From: Bryoerythrophyllum caledonicum
Lineage: Eukaryota > Streptophyta > Bryopsida > Pottiales > Pottiaceae
Length of the DNA: 64,000 bases
Assembly (NCBI GenBank): GCA_963971425.1
Contig: OZ020516.1
Coordinates: 21,769,332-21,833,331 of the forward strand
Reading direction: 5' to 3'
Made by a program: the position numbers and the translations under genes. The notes beneath the pieces were generated by a model, which searched no databases, was not told the DNA's origin, and worked only from the letters and a program-made list of their open reading frames with translations. Positions 1 to 64,000 of this stretch are shown here, in pieces. Each line of letters opens with the position of its first letter. Position 1 is the stretch's first letter.

Positions 1-1860
1 CCTGACCCCCGCAGCTCCAAAGGCACATGAGATTCTAGTTCCGGAGGCTACACTTGCGACATCGACCAGAGTCAGGCCATCTGGAACTCTACCCGGATCT
101 ACAGCTGGAACACCACAGACGCCGGCCGGAGGTTTCAATGACCTCATTGGGACTCCGGATTTAGCTTCTCCGATAAGCTGGAGCGGGGTGCCCTTCCGAA
201 GCACGGAGACCCTCCAGAAGTGGCAGAGTGTCATGTCGGAAGGCCTCTCACAAGAAACCCTTCTACCTTTCCAAATTCCGTCAGAGTCTCCTTCTCCGGT
301 TCAACTACGGGCGACCCCTCCGCTTCGCAGGCAACAGCCACTGACATGGATGTCAGCCCCAGCAAAAGTTTCCGAGACCTACCCAACCCTCGAGTCCGGT
401 CACCTTCACCACAGATCGGCGCACCAATAGCGGAGGATCCGGAAACTCCTTTCAGACAGAAGGACAAGGAGCCCGAGTCTACACCGGAACGACCAACGTC
501 CATTCCGGAGCAGCCGCAGGCCAGTACGGCCGCATAAGAAGTAATCCCTAGGCGTAAGAGTCTTAGGAAGAAGAACCAGACTGCTCCGCAGTTAGGGTCT
601 TTAGTCAGCTAGGTTTAGTAGCAATTAACGATGGGGCTCAGGGTTGCACCTGGCTACCAAACCATAGGCTAAAGAATATCCTAAACTGATTTATTAGTTA
701 GAAACGGAAAAAATCGGATCTCAGATCCATAAATTCCGGATCTAAGATTTGAAATCTGGATTTTTAGGGATAAGATGTTTTTACTTTTAAGATAAGATTT
801 TCCGGATTTCAAGCGGATAAGGTAGGCTTTTAGATTCAGGAGTTTAGTTAGTACTTAATAGATGAGTTTTAGTCAGCTCATCATCTTGTTTTCTCTCATG
901 AAGAGTATTTACATCCATCTATCATATTTTCTCTTCTTGAACTTGTGGTGATTAAAGTTTTCTTTCGTGTGAGGGAACGGATCTATTGTAGTTGGTGTAT
1001 TGTGATTCAAGTTCTGGTGTATGAGTGTTAGAAGGGTTGCATTTAGAGCGACCGGCTGGGGCTTGAATTGGGAGACCGCCCGGAAGAGCTGTAGGAGAGG
1101 TTAGGTAGAGACCTGACAGTCCGCAAGGACCGGAAGTAGCTAAGAGGGAGGAAGGAACGTACTGCAGGGGTGGGTCTGGTAGTTCCTAGGGCACGGAATA
1201 TCCGTGTGAACCCGGATTCCGGTTGAGGCCGGAATTTCCCCTTACGATAGGAAAAAGCCCGGTGTGTATGTCTAGAAGGAAGTCTATTTACAAAACAGTA
1301 ATGTTCATTCAGTAGAACCACTGTAGTACCAACCGGAATGTCGTTGTAGTCCGGATCAACCTTTGTGTGACCACATCCGAAAGGCCTTCCGGATGATGTG
1401 AGAGTGTGGGTCAAGCTGTAACAACTATTCACCGGTTAGCGGAGTAGGAGAGTGGGTGTCTAGCCACTATAAGTCACAAGACAATGGGGAATCCGGCCAC
1501 TAATACAAAATATGATCAGTGGCACCCGGCCAGTAGTTTAAAAACTCCGGAAGAAACTCCGACGGACATTATCCGGGACCCGAAAGGATCCGGAAACTAT
1601 TGTAAGACCTCCATAACCCGGAAGGACCCGGATGGTTGATTAAGGGATGAATAGGAAAGCTAATCAAGAGAATAGTGTTTGGGAATTAGTCAGTTTTTAC
1701 CTATCGGTTAAGAAAGGAACAATAGGGCTCTGTGGGAACGAATTTAGAGCGGGTACTTTGGGTACATTTAGCTACAACTAAGTGCTATCCGGAGGAATAT
1801 CTACTCTACGAACTACGACAAGAAGGTTGGATATACCCCAATTTTATAGGCGTTGGCTAT
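1..1860 (+). mobile_element. Remnant of a CCGGA-rich LTR retroelement
   Basis: A Pro/Ser/Thr-rich frame is open from base 2 to the stop at 428-430, and a second overlapping frame is open from 220 to 537. At 623-659 lies a block (ATTAACGATGGGGCTCA then TTGCACC) that closely matches 31252-31287, just downstream of pol in the gypsy element of this window. This marks the region as a related 3' untranslated end. Further on, about 1040-1480 resembles a leader, and a short gag-like ORF begins at 1483 and stops after about 50 codons. The order ORF tail, 3' UTR, possible LTR, leader, gag start would fit two tandem elements sharing an LTR. I could not delimit LTR ends or a target duplication. Family assignment beyond LTR retroelement is inference. 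Confidence 0.35.
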
Positions 1861-2814
1861 GGGTTTTTGTTGGTTATGGGGGGGACTTACCTTAAGACAT
1901 AGAGTGATGTAAATATATCATCCATGTTCATAAAACTTGGGACATTATTTGAGGGTTTTTGCAAGATTCTACCAATGATGGTAAGAGCTACAACAACGAT
2001 ATTGTGGTATTGCAATGGCATCTTCTCTATTGACATTATTCCTAGTCTTACCTAGGTCCAAAACACATCTCTAGATGTAAAATTAGAGAAGAAGAAATAT
2101 GACTGTCATTCCAAAAATTGTGGACTCGATCAAATCACCTATTCTTGCGATTAACATTACATTTATTCTAAAAGTGAAGGGATCACCATAGATGTCATCC
2201 CCTACGGTAGTAAATGGGACCACATGGACAAGGTGACTTGGCTTGCGAAAGGTTTGGGGGAACTATTGGTCAACTCTTTGAGAATTTAGGATACTATGGG
2301 GGAGCTTTAGCTTGCATTGGGCAGGGCCCGAAAGCGTTAATTGCCATGCATTACATTGGTGCAAAAAGAAGGAGCATAAAAATCCTCATGCTCTCTTTCT
2401 TTCCGTATTTAAATCTCACCGTACCAATTTCATTTCCTTCCTCTCACAATGGACTTGTAGGAAAACTCTATAAATTATCAAAGATGATTTACAGTAGAGA
2501 TAGAATCATGGAAACAACTCAATTAGATTCATGGAAACAACTCGATTAGAATCATGGAAACAACTCAATTACACGGTTACACCCCAAATTTGCCACCATC
2601 ACAAAGGAAAAGATTTATGCAACTAAGAATCATTATGGATTTTGATGAGCAACACATTTGGTTCTTCTTTTTGTTGGATTTTCTTATAGTTTAGGCCATA
2701 TTGCGACTTAATTTCTAGAGGCTAATTTTCCCTTGGGACGTTTTCTATTTTCAGCAAGTCCTCATATCTCCAGGAGAAAAGAGAATGAACTTTTCTCTCC
2801 ACTTTCAACTCTTA
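1861..2814. other. Gene-free AT-rich sequence with a small tandem repeat
   Basis: No convincing gene is seen. The longest frame (2214-2549) has no recognisable domain and overlaps a simple repeat. Three tandem copies of a 24-bp unit containing CATGGAAACAACTC lie at about 2503-2575. Confidence 0.5.
2503..2575. repeat. 24-bp tandem repeat, three copies
   Basis: The motif CATGGAAACAACTC recurs at 24-bp spacing, followed by CAATTAGATT, CGATTAGAAT and CAATTACACG in turn. It looks like a small local minisatellite; no function is implied. Confidence 0.8.
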
Positions 2815-3270
2815 GGACCGCTTCACACGTGACGCTCGAGTTAAGAGTCCGTCGGTTTCCACCAATGAGATTGCTTGAATGGCCAAAGTCCGGCCTCTTG
2901 GCCTTCACACCAATGGCCGTCGTCTTCCAATGTGCCTACATGGCAGTACTTTTTGAGAGCTTTGGCGCCAAGGCGACGAACTCTCAAGCAAAACTTCGGT
3001 CGCAGTTTTTAGTCGACCCAAACTTCCTTTGAGAGTCCGTCGATTTTTTAATAAAATAATCAAAATCTGACAAGATCTAGACTGTTAGATGAAAGAGGCC
3101 GAATTTTTTGGCTGATTTATTTGGCTGATTTTTTTGGGCTAATTTTTTTTGGCGTAATGATATGTATATATATAAATGTTTTTTTTAATCTAAAAGTTTG
3201 GACTCTCGCCATAGATCGGGCATAAATTTTGACGGACTGACTCTTGACTCGGCTTGGTGTGAAGCGGCCC
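2815..3270. mobile_element. Harbinger/Tourist-type MITE (456 bp)
   Basis: The left end reads GGACCGCTTCACAC and the right end is its near-perfect inverted complement, GTGTGAAGCGGCCC. Imperfect inversion continues inward for about 40 bp (AGAGTCCGTC against GACGGACTGACTCT). The element is flanked on both sides by TTA (2812-2814 and 3271-3273), the target preference of PIF/Harbinger elements. No transposase is encoded. The short frame at 2733-3032 crosses the boundary and is not a gene. Confidence 0.8.
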
Positions 3271-5756
3271 TTACAATCAATCTAAAATTTGGTGAGCATG
3301 TTATTTAAGAAATTCTTAATTAAAATCATATGGTTAAAATTGGAAATAAAAGTTTTGTTTCCTTTTCACTCTTTACCCTGGAATCAACAATTTTGAAAGT
3401 GCTTTTGTGGAAATTGTCAAGAAACTTCAGGGTTAAAGACAGTTTTTTGAATGAAAGAATTTATTGGAAGAGTTTATTGGTTTAATACAACATTATAGTG
3501 ATAATGAGTAAGATATTGATGGAATTAGGGATCTCAGTCACAGGGAAGGGGGGGGGGTCAAGTCATCGGCGGTGATTTCCCATACTCTTGCCAGATTTAC
3601 CGGGCATGGAGGTTTGAAATTTGGAAAGAAATGAGTTCCGAGTAGCGCATGTTCACCCTGAACAACACGGTGCATCTACAGTGAAGTTTCACCTGAACCA
3701 ACTTGGAAACCAACAAGGCTTGCAACTTGTTGCCCATCCATTAGCCTTGAAACACCTAAGCAACCAAAAATTGGCTTCTTGGATGACATTTTTAGGATGA
3801 TAATTGATGATAAATTTCATTTTTCATCAAACTCTTTTGTGAAGATTTTATAGAATGTGTAAGTATTAGATGATGATGAAACTTGCTTCATGGAGGTAAT
3901 CATGTTCTATCTAAAGAATAAAATGTTTGTGACATGGATCTCAATGTAGTGAATTTTAGAAATTTCTATTTCTAGCTCTAAAACCAAATTTGAGCCATTA
4001 AAATGACATAAGCAAGAGATGTGATCTCACCTCAAAGATATGAAATTAAAAATAAATCCACTTATATTTAATTAAAAATTAGAGTAGGATGGAAATTGGG
4101 ATTGATGCCACAACCCTAGCCTTTGTTGTTCTAGGGTTAAGCTCTAATTCCAAACAATTTCCTCTAGGGATTTTTAAAGTTCCTCGAGGGGGCTCTTGGG
4201 AATTCAGGGGTTAAATCATACTAGAATTGTCCTGAAGTTCTTCTAGAACGAGGGGAAGAGAAAGAGACGATGAGATTTAACCCCTAAATGACCACAACTA
4301 TGTTTCACCAAACCACCCCAGAACTGCCTTTTTAATCATTTAATGCCTGTGAGGTCCTGAAAGGGCCAATTTTGGTGGTCATGGTATTTTAACTCTTTCT
4401 ACAATTGGTTGTTGTAAGCTTTCCACAAACCTACCTGATCTCCAACCGATGCAGGCATTAGCAAACCATAGTGATTTCTTTGAAGAAGGGTCTTGATGAA
4501 ATGTATCTGTTGTGTAGATGAGGTTCTACATGATCTAATACCCTTCTTAATTCTCCCGGGCCCTCGCGGTCCACTTCGAAGTTAAAAAGTCAATCCTAGA
4601 AGGATGAAATGTCCCAAAATGAGTTTTTTGAAGGTTTGGTTAGAATCCTATGATGTCAATTCATAAAAGTCCTCTTTGGCTTTGCTTCTTCAACACCTCA
4701 ATAATTAGTGGCAAAGATCCAAAATCACACAAATCATAATTATATTAACCTTAGAACTTTTGTAATGCAAAAATTCAACATCAAGTGAAAGCAATGTTTT
4801 GTTCATCTTTGAATTACACAGAAGAACAAACCTTTTTTCCAAGTGTAGATACAAAGATCTTTCAATCTATGCAAATAAAGATTATTAAAATCTATAATTA
4901 GAGATTAACCTTTAAAGGTCCAAGAAGCCACATTTGGGTTGCACTATAATATTTCATGTGTATTTGACATAAAGTTGTAAGAATTGATGTATATTATAGT
5001 TACAAAAGTTTTATATTTGTGTTGAGCCCGATTCAATGATACATGGCAATTCCAATTTAGATCATTATTGCACCTACTACATGCTTGAGAAGTTGCAAAA
5101 TGGTTAATATGTATTCTACATGTATGGCATTGTATTTGAGCATGATAAGGTTGAAATATTGAAATTACCTCCAAATGAAAGATGTTAGTTCAAGAATCTT
5201 CAATCCAAAGGTTTTTGTCTTGCTAAATTTTAATACATTTTTTGTATGTTGAGAGTAAAATACATGACCGTATATATGACCCCCCACTGACCTTTAAGGA
5301 TTACGGTCTTAGGGTTGGACATGGAAATAATGACTTTCCATTTCTTTTCCACTCTGTACAATACAATGAGCAACTCTGAAGCGTACTGGATGAGAAATTG
5401 TCACGAGATTGTAGAGGTCAAAGTTGATGTAAACTTGGGCAATTTTTGCATTACAGTACACATTTCCATAAATCATGCCATATTAGAGCATCCACATCCT
5501 TCCTCGGCCAACTTGCACATCGAATGAATGAACGGGACTCAAGTGGTTTTCCTACCACAACGGTACCCGGTGAACCGCTCTAAATTGCTGGGCACAACAA
5601 AAATGCAATCCAACACGAAAAAACCAGCAATTCTATTGTGGCACTCTGGCATGATGACCCAAAATGATCTCGTGCGTTTGACTAATCTGAGGATGATGTA
5701 GAGGATTGACGCATTGCGTGCTGCAATTGATAGTGGCCATGTATGTGTTAGACTAA
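3271..5756. other. Intergenic repeat-like sequence without genes
   Basis: AT-rich sequence with only short unrelated frames. Phrases such as 'ttaacccctaaatgacc' near 4270-4300 resemble the repeat near 63730, which suggests old dispersed repeats. No RNA gene or coding region could be supported. Confidence 0.5.
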
Positions 5757-6108
5757 GGGCCGCTTTAGACAATGGTGGAGAAGTGCACTGGTCGATGAAG
5801 AAGTTTTGACCAAGACATGGTTATTTGAAGCAACGAATGGGAGTTGCTCTTCTCTGGTGGTTTAGTTTCTTGTCCCAAGGGTTGAGGCTAGACAAGAAAC
5901 TAAACCAGCGGAGAAGAAATTTTATAAAAATTGTTGCCACATAGGCGGCCATGTCATTTTTTCATCCATGCTTGAAGCTCCCACGAGACAAGTCTTGGCC
6001 GTAGTCTGAACCCAATCCACTGAATAACAAATTTTACCCCCATCATATTGTTCCATTTTCCTAGAATTCTTGACTGGTGAACTTCTCCACCGTAGTCTAA
6101 AGTGACCC
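5757..6108. mobile_element. Harbinger-type MITE with central hairpin (352 bp)
   Basis: The left end GGGCCGCTTTAGAC and right end GTCTAAAGTGACCC are inverted copies, and inversion continues inward (ATGGTGGAGAAGT against ACTTCTCCACCGTA). The flanks are TAA on the left and TTA on the right, both fitting a TWA target but not identical, so the duplication is mutated or the call is slightly off. In the middle, GGTTTAGTTTCTTGTC and GACAAGAAACTAAACC form a second strong hairpin around 5859-5907. There is no coding capacity. The termini are clearly related to those of the MITE at 2815-3270. Confidence 0.75.
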
Positions 6109-6311
6109 TTATTGTTGGCATAGAACATGGTGTTGCACTTAGTTGCCAGACAAGGTTGCGGAGTTGGACACGGGGAGGATGAGCAACAACTACAATCGTT
6201 GATTGCAAACATGGCTGACTAGCTCGGCTATGCGTGGCTGCAGATGCTCTTACAAGAAAGTCAAATTAGGTTAGTTAGTTTTTAAACTTGTAAAGGTAAT
6301 TTTATAGCATC

Positions 6312-6667
6312 TGTCACGGGACGTGGCGTCGAGGGTCTCTCCGTATCGTAGATTTTAGCGTAGATTAGTTTGTTACTAATCTACGTGTGTTTAGGGACGA
6401 ACGGTGGCGCACCGTTTTCATCCGTGGATGATTTTCATCCACTTAGGGTTGTTTGCGTGTGCGTATAGCGCCGCACACGTCCTTGACTTGACGTCTTTGT
6501 CAAGTCAAGCTTTGTGAGTGTGTTTAGAGAGTGATTAGTGAGTCCTTGCTTGTTAGTGATGGTTTGTCATTAGTAAAGACTCTAAATTCTCTAGTTCCAC
6601 TCGCACTCGTTGATTCTTCCTTCGTGGAGTGCGAGACGCTTGACTACTTGTGATTCATACATCTTTC
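6312..6667 (+). repeat. 5' LTR segment of the gypsy element
   Basis: Starts TGTCACGGGACG and matches 31555-31910 over 356 bp with two C/T differences. The 106-bp segment that accompanies the 3' copy is absent here, so this LTR is either truncated or permuted relative to the 3' end. Immediately downstream the sequences diverge after CATCTTTC. Confidence 0.9.
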
Positions 6668-7422
6668 ACTTGACAAAGACGAAAGGGTTTCCGCCATTTG
6701 ACCTAATTTTAGCTTTAGTTTGGCGTTTGTCGTGATTATCCACCACTGTATGTGATTTCATTGGAGGGATAGTGTTTTTAAACACCACGGTCAATCTCCA
6801 CTACTCCCTTAGATTTAGACGTTAGGGGAGAACACTTTTTAGTGTTTCTCTTTGATTTGCAGGTTTTTGCGACTTTGAGGCATCCACTGCAGGCGTGTGC
6901 CAGTGGCGCTGTCTCTTTCATTTTCTTGCTTTTATGTTGTTGGGGGGAGAGGATCCGGTTTTGATTTCTGGATTCTTGTGCGGTACCTCCCCCGTGTTGC
7001 GGGCTTGTTGCCGGTGTTTTCCGGTGGCCCCATTTCTTGTTGTTCCAGTTTGTGATAGGGTACCGTAGGGGTGAAGTCGGATTTATGGCCGGCAAGACCT
7101 TTCTATGTGGGGGGATGTGGTTGGACCTGTGGTAGCCGGAGGTGATGACCGGTGAACCACACAACTTGGTGATTTTGTAGGTGCAGGTTGCCCGTTCGTA
7201 CCCTTACCCTTTAGATAGTACCCATAGATAGATCCCGAGGTGGTTTTTGTTTATGGTGAGTACCCGGAGTCGGTATTACCGCTCTCCCTCACCAAACCAC
7301 TCGGAGAGTGCTTCCACCACAGACTTTGGGCCAGGGTCGGATACCGACGAGGCTTTTGAGCCTGTTTCAGCGTTGGATACCGACCGTAGGCTCGGGTCTG
7401 GGGCGTGGGCACGTTTGACGAC
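6668..7422 (+). other. Gypsy leader between LTR and gag
   Basis: No gene is seen on either strand that is not a shadow. A TGGCGTTTGTCG stretch at about 6720 could be a primer-binding site, but it lies some 50 bp from the recognised LTR end, so the call is weak. A frame starting at 7253 (MVSTRSRYYR, then acidic) resembles a gag N-terminus but is out of frame with the rest of gag. See the gag entry. Confidence 0.45.
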
Positions 7423-7509
7423 ATGGAGGACGATCTCCGTCATGTCGTGCGAGACAGGTTCTCGGGACGGGCTGGGGGCATCTCCCTGCCCGATTGGCGG
7501 CTCCGATTC
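7423..7509 (+). CDS. Gypsy gag, 5' fragment separated by the MULE
   Basis: The ATG at 7423 opens a frame (MEDDLRHVVR...) that ends in Leu-Arg-Phe at the target-site duplication. The same Leu-Arg-Phe codons reappear at 24196-24204 on the far side of the MULE, and gag continues from there in the same frame. MULE plus duplication is 16,695 bp, a multiple of three. The codon before this frame's start region is a TAG at 7387. A better gag-like N-terminus starts at 7253 in another frame, so a small indel between about 7385 and 7423 may have altered the true start. Confidence 0.7.
7500..7509. repeat. MULE target-site duplication, left copy
   Basis: GCTCCGATTC here is repeated exactly at 24195-24204, directly abutting the two inverted ends of the MULE. 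A 9-10-bp duplication is the hallmark of Mutator-like elements. Confidence 0.9.
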
Positions 7510-7563
7510 GAGCGAAGCTATTTTGTGAGCAGAAAGCGGTGAGCGGTGAGCGGTGAGCAGAAA
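7510..7563 (+). repeat. MULE left terminal inverted repeat
   Basis: Contains TGTGAGCAG, then three tandem GCGGTGA units and GCAGAAAA. The mirrored right TIR has the same words in slightly different number. Such arrays are plausible transposase binding sites, which is inference. Confidence 0.85.
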
Positions 7564-8302
7564 AGTTAGGGTTTTTGGCAGGATTTTTCTTAAAATACAT
7601 GGATATTAGTTTCAAGAATATGCTGATGTACATTAAAATTAGAAGTTTGACTATTTTGGGTTCATAATTTGGTTAGCATTGTGGAAAATGAATGAACCTA
7701 TAACCGTGAAAAAAGAGATTGGTTAAAACTTTGGCCTCATGTTGTAAAAGAATATATGAGCCTATAACCGTGGAAATGAATATATTTGTAATCAGTTACG
7801 CACATAAGGAATGAAAGAAATTTTATATGCCGCCCGAATGTACTTAAAATCATGCATGTTTTAAAGACTATCTTTTTTAACATCGTACCATCAAATTAAT
7901 AATTGTTCCAATATAAAGTTGAAGTTTAGGCCATGTTGTTCCCACTCTCAAAACATAAATATGCAATGCGGGGAAGATTGCATATATGATGAACTTAACT
8001 TTTTGTTTACAACCTAATTCTTCATTACCTCGATAGTATTAAAAGTGCAGACTAGAATTTGGGAACATATAGAATGAAATCAATGGTAGATACAGAATAA
8101 CTATTTATCTAATTCGGTTTAGGGTAAAATCATACATCATTTTTGGTTTTTCATAAGAAGGATGATACTTTGTAAGAGAATATTGGTGATGATAATAATA
8201 CAGTAGGGGAGACGTATGTACGACAAGTATTACACGGTGGCCCTTTCCGTCTCACCGCCATTTTAGTTAGAAAAGGAATAAGAAGTACAATAGAACTATT
8301 TG

Positions 8303-11300
8303 TCACACTGTTTTTACAATGTGACAGTGTGGTAGCAGGTTTTCTAACACGCGTTTGATCTCGTTGTAGCTGAAACTAGGTGCGTGGATAAACTGATCTA
8401 CTTCAGGAAGCAGATTACAAAGCCGGGTAAAAACATAATACATATGTTTGCAATTTACCCATTGACCACGCTTTCCTAATGACTTTGCTGCCATATCCTT
8501 AAAGAAAGGACAATCACAACTTGAAAATTGACCGACAGTGATAAGATACTGGGATGATTTGGATCCTTGACGAGACTCAAATGATACAATTGAACCTAGT
8601 GCTGGAGAAGGAAGCAGGGTGGCTTTCAGAATTTTACCACTTATTGAAAGCGCTGATGCGTAGCTGTTGGAATGCTTTGTTGTTGGTGCCTTGGAGTTGC
8701 GTCGAATATTCTTCCCAAATCTGCGCTTTGGATATTCGTCTGGGAAAATTGGTGCCGGGAAGTCATCAAAATTGATGACACCATTGAAATCAGAGAACAA
8801 CTCGTGCGGTGCAAAGGCCGGTCGTTCAGCCAAGCGAAATCCAGCATATTCGAGAGCAAACACTTCTTCTTGTGTAAGATTAGTACCAAGCTTTACGGGC
8901 CAAATCTCTGGCACAGGCGGTTTAGCAACAACCCACTTGCGCCTAGTGCCCTTCACACAACGCTCAATATCATCATTGCAAAAGAAAAACTGCATTTGCT
9001 CTACCTTGTTTTTCTTGTATGACGTCATCATGCATGTGTAAGTAGGAGCAGCAGTAGCTTTGTTGTACTGAATTATTTTCGCCACGCATTTTCTTTTTGT
9101 AATAGCATGTTGTGCAAAACATGCTTTCGCTGAGGTCTTCGTAAGTCGCGCTATATGCCACTCCTTCTCATTACAAGATGTCTCAAGGACTGTCTTTGTA
9201 TGATATGGAATTGGGACGGTTGTTGTCGGCTCTTCATGTGGACTACTCTGCACTTCAGGTGGATTCAGTTGTACAGTAGGGGTAGGCACCTCTTCTGAAG
9301 TAAGATCGACAATGGTGGCATGGGCACCGTAGCGTGTTCTCTTCATGGGTCGAGAGACACTAATTTTGTCAGGGCGATGTGAGTCAAACTCTGATCCTAT
9401 GGGAATATCTGCCTTCCGCTTCACAGAGAAGAAAACCTCTTCGCCTTCCAAGTGTGGCTCTCTAGTGCAAAATTCCGAAGCGCCTCTCATCTCTTCTAAC
9501 GCCGCATGCAACTTCTTCGGATCTCCGGAGCTTTTTGCATTACGTTGGGCAAGTCGAAGACGGAGATCTTCCTTACTAGGTCCCGTGCCTGCACGCTCGC
9601 CTTTGGAGAACTGATAGTATGCTAGAACTTGCGTAAATGCTCGGACATAATCATCCACCGTTGCTACGTAGAGATCATTTCCTCGTTTTCCGGATTGTTG
9701 AAGCCACTTGTTGTGCACCGTCTCAGCGAGATTGCAGGAAGGCATTTCCACAAGTTCCTCCTCTGTTAAATCCTGACAAATGGACTAAAATGTTAGCGAG
9801 AAAATCACCGTACCGATAACAACTCAATTTTTTTAAAAAAACAAATGTGCAAAAAAGACATCACTTACAAGCTCAAGAAATCCACCCCATTGGCGGTAAC
9901 GAAAGTGCCAAAATGCTAGCCACAGGTCGAGGCGAAGAACACCTTCTTCGGTTGTAGCGCCTGATGACAACCACCATGACCGGATGGCAAGGTACTTCCT
10001 CTCTGCATCTTCCAACGAATCAGCATTCTTGTACTGTTTACATAGAGAGCGGTGCTGCTCTTGTAGGTCGGGTCGAATATCGGCTTTTGTATGCTTCTCC
10101 AGAGATTGCGTCCAGTGAAATAGACATGTGCGTTCACGATTTTCCATTGGGATCTTTGCATCACCGGAGCCGTAGATGATCCGCACTGCATTCCAATTAG
10201 CTTGGGCACTGTCCGCCATAAATCCTTGAAACTGAGGTTTCAAAATGCCATGTCGTTCTGCCACGACATTCAAGTTCTTCCAAAATACAAGCTGGGCCTC
10301 AACATCCTCAGATTGCATGTCACAAACAGCTATGGTCATGACACGACAATATGATGAGTCGTACACATGACAAGCCATCGTGGTCCAACCCTTCACACGC
10401 TTGACATGATCAAACATCATCCATGATTTGCACAAATCTCCATCAGATTGCATTCGTCTAACAAGGTCAACACCACTCCCCGGGCCAACTTCAGACATCT
10501 TGAAAACAAATACCTTATCTGATTGAGAAACTTGTCCAGGGAACATGTTATTTTGCAGGTACGCCCATTTGCTGGATCCTCTGAGCTTCGTAATACTGTC
10601 CATGACTCCATAGCGCCGGAGGTACCGAAATGATGTGACCTGGTTGCGCAGATTTGGAGATGTCAAGTTCTTGCAAGTCTCGAGGACGGGCAACAACTCC
10701 TCAGATGATAGACTTTTCTCAGGTGCACCTTCAGGATTAAGCAGAATAGACGCTACGAAGTCTTTGCCGGCCTCTAAAATAATAGCTGAATTTGTGGCAG
10801 TGGGTGTTCTTTCCACCTGGTCACTCAGAAGGGTCGTAAGACGCTCCACAGACTCCCTGTCTACACCCTTCTTGACTGGATGCTTGTGATGACCAATATG
10901 GACACATGCACGAGACATCGGAGGGGGACTTAAAATATAGTATATCTTGGCTGAACAAACGTTCAAACAGGAAGGAGGAGTCTGACATATTTTGCAGACG
11001 ACTGTAGAATTCTTGGGAGGATTTGAGTCAATTCCAAATCGTAAATACGATGACCCATCCCACTCGGTCTCATTCGCGGGAGTTGGCCTATGAATTCTAT
11101 CAAGGTACGCGCACTGGTTATTGACACACTGCAGGTGCCCAAGACAAGATGACATTCTAAATGACAGACCCATGTCATTCTGAATGTGGGTTGTGACAGT
11201 ACGAGTCCATGCATGACCGTCATGACGTTTGTCCATGCCTTGTAATAGCTTGGCATGTGACTGCGAAGACAACATTGAAGCTGGAGGCAAAACAAAAATG

Positions 11301-11957
11301 ACATCCCCATCAAAGCTCGGAGGCAAGCAATCCACGATAGAAATGGGGACCTTTGAAAAATCAACCCTCGACAATATGGACTTTGACCCCTTTCTGGCAC
11401 CTAGGTTCCTTATACAATCTACTATGGAAGATGGAGGGGATCTAGATGGTAGATGTGGAGGTTTCACATGAAGGGGTCGATTGTCAAGGGAGGTATCACG
11501 TACTGGAGAATCTACATTGACAAGAGATGGAGTAGAATCTGGTTTTTCTAGGTAAACGAGAACAGGGGTGTCTGTATCTGAGTCATCACTCAAAATGTGA
11601 ATTGTTTCAGAACCCGGCTCAACTTTGATTGTCCGAGGACCACTATCCTGTTGGTTGCTTGTAATAGAGACACGAGATGCCGTACACTTTAAAAGTTCCA
11701 CACTTGAGCAGCCAGGATTTTCCTTCGTTAGTAGTGACGGCTTCCTGACCTATGGTGTGAGTAAGAACTCCGGACTCTAAATCACGTACTTCTTCATCAA
11801 CATAAATTGAAGCCTCCAGTAAATGGAATCTAGAAGAAAGTCGACTCGCACTAACAGAGCAATGACCATCGAAAGACACACGGAACGTAATCGGGATTTC
11901 TTGACCATCACTATGAATCATAACTGTGCCTAGACTACCTACATCAGCAGACGACAT
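8303..11957 (-). CDS. MULE transposase with SWIM zinc finger
   Basis: Minus-strand gene. The main exon runs from about 11749 to 9869 (donor GAGCTT|GTAAGT), followed by a last exon from 9772 to the stop at 8303; the junction keeps phase 0. It shows the MULE transposase core: MADSAQANWNAV near 10200-10220 (catalytic Asp), CLFHW near 10110-10125 (the C-x2-H motif), and a C-terminal SWIM finger with CDCPFF near 8505 and CKH near 8445. An acidic Ser/Thr-rich N-terminal stretch precedes the core. A first coding block (ATG at 11957) reads into a different frame. It joins the main exon either through an unusually short 40-nt GTACGT...ATAG intron or through a frameshift. The product should bind the TIRs and catalyse excision and insertion of this element. 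Spliced length is about 1,180 residues. Confidence 0.88.
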
Positions 11958-12646
11958 CACGAAAAGTTTTAGAAGTTCAAGTATGGAATGAGAGAGTTAA
12001 ACCAAGCGACCTAATTAGATTTATACTTCAAAATAATCAATTATTATATTTTGTCAAATAATAGTTGAAAAGCATGATAAAGTTTATGACAAAATTTTTG
12101 GCAAGTCTAGATCCGGTTTATGCGTCGCGCTAGATTAAACACATAATGGAGACTAAAAATGTTCAAAATGATGGCGTTCTTGCTATAAGCAACATCTCCG
12201 ATCTACTTGACCACAAAATAGATAAATTTCCAGTTGGAAAGTGAAATGAGTGAGGTATTTTTAGTGTAAATCAACGTGTAGTAGTCGAACTTTGGGATGT
12301 ACATTTATACACTTAAGTTATTAGTAAGCATGTAAGATTAGCTAAGCGCGCTTCCAAAAATCTCAAAAAAATGTACAAAATAGCGGTAGTGCAAGTAAAT
12401 ATAGTCTCACCAGGTCATAAAGGTTGTGCTAATCAATAATTTCTAATTATTAATACTGATAAATGACAGCGGGTGACAGCTAAATAGCTATGATAAGCTC
12501 TGACAAAAAATTTCACTATTGAATATAGCAATAATGAAGTGTATTGTGGACAGTAGACTTCTGTTGATTTTCATGAGCAACATCTTCAATTCACGAATTG
12601 ATGAATCAGATAAGTTGGGTGAGATGGGAAATCTGGCATATCTCAG
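11958..12646. promoter_or_regulatory. Divergent intergenic region of the MULE genes
   Basis: The transposase gene runs left from 11957 and the accessory gene runs right from 12647, so these 0.7 kb of AT-rich DNA presumably hold both promoters. No TATA box or motif was convincing enough to place. The gene pairing is seen; the promoter function is inference. Confidence 0.5.
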
Positions 12647-15600
12647 ATGACTGGAAAGTGTAGCTACCAATCTCTTGTTCCATCGTGTGAGAAGAAGAGG
12701 AGGCGTAGAAAGCGAGGTATTTTGTTCTCAAGTCGTAAGGAGTTGCAGAGATCTAGGATGGGAAAGCGAAAGGCATTTTGTAGTCAGGTGGACATTTCCG
12801 AAACCGCAAAGGTGTTGTCCTTTAACTCCACCGAGCGTGATAGTGATTGCGAACTTCAAAACATTGAAGAGAATGAAGGAGAGTCATTGTCTCAGGTATT
12901 GGTAATAGCGTTGTTGAAGATATTCGACCAGTAGGGTCGGTTACATGCTAGCCCCAAAGTTGTCTTTGAATTTCTTCTCAAATGTTATTCCATGCTATGT
13001 ACGTGTGATATCAAAGTGTTTTAAGCCTGTCTATTGAACTTCTTTCGCATGGGTTTGTCAGGCAAAAGTTGCGGGAGGAAGCGAAGCACAATGCCACGAT
13101 ATATCGGGTAGTATATCATCTCCACAAATGAGGCCTTCGAGAGAAGAGGTTAGCTTTCACTATTCATACTCAAGTCAGATGTATTTTCACTTCACATTCA
13201 TAACTTATATAGCACGGCCCTAATCTCAGTACACCAATTTCCAAAAACACGTAAATGATAAAGTATTGATCATAGATACTCATCTGCATCAAATACATGG
13301 GGCACAAGTTTAGGTTGACCTTTCACAGTGAAGCAAGTGTGTGTTTGTTTTTGGAACTTGAAAAGTCCTTACTCTATCAAGGTCCCAAATGGCATCTTCT
13401 CAAAGATAATGAATTGAGTCGTATTTGTTGTACAAATATAGTCTCTTGTCTTATGTGAAAAATAGCATACCAATCCAAGTAAAATATTTTCACAAATTGT
13501 CACTCATTGTCGGCCAAGGTACCAAAAAACTTCTCCTTTTCCACATAAAACCTAGAAAACTTTATATTTTCCACTTTATAATTTTTATGATACAGACAAC
13601 AATATGTGGTGTAAACCTTCTTATTGACCATTCGGATTACCAATCTTAAATATAATAAGTTCACAAAAAATTAAAGTGTGAATTGGCAAATTTTGAACCT
13701 CCCTTCCATGCACAGTTGTTTTGAATATGCTACACCTGTCTTCTACCTCCAAAAATTGGTGTATAAGGAACTAACATCATGCTTAACAAGATGGTAATGG
13801 ACTTAGACTTTGTGTAGTGCAAAATTTTGACTCTAAGTGAAGTCAAAGTCTGCTGATCCAGTTAACGCAGCAAACATAATGAATCGTGTGCTTGACTTCA
13901 ATCACTAAAATATTTCAATCCGTGCGGTCACAGTTTATGATTTTTTTTGAGTATGTTACTGAGTTAGTCTTAATTGAGATCCTACGGTCAAAACTACCTT
14001 AGGGGCTAAGTTATGTTGGACGGCCATCTCAACATGTTAGGCTGTTCGTATTATTCGTGTGAACGATTGAGGATGGATGATTTTTCTCCACGAAGATAGT
14101 TCGGTTTAGGGTAAACGTCTGTCCACGCCCAGGAATGCTTTTCTACGACGGCGGCTTCCTGACCTCTTCTCTTCGTCTCTTGCTTTCACAGGCCGAAATG
14201 AGATTGTAGTGAAGGTCTCTTGGTGAAGGTCTCTGTTCATGTTCTTACGCATTCTGTAGGTGTGGCAGGTATCGGGAGGCACGAGCAAGGAAATGGCTGC
14301 ACCGGCAGTACCGTCACCAAGCGTTGAGGTATGATAACTGACCTTAATGTGGACTTGCTTCGGGTTAGGGTTTGGAGTATGTAGAAAAAGTGCAGAAATT
14401 TGTGACGTCGTTGGTTTGTGCTTGGATTCAATTCCTGAAGCGCTCTCTCTCGACGTATTACAAACTGTTAGGAATCCCTCTCCAACTTTCTTGGTTACCT
14501 CTCCCGAAGTTTTATCTACCCAAAGATTCTTGCCCGGCATGACCTGAAGAAGGTCGAAAGGAGACCTCGTGCACGAGGCCTCCTATGGGACTGGCTCGGT
14601 TAGTGTCTATTCCGACTTCCACACCGGTTCGAGACTATTCCGACTTACTACCTGGTTCTACGGCCTGGTATTCCTGTTCCAGACTATTTCCGGTTACTGT
14701 TCGTGTACCTATTCCAGACTTATCCCGGTTATTTTTCAAGACTATTCCCGACTTCCTTGCTGAAGTATCGGTGTGCAGATTTCAACAGATGGTGCTAGTT
14801 CGGGTTCGAGTATCGCAACTTGGAAGTTCGAGTATCGAGTTCGAGTATCACAACTTGCAAGTTTGGGTTCGGGTTCCAGTATCACAACTTACAAGTTCGA
14901 GTATCGGCGATTCTGCCTGAACATTATCAAACATTATTGCGATTAGTGCAAGTTTAGGTTCGCTGATACAAACATTATCTTGATTCTGATATGTGCAAGT
15001 TCAGAATCAAGATTCTGAAGTTTTGGTTCGTTGATACGTGCGATATGTGCAATTTATCGACCAACCACGATATCTTGATTCTGAAGTTTAGGTTCGGCGG
15101 TATGTGCAAGTTATCGCGATAAGTTTGGATTCTGAAGTACCGGCGATAAATCCAAGTTATTGCTGATACAAACAATATCGCGATTCTGAAGTACCGGCGA
15201 TAAGTCCAAGTTATTGCTGATTCAAACAATATCGCGATTCTGAAGTACCGGCGATAAGTCCAAGTTATTGCTGATACAAACAATATCGTGGTTGGTTCAT
15301 GATTACAGATTCTGGTGATAGTGGTTGGTGCATGAGTGGTGATATCGGTTGACTCATCGCTATCGGTTGAATGGTGATATCAGTTGACTCATGTGGACAG
15401 GAAAGTGGTGATTTCGGTTAAGTGGTGATATCAGTTGACTTATGTGGACAGAAGAGTGGTGATATCGGTTGAGTGGTGATTCCGATACATGGTGATAGCG
15501 GTGGGTGCATGAGTACCGATTATGGTGATAGTGGTTGGTGCATGAGTGGTGCTATCGGTTGACTCATGAGTTAACGGTTGGCTCATGTGCTACTCGGTTG

Positions 15601-18600
15601 AGTGCTGATACCGATACATGGTGATAATGGTTGGTGCATGAGTACCGATTCTGGTGATAGTGATTGGCGCAGTAGTGGTGCTGTCGGGATAGTGCATGAT
15701 AGTCGTTGGTGCATGATAGCGGCCTGGGCTGGTGACATGTAAGTGTGCTCCAGTGCTGATGAGCAGTATGGCTTTTACCTGGCTTGTCAACGCTTCTCGT
15801 ACTGCCATTTAGCAACTGGACAATCATTCGAGGTGCTAGCACACATTGACGGAGTCTTGGGGCGACACTGCAACCGCGCCTGGCAGGTTCCACGATTCCT
15901 TTAAGCATTTGGTTTTTTGCTTGAATTCTTCGCTGTCGAGTCCCGATGGCAACTCCAGACTCCCGAACTCCATCACCTGTCCCGAAATACTTCTTGTCCA
16001 CCTGTCCCGACATGTCCTGAACGAGGTCGCGAGGATACCTCGTTCACGAGGCCTCATCAATGTTGGTGCGTGTTGTTGCAGGAGTCCAGATGATCATGCA
16101 AGAGCTACAGTTCTGATCCCCTACAGTATTTCCAGGTCACGACTCCTTCCTCCCGAGATCAAACTCATGTCCCGAATTCCTTCCTGTCCAACTGTCCCGA
16201 CATCACCTGAAGAAGACCGGGAGTAGACCTCGTGGACGAGGCCTCATCCATGTTGGTGCATGATGGTGCATGAAACCTGATGCTGGAGTTTCCGGTCCCG
16301 ATATTCCTTCATGTCCCGATATTCCTTCTAGGCCTCTCATCTCTTCCTGTCCCGATATCCTTCCCGTCCACCTATCCCGACATGACAGCGTCAAGGTCGG
16401 AAGGAGACCTCGTTCACGAGGCCTCCTTCAACAGGGTGCCGATCCTTGTAAACCACAGCTACACTGTCCCGATTGCTGCTACAGTGTCCCAATAACTAAC
16501 CCGATTACTATGGATGGTCTCGTGGTGTCGCTGGAGTGGAATGGCACGATTGAAGTTGACCGATTCCCGCATGTTGGAGTGGACATGCTGGAATGGAGTG
16601 GACCGATTGCTGGCTCCCGATTAGTGGCTCGGGGAAGCAGTTAATCGGGTTTGTGACTCAGGACTCCCGACTACTTTCTGTTCTCCCAAATTCCTTCCTC
16701 TCCTCTTGTCCTAAAAATCTTTCTCTCCTCCTATCCCAACAGGACTTGGAGAAGGTCGGAAGGAGACCTCGTGCACGAGGCCTCCTTCGGCAGATCCTGA
16801 TCACTGTGAACGTGCACGAGGTCAACAGTGTCCTGATTACTCTAGCCTTCATAGTTCTGGAGTTGACTCGCATGAATCACCGGACCATGTGCTACCGTGG
16901 ACCTGTGATACTGGCTCGAATGTACTGGACCTGTGCTACAGTGGACTTGTGTTGGCAGGCGCGATTGTAGTGGACCTGTGTTACTGGCTCGGGGACGCAT
17001 TTTTCCGGGTTCACGAGGTTGTTGTTAAGTCGCTGGATTTGACTCGAGGCGAGCACCGTAAATGGTTTAGGGATCCATCATAGGAATTATTTATCAGCTT
17101 GGAATATTGAGCTAGACAGATCGTGCCAATTTTTCTGCTTGCCTTATATCCCGACAGGACTTGGAGAATGACGGAAGGAGACCTCGTGCACGAGGCCTCC
17201 TTCGACAGTGTTCTGATCACTGTGAACGTGCACGAGGACTACAGTTTCCCGATTACTCTGGTCTTCATAGTTCTGGAGTTGACTGGTGCGAATGTAGTGA
17301 CTCTGTGCTACAGTGGACCTGTGATACTGGGTCGAATGTAGTGGACCTGTGCTACAATGGACTTGTGTTGGCAGGGGCGAATGTAGTGGACTTGTGTTAC
17401 TGGCTCGGGGACGCAGTTTTTCGGGTTCACGAGGTTATTGTTTGGTCGCTGGATTTGACTCGAGGCGAGCACCGTAAATAATTTAGGGATCCACTATAGA
17501 TATTATTTTTCAGCAGGAATATTGAGCCAGGCAGATCGTGGCAATTTTTCTGCTTGCCTTATATCCCGACAGGACTTGGAGAATGACGGAAGGAGACCTC
17601 GTGCACGAGGCCTCCTTCGACAGTGTTCTGATCACTGTGAACGTGCACGAGGACTACAGTTTCCCGATTACTCTGGTCTTCATAGTTCTGGAGTTGACTG
17701 GTGCGAATGTAGTGACTCTGTGCTACAGTGGACCTGTGATACTGGGTCGAATGTAGTAGACCTGTGCTACAATGGACTTGTGTTGGCAGGGGCGAATGTA
17801 GTGGACTTGTGTTACTGGCTCGGGGACGCAGTTTTTCGGGTTCACGAGGTTATTGTTTGGTCGCTGGATTTGACTTGAGGCGAGCACCGTAAATAATTTA
17901 GGGATCCACTATAGATATTATTTTTCAGCAGGAATATTGAGCCAGGCAGATCGTGGCAATTTTTCTGCTTGCCTTATATCCTGAACGTTCTTATATTTTT
18001 TGAGAGGAGGTCAATATTGCTGTTCCACTGAAGCCTCGTGGGCGAGGGCTTCTGTATTGTATTTAGTGTTTCTGGTTCAGAAGCATGGAGCACGACTTAA
18101 TTGTGGCAAGACAAACATGGTTTATTTGCTGATTCTGGTCTTTGGCACCAGGAAGCAACCCAAAGTCCAAAAATTTAATGCCTGAAAGTTCAAGAGTTGC
18201 CAAACACTAAAGCCTCGTACACTATTCTCTCTGATATGTTTCTAAAATATTGTGGGCACGGCAGGCTGATCTTGGCGAAGCGGGCGAGGATCTTCGGGAC
18301 AACATGTTGGAAAGTTCACCATTGGTGAATACTACACCAAGTAATGGGGTGAGTACGAAGCTCTGAAATTTAATAATGATTGGTATTTTCATGTTCAAAT
18401 CTAAAAAATATATAGTTCATGTAGATGGTGATACTATGTAAAGTTCATTTATTTTGACTCTGAATATTTGTGCATGTAGATGGTGGAATTTGGAATGGAT
18501 AAGTTAACTTTGAGGAATATATTTCCTAAATACTGTATTGTTTGTTTGATACTAGGGAGATGAAAATGACACTCAAGATGTCGATGATCATAATCACAGC

Positions 18601-21600
18601 CCCGTTATTCAGGTTAGTCACTTCTTCAATTTCTTCCTAGCAATACTTTGGATTTATCATACCTTGGTATAATTTCTGCTAAGTTACTCATATTGCCTTT
18701 TGTAGAACGATCCCACTAGCGATTCTGAAGATTCGTCACCAAAGTGTCCGGATGGATTGGTCAGTTCATTCGAGGGCGAAAGAGCAAGACGACTTCATCA
18801 GAAGTCTAATTTCGTGACTGTCCTGGAGAGCATGCGCGTTACGAAGGGTCCTTTTTATGTGCCACTTTGCAGGATGATTGCTCTTCCACGAGTTCGGCCG
18901 ATTCAAGAGATTGACGTGTGTGCGTTGCAGAAGAGATTTGAAGGCGGCTATATTGATGGAGATCGTGCATTCTACATATCCATCTATGATGACCAAGAAA
19001 TGACACATGATGTTTCCCCACATATAAAGTCAACCTGGGATTCACATTGGATTGCAGCAAATGATAAGTTTGAGGAGATGTTGAGCTCTACTCCAGAGTT
19101 AGCTGCATTCAGTGGCAAAATGTTTTATGTTTGGGACGGAAATCATAGGTACAATGCGTGGTGGCGTTTCATTCAAGAACAGCATGGCAATGACCCAAAT
19201 TGGCACTATAATGTCCAGTGTATCGTATTGAATCCGACAGGGAGGATATCTGTGTTACTGAATTGCATGCACGATGTCAACTGGTACATTCTCTAACACT
19301 TATCCATTCTCTTATGAAATCATTCAGTTCTTTTTTGCTACTTAGAGCTAACTAGAACTTATTTTCTGCGTGTGCCCATTCAGGTCAACACAAAACGATT
19401 TTGTGAAGACCAGCCTTCCTGCAAAACTCCAACGTATACGATTTTATGGTGGGCTGAAGTTAGAAGATTTCAAGGATCTCTTGACAGCTGAGGAATTCAA
19501 GACGTGCATGAAAGTTCGGCAATCCCGTGCAGCATGGTTCCCGTTAACAGTTGATGTTTTCATATAGTTCTTATATCGGGTAGGGTTTAGCACTCGATAA
19601 ATATTTGTAATTTTTGACTTTGTAACCACGTTTGAGTTTGTGAAGTATACCAATATTTTGAAACATGATTGCAGCAAGATATTTCTCGGGCTTCTGATGA
19701 AGCGGCCATTGAATACGAGAAGAGGACATCAGTGGAGGAGAGAAGTGCTGAAGGAGTATGGAAGGTCATGAGCGACGCCGCAGCCAATACCGTGAAGGCA
19801 ATTAAGGGCAAGGACTTTCAGAAGTACCTTGCAGTTGCCAATCCCAAGAATGGCGAGGACTTCTTCCATGAGGTAAACAATTATGAACATAAATTGTTTG
19901 AAATGTAAAGCATAATTAGAATTGATTAGAATCTTGTTTGTTGATACATAGTGATTTTATTTTAACTTCATTACTTTTGGCAGATCAATTTTCATTTCAG
20001 TCACTTTAAAAAGACTGAAATGACCATAGAAAAGTTACAAAAAGTGGCAACGGCAGCGGTGGAGCCTCATTTCAAAGGCAGGTGGCTGCATTTTTGGAAC
20101 TCTCCAGCAATGGTGAGATCGGCTTTCCGCTTTCCAGCTACGCAAATCAAAGATGGCGCTCTTGATTCCTTTCTCAATCGTGCAACTTTTTGGGCACAGG
20201 TATTGAAATTACTTATCAGTTTCTAATGACTTATGTGACAGTTTTTGCATCATGATCATTACGTATGAGTACTGACTTTTCAAATTCATGTTATCAGCTG
20301 GAGGACAAATTTATTGCCCATTTTGACGAAATTTGTGCAACGGGCACAATTTCAGTGAACTGGGACGCTTCCCCAAGTATTGAAAAGCCCTCCGAATATG
20401 TAGAAAAATGGCGCATGGTTTTATGGGAGAAGGCGTATATGGTCATTGTGCATCCAGGGTTAAAACCACCATTAATCAGAAGAATACAAAGTTTGATGTG
20501 TTGCCTGGAGCTGATCTCGCCATCAAACGAGTTCTATACAGGTATATCTCTAGTGGCTGTCCTAGTTCATTGTTGTTTAAATATCTTCTTATTCTAAATC
20601 GCTTATTAAAGTCAGATTTTGTCTCTTCAGGTACATTGTGAGAGAGCTGATACCTAAAAACGCTCTTCAGCAATCTGTGTGCCCTTCATTTCTGTCAACT
20701 TGGATTCAGCCTTCATCAGATTTGTGCATCTTTACCGAGCTTCAGAAGAAGAGGTATTCTACTCGAGTATTACACGGTGGTGGATGGTACCTGGAATGCT
20801 CTATCAACTTCGTTCCAGATGCGGAGAAAGACCTCTTTCAAGGTCTTGTAGATATTTCTGAACTTCTCACGTCAACAACATTGGAGGAGCCAGAGGTAGA
20901 AATTGTGGAGCAGTCGTCATCCCCACCAGTTCTAGTCCAAGAGGAGACGTCTGGAAAGAAGAAGCGTCTATCGAAGGCTGAGAAGGAAAAACTTATCAAA
21001 GACGCGGAGGTTGCAAAGAAGGCTGAGATAGATGCAGCTGTTGCAGCCGCCCTTGCTGAGAGAGGTTCATTGGATCTTTCTTTCATGCCAGATGCATCAG
21101 ATTTGCCTAGGAACGAGGTCGAGGCATGGAACTCTCCTCCATTAATGGCGTCATCTCACGCCGCAGGATCAAGCCATGTTGAAGTTATAAGGATGGAAGT
21201 GCAACAGCGCAAGCAACGTCAATTTTTAGTTTCTGAGTCATCCGTTCCGCCAGTGCCAGCTGTCTCATCAGAATGTTTCATCAAAAACATATCAATGTTT
21301 TCTATCATGCAGTCTCTTTCAGAGATTGGAGGTCCACCGCAACTTTGGGAGGAACTACATCAATTTATTTCGAAGGTTAGATTATGTTATCCTTCTTGAT
21401 TTTTATTTTTTCATAATCAGATTTACACAGTTGTTGTACAATCATTGGTTTTTTTTGCTTCTAGGTTGGTGCAGGTAGATCGCGATCAGTTTCAAACGAA
21501 AATTGCAAACACACCGGATTGGATCTTATAGTGGCTGACATTCCTGAGAGTTTGCCAGTTCCTGGGATTTCTCAATCCATTGATGTCATCCCTGCATGGA

Positions 21601-22743
21601 ATTTGAGGCCGGAGAGTTATATTGATACGATTTTTGAGTTCGCTGACAACTATCTTCATGACAACGCTGCGTTGCTCCTACTTCATCCAAATGATAGGGA
21701 GTTACAACTTGAGATTGATGATTGTGCTTCTACATACGACTTCAAACTCCTCATCGACTGGTGGGCTTTGAACGAGCTTCCTCTAGCTCTGCCTCGAGAT
21801 CCTTCTGCAACAGTAAGCTCGTTTCCAATTGTCTTCATAGTTCTGAGCTGTAGTCTTCAAGATCCCCTTCGTCATTCTAATCCATAATATTCATTATTGT
21901 TATTTCTCAGGGAACGCGTTTCTGTGTTCAGCTGTTTGTTCGTGACGCTCCCATCGTCTCGACATTTTCAGTTCGCTCTCCACTTCGAGAGCTCGACATC
22001 TTGTTCAATCCTGTGAATATTGCTTCACAGCTCAAGAATAAAGACTCACCTTGGCGGGGGGCTCGAGAGAAAGCGGTTGATCTCATGAAGACAGTTCTTG
22101 AATCCCTCACAAAAGTTGGGGATATTGTTTTAGATTGGAATGCCTCTACGGGTAAGCATTTGTTTAATATTATTGTATACTTAACTTATTCATATACCCC
22201 ACCTATATTTTATATTTTCTAACGCTTTGTATTTTTTAGGACCAACTATTCGGGCGTGCCAATCATTGGGCCGTCACATATTGGCTTTTGAAGAAGACTC
22301 GGAGATTTTCCAAGCCTTGCTCGCACCGCTAATTCCAAAGGCAAACGCAAAATTGACTGTGGAGAACAGGAGGAATGTACGTCGTACTCAAGGAGAACCA
22401 CCACAGAAGAAGCAAAAAAGTAGTCGTATTCCTTCTTGTAAGTAAGTTCAAAACATTCTTTTGTTTTCATCGTTGTTAACAAAATATGTGTACGGTTTTC
22501 ATTTGAATTCTAAACCTATTGTTTCTCTGTTTCTTTTGCAGAGCTATGCCGCTAGTTTTATCTCCAGATTCTTCTTTTTCTCTCCCTATATGGGCTCGAA
22601 GAACTGCAGAGATTCTATCAACTATGAATTCTCCTCTCCCAACACGTCAACGGCGGAGGTATGACAAAGATGTTATCCGTTATATAGATGCAGAGGCAGA
22701 GGTTGGTAATGGAAGCGAGGGTAGTTCAGATGATACGGAGTAG
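12647..22743 (+). CDS. MULE accessory protein: ParB-like plus DNA methyltransferase-like
   Basis: Fifteen exons join with consistent phases: 12647-12895, 13062-13148, 14269-14328, 18265-18348, 18556-18612, 18706-19283, 19384-19549, 19675-19872, 19984-20199, 20298-20541, 20631-21375, 21465-21812, 21911-22151, 22240-22441, 22542-22743, giving about 1,225 residues. The N-terminus has a basic KKRRRRKR patch, a likely nuclear signal. Residues about 225-360 resemble a ParB/Srx-type domain, with VWDGNHR as the DGNHR signature. A Lys/Glu/Ala-rich coiled-coil-like stretch lies near 20960-21060. Residues about 910-1120 follow the permuted beta-class order of DNA N6-A/N4-C methyltransferases: LDLIVADIPES (motif IV position), PWRGAREKAVDLM (motif X-like), then GDIVLDWNASTG (motif I) and RHILAFEED. 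Catalytic DPPY is replaced by DIPE and FxGxG by NASTG, so activity is doubtful. Exon 10 is one base out of phase with exon 11, probably a 1-nt loss near 20462. The first three exons are less certain than the rest. Confidence 0.72.
15128..15289. repeat. 54-bp tandem repeat, three copies
   Basis: Units begin GATTCTGAAGTACCGGCGAT at 15128, 15182 and 15236, an exact 54-bp period with one or two differences per copy. Each contains CAATATCG and AAGTTATTGCTGAT. Confidence 0.9.
15300..15720. repeat. Degenerate short tandem array
   Basis: Irregular repeats of words such as GTGGTGATATCGGTTGACTC and GTGATAGTGGTTGGTGCATG, about 20-50 bp apart. The apparent protein frames (for example 15564-16013 minus) only translate this array. 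Confidence 0.7.
17101..17999. repeat. 415-bp tandem duplication
   Basis: 17101-17515 and 17516-17930 are almost identical, and a third copy starts at 17931 but breaks off after about 60 bp. A more diverged copy of the same unit covers about 16680-17085. Each unit contains one CCTCGTGCACGAGG palindrome. Confidence 0.9.
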
Positions 22744-24139
22744 TTGTTTGGTGTATTAATTTTCATTTCTGATTCAGTAAGATCGTATTTGCTAGTCCAA
22801 CTAGGGTCTACCGAAATTGGATATTGATCTTGTATTGGTTTTAATTATTCCTAAACAATTATATATTGAAACATGCCCTTTAGTTTGTTTCCATCTTATT
22901 TGGTATTCGGACACTGAAAATTACTAATCTGAATCAAAACTTATTTGAATTTGTAACTGCGTACGAATTTGTCAAATAGATATGTATTCTACTTTTCAAG
23001 CTAAGTATGCAACTCAAGGCTGCACATAATTTGCAATGGCAGATGTTAAAAATTGAAGTTTTGGTTGTTATTCTACTTTGTCATTGAGTAATGAATTAGT
23101 ATTTAGTACCACATAGAATGCAAGAGTGAATGATAGAATGTACAATGTATGGCGCACGGAGTATTGCTAGGACCCTAAACCGTACATATAAAAATACATT
23201 CTAAGAAAATAAATGAGTTAATTTCTGATGAGCAAATAGATACATGACTTCTTGAATAGAAAATATCAAAATTAAAAATGGGCAGATAAACCAAGAAAAG
23301 GTATTTTTTGAAGAGTTGTATAATAATTGTACAATACAGATATAATCTTGTCTACCCTAAATCCTAAACCCTAAATTCTAAGATTCTAAATCAATGTTCA
23401 AATAAAATACTATAGTCTCTAGATCATGCTAACACATCAAAATGTGTATCTATATCAAAAAAGAAATTCAGGATGAGAAATCCGTCTGATGGATGAACAC
23501 ATAAATGAAAATGGACCGTCAAATAAATGAACGCTACGAAACAGATCCACAATTTCTTTGCATGTGCCCTTTGGAGGAATCCATTGAATGTGCCCTTTGA
23601 AGGAATCCTTTGAATGTACCATATAGAGGAATCCTTTGAATGTGTCCTTTCATTAGGATTTGGATTTGATCTAATCTAAAATTTAAAGTTTTTATCTACA
23701 TACATTTGTTTAACTTAAGATTGCCCATGGTCCGTCGGTTAGGACGGGGTTCCACTTTATTTTTGAAGTGGATTTAAACTAGGGTAACATTTACATGCAC
23801 TCCAAAAACATATGTACTTTTCCATTTAGATTCAATTTGAGCTTATAGGTTTTAAAATACAAAACATACAAACGTAAATTTAACACACCAAACTCCGCTC
23901 TCCCCGTCGGGACGACGGGCGCCAACCCTAGTTTCCCTCATAATAAGAATGCGAGTCCTTTCATCCACGGCCATAGGGCATTTCATGAAACTATACTGAT
24001 TCACTCTTTTGTTTTAAACCAAAGTTTCAATTATAGTGTATAATAATCCACGGCCATAGATCCTCTCCCAAGCTAAAAACTATTTCCCTAAACCGTACCC
24101 CTAAACCTAAACTCACTTTTTTCTGCTCAAACCCATTTT
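22744..24139. other. MULE right subterminal region
   Basis: AT-rich non-coding DNA downstream of the accessory gene. At about 23565-23655 a unit containing GGAATCC-TTGAATGT-CC is repeated about four times at ~28-bp spacing. A short telomere-like CCTAAACCCTAAA lies near 23360. No gene is seen. Confidence 0.6.
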
Positions 24140-24194
24140 TTTTCTGCTCACTGCTCACCGCTCACCACTCACTGCTCACAAAATAGCATTCCCC
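24140..24194 (-). repeat. MULE right terminal inverted repeat
   Basis: Reverse-complemented it starts GGGGAATGCTATTTTGTGAG and continues with GTGAGC/GGTGAGC units, mirroring 7510-7563. It is followed directly by the second GCTCCGATTC duplication at 24195-24204. Confidence 0.85.
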
Positions 24195-24204
24195 GCTCCG
24201 ATTC

Positions 24205-27200
24205 CAAACCTGGATGAAGGAGAAGCGCCAGCGGATGCCGTCGTTTAACGACTGGTATGCGTTCGAGCTTTTGCCCCAGCATTTGGAGCTAGAAGCGCTC
24301 CAATCGTACGGGAAGTGGACTACGCAGCACGAGGCACAGTTACGTCCGGTTGAGGAGTACTGGCGCCAGCGTGTGGAGTTGGTGACTGCGCTCAAGGAGA
24401 GTGTAGTTGCCCAACTACCGACTTCCACCGAGGAGCCTAAGGTGGAAGAGAGTCTCTTCGGGGAGGACTCCAGGGGCAAGGGTGTTGCCATTGTGGGCGA
24501 ACGGGTTGGCATGGGGGCCATGTCCCGTTTGGCCGTTGCCACACGTGCGGCATTGATGGCGGTTGGCGATCCGCCTGCCTTTGATCCTCTAGCGCAGTTC
24601 ATGGCGCATTTAGAGGTGGAGTACGGGGGCCTCAGGCGTGATCAGATGCAGCGCATCCAGGATTTCCGCCGGGAGAAAGAGGATACCCCACGCACCATGT
24701 ATACCCGGTTGGCACGGTTGTCAGCTGAGGCTGGTGATGTGTTCACGGAGCGCCAACTGGTGAAGATCTTCATCTCCAAGTTGGACAAGAGGATGGTGGA
24801 ATTGATTAGTCCACATCTTCTTTTTCGGTATCATGGCAACGCCACTTTGGCTCAGGCGTTCGCCGAGGTGGAAGCGCTCGACAGAGCACTGGGCGTGAGC
24901 GAGGCCACTGATTTAGTGACGTCCCTATTAGAGGCTCCCAAGCCCAAGAAACTTGCCACCGCCACCGGTAGCTTGGCGGAGGCACAACCTGAAAAGGTTG
25001 TGCATTGTTGGGCTTGTGGGGAGGCTGGTCACACCAAGGGGGACCCCAACTGTTCCAAGAAGAAGGGGGCAGGGGCGGTGAAGGCCAAGCCCAAGACTGA
25101 GGCAGCCAAGCCTGCAGAGAAGGCTGGGGGTAAGGGAAACAAGCTTGTGACATGTTCTCACTGTGGCAAGACTGGCCACACTGATGAGAACTGCTTTTCT
25201 CTTCATCCAGAGAAGCGCCCAGGGTCTTCAGCTGTTGGATCGGATGCGGTGAAGACACTGCAGGCTGAACTGGCGGAGCTGAAAAAGCAAATGAGTGCGA
25301 TGGCTTCTTTGGGGCAAGTGGCAGAGACACGGCCTCCATCGAGGGGTCAGGGCTCATCTTCAGCCCTAGACCGCTACTTGTATGGCGCTTCAGGGGAGGT
25401 GGTGGCAGCAGTGGCCACTCGTGCTCAGACTATTGTACAAGCAGTGGCACCTTCATCCTCTATGCCGGTTAGTAGTGGCCGTCCACGCCACACGGGTTTG
25501 CCGGACCACATTGGTCAGTCCCGGCTACCACTTTCTTTTGGCATCGCGGATGCGGCTATTTCTACTGCCTCTCCCACTCCGCCCCCGGTCCCACCGCTTT
25601 CTTCCACTCATGGGGATGCCGCACACACCTTGGCGTATAAGGTGTTGCAGTTGCCCGTGTTTGCCGGTGTGGATTTTCTGACACCGGATTTTCGACCATC
25701 TGGTGTATTCCACTTGGCAGGTAGTATGTTGGAGGGCAAGGTGCCCATGCCTTCATTGGAGGTGTCGCAGGCGGTGACGGCTCCACCCACCGAGGAGGAT
25801 TTGGTGGCATTGCGGGCCAAGTTGGCGGCGGAGGCTATTTCCGTGTTTGAGGCCAATGCCACTTCCACACCTACGGAGCAGTCCTCCGGGGATCAGTCAT
25901 TGATCTCTGGAGTGGCTTATTTATTTGACATTGCAGCCCGGTCGGCACGAGAGCGCCGTAGTGTGCGTCCAGGGGTTGTACGTTTGGTGAATGACGACGG
26001 AGTCATGGTGGTTAGTCGTATGGACGGCAACCCCACTCGAGCTACCCCCTTGCGTGTTATGCTGGACTCTGGAGCTCAGCCAGTGATGATTGGCAAGCAG
26101 CTAGCCCTGGATTTGGGTCTAGGTGCTTCGGACCTCGAGCCTTGCCCATTTACGATTGTTACATCGGTTGGAGGCACGGAGAAGGCCATGGGGTACACCC
26201 GACATCCGTTACAGTTGATGTTCGGTGTCGGATCTGGTCCATTGTTCTCCCACGTATCCCTTCAGTGTGCTGTGACTGGTGCCACCAACTATGACATTCT
26301 GGTGGGTCAGCAAGCACTTTATCCTCTCGGTTTTGGAGTGGATAATTGGACGGAGGAGGCCTGGATTAGGCCTGGGTGGTCTGCCGGTGATGGCAGAAAG
26401 GAGCTCATTCCGGTTGTCTTCGCAGCTAGCGCGGTGACTTCCACGGCGGACGCTATGTTTGGATGCACTGCGTTGGCTTCTGATTTGCCATGTGGTTCTA
26501 CGCTTTTGGAGGAGACATATGCTTTTATGTCGGGGGTAGCGGAATCACAGGAGTACATACCACTACAGATCCCTGCACGTCATTGCAAGGATCCAGTTCT
26601 GCCTTGGGGAACTCAGTTGGAGCTTACCCGTCGGAGTCGGGAGATTGTGGATGCTTTGGATGCTCCACATCTCTTAGTGGACTCTTCTACTCCGTTGTTG
26701 GCTCGTACAATTCAGTGGCGACCACCAGATGAGGGTATTACCCTCGTGGAGCTATTTGCCGGTATCGGTACGGGGCTCGCGGCTGTGTTAGAAGCTGGGC
26801 TCAAGGTACGCCGGTACATTCACGTCGATAGTGGCTTTGCAGCCAATCGAGTTGCTCACCACCACATTCAGCGTCTTCTGGCGTTGTACCCGGAGCAGTT
26901 ACCACCTTCTGCCATTCGGGGATGTTTTGGCAAGCTGCCACGTGATGTGACGTTGACCAGTGAGGATGATCTTCGCCGGTTAGGTCACGTGGACTTGGTG
27001 ATTGCCGGATGGCCATGCCAAGGCCATTCACGGGCGGGAAGTGGACGTGGCTTGGATGATCCACGGTCGGGTCTCTTTGCGGATTTGCTTAGGCTCGTCC
27101 AGTGGTGGATTACCCACCAATCGACACCACCGGGGTACATTTTTGAGAATGTACCCCCATTGGGGGATACACGGACGAAAGTGCGTGAGGATGGGGCGTA

Positions 27201-27987
27201 CATCCATCACCTTCTTGGTCCCCCTACGTTTGTTGATGCCGCAGCGTTGGGATCTTACGCCCATCGGCCACGTTGGATTTGGACCAACATGGCATCATCC
27301 ACGACGCTCACTTCTGCACTTGCTCAAGTGCAACGGCCCGTGCGCCGTGAGGTCGATGACATTTTAGACGACCACCGTGTTCCCACGGAGGTTACGAAGG
27401 ATGATGAGCCACCATTGGCGGTGGTCAACCGCGTTGGTTTCACTCGAGGGGCATTTCCCACTTTGATGTGCTATCCAGGCTCTTTTGCCTTCAGGTCACG
27501 CGGTCCGGGCATGGTTTGGGATTCTTCTTCCCAAACTTTCGAGGAGCCTTCTGCCGATGAGAGGGAGCGGGCGATGGGCTTTTTGACAGGCACCACCGCC
27601 GCACCGGATATCTCTGAGGGCCAACGCCGTTATTTGTTAGGTCAAGCCATTGACCTCAACACCCTTGTTTGGATATGTGGCCTCTGTTTCGCCGCTCAAC
27701 GCCGCTCGAGTGACCATCCACGCGTGCTGGGGGCAGACTCTGATGGTCAGGGGGCAGCGGTGCCACATCTCACAGAGATCGAGGAAGCGGAGTTGCTTTT
27801 TCGATTGAAGAGACATGCAGCTGAGGAGCTTCGTGCTCAGCGTGTCTTTGCAGCCTTGGCAGAGGACTTTGGCCGTGAGGATGCTCGAGATATCTTTTCC
27901 CAGTTTTATCATCACAATACGGGATTTTCTGTAGATTCTGTGAGTGAGGGGTCTGGGGGCATTAATGCCCTCTCTGCTACCAAGTAG
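24205..27987 (+). CDS. Gypsy Gag-protease-cytosine methyltransferase ORF (main part)
   Basis: Continues the gag frame from 7423-7509 and stays open to TAG at 27985-27987. Order of domains: capsid-like helical region (24214-24900); a variant zinc knuckle C-x2-C-x4-H-x6-C from 25006; a canonical C-x2-C-x4-H-x4-C knuckle from 25153; a Pro/Ser/Ala-rich linker; an aspartic protease with LDSGAQ (Asp codon 26065); then a C5-cytosine methyltransferase. In the last I see motif I VELFAGIGTG (Phe at 26755), motif IV AGWPCQGHS (catalytic Cys 27016-27018), motif VI FENVPP (Glu 27145), motif VIII AHRPRWIW, motif IX PTLMCYP-x-FEEPSADERERAMGF and motif X YLLGQAIDLN. All key catalytic residues are present. 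The enzyme would transfer methyl from SAM to cytosine C5. It sits upstream of the stop codon, so it should be made at Gag levels rather than Pol levels. Confidence 0.92.
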   Translation, partial: QTWMKEKRQRMPSFNDWYAFELLPQHLELEALQSYGKWTTQHEAQLRPVEEYWRQRVELVTALKESVVAQLPTSTEEPKVEESLFGEDSRGKGVAIVGERVGMGAMSRLAVATRAALMAVGDPPAFDPLAQFMAHLEVEYGGLRRDQMQRIQDFRREKEDTPRTMYTRLARLSAEAGDVFTERQLVKIFISKLDKRMVELISPHLLFRYHGNATLAQAFAEVEALDRALGVSEATDLVTSLLEAPKPKKLATATGSLAEAQPEKVVHCWACGEAGHTKGDPNCSKKKGAGAVKAKPKTEAAKPAEKAGGKGNKLVTCSHCGKTGHTDENCFSLHPEKRPGSSAVGSDAVKTLQAELAELKKQMSAMASLGQVAETRPPSRGQGSSSALDRYLYGASGEVVAAVATRAQTIVQAVAPSSSMPVSSGRPRHTGLPDHIGQSRLPLSFGIADAAISTASPTPPPVPPLSSTHGDAAHTLAYKVLQLPVFAGVDFLTPDFRPSGVFHLAGSMLEGKVPMPSLEVSQAVTAPPTEEDLVALRAKLAAEAISVFEANATSTPTEQSSGDQSLISGVAYLFDIAARSARERRSVRPGVVRLVNDDGVMVVSRMDGNPTRATPLRVMLDSGAQPVMIGKQLALDLGLGASDLEPCPFTIVTSVGGTEKAMGYTRHPLQLMFGVGSGPLFSHVSLQCAVTGATNYDILVGQQALYPLGFGVDNWTEEAWIRPGWSAGDGRKELIPVVFAASAVTSTADAMFGCTALASDLPCGSTLLEETYAFMSGVAESQEYIPLQIPARHCKDPVLPWGTQLELTRRSREIVDALDAPHLLVDSSTPLLARTIQWRPPDEGITLVELFAGIGTGLAAVLEAGLKVRRYIHVDSGFAANRVAHHHIQRLLALYPEQLPPSAIRGCFGKLPRDVTLTSEDDLRRLGHVDLVIAGWPCQGHSRAGSGRGLDDPRSGLFADLLRLVQWWITHQSTPPGYIFENVPPLGDTRTKVREDGAYIHHLLGPPTFVDAAALGSYAHRPRWIWTNMASSTTLTSALAQVQRPVRREVDDILDDHRVPTEVTKDDEPPLAVVNRVGFTRGAFPTLMCYPGSFAFRSRGPGMVWDSSSQTFEEPSADERERAMGFLTGTTAAPDISEGQRRYLLGQAIDLNTLVWICGLCFAAQRRSSDHPRVLGADSDGQGAAVPHLTEIEEAELLFRLKRHAAEELRAQRVFAALAEDFGREDARDIFSQFYHHNTGFSVDSVSEGSGGINALSATK

Positions 27988-27993
27988 CAATCA
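27985..27993 (+). promoter_or_regulatory. Candidate stop-codon readthrough signal (TAG CAA TCA)
   Basis: The Gag-methyltransferase frame and the pol frame are the same frame, separated by this single TAG. The six bases that follow, CAA TCA, fit the CAR-YYA consensus known from tobamovirus-type leaky UAG codons in plants. No frameshift site is needed. Readthrough itself is inferred. Confidence 0.75.
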
Positions 27994-30900
27994 CCGGCCG
28001 TGCCGGTACGCGGTGAGTCTTCTACGGTGGAGAAGGAGACCACGGAGTTTGATGATTGGCCTTTGGATTTGGGGCCACATCTTACCGGTGCCGAGGCACG
28101 AAGGGTACGAGCGTTTATACGTTCGTATCGTAGTTGTTTTGCCTTTAGTCTTCATGATTTGGAGGGCTACAGAGGCAAACCGATTTACATTCAGTTGGAG
28201 GACGATCACCCGATCTTCCGACGACCGTACAAGCTCAGTCTCTCTGAGAAAGTTGGGGTTCAAACTCGTTGTCAGGAGTTGTTGGACGCCAGCTTGATTG
28301 AGCTCTCTAACGGCGAGTACGCTTGTGCCACGGTGATGCCATCGAAGAAGGACATCTTTGGCAACTGGACGGAGAAGCGGATGTGTGGGGATTATAGGCC
28401 GGTCAATCGTAAGACCAAGTCGGATCGGTATCCCATGCCCACGCTAGAGGAGTTGTTTGATGCGGTGGGACACGCCAGAGTATTTAGTACTCTGGATTTG
28501 CGGTCCGGTTACCACCAATTACCATTGATGGTGGACGACCGGGTGAAGACCGCGTTCTGGGGAGTTGATCTGGATGGGAGAGATCAGCTCTACCATTGGA
28601 AGTTTCTTTCATTTGGCCTCAAGAACGCACCCGCTGAGTTTCAGAGGGTGATGGACCGGGTGTTGACCGGTTTACCGTTTGCCCGATGCTACATTGATGA
28701 TGTTATCATTTTTAGTAGCAGCCCACAGGAGCATGTGAGGCATCTTCAGGCGGTGTTTGAGAGGTTACGACAGTGGGGATTGCGCTTGCACCATGGCAAG
28801 TGCAAGTTCTTTCACGACCGGTTACCATATTTGGGGCATATGATTGTTCCAGGGGGTCTTGGCGTACAACAGGCCAAGGTGGATGCGTTGCAGAAGATTC
28901 CAGCCCCAATCGACGTGTCACGGCTTCGAGCTTTTCTTGGCTTGGCAAATTACTATCGCCGGTTTGTCAAGAACTTTAGCTTGATTGCTAAGCCTTTGAC
29001 TATTCTCACGGGGAAGGATCAGCCATGGACTTGGGGACGGGAGCAACAACAGGCGTTTGCTACTTTGAAGCTGAAGCTCGGTTCAGCGCCTGTACTGCGG
29101 CGTCCAGATGCTACACGGCCTTTCCACTTGCACACAGATTGGAGTGCAGTAGGATTGGGAGCCGTGTTGACTCAAAAGGATGATGAGGGACGGGAGTACG
29201 TTGTGGCGTTTGCTTCTAGGAGCAACAACAACGCGGAGTCCAACTATTCGTCCTATGAGGGGGAGGCCTTGGCCGCGGTTTGGGCCATAGCTCATTTTAG
29301 GCCCTACTTGTATGGGCAACGTTTTACTTTGGTGACCGACCACCAGCCTTTGAAGTGGCTCATGGAGTCTGACAAGCTTACTGGCAAGCTTGCCAGGTGG
29401 GCTTTGTTGCTCCAGGAGTATGATTTTGAGGTTGTACACCGGGCGGGCATCACAAACTTGGATGCGGATGGTCTATCTCGCAATCCAAGTCCATCGGAGG
29501 AGGATTTGACTGGTGCCAGGTGGCATGGGGATTGTGACAGAGAGTCAGTCCCGGGGTGGCATGCAGCAGCCTACCTCACATTGATGTCTGGATCCACATC
29601 GACGTTGCCTGATATGGCAGCGGATGAGGAACCGGACAAGGCCCAGGTTGTTAGCGACGTGTGGGAAGACGTTCCAGTCTTGCACAAGCTGCAACATGGC
29701 ACACTTCCGCCCGCTCTTTCGGCCATGGAGCGCGATCGAGTTGGACACCGGATAGCGAGGTTCCGTTGGGAGAACGGCCTTCTATTTCGGTTGTGGCCGG
29801 ATGGAACTAGGCGCATAGTTCCCAGACCGGATCAGAGGGCTTCGTTGGTACGGCAGGTACACGAAGACCTTGGTCATTTTGGCGTCCGGCGGACTCATTC
29901 GATGTTGCGCAGTCAATATTGGTGGACCGGCATGTATCAGCACGTTGCCACGTATGTTTTACGGTGTGAAGTCTGTGATCGGGTCAGATCCAGCTTCAAC
30001 ACCTTGTCACCACAGTTGCAGCCTTTGCCCATGATGGGTTTGGGCTACCGTTGGTCTCTGGATTTTGCCGGGCCACTTGTTGTCACCCCACGTGGAGCCA
30101 AGTACGTGTTGGTGATGGTGGAGCACTTCAGCAAGTGGATTGAGCTTGTGGCACTACCACAGAACTCCTCGGAGTTGGCGGCCATGGCATTCCTTGACCG
30201 GGTGCTCGCTCGTTTTGGAGCCCCAGCTGAGGTGTTGACTGACCAAGGGCGTGAGTTCCTTGGTGCTTTCGAGGCTTTGTGCACCAAGGCTTTGATTGAC
30301 TACCGTACCACTTCTCGGGATCATCCGGAAGCAGACGGTTTGGCGGAGCGTGTGGTTCAGACCGTCAAGCGTGGACTACGGAAGTATGGATTACTTCAGG
30401 GTGGTCACCGTGATTGGGATCTGATGATACCATGGATCGCCATGGGATACCGGTTTAGCCGGCAGGCCTCTTTGGCCGCTTTCAGTCCGTATCAGTTGTT
30501 GTACGGACGGGAGCCGATTCTACCCAGTTCTGTACGGGAGAAGTTGGCTCCAGTTGTGGACTTGGATGATCCAGAGGTCTGGATCCAGTGTCTGCGTGAC
30601 CGAGCGGAGTTTTTCAAGCGGGCCATGCCAATGGCCATGGAGAATTTATCCATCGCTCAACACCGCGACACATTACGGTACGCTCGCATTCGCAGCGGCG
30701 CTTATCGACCTCAGTTGCGGCGTTTCTCCAATGGAGATTACGTTTATTTGCAACGTGAGGCGCCTACGACGTTAGACGTCAAGGCCGGGCGCACCATTCT
30801 TCGTGTGAAGGATGTGTTGCCCAGTGGCATCTTGTTGCTGGAAGGCAAAGATGGCCGGGAGTGTCGGGAGCACTCCAAGAACTGCGCGCCCTGCCATTTG

Positions 30901-31131
30901 CCCATTGATGGCTCCGTGCATCCTGAGTTGGCCGTTGTGCCACAGGGTCTTCCGTGTTTTGTGTGTGGTGAGAAGAAGGGTGCGGCTACTATGTTGCTTT
31001 GTGACCATTGCCAGCGTGGTTGGCATATGGCTTGCTTGACGCCGCCTCTCTCTACTCTACCGTCCGGGGATTGGACTTGCCCTCGTTGTCGGAGGTCTTC
31101 GAGTCACGTTTCACCCGATGAAACGGCTTGA
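27988..31131 (+). CDS. Gypsy pol: RT, RNase H, integrase, PHD finger
   Basis: Open from just after the TAG to TGA at 31129-31131, with no early ATG; a GTG at 28000 is the only near start, which supports readthrough. RT has the active site YIDD (28690-28701) and the surrounding KNAPAEFQRVMD and FLGLANYYRRF blocks typical of Ty3/gypsy. RNase H follows (HTDWSAVGLGAVL, SYEGEALAAVW, TDHQPLKWL). Integrase has the HHCC finger (HEDLGH with CEVC), the catalytic Asp in SLDFAG and in LTDQGREF, and the Glu in ADGLAERVVQ. The last ~50 residues (from 30955) form a PHD-type C4HC3 finger: CFVC, CDHC, GWH, CPRC. A chromodomain is usual at this place in plant chromoviruses, and none is seen. A PHD reader could steer integration to particular histone marks, which is inference. 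Confidence 0.93.
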   Translation, partial: QSPAVPVRGESSTVEKETTEFDDWPLDLGPHLTGAEARRVRAFIRSYRSCFAFSLHDLEGYRGKPIYIQLEDDHPIFRRPYKLSLSEKVGVQTRCQELLDASLIELSNGEYACATVMPSKKDIFGNWTEKRMCGDYRPVNRKTKSDRYPMPTLEELFDAVGHARVFSTLDLRSGYHQLPLMVDDRVKTAFWGVDLDGRDQLYHWKFLSFGLKNAPAEFQRVMDRVLTGLPFARCYIDDVIIFSSSPQEHVRHLQAVFERLRQWGLRLHHGKCKFFHDRLPYLGHMIVPGGLGVQQAKVDALQKIPAPIDVSRLRAFLGLANYYRRFVKNFSLIAKPLTILTGKDQPWTWGREQQQAFATLKLKLGSAPVLRRPDATRPFHLHTDWSAVGLGAVLTQKDDEGREYVVAFASRSNNNAESNYSSYEGEALAAVWAIAHFRPYLYGQRFTLVTDHQPLKWLMESDKLTGKLARWALLLQEYDFEVVHRAGITNLDADGLSRNPSPSEEDLTGARWHGDCDRESVPGWHAAAYLTLMSGSTSTLPDMAADEEPDKAQVVSDVWEDVPVLHKLQHGTLPPALSAMERDRVGHRIARFRWENGLLFRLWPDGTRRIVPRPDQRASLVRQVHEDLGHFGVRRTHSMLRSQYWWTGMYQHVATYVLRCEVCDRVRSSFNTLSPQLQPLPMMGLGYRWSLDFAGPLVVTPRGAKYVLVMVEHFSKWIELVALPQNSSELAAMAFLDRVLARFGAPAEVLTDQGREFLGAFEALCTKALIDYRTTSRDHPEADGLAERVVQTVKRGLRKYGLLQGGHRDWDLMIPWIAMGYRFSRQASLAAFSPYQLLYGREPILPSSVREKLAPVVDLDDPEVWIQCLRDRAEFFKRAMPMAMENLSIAQHRDTLRYARIRSGAYRPQLRRFSNGDYVYLQREAPTTLDVKAGRTILRVKDVLPSGILLLEGKDGRECREHSKNCAPCHLPIDGSVHPELAVVPQGLPCFVCGEKKGAATMLLCDHCQRGWHMACLTPPLSTLPSGDWTCPRCRRSSSHVSPDETA

Positions 31132-31446
31132 ATTCCTCATAGACTTGTCATTGTGTGGTGCGTTGCCATCCAGTTGGAGTTCCTGGTTTCGGTTCAGGGA
31201 TAGGCAACGTGGAGATTGACCAAGGGATTGACAATAAAATTGCCTAAGGCGATTAAAGATGGGGCTCACATTGCACCCGGCCTACCATCTCTTTGTTACT
31301 TCTTCATATGCTTATTGATTCGATGACGGCGACATCTTTGGTTGGATGCGTACAGTTGTTGCAGCGACATTACCGTGGCGTTTAGTCTTATTAGTGTTGT
31401 TTGGTCCTAGCTGGATAGAGGGTCTCTTTATCCGCTAGGGGGGGCA
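31132..31446 (+). other. Gypsy 3' untranslated region with polypurine tract
   Basis: Contains the conserved block at 31252-31287 shared with 623-659, and ends in a G-run (CTAGGGGGGG, about 31435-31444) just before the 106-bp LTR segment. This is the position and composition of a polypurine tract. Confidence 0.7.
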
Positions 31447-32016
31447 CTTGAGGGTGTATTACGTATACTTGTTTTAGTGTATGTTTTTCGTTTATTTGAT
31501 GTTGGTTAGGACTCTCGATCTGTTGTGGTTATCGATCTTTCTTTACACGACAGCTGTCACGGGACGTGGCGTCGAGGGTCTCTCCGTATCGTAGATTTTA
31601 GCGTAGATTAGTTTGTTACTAATCTACGTGTGTTTAGGGACGAACGGCGGCGCACCGTTTTCATCCGTGGATGATTTTCATCCACTTAGGGTTGTTTGCG
31701 TGTGCGTATAGCGCCGCACACGTCTTTGACTTGACGTCTTTGTCAAGTCAAGCTTTGTGAGTGTGTTTAGAGAGTGATTAGTGAGTCCTTGCTTGTTAGT
31801 GATGGTTTGTCATTAGTAAAGACTCTAAATTCTCTAGTTCCACTCGCACTCGTTGATTCTTCCTTCGTGGAGTGCGAGACGCTTGACTACTTGTGATTCA
31901 TACATCTTTCCTTGAGGGTGTATTACGTATACTTGTTTTAGTGTATGTTTTTCGTTTATTTGATGTTGGTTAGGACTCTCGATCTGTTGTGGTTATCGAT
32001 CTTTCTTTACACGACA
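31447..32016 (+). repeat. Complex 3' LTR: A - GC - B - A
   Basis: Segment A (106 bp, starting CTTGAGGGTGTATTACG and ending CACGACA) occurs at 31447-31552 and again at 31911-32016. Between them lie GC (31553-31554) and segment B (31555-31910), the copy of the 5' LTR. The A/B junction CACGACAGCTGTCACG is a near-palindrome. The polypurine tract adjoins the first A, which suggests the true LTR is A-GC-B. The outer ends of the integrated element, however, are TGTCAC and CGACA, which lie at the A/B boundary. Confidence 0.85.
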
Positions 32017-32024
32017 CATCAGAT

Positions 32025-32097
32025 TTAGAATTGCCCAAGGCAAACTGACCCCCTCATTCATCCTCTTGGGATGAAGATGCTAGTTGCAACTTTAGAG
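32025..32097 (+). repeat. Dispersed repeat, inverted copy at about 35558-35632
   Basis: AAACTGACCCCCTC, GGGATGAAG and CTTTAGAGGTATCATC occur here and, reverse-complemented, at about 35558-35632 in the same order. This is an old repeat into which both the gypsy element (left) and the element at 32098 (right) were inserted. Confidence 0.6.
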
Positions 32098-34430
32098 GTA
32101 TCATCGCTCCCAGCCGACCAGGTGGTCAAACCTCAATCAGTTGGCACACAAACCCTCTTTCCCTCCGGCATATGCCCTGGCCCGTGCGCTCCTCTCGCCC
32201 ACCTATGTATGCCCTGGCTCGTCATGACACATTTCTCTACAAAATACCTGTGACAAGTATTGCCTGCTATATTGTAACACATTTCTCTACGAAATGCCCA
32301 TGACGGGTATTGCCTCTTGTGAAGCAATACTTGTTAGGACTCCAAAATAAAGCAAAAGTAAAAACTTTACATATTATTATGAAGACTTCATTTACATTGA
32401 TATTATGTATACCATTTACACATTTAAAATGAAAGACACACAAACTTTCTGAAATGGTACTGACATTAAATCCAAGCATATTTCAAATAAACGATGAGTA
32501 TAAGTTTCACAGCCATAAATATCACATCATGCTCACATCACATCGTTCACCAAAATGAAAAAATATTCAAATGTGTATTCAACACACAAATAAGAAGACA
32601 CTCATGACAAAAGATAACCAAACAATACGAAGTAGCAACTCTACTTGGTCTACTCTTCTTCTTGATCATGTACTTGTTCTTTTTGTTTTTGATTTTGTTC
32701 TTCTTCATTACATTCCTTGTCGAGATCCAAGCCGTGTTTATCCGCGTAGATAGAGCATGTTGTCTCAATGTGGTTCATAAAAAAATGTTCTTCACGTGGA
32801 AGACATTCTTCTCGACCTCTAAATAGCGTTCAATGAATTTTGTTTTCCCCTCTTTGTGTCTACATTGCAAAAATATATTTTGTCAATAGCATACTTAAAA
32901 TTAAAATACATAATAAACAAATAGATTCAGTAACATTACAAAGTGTTATACACACTTGACTTGGAGCTTCAAATTCTTGTTTCAATCCCTCTTTTTGTTG
33001 AAAATGCGGTAAAGATCCTTCAATTGCACAATCTCCAACTCGTCCACACGGACATAAAAAAGAGACAACATGGTCCAACTTTAATTCCGTAAGCGCGTTG
33101 GCAAAATCGGGATGGTGCGGTAGTGCGTCAAGACATGCCGCATCCAATTCTCCAACTTCTTTCTTTGCCCTGAGGTGAGCGACATACTTCTTTTCCATTG
33201 CTATGGCAATAAAAGGTTTTCCCCATGCATTACGGTCAACGGTGACCGCCATCTCCATCCGTGCCCATAACGCCTCCGCCCACGCTTGGAGTTTTTTTTC
33301 CAAAACTCCCTCCATTATCTCTTGAACGACTTCGTTAAAATTCTTGCATTCATATGGCAAGAGTTGATGTTGCAAAGTCGTTCTACCTTCCACAGTCAAC
33401 CAAGTGTTTCTTTCATGAGCTCCATGCAATGGCGATGATGAAGATGATTATTCAAATGTCGTCTATTCTTCTACAGACCTAAGCCGCAATTTTCAACTCG
33501 CAATGCCATGGCTTCTTTGCACGAGGGACTTCCTTGTAGTCCCGGTCGAGAACGGCAAGTGGTAAGCCGGATAACTCCATTCCATGGAATAGAAAAAATT
33601 ACACATAAGCAATAATGAAATAAGAATCTTACATTTTCAAACCTCTCTAAGCAGTATAAGACCTAATTACAACACTAAGAAGAATGAAAGAGAATATTCT
33701 AAAATACCAATATCCATCATGATTTAAAACACACGAAATACAACATTATGAAATGGAAAAATTTAAGCAATACTTGCTAGGATGGCAAAAAAAAAGCACC
33801 TAATATTTTGCAATAGTATAATACATGTCAAGACTAAATAAACACCTAAAACGTCACTAAACAAAGGAAAAAAGTAGGCAATACCCCTCACGTCCTAAAA
33901 ACGAGCACATAAAACGTCTCAAGAAAAGCCTGTGGCAACATACTAATACCCGTCAAGACGAAAATTGGGGCGCTAAATATGTCACAACTAATGGTTGTGA
34001 CAAGTCTACAATACCTGTCACGATTCCCAAAAAACACATCACTAACTTGAAATCACTATTTCGTCACTTTCTCACAACAAAATTCACTGAGAATATGTCA
34101 CATCATGCATTGTAGAACAATTACAAAGCTCTTATGACAAACTAAATTGGTAAAGAAAGAAAAAAATCTCCACTCTTGTAAAATCCCAATACCCGAAAAC
34201 CACAATATACTCCAAAATAAAGTCACTTACATTGCATGCCTCTCTCAAACTTATCTAAAAACACTTTCTATCTCCCAGAGCACGGGCAATTCGTAGAGAA
34301 ATGTACCACGACAGTCCGGGGCATACATAGGCAGGCGAGAGGAACGCACGGGCTAGGGCATATGCCGCGAGGGAAGGAGAGTTTGTGTGCTAGCCGACTT
34401 GGGTTTGACCACCTGGCCAGTTAGCCCCTA
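32098..34430. mobile_element. DNA element with ~150-bp terminal inverted repeats, unclassified
   Basis: The left arm (about 32110-32255: CCAGGTGGTCAAACC, CACACAAACTCTC-like, GGCATATGCCCTGGCCCGTG, TATGTATGCCC, ACATTTCTCTAC) recurs inverted at about 34285-34425. CATTTCTCTACRAA followed by GCCC- and GGGTATTGCC-like words repeats again near 32280-32310. Exact ends and target duplication are unclear. The interior holds one minus-strand ORF and AT-rich sequence. The superfamily could not be named: the ends do not read CACTA, and no DDE motif was found. Confidence 0.6.
32860..33429 (-). CDS. Unrecognised ORF inside the 32.1-34.4 kb element (189 aa)
   Basis: I do not recognise this protein. It starts MHGAHERNTW, has a charged, probably helical middle (EKKLQAWAEALWARME, MEKKYVAHLRAKKE), a CPCGRVGDC cysteine cluster and a hydrophobic C-terminal stretch (ICLLCILILSMLL) that may be read-through into non-coding sequence. 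Upstream, separated by stops, the same strand could encode LPLAVLDRDYKEVPRAKKPW, so this may be the surviving part of a longer, decayed gene. It is flanked by the inverted arms and probably belongs to the element. Confidence 0.35.
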   Translation of the reverse strand: MHGAHERNTWLTVEGRTTLQHQLLPYECKNFNEVVQEIMEGVLEKKLQAWAEALWARMEMAVTVDRNAWGKPFIAIAMEKKYVAHLRAKKEVGELDAACLDALPHHPDFANALTELKLDHVVSFLCPCGRVGDCAIEGSLPHFQQKEGLKQEFEAPSQVCITLCNVTESICLLCILILSMLLTKYIFAM

Positions 34431-37163
34431 TGAGTCCAAGTGTACTTGGGACGTACGTTTTGGATTTTGGGCATGGACCTTTGAATGGAAAAATACTCCG
34501 ATTCTTATGAAAATTTTACACAACATTGTCCTTTAAGAAATCTATATGGGGAATTTTTCAAATATGATTTTGGATTTTTGGTTCAAAAGTTATTAGCCTT
34601 CAAAGGTCAAAATGGGGAGTCTGGACTATAGGGGCAGCCATGTCAATCAATGCAATTTGACGAGAAAAAAGAGGCAGAATTTTGGGACAGATAGGGCGAG
34701 GAAAGGAATGCAGACTTCTATGCACGAAGTCCAAGTAGAAAAAACATTGAAAATTATTAAAAGAGTTGTTAAAATAATTTAAAAAAACAACAAACAATCA
34801 GCCGTCAGCTGGCCTACTAGCATCCCGCGCTAGAAGCGGGCCCGCCAAGAAAAATATATTATTATTATTATTATTGTTATTATTATTTTTTCCGTCCAAC
34901 TACGAGGGCGGTCAATAACAGGACAAATTGGCCACCCAATTTCAAGCACTGCCCTTTCCGATAATGCTTTATTTATTCCATATATTCATGAAAATTATGG
35001 ATTTTGCTATTCATAGTCGTTTATTTTTCTTAAATTAGTGGAAAAATAAATTGAAATTTTCCACCATTGGGATTCTCAAATGCAACAACTTTTATGAAAC
35101 AAACAATTTCATATCACTTATGTAGTAATTGTCAGCATTTTGTACCCCCTTTCACTAAAGTGTATATTTCTACATCCATTACCCCTCGAATTGACCTCAA
35201 ATTTTGCACACAAATAGCTAACAACATATAAGTCATATTGGTAAAAGATTTGATCTCATTTCAATGTAAAAACTAGAAGATATACCTAGTCAAAGTAGGC
35301 TGACCTTGCCGGGCAATGGGGGAAAAATACTTTTCTTTGCACTTCAATCACTATAATCTTCACATCCGTGTGGTGGATTGGAACCAAATTTGTATCGTAA
35401 GTTCATATACGTGTCTATTTTAAGATTATACGGTTATAAGTCTAAAATTAGACCTCAATGTTAGATTTCGTTGCCACTTGTTGATGATGGCAGTTTTGGA
35501 GTGTTTCATGAGGGAAAATGCTTGGGCTTTTAGGGGTTAGGAGGGATGATACCTCTAAAGGTGGAACTGGCCCCTTCATCCCACAAGGGGGAACGAGGGG
35601 GTCAGTTCGCCCTAGGCGTTTAGAACCCTAGGCTTGTAGTGGTAGAGTTGTCCTCGTCAGCAACTGACATAGTCACAAGTCTCTTGTGGCATCAATAATA
35701 GAAGGAGGAGCAGTAAAATATAGTCAAGGTAACCCAACCCACTACAGCACCAACTATTTCCTACCACCGCCCCTGTAAACTATATGTATAAATGTATCCA
35801 AATGAATATAACCATGCACAATCCCAAAAATATTGAAGCCACCGTTTGGCGTAAGACAAGATTAGGAGGCATGGCGCCGGAATGGATGCGATTGCCTTCT
35901 CGAGGCCGCCTTTCATTCACACGAGTTTTTGATTGGAATGATTTTGGATCTTGTGGTGAACTGCGAAGTGCGCGCCCCGAAGTTGCGAGGGTGTGCGGGA
36001 CGGAGGAATCTGGGCACCGGCGCCATTATTGGACATGCCCTGCGTCTAATGCCAACACTATCCATGATTGTCAGACGACGGGTTTTGAGTCCGCTCGTGA
36101 CGGCATGCAATTTCTTCTTTTCACTCGGCTTCTATCCACCTTTTAGCTAGTGGACAAAGTGCCAAAATCAAGTGCTCATCGACCTTTTCGAAGTACATGA
36201 ATCTGCATCCCAAGGACGTAACAAAATCCTTTCCAGTGACCATATGTGGCGTGTATTCAAGCATGCCCAATCTCAGGACGGAATGCAATCACGACCAATT
36301 GGAAATTTACATGCAATCGTCGACAGGTGAAATGAGTATCCATTCAGAACTTGACATACACATGCTTGATATGAATCCACACTGCATATAGTGAGAGGTG
36401 AACACATGAATTCAAAGAAAAACTTGATTGGCAGAGAGGGAAAAAAATCTCGTTTTTAGCCTATTACATTCTATAACTCCCCTTATATTCTCCACCATCG
36501 TGTAAAGCGGGTCCTCAGGGAGGCTTGTCACGCAAATAGGCCCTATATGGAATATTCAATCAATGGAAATGGGAGCGGTAACAGTACAGTCCAGTACACT
36601 GTTACATGCACGGTGACGCCCGCATCCCCCGCCGCGACGTTCATATTCAGCTTGTGCGCCGAGTGCTGCGCGCACTTATCATTCGCCTTGTATTTATTAG
36701 CCCCCGTCCTCTAACAACTTCCACTCCGTCAACTTATATGATTGCCTCCATTCCCTCTGTCGCGCTCTATCTCTCACTCACCTCGAGCTCCCGAGGCCAG
36801 CGCCGCTTTATCCACTCCGTAGAACTCGACAGTGTCGCTTTACCGGTGTTGCGGCGGAGGGGCATCACAAGTGGACGAGGTGCGGACTTTGTGACAGGAG
36901 GAATCTTCTAAGTTTCACCTCTCACTGTTTGGTTCTAGAGTCTCGCTCGGTTTCTGATGCAGGTGCTGTGGTTCGCATCTGGTTCTTGTAGTCAGCGTTT
37001 CTAGGAATTTTTTCGGTTGGCGGGCGCTTGAGTGCTTGATTTTGATGGATTTTGCTGTGGGTGCAGCTGCGGAGTGACGGTGTGAAGGTGTGAGTTTTTT
37101 TTGTTTTTTGGAGTGCGAGTTTCGGCGTGAGAGAGGATTTTTTTTGGCGGAATTTTATAAGCG
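34431..37163. other. Intergenic region upstream of the CASP-like gene
   Basis: No convincing gene. It holds an ATT microsatellite (34858-34887), the inverted dispersed repeat (about 35558-35632), and at 36481-36513 a solitary inverted end (TCTCCACCATCGTGTAAAGC then GGGTCCT) matching the MITE termini at 5757. About 36600-37160 is richer in G+C and pyrimidines and probably contains the promoter and 5' UTR of the gene at 37164. The frame at 35784-36146 has no recognisable domain. Confidence 0.5.
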
Positions 37164-37862
37164 ATGGAGTCTGGTGTGGCGGGGACTACGATCAAGGATG
37201 TGCATCTCTACGGGAAGAGCGCCGTGGAGAAGCGGCGGCGCACGAGTCTGCTGCTTCTGCTCTTCCGGGCCATCACGTTCGCGTTTTCGCTGGCGGCCGT
37301 TCTGGTGATGGGGACTAACAAGCATGAAATCGCAGGGCCGCAGATGAAGGTTGCGTGGCACAACTTCGATCCTTATCGGTGCGTTTCGTGCTCGTTGAAC
37401 TGCGTTTGTACCGATTTTTATTCTTTCTTTTCTGGCGCATTTGCAGATGCGTATGCTATTTTGTTTTAAAGATGGTAGCTTCAAAAATTGCTGTAATGCA
37501 GGTATGTGTTGGCCGTGAATGCGATTATCTGCGTGTACGCCTTTGTGGAGACGTGGCTGGCCGTGTACACTTACGTGAAAGGCACTCTCCTGTTGCCCGA
37601 AACCTTCCAAGTCTGGTTCGACTATGGCCACGATCAGGGGTTTGCGTACCTCCTCTTCTCGGCGAACTCCGCCGGCATTGCAATGGCTCAGCTTCTACAG
37701 TCCGGGAACACCCTGATTTTCGGAGAATTTCAATGTTCGGCAGCGGGATCGTTCTGCACTCAAGCTAGAGTGGCAATCGCTCTCGGATTCGGAGCGTTCC
37801 TCTTCCTCGCCATGTCGTCCTTCTTGACTGGGTTGCGCGTCGCCAGGTGGTATTTGCTTTAA
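37164..37862 (+). CDS. CASP-like membrane protein (CASPL, DUF588 family)
   Basis: Two exons, 37164-37378 and 37502-37862, with intron CG|GTGCG...ATGCAG|G restoring an Arg codon, give 191 residues. That is a normal length for the family. Four transmembrane segments are visible: LLLLLFRAITFAFSLAAVLV, VLAVNAIICVYAFVETWLAV, FAYLLFSANSAGIAMAQLL and VAIALGFGAFLFLAMSSFL. The Arg in the first segment (LLFRAITF) and the Asp at the start of the third (GHDQGFAYLL) are the residues typical of CASP/CASPL proteins, and the short WHNFDPYRY loop before segment two also fits. CASPs scaffold plasma-membrane domains such as the Casparian strip; the role of a given CASPL is usually unknown. The frame has no lesions, so the gene is probably functional. 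A polyadenylation-like AATAAA lies near 38300. Confidence 0.9.
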
Positions 37863-39734
37863 TACCAATGCCTCATTCATGAAGTACGTCATCTTCAAGC
37901 ATACCTGCAAACCTTTGACATTTCCAACTGTGTTAGCTTTGGTCACCGGTCCAAGAGATGGAGCTGAGCTTTTTCCAAGTCACGAGTATGAAATTCGCAC
38001 ACCAATTTAGCCTGTGTCGTGTTAAGAACGGTGGTGTACAGTTGTCGCCGTATTCTCTTCTTTTTCACAGGCTCCGAGAGAGTGTTGGATATCTGGTGGT
38101 TGGTAATTCCGATATTTCGATATCTGGTAGATTTTGCTGCGGTAACTGTCTTTAACGACACATTCTCTTGAGAGCATTTCCTCACATGTGTGTTTGGGAT
38201 GCTCAATGAACATCAAATGCTAATCGATGCAGTCATTTTTTTTTCTTTATGTGAATTAGAGGTTTCCGAATGGAGTGAAGCTTTGCAAGTTCTGGATCAA
38301 TAAAGTTGCAATGAATGGTTTAAAACTCGAGGTGTATTATCGTGTTTCTTGGTAATTTGTGCTGTACTTCAGCTCGTGACATTTTTGTAGCGAGTAGCCT
38401 GGAGAAGAGCTGTTGCCAACTTGATGTCAAACTCGGCTACGAAAGGTGTGGTTTTATTCTTTGGAGATTGCAAGGATTCCATGTGATCTATTCGGCATTG
38501 CGGTTGCAGAGCCACTTCAACTTTTCTTTAATTGTTATCTCTGTTTCGAAGCTTCCGTTCACTGGCACGCAAATCGCCATAGCCATAGTTTTCTTGTGGG
38601 GGTTCACACTAAGACCAAGGGTCAAGAGGCTGAGTGCTACTAGCAATTTCATTGGTCTAAAGCCTCGATCCGTTTTGGTCGGCCTCTTGGCTCTCTTACT
38701 ACATTCAAGATTGCATTTAGTGCAGTTGGTAAGATTAGTGTACATACCTCGGTACACTATTTTTGAATAAGTTGACAATTAGGGATTAGCTGTCAATGTC
38801 ATGAATGGCGGCCAGCTGATGCTTCTCATTTGCAACTTTCAAATGACCATGACTCACTCAAATTTTATCCAAATCAAACATATGAGATCTTTTTGGACAT
38901 CTACATCTTCTGTAGGTGTGGAAAAACACCTCATATAACTTACCCAAGTTGAATAGTAAATGAATGGGTTGTGCACTTATGAAGATTGTTGATAAGATAC
39001 TGTGACATCTCTTAGCCAACCGCTAACCATTATTTTTTGGACTTTATTTTTAACTTCTTCTAATATTGATACACTAAGCGTGTACAAGTGGAAAAAAATC
39101 ATATTACAATCTTTATTGGAGTTGAAAAATAGTATAGTAGTTGGCATTTAGTGTATTGTTCTATCACTACACTAATTGCATAGTTTGCAATTAGTATACG
39201 GGTTCGTATTTAGTGTATGCTACACTAAATGTGATCTTGGTGTAATGACCAAGGTCGAGAGGTTAATGGCGTCCAAGTTACTTATATGTCAACACTTTTT
39301 GAAAGTTATGGTCCAAGAGTGTGGCTTCTCGAGGAAAGTTTGGGTCGAATAAGGTGGATTTCACACACGGACCGTGAACTATGTCGAGGACCACAATATG
39401 TCAAGGGGCTGAGTTTTGGAGTTGGAAATAAACATTAATATATGTGATTTGCGGAGTTTGGGTCCTTGTAGTGTGAAAGCAGGAGGGACCAAGTTGAGAG
39501 GCCCTTACCCATATTATTTGGCAAATCCCAAGTCATATTTTACTTCTTGAAGAACCTAATTTTTTGAAATCTTTCTCTTTCATTTTTGAAATCTTTCTCT
39601 TTCATTTTTGACTTGCCAATGATGGAGTCTACAATCGAATGGATTTTTATACTTCATTCGGTCTTTTTGCTTATGAAACATATTATTGTAGGCATCTTGG
39701 CATTGCAAATGGTTGCAATTTTTCACCAAATTTT
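37863..39734. other. 3' flank and intergenic sequence
   Basis: Likely 3' UTR of the CASP-like gene to about 38310 (AATAAA near 38300), then AT-rich sequence with short degenerate repeats (TACACTAA-, TAGTGTA- words at 39060-39240). No further gene is supported. Confidence 0.5.
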
Positions 39735-41105
39735 TTAATAATTGATGATGACGGAATTTATTGGAGCAATTGATGGGAGACATATTCATGTTATAGCACC
39801 TTCTCATGACTCTTGTCGTGCACAAACACATCGTGCAAATATAACATTGTGCCAACAGGTGAGAGCTCACAATTAGAGACAAACCCGGAGCAATTGTGAC
39901 TAAACCATTACCGTTGCCTCCATAAACAACGAAAATAAATAGTTTGTAGAAGAAACTATCAACCACTCAACAATCTAGGCTAGTGGATAAGAAATAAATA
40001 CCTAGACCACAATATTTAGTAATTGGTGTACATGGACCCCTTTACTAACAAACAAGTGAAACCCACTTGTAAATATACAACAAAAGTCAAGTTAATGCCA
40101 TTCTTAAAAAATGATTGCATAATACCAATGAAGCTAATGGAGTGCATGCACACACGCACTCCTTCACTCTATCACACAAGAGATTCAATTTGAGAAAGAT
40201 GAGTCTTCGTCAACCACAGGTGGGGTCATTTAGGCTCCAAGACAAGGTGTCAAAAGACACCACCGTTGGCCTAGCCGTCACACGACACTAGACCTAACAC
40301 TAATCACTAACTTGGGCTAAGTTCTACGCCTCCTCGTAACTACACTATTCTCTAGGTGGTTTCTAACCAGAAACCACCTACACAAACACCTCCATGCGTA
40401 GATCTTGATTCCCCATATCATATTATTGTAGAAAAGGATTTTATTTGTGTCATCTATAAGGGGTTGTAGATGCAAAATGTAAATTTTGAGATTATGATTT
40501 TGGATGGGTTGGTCGGATATATGATTGGGCATTATTCTAAAAGTTTGAAATATGAAAGGGACTACAAGAGGTGCATTTCTATGGTACAAATTCATTGGGG
40601 ATGCAGCATATCCAATGAGGCCGCGGTTTTATTCACCTTTTAAAGGAGAAAGAGAAGGATTATCTAGGAAGAAAGTTCATTGGATTTTATCCGATCTAAT
40701 ACATGTATGGCTGTGGAAAGGGCATTTGGGATTTTGAAATAAAGATGGCGGGTTTTATTGAAACAAATTGATGTGCTTGTGAAAAACATACTAGACACTG
40801 TAATCACATGTCTTTGCCTTTACAATTTATGCATTATGGAGAGAGATGAGTTTAATATAGAGTAGGCCAAAGATGCGGAAAAAGAAATGTTGATGAGACA
40901 AACAATTGCCTAGGAGATATGCAAAATGTTAGAATATTTAACATTTGGGAGGCGTCCTTGAGAGAGATGAGGTTATTGCAAGGGAAAAATCCGGACATAG
41001 AAGAAAACGCATTCATTGAGGAAGATAATAACAAAATCCAAGACACAAATGGAGAGGAAGAAACAAAGAAACAAAGACAAGAGAAGATGAAAGACACGCT
41101 GTAGG
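39735..41105 (+). pseudogene. Decayed PIF/Harbinger transposase
   Basis: Three pieces of a DDE_Tnp_4-type transposase remain on the plus strand. At 39753-39857, FIGAIDGRHIHVIAP matches the family's IGAIDG-H block, which holds the first catalytic Asp. At about 40465-40600, VVDAKCKF-x-DYDFGWVG then GDAAYPMRP and FYSPFKG contain the second Asp region. At about 40708-40850, MAVERAFGILK-x-RWRVL holds the catalytic Glu. The frames are separated by stops, and about 600 bp of unrelated sequence (roughly 39860-40455) interrupts the gene between the first two blocks. The gene is dead. It may be related to the source of the two Harbinger-type MITEs in this window, but its own terminal repeats were not found. 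Confidence 0.8.
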
Positions 41106-43439
41106 CTGTTGCTGAATGCTCCCATTCGGAGAATTGGATTGATTGTTGAAATTGTTGGTGGTGGCCGAGACATGCTTCATGACTTGGTCCGGTTGATGCT
41201 ACCACTTGTCCATGGCTTCGTAATACTTGCTCTCATGGCGGTCATTTCCCAAAATGCCATTGGCCATCTTATCTTCCTTCTACTCTTTGAAATTGGAGTG
41301 AATTTCTTCTTGCATGCTAAGCTTGTCCAATTAAATTTCAACTGGACCATGGGCAAACTAGCATGAAGCCTCATCCACATATCAATTCCAAGCATCCAAA
41401 CATTCCAAGACATTAAGAAATTGGCCGGAAATTGCATTGGAAAAATAATTCCTGCACTTAAATCTACACTATAAATGTGATAACAGATGAATGAACATGA
41501 ATTCTTTCACCAAAGAGGATTAGGTGGGATCCTTGCCAAGTTGGGCTAGATCCGTGGAGCCATATGGGGGAGACTAGGGTTCAACCCCTTTGTCCATGCC
41601 CTTTGATGCTCACGCTTTGGGGAGAAAGAGGAGCTGTGGAGCCGGGCGCACAACAAAGGCAAAGGCCTTTTGGCCCCAACCGAGTCCCAAATTTCCCCAA
41701 ACCCTATATCCAACAATTTTGAATTTTTAAAAAAAATTTGACATTGAGACATAGTACAATTTTTTTCCATTTCTCACACATTCGGACTCCATCTCCCCTC
41801 GAAGTGCAATCAAGGCAAGTATGTCCAAATCCAACCAAGTTCTATCTTATCCTCTTCTTCACCTTTACCTTCACCTTCAATCCTTACCACCGGTTTTGTT
41901 GCCTTCTTCTTGACCGCACAGATTGAAAGATACCAATGTTTGAAGTAGAGAAAAATAATTGTTCATTTTCATCCTTGCGTCAAGCCAAACAACACACATT
42001 GACTTCAAATTGGTACCAATTTTTTCTCTAAACAAGGTCTAAATTCATTAACATCATGTTAAGCATGATATTTAAAGTCCTTGTACACCAATTTTTAAAG
42101 GTAGAGATGGGATTTAGCATATTCAAAACAATTGTGTAAAGAATGGAGGTTCATAAATTTCCAATTTAAGTTATATATATTTTTAAACTAAATATGTTTT
42201 AGAATGAGAATCCAATTGCTCAATAAGAAGGTCTATACCATATCTTGTAGTAGGAAAAATCAAAAGTAAAGATCAATGACCCTTTAAGGCTAAACAACTA
42301 CATATGGATTGTTTTGGCACAAGAACTTTTGTAGTAAGCGCTATAGGCCACCTCAAAGGATAAGATAGTCCATGACTGAGAGGTGGAGGAAGATGGGCAT
42401 TTCTTGAGACCATTGCTATGACAATTGGTGCAAGCATCGGCGAGCTACAATGGTTTCTATGAAATGAGTTTTAGATTTTCATGGTGAAATATATTGGATG
42501 GGTAGATGTCATTTTGCATGATCTAAAGCACTTGTAGAATTTTATAGGCTAGGGAAGCTCATTGGCCTCAAAGGATTAATATTTCTAGTTTTAATGTAAA
42601 GAAGTTCTTTTGGTGCTTTTGCCTGAGAATGTGTGGACATGTTTGACTTGGGTTAGAATGCCTTTTTACACCAAAGACAATATTTTATTTTATTTTTTAC
42701 AATATCCAAGGAAATGTTATTATTCATCGATACAAAAACTCTTAATGTCAATTGAAACTTGTAGCAAAAGTTGTGCTGCCAAAGGCACTAATTTTCCATT
42801 TAGAATAGCATAAAATTTTCCAAAGGTCCAGTGTGAAGCAAAAATGTATTCCCACAAAGCTATCATTCGATAAATATATGCCACATCTTCATTAAAAAAA
42901 ATCAAAAATTTAGGATAAAAATTGAGACCATACAATTTACAAACAAGCCTAAAATGGAAAACGTCTCTGTAGAGGGAAATGGTCTTCAAGAGGTTACCCT
43001 AAATTTTCACTTGAATTTTTTTACCGGAAGATTTTCAATGCCGATGCTTGTGGTGGAATTTTTTTGTCTAATGAGCATTTGGACCATTTTCTTGATTTTT
43101 GTTTGATTAAAAATATCTAAAAAAAGTGAGGAAACTCTCCAAAAATGAGGACCTTTAAGTAGTAAAAATTGACTTGAGATTTGCAAAATAGTTTGGATCA
43201 CGACCAATCAACTTTGCTCTTGGGCTTTCATACTACAAGTACCTAAACTTTGCAAATTGCATACTTAAGTGTTTCCTTTTAACTCCAAAACTCAACCTCT
43301 CGGAATAGTTTGGTCTTTGATGGAGTTAGGTCCTTGATGGAGTTTGGTCTTTGGTCCTATTGTGCAACCCCCCTTTATCTTTTACATTTGGCCATGAGGC
43401 CATTGATTGCCTTGCCTACAACAAGTAGAGAGTCCCTTA
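41106..43439. other. Intergenic repeat-like sequence without genes
   Basis: AT-rich. 41990-42150 contains words (AACATCATGTTAAGCATGAT, GTACACCAATTTTT, ATTCAAAACAATTGTG) that recur inverted at about 13700-13800 inside the MULE, so a dispersed repeat is present in both. No coding region could be supported. Confidence 0.5.
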
Positions 43440-43894
43440 ATCTCAAATTTTGGCATGATTTTTGAGATTTTTAAAATGAATGGGCAACTTTTTATTAGCT
43501 TTTCGTTGACTTAGTAGAAATCCGAATTACAATTCAAAAGTTACAAACAATTTTCAATGACATATACAAATAGTGCAGCATTTTATTGTGACCTATAACA
43601 AATAGTGTAGCAAATTTTTTATTCATTCTAAATTCAATAGAAATTAGACTTTTGATTCAATTTTTAAATTAAAATTTCCTCTTGGAAAAGAGATGGAAAT
43701 CTTTGCATCCTCCTTACGGATTTTTGAGTTTCAAAAATTTGAAAAGGATACATTGTTATATACAAAACTTGTTAGTGTATTGTTAATTCTTAGCACATAG
43801 TTGTACTGGAGGATTTTTAAGAACATCTCCTACCCCACTTCTACTTCTAAAATTTGGTGCACATGTGCCTAACATGATCTTATTTTAGTAAAAA
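43440..43894 (+). repeat. Dispersed repeat, left half (split by the Helitron)
   Basis: Together with 50036-50310 this forms one copy of a repeat whose other, uninterrupted copy lies in reverse orientation at about 62960-63740. Shared words include GTGTATTGTTAATTCTTAGCA, CTTCTACTTCTAAAAT and GTGCACATGTGCCTA, all shortened or split here. Comparing the copies fixes the Helitron insertion point. Confidence 0.85.
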
Positions 43895-43926
43895 CTAGCG
43901 GTTGGCGCTTGCTTTGCAACGCATTA
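43895..43926 (-). repeat. Helitron 3' hairpin and CTAG terminus
   Basis: On the minus strand: a 7-bp stem with one bulge, then ten bases to the terminal CTAG, then T of the host. This is the Rep termination signal expected of Helitrons. Confidence 0.85.
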
Positions 43927-43979
43927 GTCCAACCATTCTAATGTAGTTCAATATTATAATTATTTTTTCAAAATTTCAT

Positions 43980-44185
43980 CCGCAGTCTAATTTTCATCCA
44001 CTGCAGATGTTTTCATCCGCTGCAAAAATTTCATCTGCAGTCTGATTTTCATCCGCAGCCTGATTTTTTATCCGCAGTGTGTTTTTCATTCGTTGCACTG
44101 TTTTTCATCCACTGCGAAAATTTTCATCCGCTGCGAGATTTTCCTTCCGCCGCAAAGAATTTCATCCACAGCGGATGAAACTGTT
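43980..44185. repeat. Helitron subterminal array of TTTCATCCGC words
   Basis: About eleven degenerate repeats of TTTCATCCGCTGC / TTTCATCCGCAGTCTGAT at 18-24-bp spacing, beginning some 90 bp inside the 3' end. The final unit is inverted (CACAGCGGATGAAAC), so the array can also fold. Confidence 0.8.
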
Positions 44186-44676
44186 TTTTTGGCAGAATTA
44201 ACTTAACAGCGAGTTAATAACTTCCAAAATATTCATTTTTTTGGAATTCCGACTTCGGATTTGGGCTTTTTAGGTGCGTTTTCATCTAGCAGGGAAGCAA
44301 AAAAATTATTACAAAAGTTTTGAAAATTTGACATTTTTGAGTGTATTTAAAAAATACATTTCAGGGACTAAACTTTGGAGGTAGATTATGGCTAGAGAAT
44401 ATGTTCATCACATTCGATCTCATGCATGTTTTTTGTGTGTTGGATGTTGGTTGTGTTTTCAAATTTGTTATGTATAGCGATATTCATTTACAAGACATGT
44501 AAGATGTCTCATTTGAAATCTCATTTGAAACAGTAACATGATGATGGACACCAAACGAATACAATTGGATGGAAGGGGACGTCGACGAAGCGTGCATGAA
44601 TCCTAAACATGCAAAGTTTGTATCAAACTTTTAACTTTTCCATCCACCTGATTTAGGTGTAAATATTTAGAAGAAT

Positions 44677-47600
44677 TTACATGACAATGTCATGGAAAAC
44701 CTCATGATAAACGATGTTTTTCACCGTTCCCACGGCTTCATTGTTGTCATTGGCAACCTTAATGTTTGCAAGATGTCTACCACGAGACAAAGCCACATAC
44801 AATTGACCATGGCTAAATACTTCATTACGAAGATAAATGCCGACACGATCATATGATTGGCCCTGCGATTTGTTGATTGTCATGGCAAAAGCGCCATTGA
44901 CAGGAAATTGTCTCCGGCAAAGTGTGAATGGCAAGCGGCTATCGTTGCAATGATGTGTGATTCTAGGAATCAATACCTCTTGGCTACAATAGCGACCTTC
45001 TACAATTTCACATAGCAATACACTCGGAGACACTTGCAAAAGACGCAAACGACTACCATTGCACAAACCTTTTGCCGGATTCAAGTTCCTTAGCAACATC
45101 AATTATTGACCACATTTAAGACTTAATTGGTGAGGAGGCAAACCGCTCAACTGTAAAGAATTTAAAAACTCTACTGGATAATGATGGGCATGCTCATCAT
45201 TTTCGTGGACAAAATCAGCACTAAAACATTGATGCACATCACCAGGTATGCGATCGGTGATTCTTCGGTTGATTTCTTGGGCATCATCATTTTGGACAGC
45301 CAAAATAACGCGCTCAGAAAAATCAACCGGATCATCAAATATAGCATCAATGAGACCATCTAAAGAATTTCCAGGAGCAACTAATTCCGGCGGTAGATCT
45401 ACTTTTGGACCAATTTTGCCCTCACCAATATCTAACAAAAACTTTTGAAAGTCCGGTTGACTTTGCAAACACATGTTAGTGGTCAAATGAAAATGTTGCA
45501 TTAGTGGAAATAGATATGAATGTCGCAAGCAAGCTTGAACAGTCTGCTTGCAACCTCCACGTACAACTACAGGCAAAGTTTGGCGAAAATCACCGCCATA
45601 TAAAACTACAACACCGCCATTTGGACTATCTACACCGCGTATATCTCGCAACGATCTATCTATAGCTTCAAACATAAAACGATGCCCCGCACAAGCTTCA
45701 TCAAGTACAATCAATTGTACTTCACGTAAGCTTTGACCTAATGTAGATTGGGCACTAATGCTACAAATCGATGCATCATGCAATTGTAATGGAATAGCAA
45801 GAGATGAATGTGCCGTTCGCCCTTCATTCAAAAGACATGTGGCAATTCCACTTGTTGCCATTGCCATATACTTGACACTACGACCGCGAAGATAACCTAA
45901 TATGGTATTATACAAAAAAGCCTTACCTGTACCACCGGGACCATCTAAAAAGAAAAGTTTATTTGGAGAATCAAAATTCAAAACGGAAGTAGTCACCGCA
46001 TTGAAAACAATGTATTGTTCTTCGTTGAGCTTTTCTACATCCTCTTCTAGAAACGTAATATTTTGATTATTAGAATCAATGGTGTCATTAGCATCATTGC
46101 CAACATCAACACTGTTTGGATAACCTAACTCATTCAATTCTTCGATATTAAAAAAATCTGTAAGATGTTTATCTGATGATGACAAATATTCCTCAATGAA
46201 CGAAATCGCTTTGTAATAGGGATTTCGATCATTGCGCCAATCATCAGACATAGCGTCAAGATGTGTCTTTAGTAAACTAAGAGGATCTAGCGGTTGTCCA
46301 AACACAAGAAGTGTTGCAAACAACCGCCGAATTTGTTTAGGCAACGCAATGACAGTTGCCTCTTGCAAACAATTTTCCCACTCGGTATCATCTTATAAAA
46401 GTCATCTTGCAATACAAGCGGCTTTGTACGTTGGATACACTGTATCATGAAAACAAAGTAGGTCCTCAAATGAAGTTGGTGCCTCAACATGAGTCAACAA
46501 CAAGCGCAAGTAAAATACTTCGGTACCTACGGGAACCATATTTATCCGACCAAAAACTTTTATCTTACGTTGTCTTCTTTCCCACATGTTATTCTTCACA
46601 TCCCACTTGTAATGGAGTGGAAGATCCATGTAACGAAGAAGCATGTGATTGCCTTGATTGCCAGAAGCAATTAAGGCACGAATGCGGCAATTGAGCTCAA
46701 AAAACTTGGTGGGTTTAGTCTCAGCATTTTGATCAATCACCGACTGCAAAGATGTTCCTTCCTCAAAAGTAACATATTGCTGATTAGGTAGGTGAACCGG
46801 TAAACGACAAATACTATGACTTTTATTGTTGGTTTCAAAACCAAAAACCCTCCAACATGCTTCTTGAGCGGCCACATAACGGCCTTCCAAGAAGTCTTTA
46901 ATCTCATCTACGACTTCATCCGTTTCCACAACTCCACGATCTGGACCTTTAAAAATATACTTATGGAGATATTTGATAGTTTTTACCGAACTGCAAATTT
47001 TCACATTAATATGACAATTAAACCGACCTATCAGATACGGATTGTATGGCACAACCCATCGATCGTCTAAATGCATAATTTGTCCACGTACACGTTTCTC
47101 GATGTACCGACCATGGTTTCGACAACGGTAGAAAACATGACCGTCACCATCCACCTCGGTGGTATCCCGAGCTTGCATCGGATAATCCTTTGTACATCTA
47201 TTGTCTTCCATGCATGGACAATTGGGATTGTCCAAACCACATGGTCCATGCATCATGTGCTTGGCAACCGCGGCATACAATTGCGGTTGCCTCTCTAAAT
47301 CGGGAATCTCCGCATATACTATCTTATCTACAAGGTCACAATCATTGACCTTGTCTTTCAACCAAAGAAAAATGTGTGCATGAGGAAGACCACGTTTTTG
47401 AAACTCAATAGTGTAACAAAAAACAATTGTCTCTCCCATGATATTCTTCTTTGTAAGCTCATCCATCAACGCTCGTAATTTAAGCTCAAAAACACGCACA
47501 ACAATATCTGGACGATCAGGGGGACTTTGACCTGGCTCAAGGTCATCAAGAATCTCAGGCCAGGTCGGATTACATGTCATTGTCACAAACAAATCAGGTT

Positions 47601-48738
47601 TTCCTAAAACTCTGACTAAAACCATACTATCATGAAATAGTTTTTGCATGTACCGGTCGAAACCAATGAATGTTGCAGGTAAGACAATGCGTCGCCCAAT
47701 GCGTGCCGTATTGTCTTCCTGTAAAGCATCCACGACCCCCTGATAGCATTCTGCACGAAGTTCGGTTTGATGATATCTAATGAAAAGCAAATTTTCATGT
47801 TCTATGCGTAGATATTGATCCACTACATATTGCTGGAATAATCTACCAGCCTTATGTAATACATTAGATTCGGGCCGCTTTTGAAGCAAATATTGGTCAT
47901 ATGACTTTAAAGTCACTCCAGTATCTGCTTTAAAAGTCGGTGACCACCCACATTGTCCGTCAGGAAACAACAATGGATAGGATAAAGCATCGTAAGCTGG
48001 ATGAATTTCTTTTATACGTTGCAATTGTCCACCATGTTGGTGAAGAATAATATTTCTACCAAAATTCATGTATTGTTCGTCAAGAACAACAGCAGCAACT
48101 TCTGGAACTACTTGGCGATTATACCGACGGGGATGTTCTCCAAAAGGAACTTCACCGGAGATACGGAGTCCCATATTTTGTCCCCTTTGAAGAACATCAC
48201 GCGAAGACTTGAAACCACGAACCAACGCATTGATGGATTCTAAAATTTCTTGAATGTTATTAGTAATATCACGATGAAGATCATCAAAAATCTCCATATG
48301 GCGATTTGTTTGTAAATCATCATCCAAGAAATAAATTTGTGCAAATCTAGCATCTTGGTCTAAATCGGGTTGTAAATTTCCAATGTGATGACATAACTCT
48401 CCGTTAACACGAAAAGTATATACCCCTCTACCTTCAACTTGGCCAGACTGAAATTTACTTCGCATACTTGTAAATGCAAAAGCTTGATTATATTTTCGAA
48501 TAGATTTGAGAAAATCTCGAGATTTAGGTGTTGTGCCCATATAAAGATCGTTGAGCATTGGATGGACAATGGGGTGATTAATATGTTCATTGGCAATTTT
48601 GCCATTATAACAACAAATGGTATTTTTTTCTTTTTTAAAACGAAATGCCAAACATTTTGGGCATTGAATGCACATTGATCCAACACTATAAATATTGGCA
48701 TCAACAAAATTATCAATGGTAAACAAAGCACGAGCCAT
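44677..48738 (-). pseudogene. Helitron Rep/helicase with three nonsense codons
   Basis: One uninterrupted reading frame of 1,354 codons except for stops near 46400 (TGA), 46391 (TAA) and 45103 (TAA). There is no frameshift. The N-terminus has a zinc-finger-like region (CIQCPKC). The Rep HUH endonuclease shows PHAHIFLW (near 47375-47400) and the two-tyrosine motif YLHKYIFKG (near 46950-46975). The C-terminal Pif1-type helicase shows GPGGTGK (Walker A, near 45935), VLDEACAGHR (Walker B), YGGDFRQTLPV and NKSQGQS with YVALSRG. The intact enzyme nicks, unwinds and copies the element by rolling-circle transposition. The first two stops lie in the linker before the helicase and the third within the helicase, so only the Rep half could still be made. 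Confidence 0.92.
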
Positions 48739-49559
48739 TCTCTAAAAAGTAGAATTTAGGATAGGATAATGAAGACCTTATCGTAAATTCTAAATTCCAC
48801 GAAGATAAAAAGATTTTTTAAGATAAAAAAGGTTTTAAAAAACCCTATCCAAACTCTCAAACTCCACTAAATTTTTAAATTAAACCAAAAGTATTTCAAA
48901 ATTCACAAAAGGCTCTTGATAGTACCTCAAATAGCTTTGCTCCAAAAAAGTTGCTCCTTTGATGGAAAAGTGTACTCCACTCCAAAAAGTTTCCCTTCAA
49001 TGCACTACACTTCAAAAAAATAGAATAAGATCACTCAGAATTTCATCAAAACCCCTACCTCTCCTCGAAGTAAAAAATTAAAAAGATCAAAATTTTTTAA
49101 ATAAAAATTGAAAGAAATGGCTTAAATTTTTTTCCCCCAATATGCACCGTACAAAAATGTGCCCAACAATAAATTAATAATAAGTAAATAAATAAGTATA
49201 AAAGTTTTAAAGTTTTAAAGTTTTAAGTAAAAATTTAGATTTTTTTTCTTCCTACGATATGCATAGACCTGCGCCTAGGAGAAGGGGGAAAAAAAAAAAA
49301 AAATCTAAAAAAAAGTCAAAGTTATTATTTTGCGGACAGCACAGAATTGCGAACAGCACAGAACTGTGAACAGCAGTTGTGCTCGTTTTTCAACATTCTT
49401 TGTTTTGTTTTTTGTGTTTTTGCACTCAATTTTCACTCAATTTCAACTTGATTTGAAAGATGAATCTTTGAATACTTGATGTATGACTACCCAAAATCCA
49501 AAATCACCAAAAAGTTGCAATCTCACCTCAAATTTCTTGAACAAATTTCTTGAACAAAT

Positions 49560-50000
49560 TTCTTGAACTTTGCAACTCCAACTCCAACTCTAACTCCAAC
49601 TTTCAACTTCCAACCTCCAAGATCACATCAACCAACTCCAACTCCAAACTCCAACTTCCAACTTCCAATTTTACAACTCACAACTCACAATTTTGATTTC
49701 ACAACTCACAATTTTCAATTCACAACTCACAACTTGCAATTTCCAATTCACAACTCAAAAGTGTAATCAAGAGCTTCAATATTGTAATCAAGTGTTTCAT
49801 GTATGTTTTGGAGAAGCACAAATTGAAACATACACTTGAAATTGCATACACCCACAAACCCAACGTTCAAATTTCAAAACGGCTCTCTAAAAAGCTACAG
49901 TAAAAGTAAAAGTAAAAGTAAAGTAAAGTAAAGTAAAAGTTAAAGTAAAAGTAAATTAAAGTAAAAGTGAAAGTGAACATAAAAGTAAAAGTACAACTGA
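49560..50000. repeat. Low-complexity arrays near the Helitron 5' end
   Basis: CAACTCCAACTC / CACAACTCACAATTTT repeats at 49570-49760 and an AAAGTAAAAGT run at 49900-49995. The frame at 49563-49766 merely translates the first array. Confidence 0.75.
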
Positions 50001-50035
50001 CTTTTTCGAGGGGGCTTGTGATTTTAGTAGTATGA

Positions 50036-50310
50036 TTAGAAAATCATGGCCTATAGTGCAAATTTTTTCCATAGAAGGTGGTCAAAGTTTGCTGAAGGTG
50101 TCTAGTATGACCTCAAAAAATGTTTATGTCTCATTTCAAAGGCTAATATCTTCCAACCCGTGCAGAAAAACTAACCAAAAGTCTTACCACACACATTTGC
50201 ACAATCCTAGTACACGTTCTACGGTTAGATATGTAAAAAATGCATTTAATTTCATTTTGTGTTGAATGCATTAAATTTGTAGTTTCCAATGACATGGGTG
50301 CTAAAATGTC
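50036..50310 (+). repeat. Dispersed repeat, right half
   Basis: Continues the repeat interrupted at 43894, with TTAGAAAATCATGG, CATAGAAGGTGGTC, GTATGACCTCAA and TACCACACAC as in the reverse copy near 63090-63260. Confidence 0.85.
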
Positions 50311-53090
50311 AAAGAACTTTAGGGATTAATGTAGTACAAATGAGGCTTTCTTTACACTCTAAATTAGAACACTTTTATATAATGCACAAGCTTCCAACAA
50401 TTTTTTCACACTTTTCCAAAAAAGTGTAAAAAACAACCCCATTTAACACGCAATTAAGCAAATATGCACTTGGCCAAGTGCACTACTCGGCACTCAAAAA
50501 CCATAAGATTTTTCCTCCAACTTTTTTATTTTAAAAAAATACTAAAATCTTACTAACTCTTTGGTATTAAATTTTTGTGTTTGTAGTGTTACATGTTGCG
50601 TTACATGTTGCGTTAAATATGTGTACGTACATGAATAATATGCAAAATATATGATAACTATTGTTTTAAACTTATGTGAAATATATGATTACTAAATTGG
50701 TTTTTGTTTTTTATTGGAAACGACATTGTTCATATACTTAAAATCTATACATACATCTTGAAACATAAGACAATATTAGTCGTGTATCACTTCCAATACT
50801 TTGGTGATTCATTTGTTTTCTTACGTGTTTGTACTATCATATAATGAAATACCATACCTTGATGTGAGTGCAACAAACCATTTGTAAAACGAAGCATTAT
50901 GTATAAAGATATTAACTTCCAAGCCTTGAACATCACAAAGGCTAGTAGAAGCCGGTTGGAGGTGCTTGAGCAACCTTGAAGTTAAGCAAGATGGTGAAGG
51001 AATAGGACTTGGATGGTTGACCAAGGAACTAGGTTGAAATTTCCTAGATCTTCTTGGCTTTGCCTTGCGAAGCCCTCAGGGAGCTCGGGGAGCTCGTGTG
51101 GCCTTTCGCCTACAAGCATTATTTTATATTAATTTATGTGGATATGTGCCGTGTGGGGTGTGCACACGCACACCCTTGGAGGTTTGGTTTAGGGCGGCGT
51201 TGAGTTGCAGCTTGAGATGCAGCTCTCTTCTGCCACTCACACATTCTTCCCGGGGCCGCTCAATCCCTCTCCACATAGCTCACAACCCCTCCTCTCCACA
51301 TAGGTCACAGCCCTTCCCTACGGCTGTTCCTTGCCGCTGCTCAAACCCTCTCACTGTCGCCGTTCAAACCCTCTCCTCGCCACCGCCGCTCAAATCCTTT
51401 CCCCGGCGTTGACAGCCTCTCCCTGCCGCCGCTCAAATCCTACACCCTCTCCCAGCCGCCACTCAAACCCTCTCTCCCCGCTCATAGCCTCTCTCCTCCG
51501 CCGCTCACAACCTCTCTCCTCCGCCGCTCATAGCCTCTACCCTCCGCCGCTCAAACCCTCTCCCCTCCTCCGCTCAAGCCCTCCCCCAACCTCAAACCCT
51601 ACACCGCAGCTCACACCCTCTCCCCTCACACACTCCCCTTTTGTCTCTCCCGTACGAGTGTGCGCACACACATCCATGGAGTCCTAAACCTCGCCGCTAC
51701 TCCACCCCTACGGAGCCCTAATCCGCCGTTGCTCACAACCCCTCCCTCACACTACCCTCTCACCTCCACACGGGTGGGCGCGCGCACACCTTTCCTCGCG
51801 ACCAGCCAACCTCAAAATCAAGGACTGGTTGAGAAAAGATATGGCTATCGATCTCCTGCACCTATTGTGGGCCTTTGATCTGGAGTCCTGAACTCGATGC
51901 CGTTGCCCGAAACCCGCGGAATCCTAAACCCTCAAAACCCTAAACCCGTGGCCATCCTCAACCTAACACCACGAAACCTAAACCCGGGGCCTCTTTCCTC
52001 CCCCATACCCCTCCTCTCATTTCCTGCTCCCGCTATACATACAAGGAGTGGAATTTTAGTACTACTTTAAATATCATAAATAGTGTAGGCACACTATGTA
52101 AATAATAAATGCTATAAGTTTTTACTATTGATTAATGACATCACCAAGTGCATGTATAAATGCCTTCATTTTTTTGTCTTCTTATGTATCATGTACCGTG
52201 TGGAATTTCTTCATATCAGTTGGCAATTCTGTTTGGATGATTGCATCTTTTCTACATTACAATTCTTATAAGCTATTCACTTAATTTTTTACAATGATAT
52301 TAAATAGACATTTATCAAAGTTCAACAACATTCCACTAAAAATTTGTTGAAAAAGCAATTTAACATCTTGTTAAACTGACATTTTTAATTGCACACAATA
52401 TTGATCCAAGAACTCTAATTTTTTTCAAAATTGACAAAAAAATTTCAAATGTGGAATTATTGGTGCGCCATGGCCGCTATGGTTCCTAAGTGCACTTTTA
52501 AATGGCCAAGTGCATAATTGCTTAATTGCGTGTTATTTGTACTAGTGAAACCTTCCTTCCAAGATTGATCTATATACCTTATGCATCGGTCAGTTTCGCA
52601 CACTTCGTTCCAAATTGTTTATTTCCCCTCAGTAGAATGATTTAGACAAAAAGGATGCCTCCTAGGTATTACATGGGTATCACCTGGTCGTCACACAAAT
52701 ATCACCTAGACATTACATAGGTATCACCTAGACAAATCTCTTGAAAATTCCAATTTTTTTGGATAGTCTCCAGTGTATATTAAAATCATGTACGGATCTG
52801 ACCAACACATAGTAGGGTACAATACTATCAAGATGAAATCACGGCTTTCCAGTTATGAAAGTGATTTCTTCTGTGTCCGCGTCCGACTTTATTCCACAAC
52901 TTTTCAGTCACATCTCTAGTCAAGTCCTCCAAAACTTCAGAAACAATATCAAATTCTACAAGACTCACCTCGATCATGTTGGGAGTTTCAGGTGCTTAAA
53001 GCCAATTCAACGACGTTGGAGTTCCATCATCATTGAGATCCATGTGAATTCTTTGCCCTCAGGCTAGTTTGAGAGATCATGGCGAAGTAG
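50311..53090. other. Intergenic region with a C-rich tandem array
   Basis: No gene is supported. At about 51240-51640 a degenerate 20-30-bp unit resembling CCGCCGCTCAAACCCTCTCC is repeated about twelve times. The Pro/Ser-rich frames there only translate it. Short telomere-like CCTAAACCC words lie at 51,920-51,990. Another small array (ACATGGGTATCACCT, CACCTAGACATTACAT) lies at about 52670-52735. Confidence 0.55.
51240..51640. repeat. Degenerate CCGCTCAAACCCTCTCC array
   Basis: About a dozen imperfect units of CTC(A/C)AAACCCTCTCCYCNCCGCCG; strongly pyrimidine-skewed on the plus strand. Confidence 0.75.
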
Positions 53091-53699
53091 ATGGATGTGC
53101 CGAGAGTGAAGCTGGGATCGCAGGGCTTTGAGGTCGCCGCGCAAGGCCTGGGGTGCATGGGCATGACCGCGACTTACGGCACGGCCTTGTCGAATGATCC
53201 AGGACGTAGTGGCACGCGGGATCACGTTTCTGGACACCGCGGACAATATATACGGCCCGCATGAGAACGAGACCCTGGTCGGCAAGGTTACAATCTATCT
53301 CTCGTACTACACTCCTTCTCTTCTGTCGGCCGAGGATTGACTACTTTGCAGGCGGTGAAGGAGATTTGCGACCAGGTGCAGTTTGCCAACGTGCCTAACG
53401 CGCAGGGGTACTAGGACGTGCACAGTGGCCCACACTACGTGCGTGCGTCGTTCCGGATGTCTCAAGCGGCTGGATGTGGATTACATCGACTTCTACTACC
53501 AACACCGCGTGGGCTGCAAAGTGCACATCGAAGTCACGGTGAGGAAACGCCTTACGGAGCTCATGATACGTGGTACACGTCGCACGTGCAAGCCATGAAG
53601 GAGCTCGTGGAAGCCGGTAAGGTGAAGTACCCAGGCCTTTGGAAGACCAACGCCGCGCACACGCTGTGCAACCAATCACGGCCGTGCAGTACGAGTACT

Positions 53700-53839
53700 T
53701 GATAGATTGTGCAATAGAGAAGATGTTGTAAGCAAGAAGGCAAAGCCCTTAAGTACACAATGTAAGATCTAGATCTAAGTCTAACACAATGAATGTGTTT
53801 ACCGTACGATGATAACCTTAGGATTCTGAATAATCAACA
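53700..53839 (-). repeat. Copia 3' LTR
   Basis: On the plus strand starts TGATAGATTGTGC and ends AATAATCAACA. Pairs with 58384-58523. Confidence 0.93.
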
Positions 53840-53895
53840 CCCTCCTTGAATCCGGAGAAGGGTATTTGTATAGTTTGTCGTAAAAATGACAGTTT

Positions 53896-56800
53896 TTATG
53901 GATCAATAATGTTTGCATGGCTGATATTTAGAAGTTGCTTGCATGACATGAATTTAATACGGCCTAAAGCTTTTGTAAGCATGTCGGCCGGTTGGCGATC
54001 GGTAGGGGTGTAAAAAATGGTGACAAAGCCTCTTTCAACCATGTCCCAAACAAAGTTGAGATGGATCTCTAAATGTTTGGTTTTGGAATGGAATTGTGGA
54101 TTTTTGGAAATCTTAATTGCGCTTTGGTTGTCACACATGAGCTAAATGGGTTTTTTCCTATCAAATCCCAATTCTTGAAATAAAATTTGAATCCATCTTG
54201 CCTCTTTCGTAGCCTCGACAAAGATCAAAACTCGGATTCAGTAGATGACAATGCGATGCATATTTGCTTCTTTGTGTTCCAAGTGACTGGGGTATTGTTG
54301 ATCGTGAAAATATAGGCTCCTGTGGACTTACGTTGGTCTAAATCTCCCCCCCAATCAGCGTCACTGTATCCAAGTAGGGAAAAATTGTCAGATGGGGGAT
54401 AGAAAAGGCCTTGAGATGTGGTCCCCCGTACTTATCTTAGGATTTGTTTCGCTGTCTAAAGATGTGCCGTTTGTGGAGCAGAATTGTACCTTGATAACAT
54501 GTTGACAACGAAAGTGAGATCAGGACGTGTAGTGGTTAGGCAGGACAATTTACCGATAAGGGATCTGTAGGTGGTAGGATCAACATTGGGAGTTTCGGTT
54601 TGAGCAGAAGTTGTAAATCCAGCAGGTAAAGGCGTCTGGGTCGGATTGCAGTCTTGCATTCCATATTCGATAAGTATGGATTCTGCGTATTTGGTTTGAT
54701 GGATGTTGATTCCTTGTGGAGATAATATGTATTCAATACCAAGAAACTTGGAAACAAGACTGAGATAGGTCATCTTCCATCGGGAATGGAACCTTTCCCG
54801 AAGCCATGAGATTTTGATCGTGAAATTGCCAGTAATAAAGACATCATCAACATATAGAATGAGGAGAATATATAGGTGCCCGCGGCGTAGAAAATATAGG
54901 TTATTGTGAGCATGAGTCGGTTGAAGGCCGTGTTTGCGAAGCCACCAAATAATCTTGCGATTCCAGTTCCTTGCAGATTGTTTGAGGCCATATAACGATC
55001 GCTGTAGTTCACATACCAAGTGCTCTTGTCCTTTAATAATGTACCCAGGTGGTTGACGCATATATACTTTCTCTTCTAAGTGGCTGTTGAGGTAGGCGCT
55101 TTTGACATCGATGTGATGAATATCTCAACCCATAGTTCCGGCGAGAGCTGTGACTATCTTGATGGTGTTGTATTTGGCTACTGATGCAAAAGTTTAATGA
55201 TAGTCTATACCTTCTAATTGTTGAAAACCTCTAGCAACTAGGCGTGCTTTATATCTTTCAGGGATATTGCCCTGGGCACGTTTCAACTTGAACATCCATT
55301 TGGATGAAATGGCATGATGCCCAGGAGGTAATTCTGTGAGTGTCCATGTCCTCATATCCTGCAAGCTGTCAATTTCCTCGTGCATTGCCTGAACCCAATT
55401 TGGATCGTCTAATGCTACCTTATAGGTGGGAATTAAATTCTCTGTATTGCCAACAAAACCTTCGAGTCTCACCAAAGGTCGTTAAATACGACTGGAATGA
55501 CGGAGGGGTGGTGGTGGTGGATGACTTGGTGATGGCTCCTCAATCGATGAGTGCCACGGTGTGTTGGAATGAGGGGCGGACTCCGTTGTAGTCGTGTGGA
55601 GTGAAGGTGGGAAATGTGTCACGTCTTGAGGTTGAGTACTATCAATGGAGGGAATGGTATCTTCTCTAAGGTCCATCTGAGGAATCACAAGTCTGAAATG
55701 ACCTAGTGTAGCTTCAGATAGGGAAGGAATGTCCGGGGGGGTGTGACATGATTTTTCCTCATCGATCTTAATATCCCTGGAAATGATAATGCGATGTGTG
55801 TATGGACAATAACATCTATATCCTTTAGTGGGTTCATCTAAACCAAGAAGAATACAACTAGAGGCTTTGGGAGACATTTTGTACTTTTTTTCTTTTGGAA
55901 TGTGGACAAAGACTTGTGTGCCGAATACACGAAGCTGCAATAAATCCGGTTTCATACTAGAAAAAGCTTCTTCTGGTGTCCTGTTGGGTAAAACACGAGT
56001 AGGGACTCGATTAATAATATATGTGGCGGTCTTGATAGCCACGGGCCATAAGTAAGATGGAATGTTGTGTTGAAAGCAAAGACATCCAGCCATCTCAACT
56101 ATAGATCGGTTTTTGCGCTCCAAACACCATTGCTTTGAGGAGTGTAATATTGTGTGCGTTCATGGTGAATGCCGGAATCAATGAGTAGTTGTTGGAAGGC
56201 TAAAGACATATATTCAGTGCCGTTGTTCGTACAAAATGTAAGAATCTTCTTTCTTGTGTGATTTTCTATGCCATTTTTAAATTTTTTGAATTCGTCAATA
56301 ACTTTGTCCTTGGTTTTGATAAGTGAAACCTATAGTTTTCGACTATAATCGTCGATAAAAGTAACAAAATATTTGGCGCCATTGAATGATGGTTTCTTGA
56401 TGCGATCACAAACATCACTATGAATAACTTCAAGGATATCGGTAGTCTGAGAAGTACTTGGCAAAAAGGAAAACGTGCTTGTTTGCCTCGTTGACATGTT
56501 TCACGAACTATGTCTACATAAGGTAATTTGAGTAAACCTTTCACAATGCTTTGATGAGACATGGTGTATAATGTCTTGAAATTAATATGACCTAGCCTTT
56601 GGTGCGAGAGAAGTACTTTGGATCGCATCCGATCACTAACTTGTACAAAATAGGCCTCATGAATTGGTGAGAGGTCTAACTGATACAAGCCTTTATGAAT
56701 CCTAGTTCATGACCAATGATGTCTTGTGTATGTTCATCTCTGATTAACACCTCCTTGCGGTTAAATTGGATATTGCACCCCTCATCCACAATACGCCCAA

Positions 56801-58312
56801 CCGATAATAAATTGCGACGAATACCAGGCACATAAAGAACGTTCTTAAATTGCTTGTATTTCCCACCGGGAAAATTAATGCTTACATCTCCTTTTCCTGC
56901 GATTCTATGTGCCTCTCCACCGGTGGCTAACATAGAGGTGCTGCTGGTACATGCTTCAAAATCTTGCACTAGGTTTGAATTCCCAGTTACATGGTGTGTG
57001 GCTCCTGAATCTAGCACCCATGTCGGTCCTTCTTGACCCATGGTGGTGTTTGCTTCAATCTCGTTGAGCTCACATAGATATGTTTTTAATATGCTTCCCG
57101 CACTCTCACTGCCACTTTGATATGAGTCGGAGTTGAGTTTTGAGTTTTTACCATTAGATATGTTGTTTGCTTGCGCTTTATGCCGAGGTTGTTGATATTT
57201 GATCTTGCCCTCCATGTCTTTACTCGGTCAATAGCTTTCTTAATGCAGTCTCGGGCCAAATGTCCAGGTTCACCACAGTAGTAACACTCTTGCCCTTCTT
57301 CGCTGGAGCCGCGATTTTGACCACGGTCATAGGGCCTACTTTGGCCACGATCATAGGACCTGTGTTGCCCACGGTCATGGGGCCGATCCTCGTTAGGGTT
57401 TCTGTGAGAAGGAGAGGAGCCGCGATGGTGGCCGCCGTTGGCTTCCCTGCGCGTTCTGTCTTCGCACTCCTGCTGTCTACCGCCGCCCCCTTGTGAGTTC
57501 GTGTCGCCGCCTGAGGCTCGCGCACCGCGGCCTTCGTGTCGCGATCTGTTGTTGCTGCCGCCTCTCGCCGATCGACTATCTCCATGTCGGCTTGTTGCTC
57601 GATCTCCTTGACGTTGCGATTGTTTCTTGAACACCAGTGCTTGTGCATCTTCTTCCTTACCTGCGTCCATCCTCAGCTGCATCTCTTCATCAAGCAAATG
57701 TGACTCTATCTCCAGAAAAGATGGTAAGGTGTCTCTTCTTGTTTGTGTCCTACAGAATAACTTGTATTCGGATGACAAAGAGTTTAGTAGTAACAAGGTG
57801 CATTGATCTTCAGGGATTTCTACCTCCATACCCTTAAGCTAGTCCATGACATCCTTGACCTCAGTGATGCATTGTTCCATGCTTGTGTTGTCTTCCTTCC
57901 GTAGTGACACCAATTTCCGCAACAGCATGAGCCTCCGAAATCCAGACTTGGATTGATAGTGGTCTTCGAGCGCCTTCCACAGGAGATGCGGATCTTCAAG
58001 TCTGCATACAACACGTATCACGGGGTCCTTGACTGAGTCTGTAATCGCCTGCAAGACGATCTTCCTCCCTTCTCTTTCTGCTGCAGCTGCATTTCTAGAT
58101 CTAGGTTCGGTGCAGTAGATCCACACATTGTTCCTCTCTAGCAAACATTTTAGCCTATAAGACCACATCTGATAGTTCACTTGTCCATCTAACCTACTGG
58201 TCTCTGGAATCGTGATCTTTATGTCTCTCTAAGGAGTGGTGTGTGGTGGGGCGTTAGTGCCTAGCTCAGACGATACTTCACCAACCATGTTGCTCTCCTC
58301 CAAGTTCGCCAT
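53896..58312 (-). pseudogene. Copia Gag-Pol polyprotein, frameshifted
   Basis: Starts MANLEESNMVGE at 58312. Domains in copia order on the minus strand: gag (UBN2-like, 58180-57400) with zinc knuckle CYYCGEPGHLARDC near 57265-57300; protease WVLDSGATHHVTG near 57010; integrase finger LLSHQRLGHINF with C-x-R-G-K-Q-A near 56600-56490; integrase core ending SIVEMAGCLC, LWPVAIKTATYIINRVPT (56100-55970); RT with KARLVARGFQQ (55240) and YVDD (near 54860); RNase H with CDNQSAIKISKNP and DMLTKAL (54130-53960). Stops occur at 58230 and 57838, and several frame changes break the frame between gag and RNase H. It cannot make a full polyprotein. Confidence 0.92.
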
Positions 58313-58383
58313 GCTAAATGTGCACTACAATTCTAGATCTAATTACACACTAGGTGAGAGCCAAAACCTGCGTTCTGAGACCA

Positions 58384-58523
58384 TAATAGATTGTGCAATA
58401 GAAAAGATGTTGTAAGCAGGAAGGCGAAGCCCTTAAGTACACAATGTAAGATCTAGATCTAAGTCTAATACAATGAATGTGTTTACTGTATGATGATAAT
58501 CCTAGGATTCTGAATAATCAACA
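58384..58523 (-). repeat. Copia 5' LTR
   Basis: On the plus strand starts TAATAGATTGTGC (TG mutated to TA) and ends AATAATCAACA; 140 bp like its partner. Confidence 0.92.
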
Positions 58524-60679
58524 GTACTCCCTGTGGACACGCAACATTGAGGAAGACATCATACCCACTTGCAGGTGCATTGCCAATCCACAACCATACT
58601 TCTGGTTCATTGAATAACCGCCGATAACTACAGCCATTGACCATGCGTGAGATCTGCATGAATCATCTGCAAGGAGTTGGGCATCGGATTTGTGTTGTAT
58701 AGTCCCTTCGAGCGCGGCTTTCTGGCCGGGTTCAAGGTCGCGAGTGCCACTGTCGGTTAGAGCATCTCCTACAGCTCTCTCAAGGAGTCACTCAAACGGT
58801 CAGTCTTCAGCTTGCGGGCTCCCAACAACGCCCTCGCTGGAAAAATATTCAGTGGCACCCTCGAAAGTTAGAGGAGCATGGAAAGGAGAGCCTTACTTCT
58901 AGTGCCCTTGCTCTTGCATTGGCTCTTCCCAATAGTTGCGGGCTTTGGTGTGTATGTGCGGAAAGTTTGCTTGTATGTGCGCATTCTATGCACATTTTTG
59001 TCTGCATGCAAGGAGTTGAGTGCCCTTTCCACACATGAAGTGGAAGCGAGTGTCGAGGGCCAAACCCATCTGCCGCTAGTGGGGCGCCCACCGCAAGCAA
59101 TCTCCCGCTTACTAAAATAAGTCCCTATAAACGTCCGGTCCCAGGCGTTTTCAGTGTGAGCTGCAAGGATGCTCTTACGACTTGCAAGGTAAAGTTGATG
59201 CCATATTTGGTGGTTTTCACATTGCCAAATGTGCTATCTTTTTTTACCACTGTGTACCTCATGTGATGAATCTAACATGTCCTGGTGCATCTGCATGATT
59301 GTAATTTTAGTTTAGAAACGACATAGAAGACATTAAGATTTAGAAAGATGGTATGAGACTGTTGGCTCTCGTATAGACTACCACTAGATTTGGTTATCAC
59401 AGTGGTCAACTTTCTAGTACTGAGATCACTGGTAGATCACTGTCGGTTTTTATTTACTACCTTTTGGCCTTTGCAAAGAGGGTGAGTCACGTTGGACACA
59501 TATAACTAAAGAAGTTTTCTTTTCCTAACTTTTTTCACTGAGTAAAAAGCAACACATTTTGGGTCAAGAGCAATAGAAATTTTGCTAGCAGTGGACTAAA
59601 ATGTGTTTGAATTGCATTAGAGAATTTCACACAATACAGTTATTTGTACAGTCATCCAAAGTTTCAAGAAGATACCGGTCTTCATTTATAATACTACTCT
59701 TTCCTCACTCTTGACAACTATAAAATGAATGAAAGAGTGTAGTGGTGAATCGTTCAATTCAGACTTAGTGGCCTCCAAAATCAAGTTGAAAGTAGTTTAT
59801 ACTGCCTTCGAGAAGGAAGGAGAGGTCATGAAATCAAGCCTTTTTTCCTCTTGGAGCTGCTTATAGGAACGTGTAGGACTAAATCATTTAGAATAAGAAG
59901 AGGGGTCAAATTTCTCGGTATCCTTACCTCACTTAACAAATAACTGATAGTACTGAAAACCTCTTTAAAATAGCCACAGGTACACCCTGATTACAAAGTA
60001 CTGTGGTCTTTGCTAGTGAAGCGACCATGATCCTGAGGTGCAGGACATTGGGCAGTGAAATTCTGACTGTTAGTGTACAAATCCACTCTGCAGGCGCTAC
60101 CGAGGTTTCAGGGCGAGAATCTGGCGAGGAATGAGCAGCTGCGTGGTCGGTTGGAAGAGATTGCAGCGGCGAAGAAGTGCTCGTTGAACCAGCTTGTTTT
60201 AGTTTGGGTGCAACACATGGGCAAAGAATATTTGGTCTTCTCAACCACCTTTCTAGTAGTGATAATTCTGGATTAATTTTAGATTTGGACCTGGTGGTTT
60301 TTAGCGTGCACCTAGACTCCTTTTTTGTTTAACATTGAAGGGGAGCACGTTGCAGGGACGACGAAGATAGTGAATTTGGATTCAAACATGGAGTCGCTGG
60401 GAAATTCACTGACAAAGGAGGAATTTGAGCACCTCGAAGTTGCCGTGCCTGTACATGAGATCGCTGGGGAACGATACATGGTATGATGGAGAATACATGG
60501 CAGCCCTCCTCTTGAGTCTTGGCAGCCAACAACCTCTGTGAAAACATGGTTCCAGTGAAGTTGGGAGGAAGCTTAGAAAGCTTGTGTAATAGAGTAGCAC
60601 TCAACACTTGACTCTTGTATCTTGACAAAAGCTTTAGAGATTTACAATAAATGGAGACATATGTACACACTGGAGAGGA

Positions 60680-63600
60680 TTATCGTTGGCTTTGTTGAGT
60701 TGCACATATTGGGACCTGTGCATCTGGCAAAACTACGAAGGCGATGGAGAGGGGCGCAACTGAGACCGGTGAAGAGTTCTCCTTCACAATTGGGTCCAGC
60801 GAGGGGAGATCCCCGGACAACGTTATATCCAGAGGCACCCCATTCAGCAACACGGTTTGGCTCTGAAGGTCATCGTTCGGAGCAGATAAATGATACTCCC
60901 ATCTCGTCACCGACAGTTTCGAGATCTTGAATTCTTTGGGGATGAGTTGGTGATTGGACACCTTGTTGCCGTGTGACATGGGGTGGACGTCCTTGCGATG
61001 TGATAACAGATTGACGGCCACGCTCACGGTGGAATTTGATAAGTTGATTAGTAGTATCGTAAGGCCACCCTGCAAGAAGAAAAACCTCGTGTGGTTGTCA
61101 GATGACTTAACTATCAAGAGCCTGCCGTTAAAGCACAGACTGAACAGATTAATCATCAAAAACAATCCGTACCGTGGTGGTGCCTTCCTGGCAATGTGTA
61201 TACGTTCTTAATTGGGGGTATTCCTCGAGTGTTGTCGCTAACACTTTCGTCCCCATCAGATGCTTCCATAAAAGAGCGCTGCAGTCATGTTTATTAAACC
61301 TGTTTAGAAACTACTCGAAGGGATAACATGCTGTTAACCGATGTGCACAAAATCTTCGTCCAGTAGCTACGTCGTCTGTGTCTACTTCTATTAAGCACCA
61401 ATAAACGGTACTGACCTGTACATATCTGGATTAGGATGGAAAGTGGTTGTGTTGAGGAGGCCATAGTTACCGCCGATTAGAGTCTGACGGCAGTAAGCCT
61501 TGTTATTGAAGGATGCAGCCATCGCTAATTGATCCAGGTACCTACTCAGCACAACGTGCAGGGATGAGAATTCGTGATTTCTGTTTCGTAGAGGAAATTA
61601 AAATGCACTTTCTCAAAAAAAAAATCATTCCAAAATACTGGGTCAATTCTTCCCATGGAAAGAACGGGTAGTTGAGTATTGCACTAACCAGAAGCTCATA
61701 ATAAAAGCATCAGTTACGAGATGGTGGCCGCTGTTGTAAGCTCCACCTGCTTCACCCACCCAAGCTGATGATAACGGCGCCGTGCTTTGCAGAATGTCCT
61801 GAACTGCACGGAAGTTACCTTTCTCGTTGTCTAAGTATTCAGGATTGAGTATCTTCTCCACCAGATCAGTGCTTGATCCTGCTTTGAGGCGGCAAAGTTA
61901 GTATTCGAGACAGCTGACTTCTTCACTCTACTTGGAAGTACAAGAAAAACAGAGAGACTTGAGTACTAGCAAGAGAACAAACCTGGCCCCAGATTATATA
62001 TATGTCGCGTAACGACGTCCAAAACACCAGGACCGGAAGCATTGATGAACGTGGAAATCCACTGACGATCGAAGAATCCATCAGGTGCAACCAGCAAAGG
62101 CCGTTGATTATAACCTTCGTAAAGAGTTTCCACCATCAAGCGCAGCTCGCTCATATCTTGTGCATACTGCTGAGCCGAAATGCTGGTTCCCACACCGCTT
62201 CCACTCAGCTCGTTTCCTGCAAGTACAACTCAGTTCGTGAGCGTCAAAGCTCATGATACAAAACACATACAGTCGAAAGGAAAATCATGTTTAACAAAGC
62301 AGTTGGTTACCCAATTCCCATGCCTCTATTTGGATGCCTTGCTCAACGGAAAAATCGATGAGGGCCTGTGCGTTTGATGAATCCCAAGGACCCCAAGCCC
62401 CTCCTACTTGCTGGCGGTTGTACAGAGCATTTAATCCGAAAGCAACCAGACATCTGGAAAGGTGCCAAAACCAGATTAGAACTTCCTCCTCACAAACATT
62501 GAGCAACCTTCAAACTTGGAAAATCACCAAGAAATTTCTCCTCTAACAACCCGTAACTTGGAGAACTAATTACCAGTCACCCTAGACCATCATGTGTTTA
62601 GAATGTACAGCTGCAAGACCATAGCAAATCACAACCAAACATAGCCTCTGAACCGATGAAGTGTAGTTATACCCAGTCCTTGAGAATAACGCATTGAGCT
62701 CAATCCATCGTTCCATGGACAGACATCCTTCTCGAAATCCAAACATGTACGTCTCGTCTTTCACTATGGGCAGGCACGTTTGATGTGGGCTTAATCCCAC
62801 GTCGTAAACAATGTGGTCTTGCAGAGTGCCTCCAAGCCGGATCCGGAAAGGAGACAATGCTGTGGAATCAAATCGGCAGAACAAGACCAAAGTTAGCAGG
62901 TTAGATAGAAAAACGTCCAGATTTCGTATAAGGACACATTGTTTTCCACGATATGAGTTGGCAATTAACCCCTAAAGGCCCGCGACATTGTAGCACCCAA
63001 ACTCACTGAACTGCCAACTTCAACCCAAATTCAACACAAATTGCAAATTAGCACAGTTTTTACATATCTAACCATAGGATCTTGTACTGCGATTGTACAG
63101 GTGTGTGGTAAAACTTTCGTTCAGTTTGACCGCACGGATTGAAAGATATCAGTGAGACATAAACTCTTCTTGAGGTCATACTAAACACCTTCCACAAACT
63201 CCGACCACCTTCTATGGCAACTTTTTGCACTATGGTCCATGATTTTCTAATTTTAACTTAAAAAGGATCATGATAGGCACATGTGCACCACATTTTAGAA
63301 GTAGAAGAGGGGTAAAAGATGTCCTTAAAAATCTTGCAATGCAACTGTATGCTAAGAATTAACAATACACTTCAAGTTTTGCATATATCATATCCTTCTC
63401 ATATTTTTGAAATTCAATAATCTGTGCGATAGATTTCTAGTTTCTTTCCAAGAGGAGTTTTTCTTTTTTTAAATGGAGAAAAACTCGAATTTCTATTGAA
63501 TTTTAAATTATTTAGAGTTTTGCTACCCTATTTGTTATATGCCACACTAAATTTTTTCACTATGTTACTGAAAAAAATTGTAACTTTTGAACCGTAAGTC

Positions 63601-63824
63601 AGATTTCGACAAAAATTATATCTACTGAAAGCTAATAAAAAGTTGCCCATTCAATAAAAAAATCTCAGAAAATCATGCCTAAATTAGAGATCGTGGGACC
63701 TTACCAAAACCCAAAATGTCCCCCGAGGGGACATTGGGCATTTAGGGGTTAACTCTGGGAAAAAAACACCGAGACAAGGTCGGGTACCTGTGAGAGACTT
63801 CTCAAGCAATGGATTTGTGAGATC
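60680..63824 (-). CDS. Heparanase-like GH79 glycoside hydrolase (5'-partial)
   Basis: Eight exons join in phase on the minus strand: 63824-63788, 62859-62673, 62453-62311, 62216-61983, 61878-61689, 61541-61416, 61278-61173, 61069-60680, giving 470 residues. The signal peptide and first part of the protein lie beyond the window, because the exon at 63824 begins after an acceptor (GTGTGCAG|GATCTC). The family blocks are clear: SPFRIRLGGTLQDHIVYDVG, CLVAFGLNALYNRQ, AWELGNELSGSGVG, DRQWISTFINASGPG, VTRHIYNLGPG, LSSAWVGEAGGAYNSG. The acid/base Glu (GNE) and nucleophile Glu (WVGEAG) are both present. Plant members are secreted or wall-located beta-glucuronidases acting on arabinogalactan-protein glucuronic acid. 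No lesion is seen, so the gene appears functional. The intron 63787-62860 contains an uninterrupted copy of a dispersed repeat. It is tail-to-tail with the aldo/keto reductase remnant. Confidence 0.93.
62960..63740 (-). repeat. Dispersed repeat in the GH79 intron (uninterrupted copy)
   Basis: Reverse-complement matches 43440-43894 joined to 50036-50310 along most of its length. It supplies the empty-site comparison that delimits the Helitron. It lies wholly inside an intron and does not disturb the splice sites. Confidence 0.85.
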
Positions 63825-64000
63825 CTGCACACCAATTGAGGAAAGAAGAACTTCAGCTCACAATTCAGAACGAAGTGGTGAAGCCCCACCGTCAGAGCTA
63901 AATTGAGAGATATTCTTGAACAATTCGCACTTACAACCAAACTCCTCTATCACGTCATTAAATGGAGCTTGAGATTGGCGGCGGAATCAATCTCAATGCC

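Follow-up and report, generated by a model that had tools for sequence, protein, structure and literature searches.

The window, a 64,000-nucleotide stretch of contig OZ020516.1 from the moss Bryoerythrophyllum caledonicum, contains a complete Mutator-like element (MULE) of 16,685 bp (7510..24194), delimited by its ends and target-site duplications and spanning the interval common to 10 fetched copies. Ten-base-pair target-site duplications flank it (7500..7509 and 24195..24204), and imperfect terminal inverted repeats of about 50 bp lie at 7510..7564 (plus strand) and 24140..24194 (minus strand), matching at 90% over 52 bp. Read by eye, 9 of 11 type-a copies have a perfect 10-bp duplication and the remaining 2 match at 9 positions of 10; Mutator-like elements typically duplicate 8–11 bp. 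Another element, c1, has an exact 10-bp duplication and terminal inverted repeats of 83% over 48 bp, while a search for the left end of b1 did not find it.

The transposase is encoded on the minus strand by two exons (11749-9869 and 9772-8306), the first of which may extend further 5' and carries the first two catalytic-type aspartates, with the third acidic residue and a SWIM-like CxC..CxH motif in the second. These motifs (D, D, E, CLFHW and SWIM-like) were read by eye. In Pfam, neither of the two window exons matched a Mutator profile at E ≤ 1, the c1 transposase had no match at all at E ≤ 10, and 1 of 46 relatives matched PF00872 (E = 0.034). The MULE class is based on target duplications, terminal repeats and by-eye motifs in a transposase that Pfam does not recognise as Mutator. 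Both the Mutator-like assignment of the initial annotation and its claim of a second gene divergent from the transposase within one element were borne out.

This second, accessory gene is spliced and lies on the plus strand inside the element bounds, with the originally annotated interval (18706-22743) forming part of a larger gene. Exon 1 (14293..14328) has an ATG and a donor site conserved in 11/11 aligned copies and is followed by a long first intron (14329..18264) containing tandem repeats and eight palindromes. Exon 2 (18265..18348) is provisional, being alignable in 5/11 copies with splice sites placed by eye. The remaining 11 exons comprise exon 3 (18556..18612), exon 4 (18706..19283; ParB/Srx-fold domain with a WDGNHR motif), exons 5–8 (19384-19579, 19675-19872, 19984-20199 and 20298-20541; a conserved middle region, 19384..20541), the more variable exon 9 (20631..21375), exons 10–12 (21465-21812, 21911-22151 and 22240-22441; methyltransferase-like domain, 21465..22441) and exon 13 (22542..22743), a weakly constrained C-terminal tail ending in a stop codon at 22741-22743. 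From 18556 to 22743, all 11 acceptors are AG and all 10 internal donors GT in the window copy. The total is thus 13 exons (these 11, the ATG exon and provisional exon 2) rather than the 15 first proposed, and the protein would have 1,074 residues or somewhat more. The window copy is broken twice: the frame break at one junction that had been noticed corresponds to a frameshift in exon 8, but a premature stop in exon 5 had been overlooked. The 11-exon frame is intact in 3 of 10 fetched copies, the other 7 having stops or damaged splice sites or frame.

Fold prediction agrees with the ParB/Srx-like domain of the initial annotation: a model of exon 4 built from 112 sequences has a ParB/sulfiredoxin fold (pLDDT 90.5), compared to a pLDDT of only 38.5 for the single-sequence model. 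R148, a P-motif arginine of the GxxR type that we equate with the ParB arginine by sequence pattern rather than superposition, is present in 107 of 112 aligned relatives. A search of public sequences with the exon profile identified 222 relatives of this exon, in single-exon-sized reading frames; a full-length query, the spliced cp9 protein, retrieved none, which we take as an artefact of length-filtered candidates. Viral fold matches of this exon include a phage DNA methylase (E = 0.017, rank 10), and 30 and 13 pattern matches in viral contigs yielded 0 confirmed cases. In a prokaryote collection, 1 of 4 pattern matches was confirmed (L036); this sequence, labelled cyanobacterial, encodes the entire architecture with what look like introns in between and probably represents contamination from a eukaryote. 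Canonical ParB partition proteins have a helix-turn-helix, which contacts parS, and a C-terminal dimerisation domain behind the N domain. The middle region of the accessory protein had no Pfam match in cp9 and only DUF6568 at 0.13 in c1; that neither shows a Pfam DNA-binding domain counts against the DNA-binding interpretation preferred below.

The C-terminal domain is related by sequence to beta-class N6/N4 methyltransferases. The window protein matched PF01555 (N6_N4_Mtase) at 1e-7 (32.6 bits; Pfam cut-off 26.7), 5/5 members matched it at E ≤ 1, and DpnA matched the domain at 9e-5. This relationship was part of the earlier description as a permuted beta-class methyltransferase-like domain and stands, but in a comparison that covered four subfamilies plus L036, motifs IV and I proved non-canonical in all five lineages. 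In the window copy, the motif I position reads DWNASTG and the motif IV position DIPE. Motif IV, for which the catalytic consensus is [DNS]PP[YFW], was placed by register in a stretch that is not significant on its own; it reads D[IV]PE, without an aromatic residue, in 6/6 aligned sequences (DILE in cp5, one more type-a copy), and the first glycine of motif I is missing in all five lineages. With D[IV]PE in place of DPPY, the protein is probably not an ordinary methylase. The methyltransferase profile also drew in a viral contig, L035 (29%; one among 84 pattern matches), which was rejected, as it encodes ordinary DPPY enzymes.

Could the protein nonetheless work as a DNA methyltransferase, with the ParB-like part directing it to deposit 4mC or 6mA on the element that encodes it? 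A self-marking methyltransferase with a ParB-like part was proposed for an accessory gene of Ectocarpus Sola elements (PMC12477816). The above-threshold Pfam match favours such an activity here, as do the acidic residue after motif I and a PWRG.REK stretch, both invariant in 6/6; the altered motifs IV and I weigh against it, and we consider it unlikely, if the best of the alternatives.

Across the genome, at least 151 ParB exon matches and at least 150 methyltransferase exon matches were scored. Pairing used the 69 transposase matches scored among 3,149 candidates and 71 of the 151 scored ParB exons, and 54/69 transposase matches had a divergent type-a or type-c ParB exon within 20 kb. Absence of the gene from all other copies of the family, which the initial annotation had named as evidence against its proposal, is thereby ruled out. 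For the other 15, no exon of either type lay within that distance; the pairing covered these two types only. That 11/11 aligned copies have both genes is no independent count, because 10 of them were picked by their ParB exon. Ten elements were counted as swapped; one of them, C9:13089022, has a second transposase in between and is therefore ambiguous.

In the four subfamilies examined, noncoding DNA within and before the accessory gene carries palindromes with the core TCG-N4-CGA; in intron 1 of the window copy, the cores start at 14565, 16038, 16228, 16408, 16767, 17182, 17597 and 18034. From one subfamily to another, the two arms change symmetrically. In swapped elements, as read from the 3 of 10 that have an exact site of either type, the palindrome type tracks the accessory gene, not the transposase. 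The symmetric variation together with the accessory gene suggests, at the sequence level, a self-recognising regulator; the palindromes lie inside the gene's own intron, so the joint type could reflect linkage alone.

The same sites bear on a role as transposition helper (end-binding, nicking or targeting), with palindromes that are incidental or act as enhancer sites. The frequent proximity of gene and transposase would fit, and a Bacillus cereus ParB-methylase was reported as a nicking endonuclease (PMC5512222). Against this, the 72 type-a palindromes fall in the spacer and intron, with none placed at element ends, and the type-a transposase occurs with either accessory type, making a helper function improbable.

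Elsewhere in the genome the palindrome is rare: ParB exons follow downstream of 57/59 type-a sites and 44/50 listed generic places. With a list of 56 typed exons, 6/32 exact type-c sites and 6/50 listed generic places had no typed ParB exon within 8 kb downstream. Two sites of this kind (C11:13261594 and C2:11019579) are, by eye, 3.5–4.2 kb from listed transposases. This distribution, and the variation of palindrome type between subfamilies inside one host, argue against palindromes that serve host transcription factors or a bidirectional promoter, or form RNA hairpins, independently of the accessory protein. The position between divergent genes would suit such sites, and symmetric changes would preserve an RNA hairpin too; we see a slim chance of this explanation.

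Enrichment was uneven, with the unbiased palindrome count exceeding the maximum of 20 shuffles in only 8/13 regions. In c1 the count was 1 compared with a shuffle mean of 0.6, and 1 of 3 sites had unrelated arms. TCG/CGA inverted repeats with a spacer of 8 occurred twice in d and once in the transposase control, and one with a spacer of 0 occurred in a. A strict arm-6 count gave 0 in the window, because in most type-a sites position six of the arm is fixed as an A/G mismatch. CpG observed/expected ratios were 0.72–0.89 in the intron versus 0.66–0.77 in the gene; the intron, a GC-richer stretch, was higher in 7/9, which is no clear mark of shielding from methylation and not decisive.

That the accessory gene is a captured passenger without function for the element is scarcely credible: the window copy and 7/10 fetched copies are damaged, but pooled Ka/Ks values of 0.09 (ParB part) and 0.28 (methyltransferase part) indicate purifying selection, both domains are conserved in four divergent subfamilies, and the ParB exon has its many public relatives.

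Our preferred interpretation, to which we give about an even chance, is an element-encoded, sequence-specific regulator that binds palindromes in its own intron through a ParB-type clamp, with a non-methylating platform and an anti-silencing effect. The accessory protein would recognise the palindromic repeats of its first intron, and its ParB-type domain would dimerise or clamp in a nucleotide-dependent manner, like ParB at parS. The methyltransferase-like domain may be retained as a DNA- or cofactor-binding platform. Bound between the divergent genes, the protein might hold host silencing marks off the regulatory region or keep it active by another route, perhaps shielding the element from silencing in a mode comparable to VANC of Arabidopsis VANDAL elements. 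What the analyses show is a conserved gene within the element, its ParB fold, its methyltransferase relationship with altered motifs, and a palindrome type that follows the accessory gene; palindrome binding, nucleotide use, a silent methyltransferase part and the anti-silencing outcome are inferred. A bolder and only tentative extension is that in a eukaryotic transposon a phage-type ParB-methyltransferase fusion became a catalytically silent, nucleotide-gated clamp on parS-like intron palindromes that blocks silencing, co-evolves with its sites and is exchanged together with them between transposases, as a convergent analogue of VANC made of bacterial segregation parts.

Among known systems, the accessory gene of Ectocarpus Sola1-1_Ec32 is a ParB-methyltransferase gene of 1,104 residues opposite the transposase, published in a paper that also cites red and green algal parallels (PMC12477816). 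The initial annotation knew of no such accessory gene in a MULE; the MULE host is indeed new, but the gene type is not. Both the moss and Sola proteins join a ParB-like to an N4/N6 methyltransferase domain (at least 1,074 versus 1,104 residues), encoded on the strand opposite the transposase of a giant DNA transposon; Sola is a different superfamily in a brown alga, and the likeness is by description only. Petroll 2025 and Iyer 2011 are reportedly the sources for the red and green algal cases. Altered motifs, palindromes and swapping are not mentioned in the available part of the Sola account (PMC12477816).

VANC proteins have a demonstrated anti-silencing function (PMC5735166, PMC10398659). 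As described there, they too are MULE accessory proteins with family-specific, diverging short motifs in tandem repeats within introns and upstream, in the same orientation; the VANC21 motif YAGTATTAY is non-palindromic, and anti-silencing, shown for VANC, would be a prediction here. VANC is not known to contain a ParB or methyltransferase domain. The moss gene fits the VANC type in being a MULE accessory gene with family-specific noncoding motif repeats, and the algal type, as PMC12477816 describes it, in having both domains in one protein encoded opposite the transposase.

Phages carry the identical two-domain fusion on mobile elements, joining ParB-CTPase folds to N6/N4 methyltransferases; these cases are prokaryotic, and the available part of that text names sulfiredoxin as the commonest eukaryotic representative and mentions no transposon, plant or alga cases (PMC12704722). 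KnitGypsy-Dnmt3 and other retrotransposons carry C5 methyltransferases, which resemble the present case as an element-borne DNA methylation domain in the green lineage and differ in class (C5) and position (within Pol) (PMC5890265); this comparison bears on a neighbouring Ty3 element, not the accessory gene. What is added to these systems is the MULE host, the altered motifs and the palindromes co-varying with the accessory gene.

To our knowledge, VANC is the example in which a protein encoded by a transposon relieves silencing of its own family alone. If our interpretation is correct, the moss MULEs would hold a second, unrelated protein design for family-specific anti-silencing, together with candidate binding sites. 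The natural cassette swaps would be built-in specificity controls and intact copies exist, so recognition of the own family would become a direct binding experiment. A ParB-type nucleotide switch would thereby enter eukaryotic chromatin biology, and an active methylase should not be presumed for the methyltransferase part of the ParB-methyltransferase accessory class.

We delimited the Mutator-like element to 7510–24194, a span common to the window and 10 further copies aligned from the same 437-Mb genome, all picked through the exon encoding the ParB/Srx fold of the accessory gene (the ParB exon). At its ends are inverted repeats that match imperfectly (90% over 52 bp), and a 10-bp target duplication is exact in 9 of the 11 copies and matches at 9 of 10 bases in the remaining two. 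These copies share one accessory-gene subfamily, type a; c1, a type-c element, resembles them at its ends and is flanked by an exact 10-bp duplication; the left end of b1 (type b) was looked for and not found. The window copy is nested in a Ty3-type element (24187–31131), between its 5' LTR and gag, and the presumed LTRs (6308–6673 and 31551–31915) are 98.9% identical, which suggests a young insertion. ORF 1 of this host element matches C5 DNA methyltransferase PF00145 (4e-11), and a PHD finger (2e-10) forms the end of its Pol ORF; the element resembles the Dnmt3-carrying Gypsy elements of Klebsormidium. Farther along, both on the minus strand, are a Helitron with Helitron_like_N and PIF1 helicase ORFs (44677–48741) and Copia-type gag/pol fragments (54456–58228).

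The transposase reads without a stop in the window over two minus-strand exons (11749–9869 and 9772–8306), as do the homologous stretches in three other copies (cp9, cp2 and cp6). Pfam gave no Mutator recognition of this protein, so the label 'Mutator-like' rests on the duplications, the terminal repeats and motifs read by eye: a D...D...E pattern, CLFHW and a SWIM-like CxC..CxH. Searching with residues 120–680 yielded 66 public relatives at 43–85% identity. The longest contig listed is 674,632 bases both for one of them (P0040) and for a public relative of the ParB exon (P0084), an agreement that suggests the two genes share a contig in another organism.

The window accessory gene has 11 exons at 18556–22743, all with AG/GT borders, of which five are changed and one is gapped across the 10 other copies. 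The frame is unbroken through all 11 exons in 3 of those 10 (cp2, cp4 and cp9; 1068–1074 residues), and the window copy is interrupted by an early stop codon in exon 5 and by a shift of frame in exon 8. Exon 1 (14293–14328) retains its ATG and donor in 11 of 11 aligned copies. Pooled Ka/Ks, calculated with stop codons skipped over 15 non-independent pairs from six copies, rose from 0.09 in the ParB part through 0.105 and 0.19 in the middle and 0.28 in the methyltransferase part to 0.77 in the tail (frame breaks excluded the window copy and cp3; the aligned copies cp4, cp7 and cp8 contributed no pairs).

The spliced window protein matched PF01555 at 1e-7, as did 5 of 5 subfamily members at E ≤ 1. 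A profile of the methyltransferase part recovered DpnA at 9e-5 and CcrMI at 0.016, reaching N4 enzymes only at 0.65–0.72, and profile–profile comparison with two phage DPPY enzymes gave a probability of 92.8 over 73 columns. The region covered by these matches is X–I; motif IV aligns in register with the DPPY of DpnA, in a stretch not significant by itself. Motif IV is D[IV]PE and motif I is D..ASTG in six sequences, representing four subfamilies and the distant contig L036, and one further type-a copy (cp5) has DILE at motif IV. Because the motifs are preserved yet non-canonical, they suggest an altered role for this part rather than decay. METTL14 is a precedent, being a silent methyltransferase that serves as a nucleic-acid platform. 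L036 (4,691 bp), labelled as a Synechococcales MAG, contains the entire ParB–methyltransferase architecture in intron-like pieces and is probably a eukaryotic sequence in a bacterial bin.

Tandem repeats between exon 1 and exon 3 (18556–18612) carry a 26–28-bp near-palindrome around CCTCG-N4-CGAGG, found eight times in the window and 72 times across 11 copies (62 distinct contexts). The ten core bases were set by the search itself; beyond them, information was 0.85–1.65 bits at the six positions to the left, and on the right-hand side five of the six positions had 1.13–2.0 bits and the sixth 0.36. Most positions farther out were below 1 bit, and position −33 had 1.88. Subfamily b has ..GACTTCGTTGACGAAGCCTC.. 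and ..GGCTTCGTGGACGAAGCC.., c has ..GGCTTCGGCGCCGAAGCC.. and d has ..GCTTCGGCACCGAAGC.., the two arms altering jointly between subfamilies. In 8 of 13 regions an unbiased palindrome count was higher than in any of 20 shuffles; c1 (1 versus a mean of 0.6) and four type-a copies were the exceptions. With arms of 6 or more, TCG-N4-CGA palindromes numbered 3, 3 and 2 in b, c and d (one c site having unrelated arms) compared to means of 0.01–0.02 over 100 shuffles, and none occurred in any of five coding controls or in three further stretches of the window; the window itself scored 0 because the sixth arm position is mismatched. Other spacings gave one palindrome at spacer 0 (type a) and, at spacer 8, two in d and one in the transposase control. 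At G000:C3:21203826–21204258 of the host genome, six GGCTTCG-N4-CGAAGCC palindromes spaced by 72 or 144 bp immediately precede a subfamily-b ParB exon.

Genome-wide, all 59 exact type-a sites are on the gene strand, and 57 of them have a ParB exon within 6 kb downstream. With a limit of 8 kb the like holds for 26 of the 32 exact type-c sites and for 44 of the 50 listed generic TCG-N4-CGA places (of 90); reversed-pattern controls of these searches gave 0. For 54 of 69 scored transposase matches, a ParB exon of type a or c, in divergent orientation, lay within 20 kb. Among the 32 transposases at least 92% identical to that of the window, 18 adjoin a type-a accessory gene (91–100%), 11 a type-c gene (49–52%; one ambiguous) and 3 neither. 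At G000 C4:3844128–3851289, for example, a transposase 95% identical to the window's adjoins an accessory gene whose ParB exon has only 52% identity. In L037, the one swapped element whose spacer was read, type-a sequence extends to about the exon-1 region and type-c sequence begins ~1.2 kb beyond; of its two TCG-N4-CGA palindromes, both of arm length 5, one is the same as a c1 site and the other has the type-c centre, and a type-a palindrome is absent. Exact type-c sites were present in two of 10 clear swapped elements and exact type-a sites in none, the rest having neither. Palindrome type thus tracks the accessory gene, not the transposase. Linkage alone could suffice to explain this association, and the swap pattern speaks against a role of the palindromes as specific transposase sites.

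A full-text literature search found no paper that brings together a Mutator-like transposon, ParB and a methyltransferase. A 21.5-kb Ectocarpus Sola element carries a 1104-residue ParB plus N4/N6 methyltransferase gene opposite its transposase, and the accessible text describing it cites red and green algal cases (PMC12477816), so an accessory gene of this type in a transposon is a kind already known. Apparently new, and not found in the accessible text of that description, are a MULE as carrier, the change of motif IV to D[IV]PE, palindromes that co-vary and the swapping of cassettes. The layout matches that of VANDAL elements as set out in the accessible parts of two papers, with same-orientation motif repeats in an accessory intron and near the divergent transposase, the repeats being family-specific in both (PMC5735166, PMC10398659). 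ParB proteins are described, in the available text of a third, as nucleotide-gated clamps that load on DNA (PMC12704722). We consider it about an even chance that the accessory protein is a self-recognising, probably anti-silencing regulator, for which we infer binding, nucleotide use and outcome.
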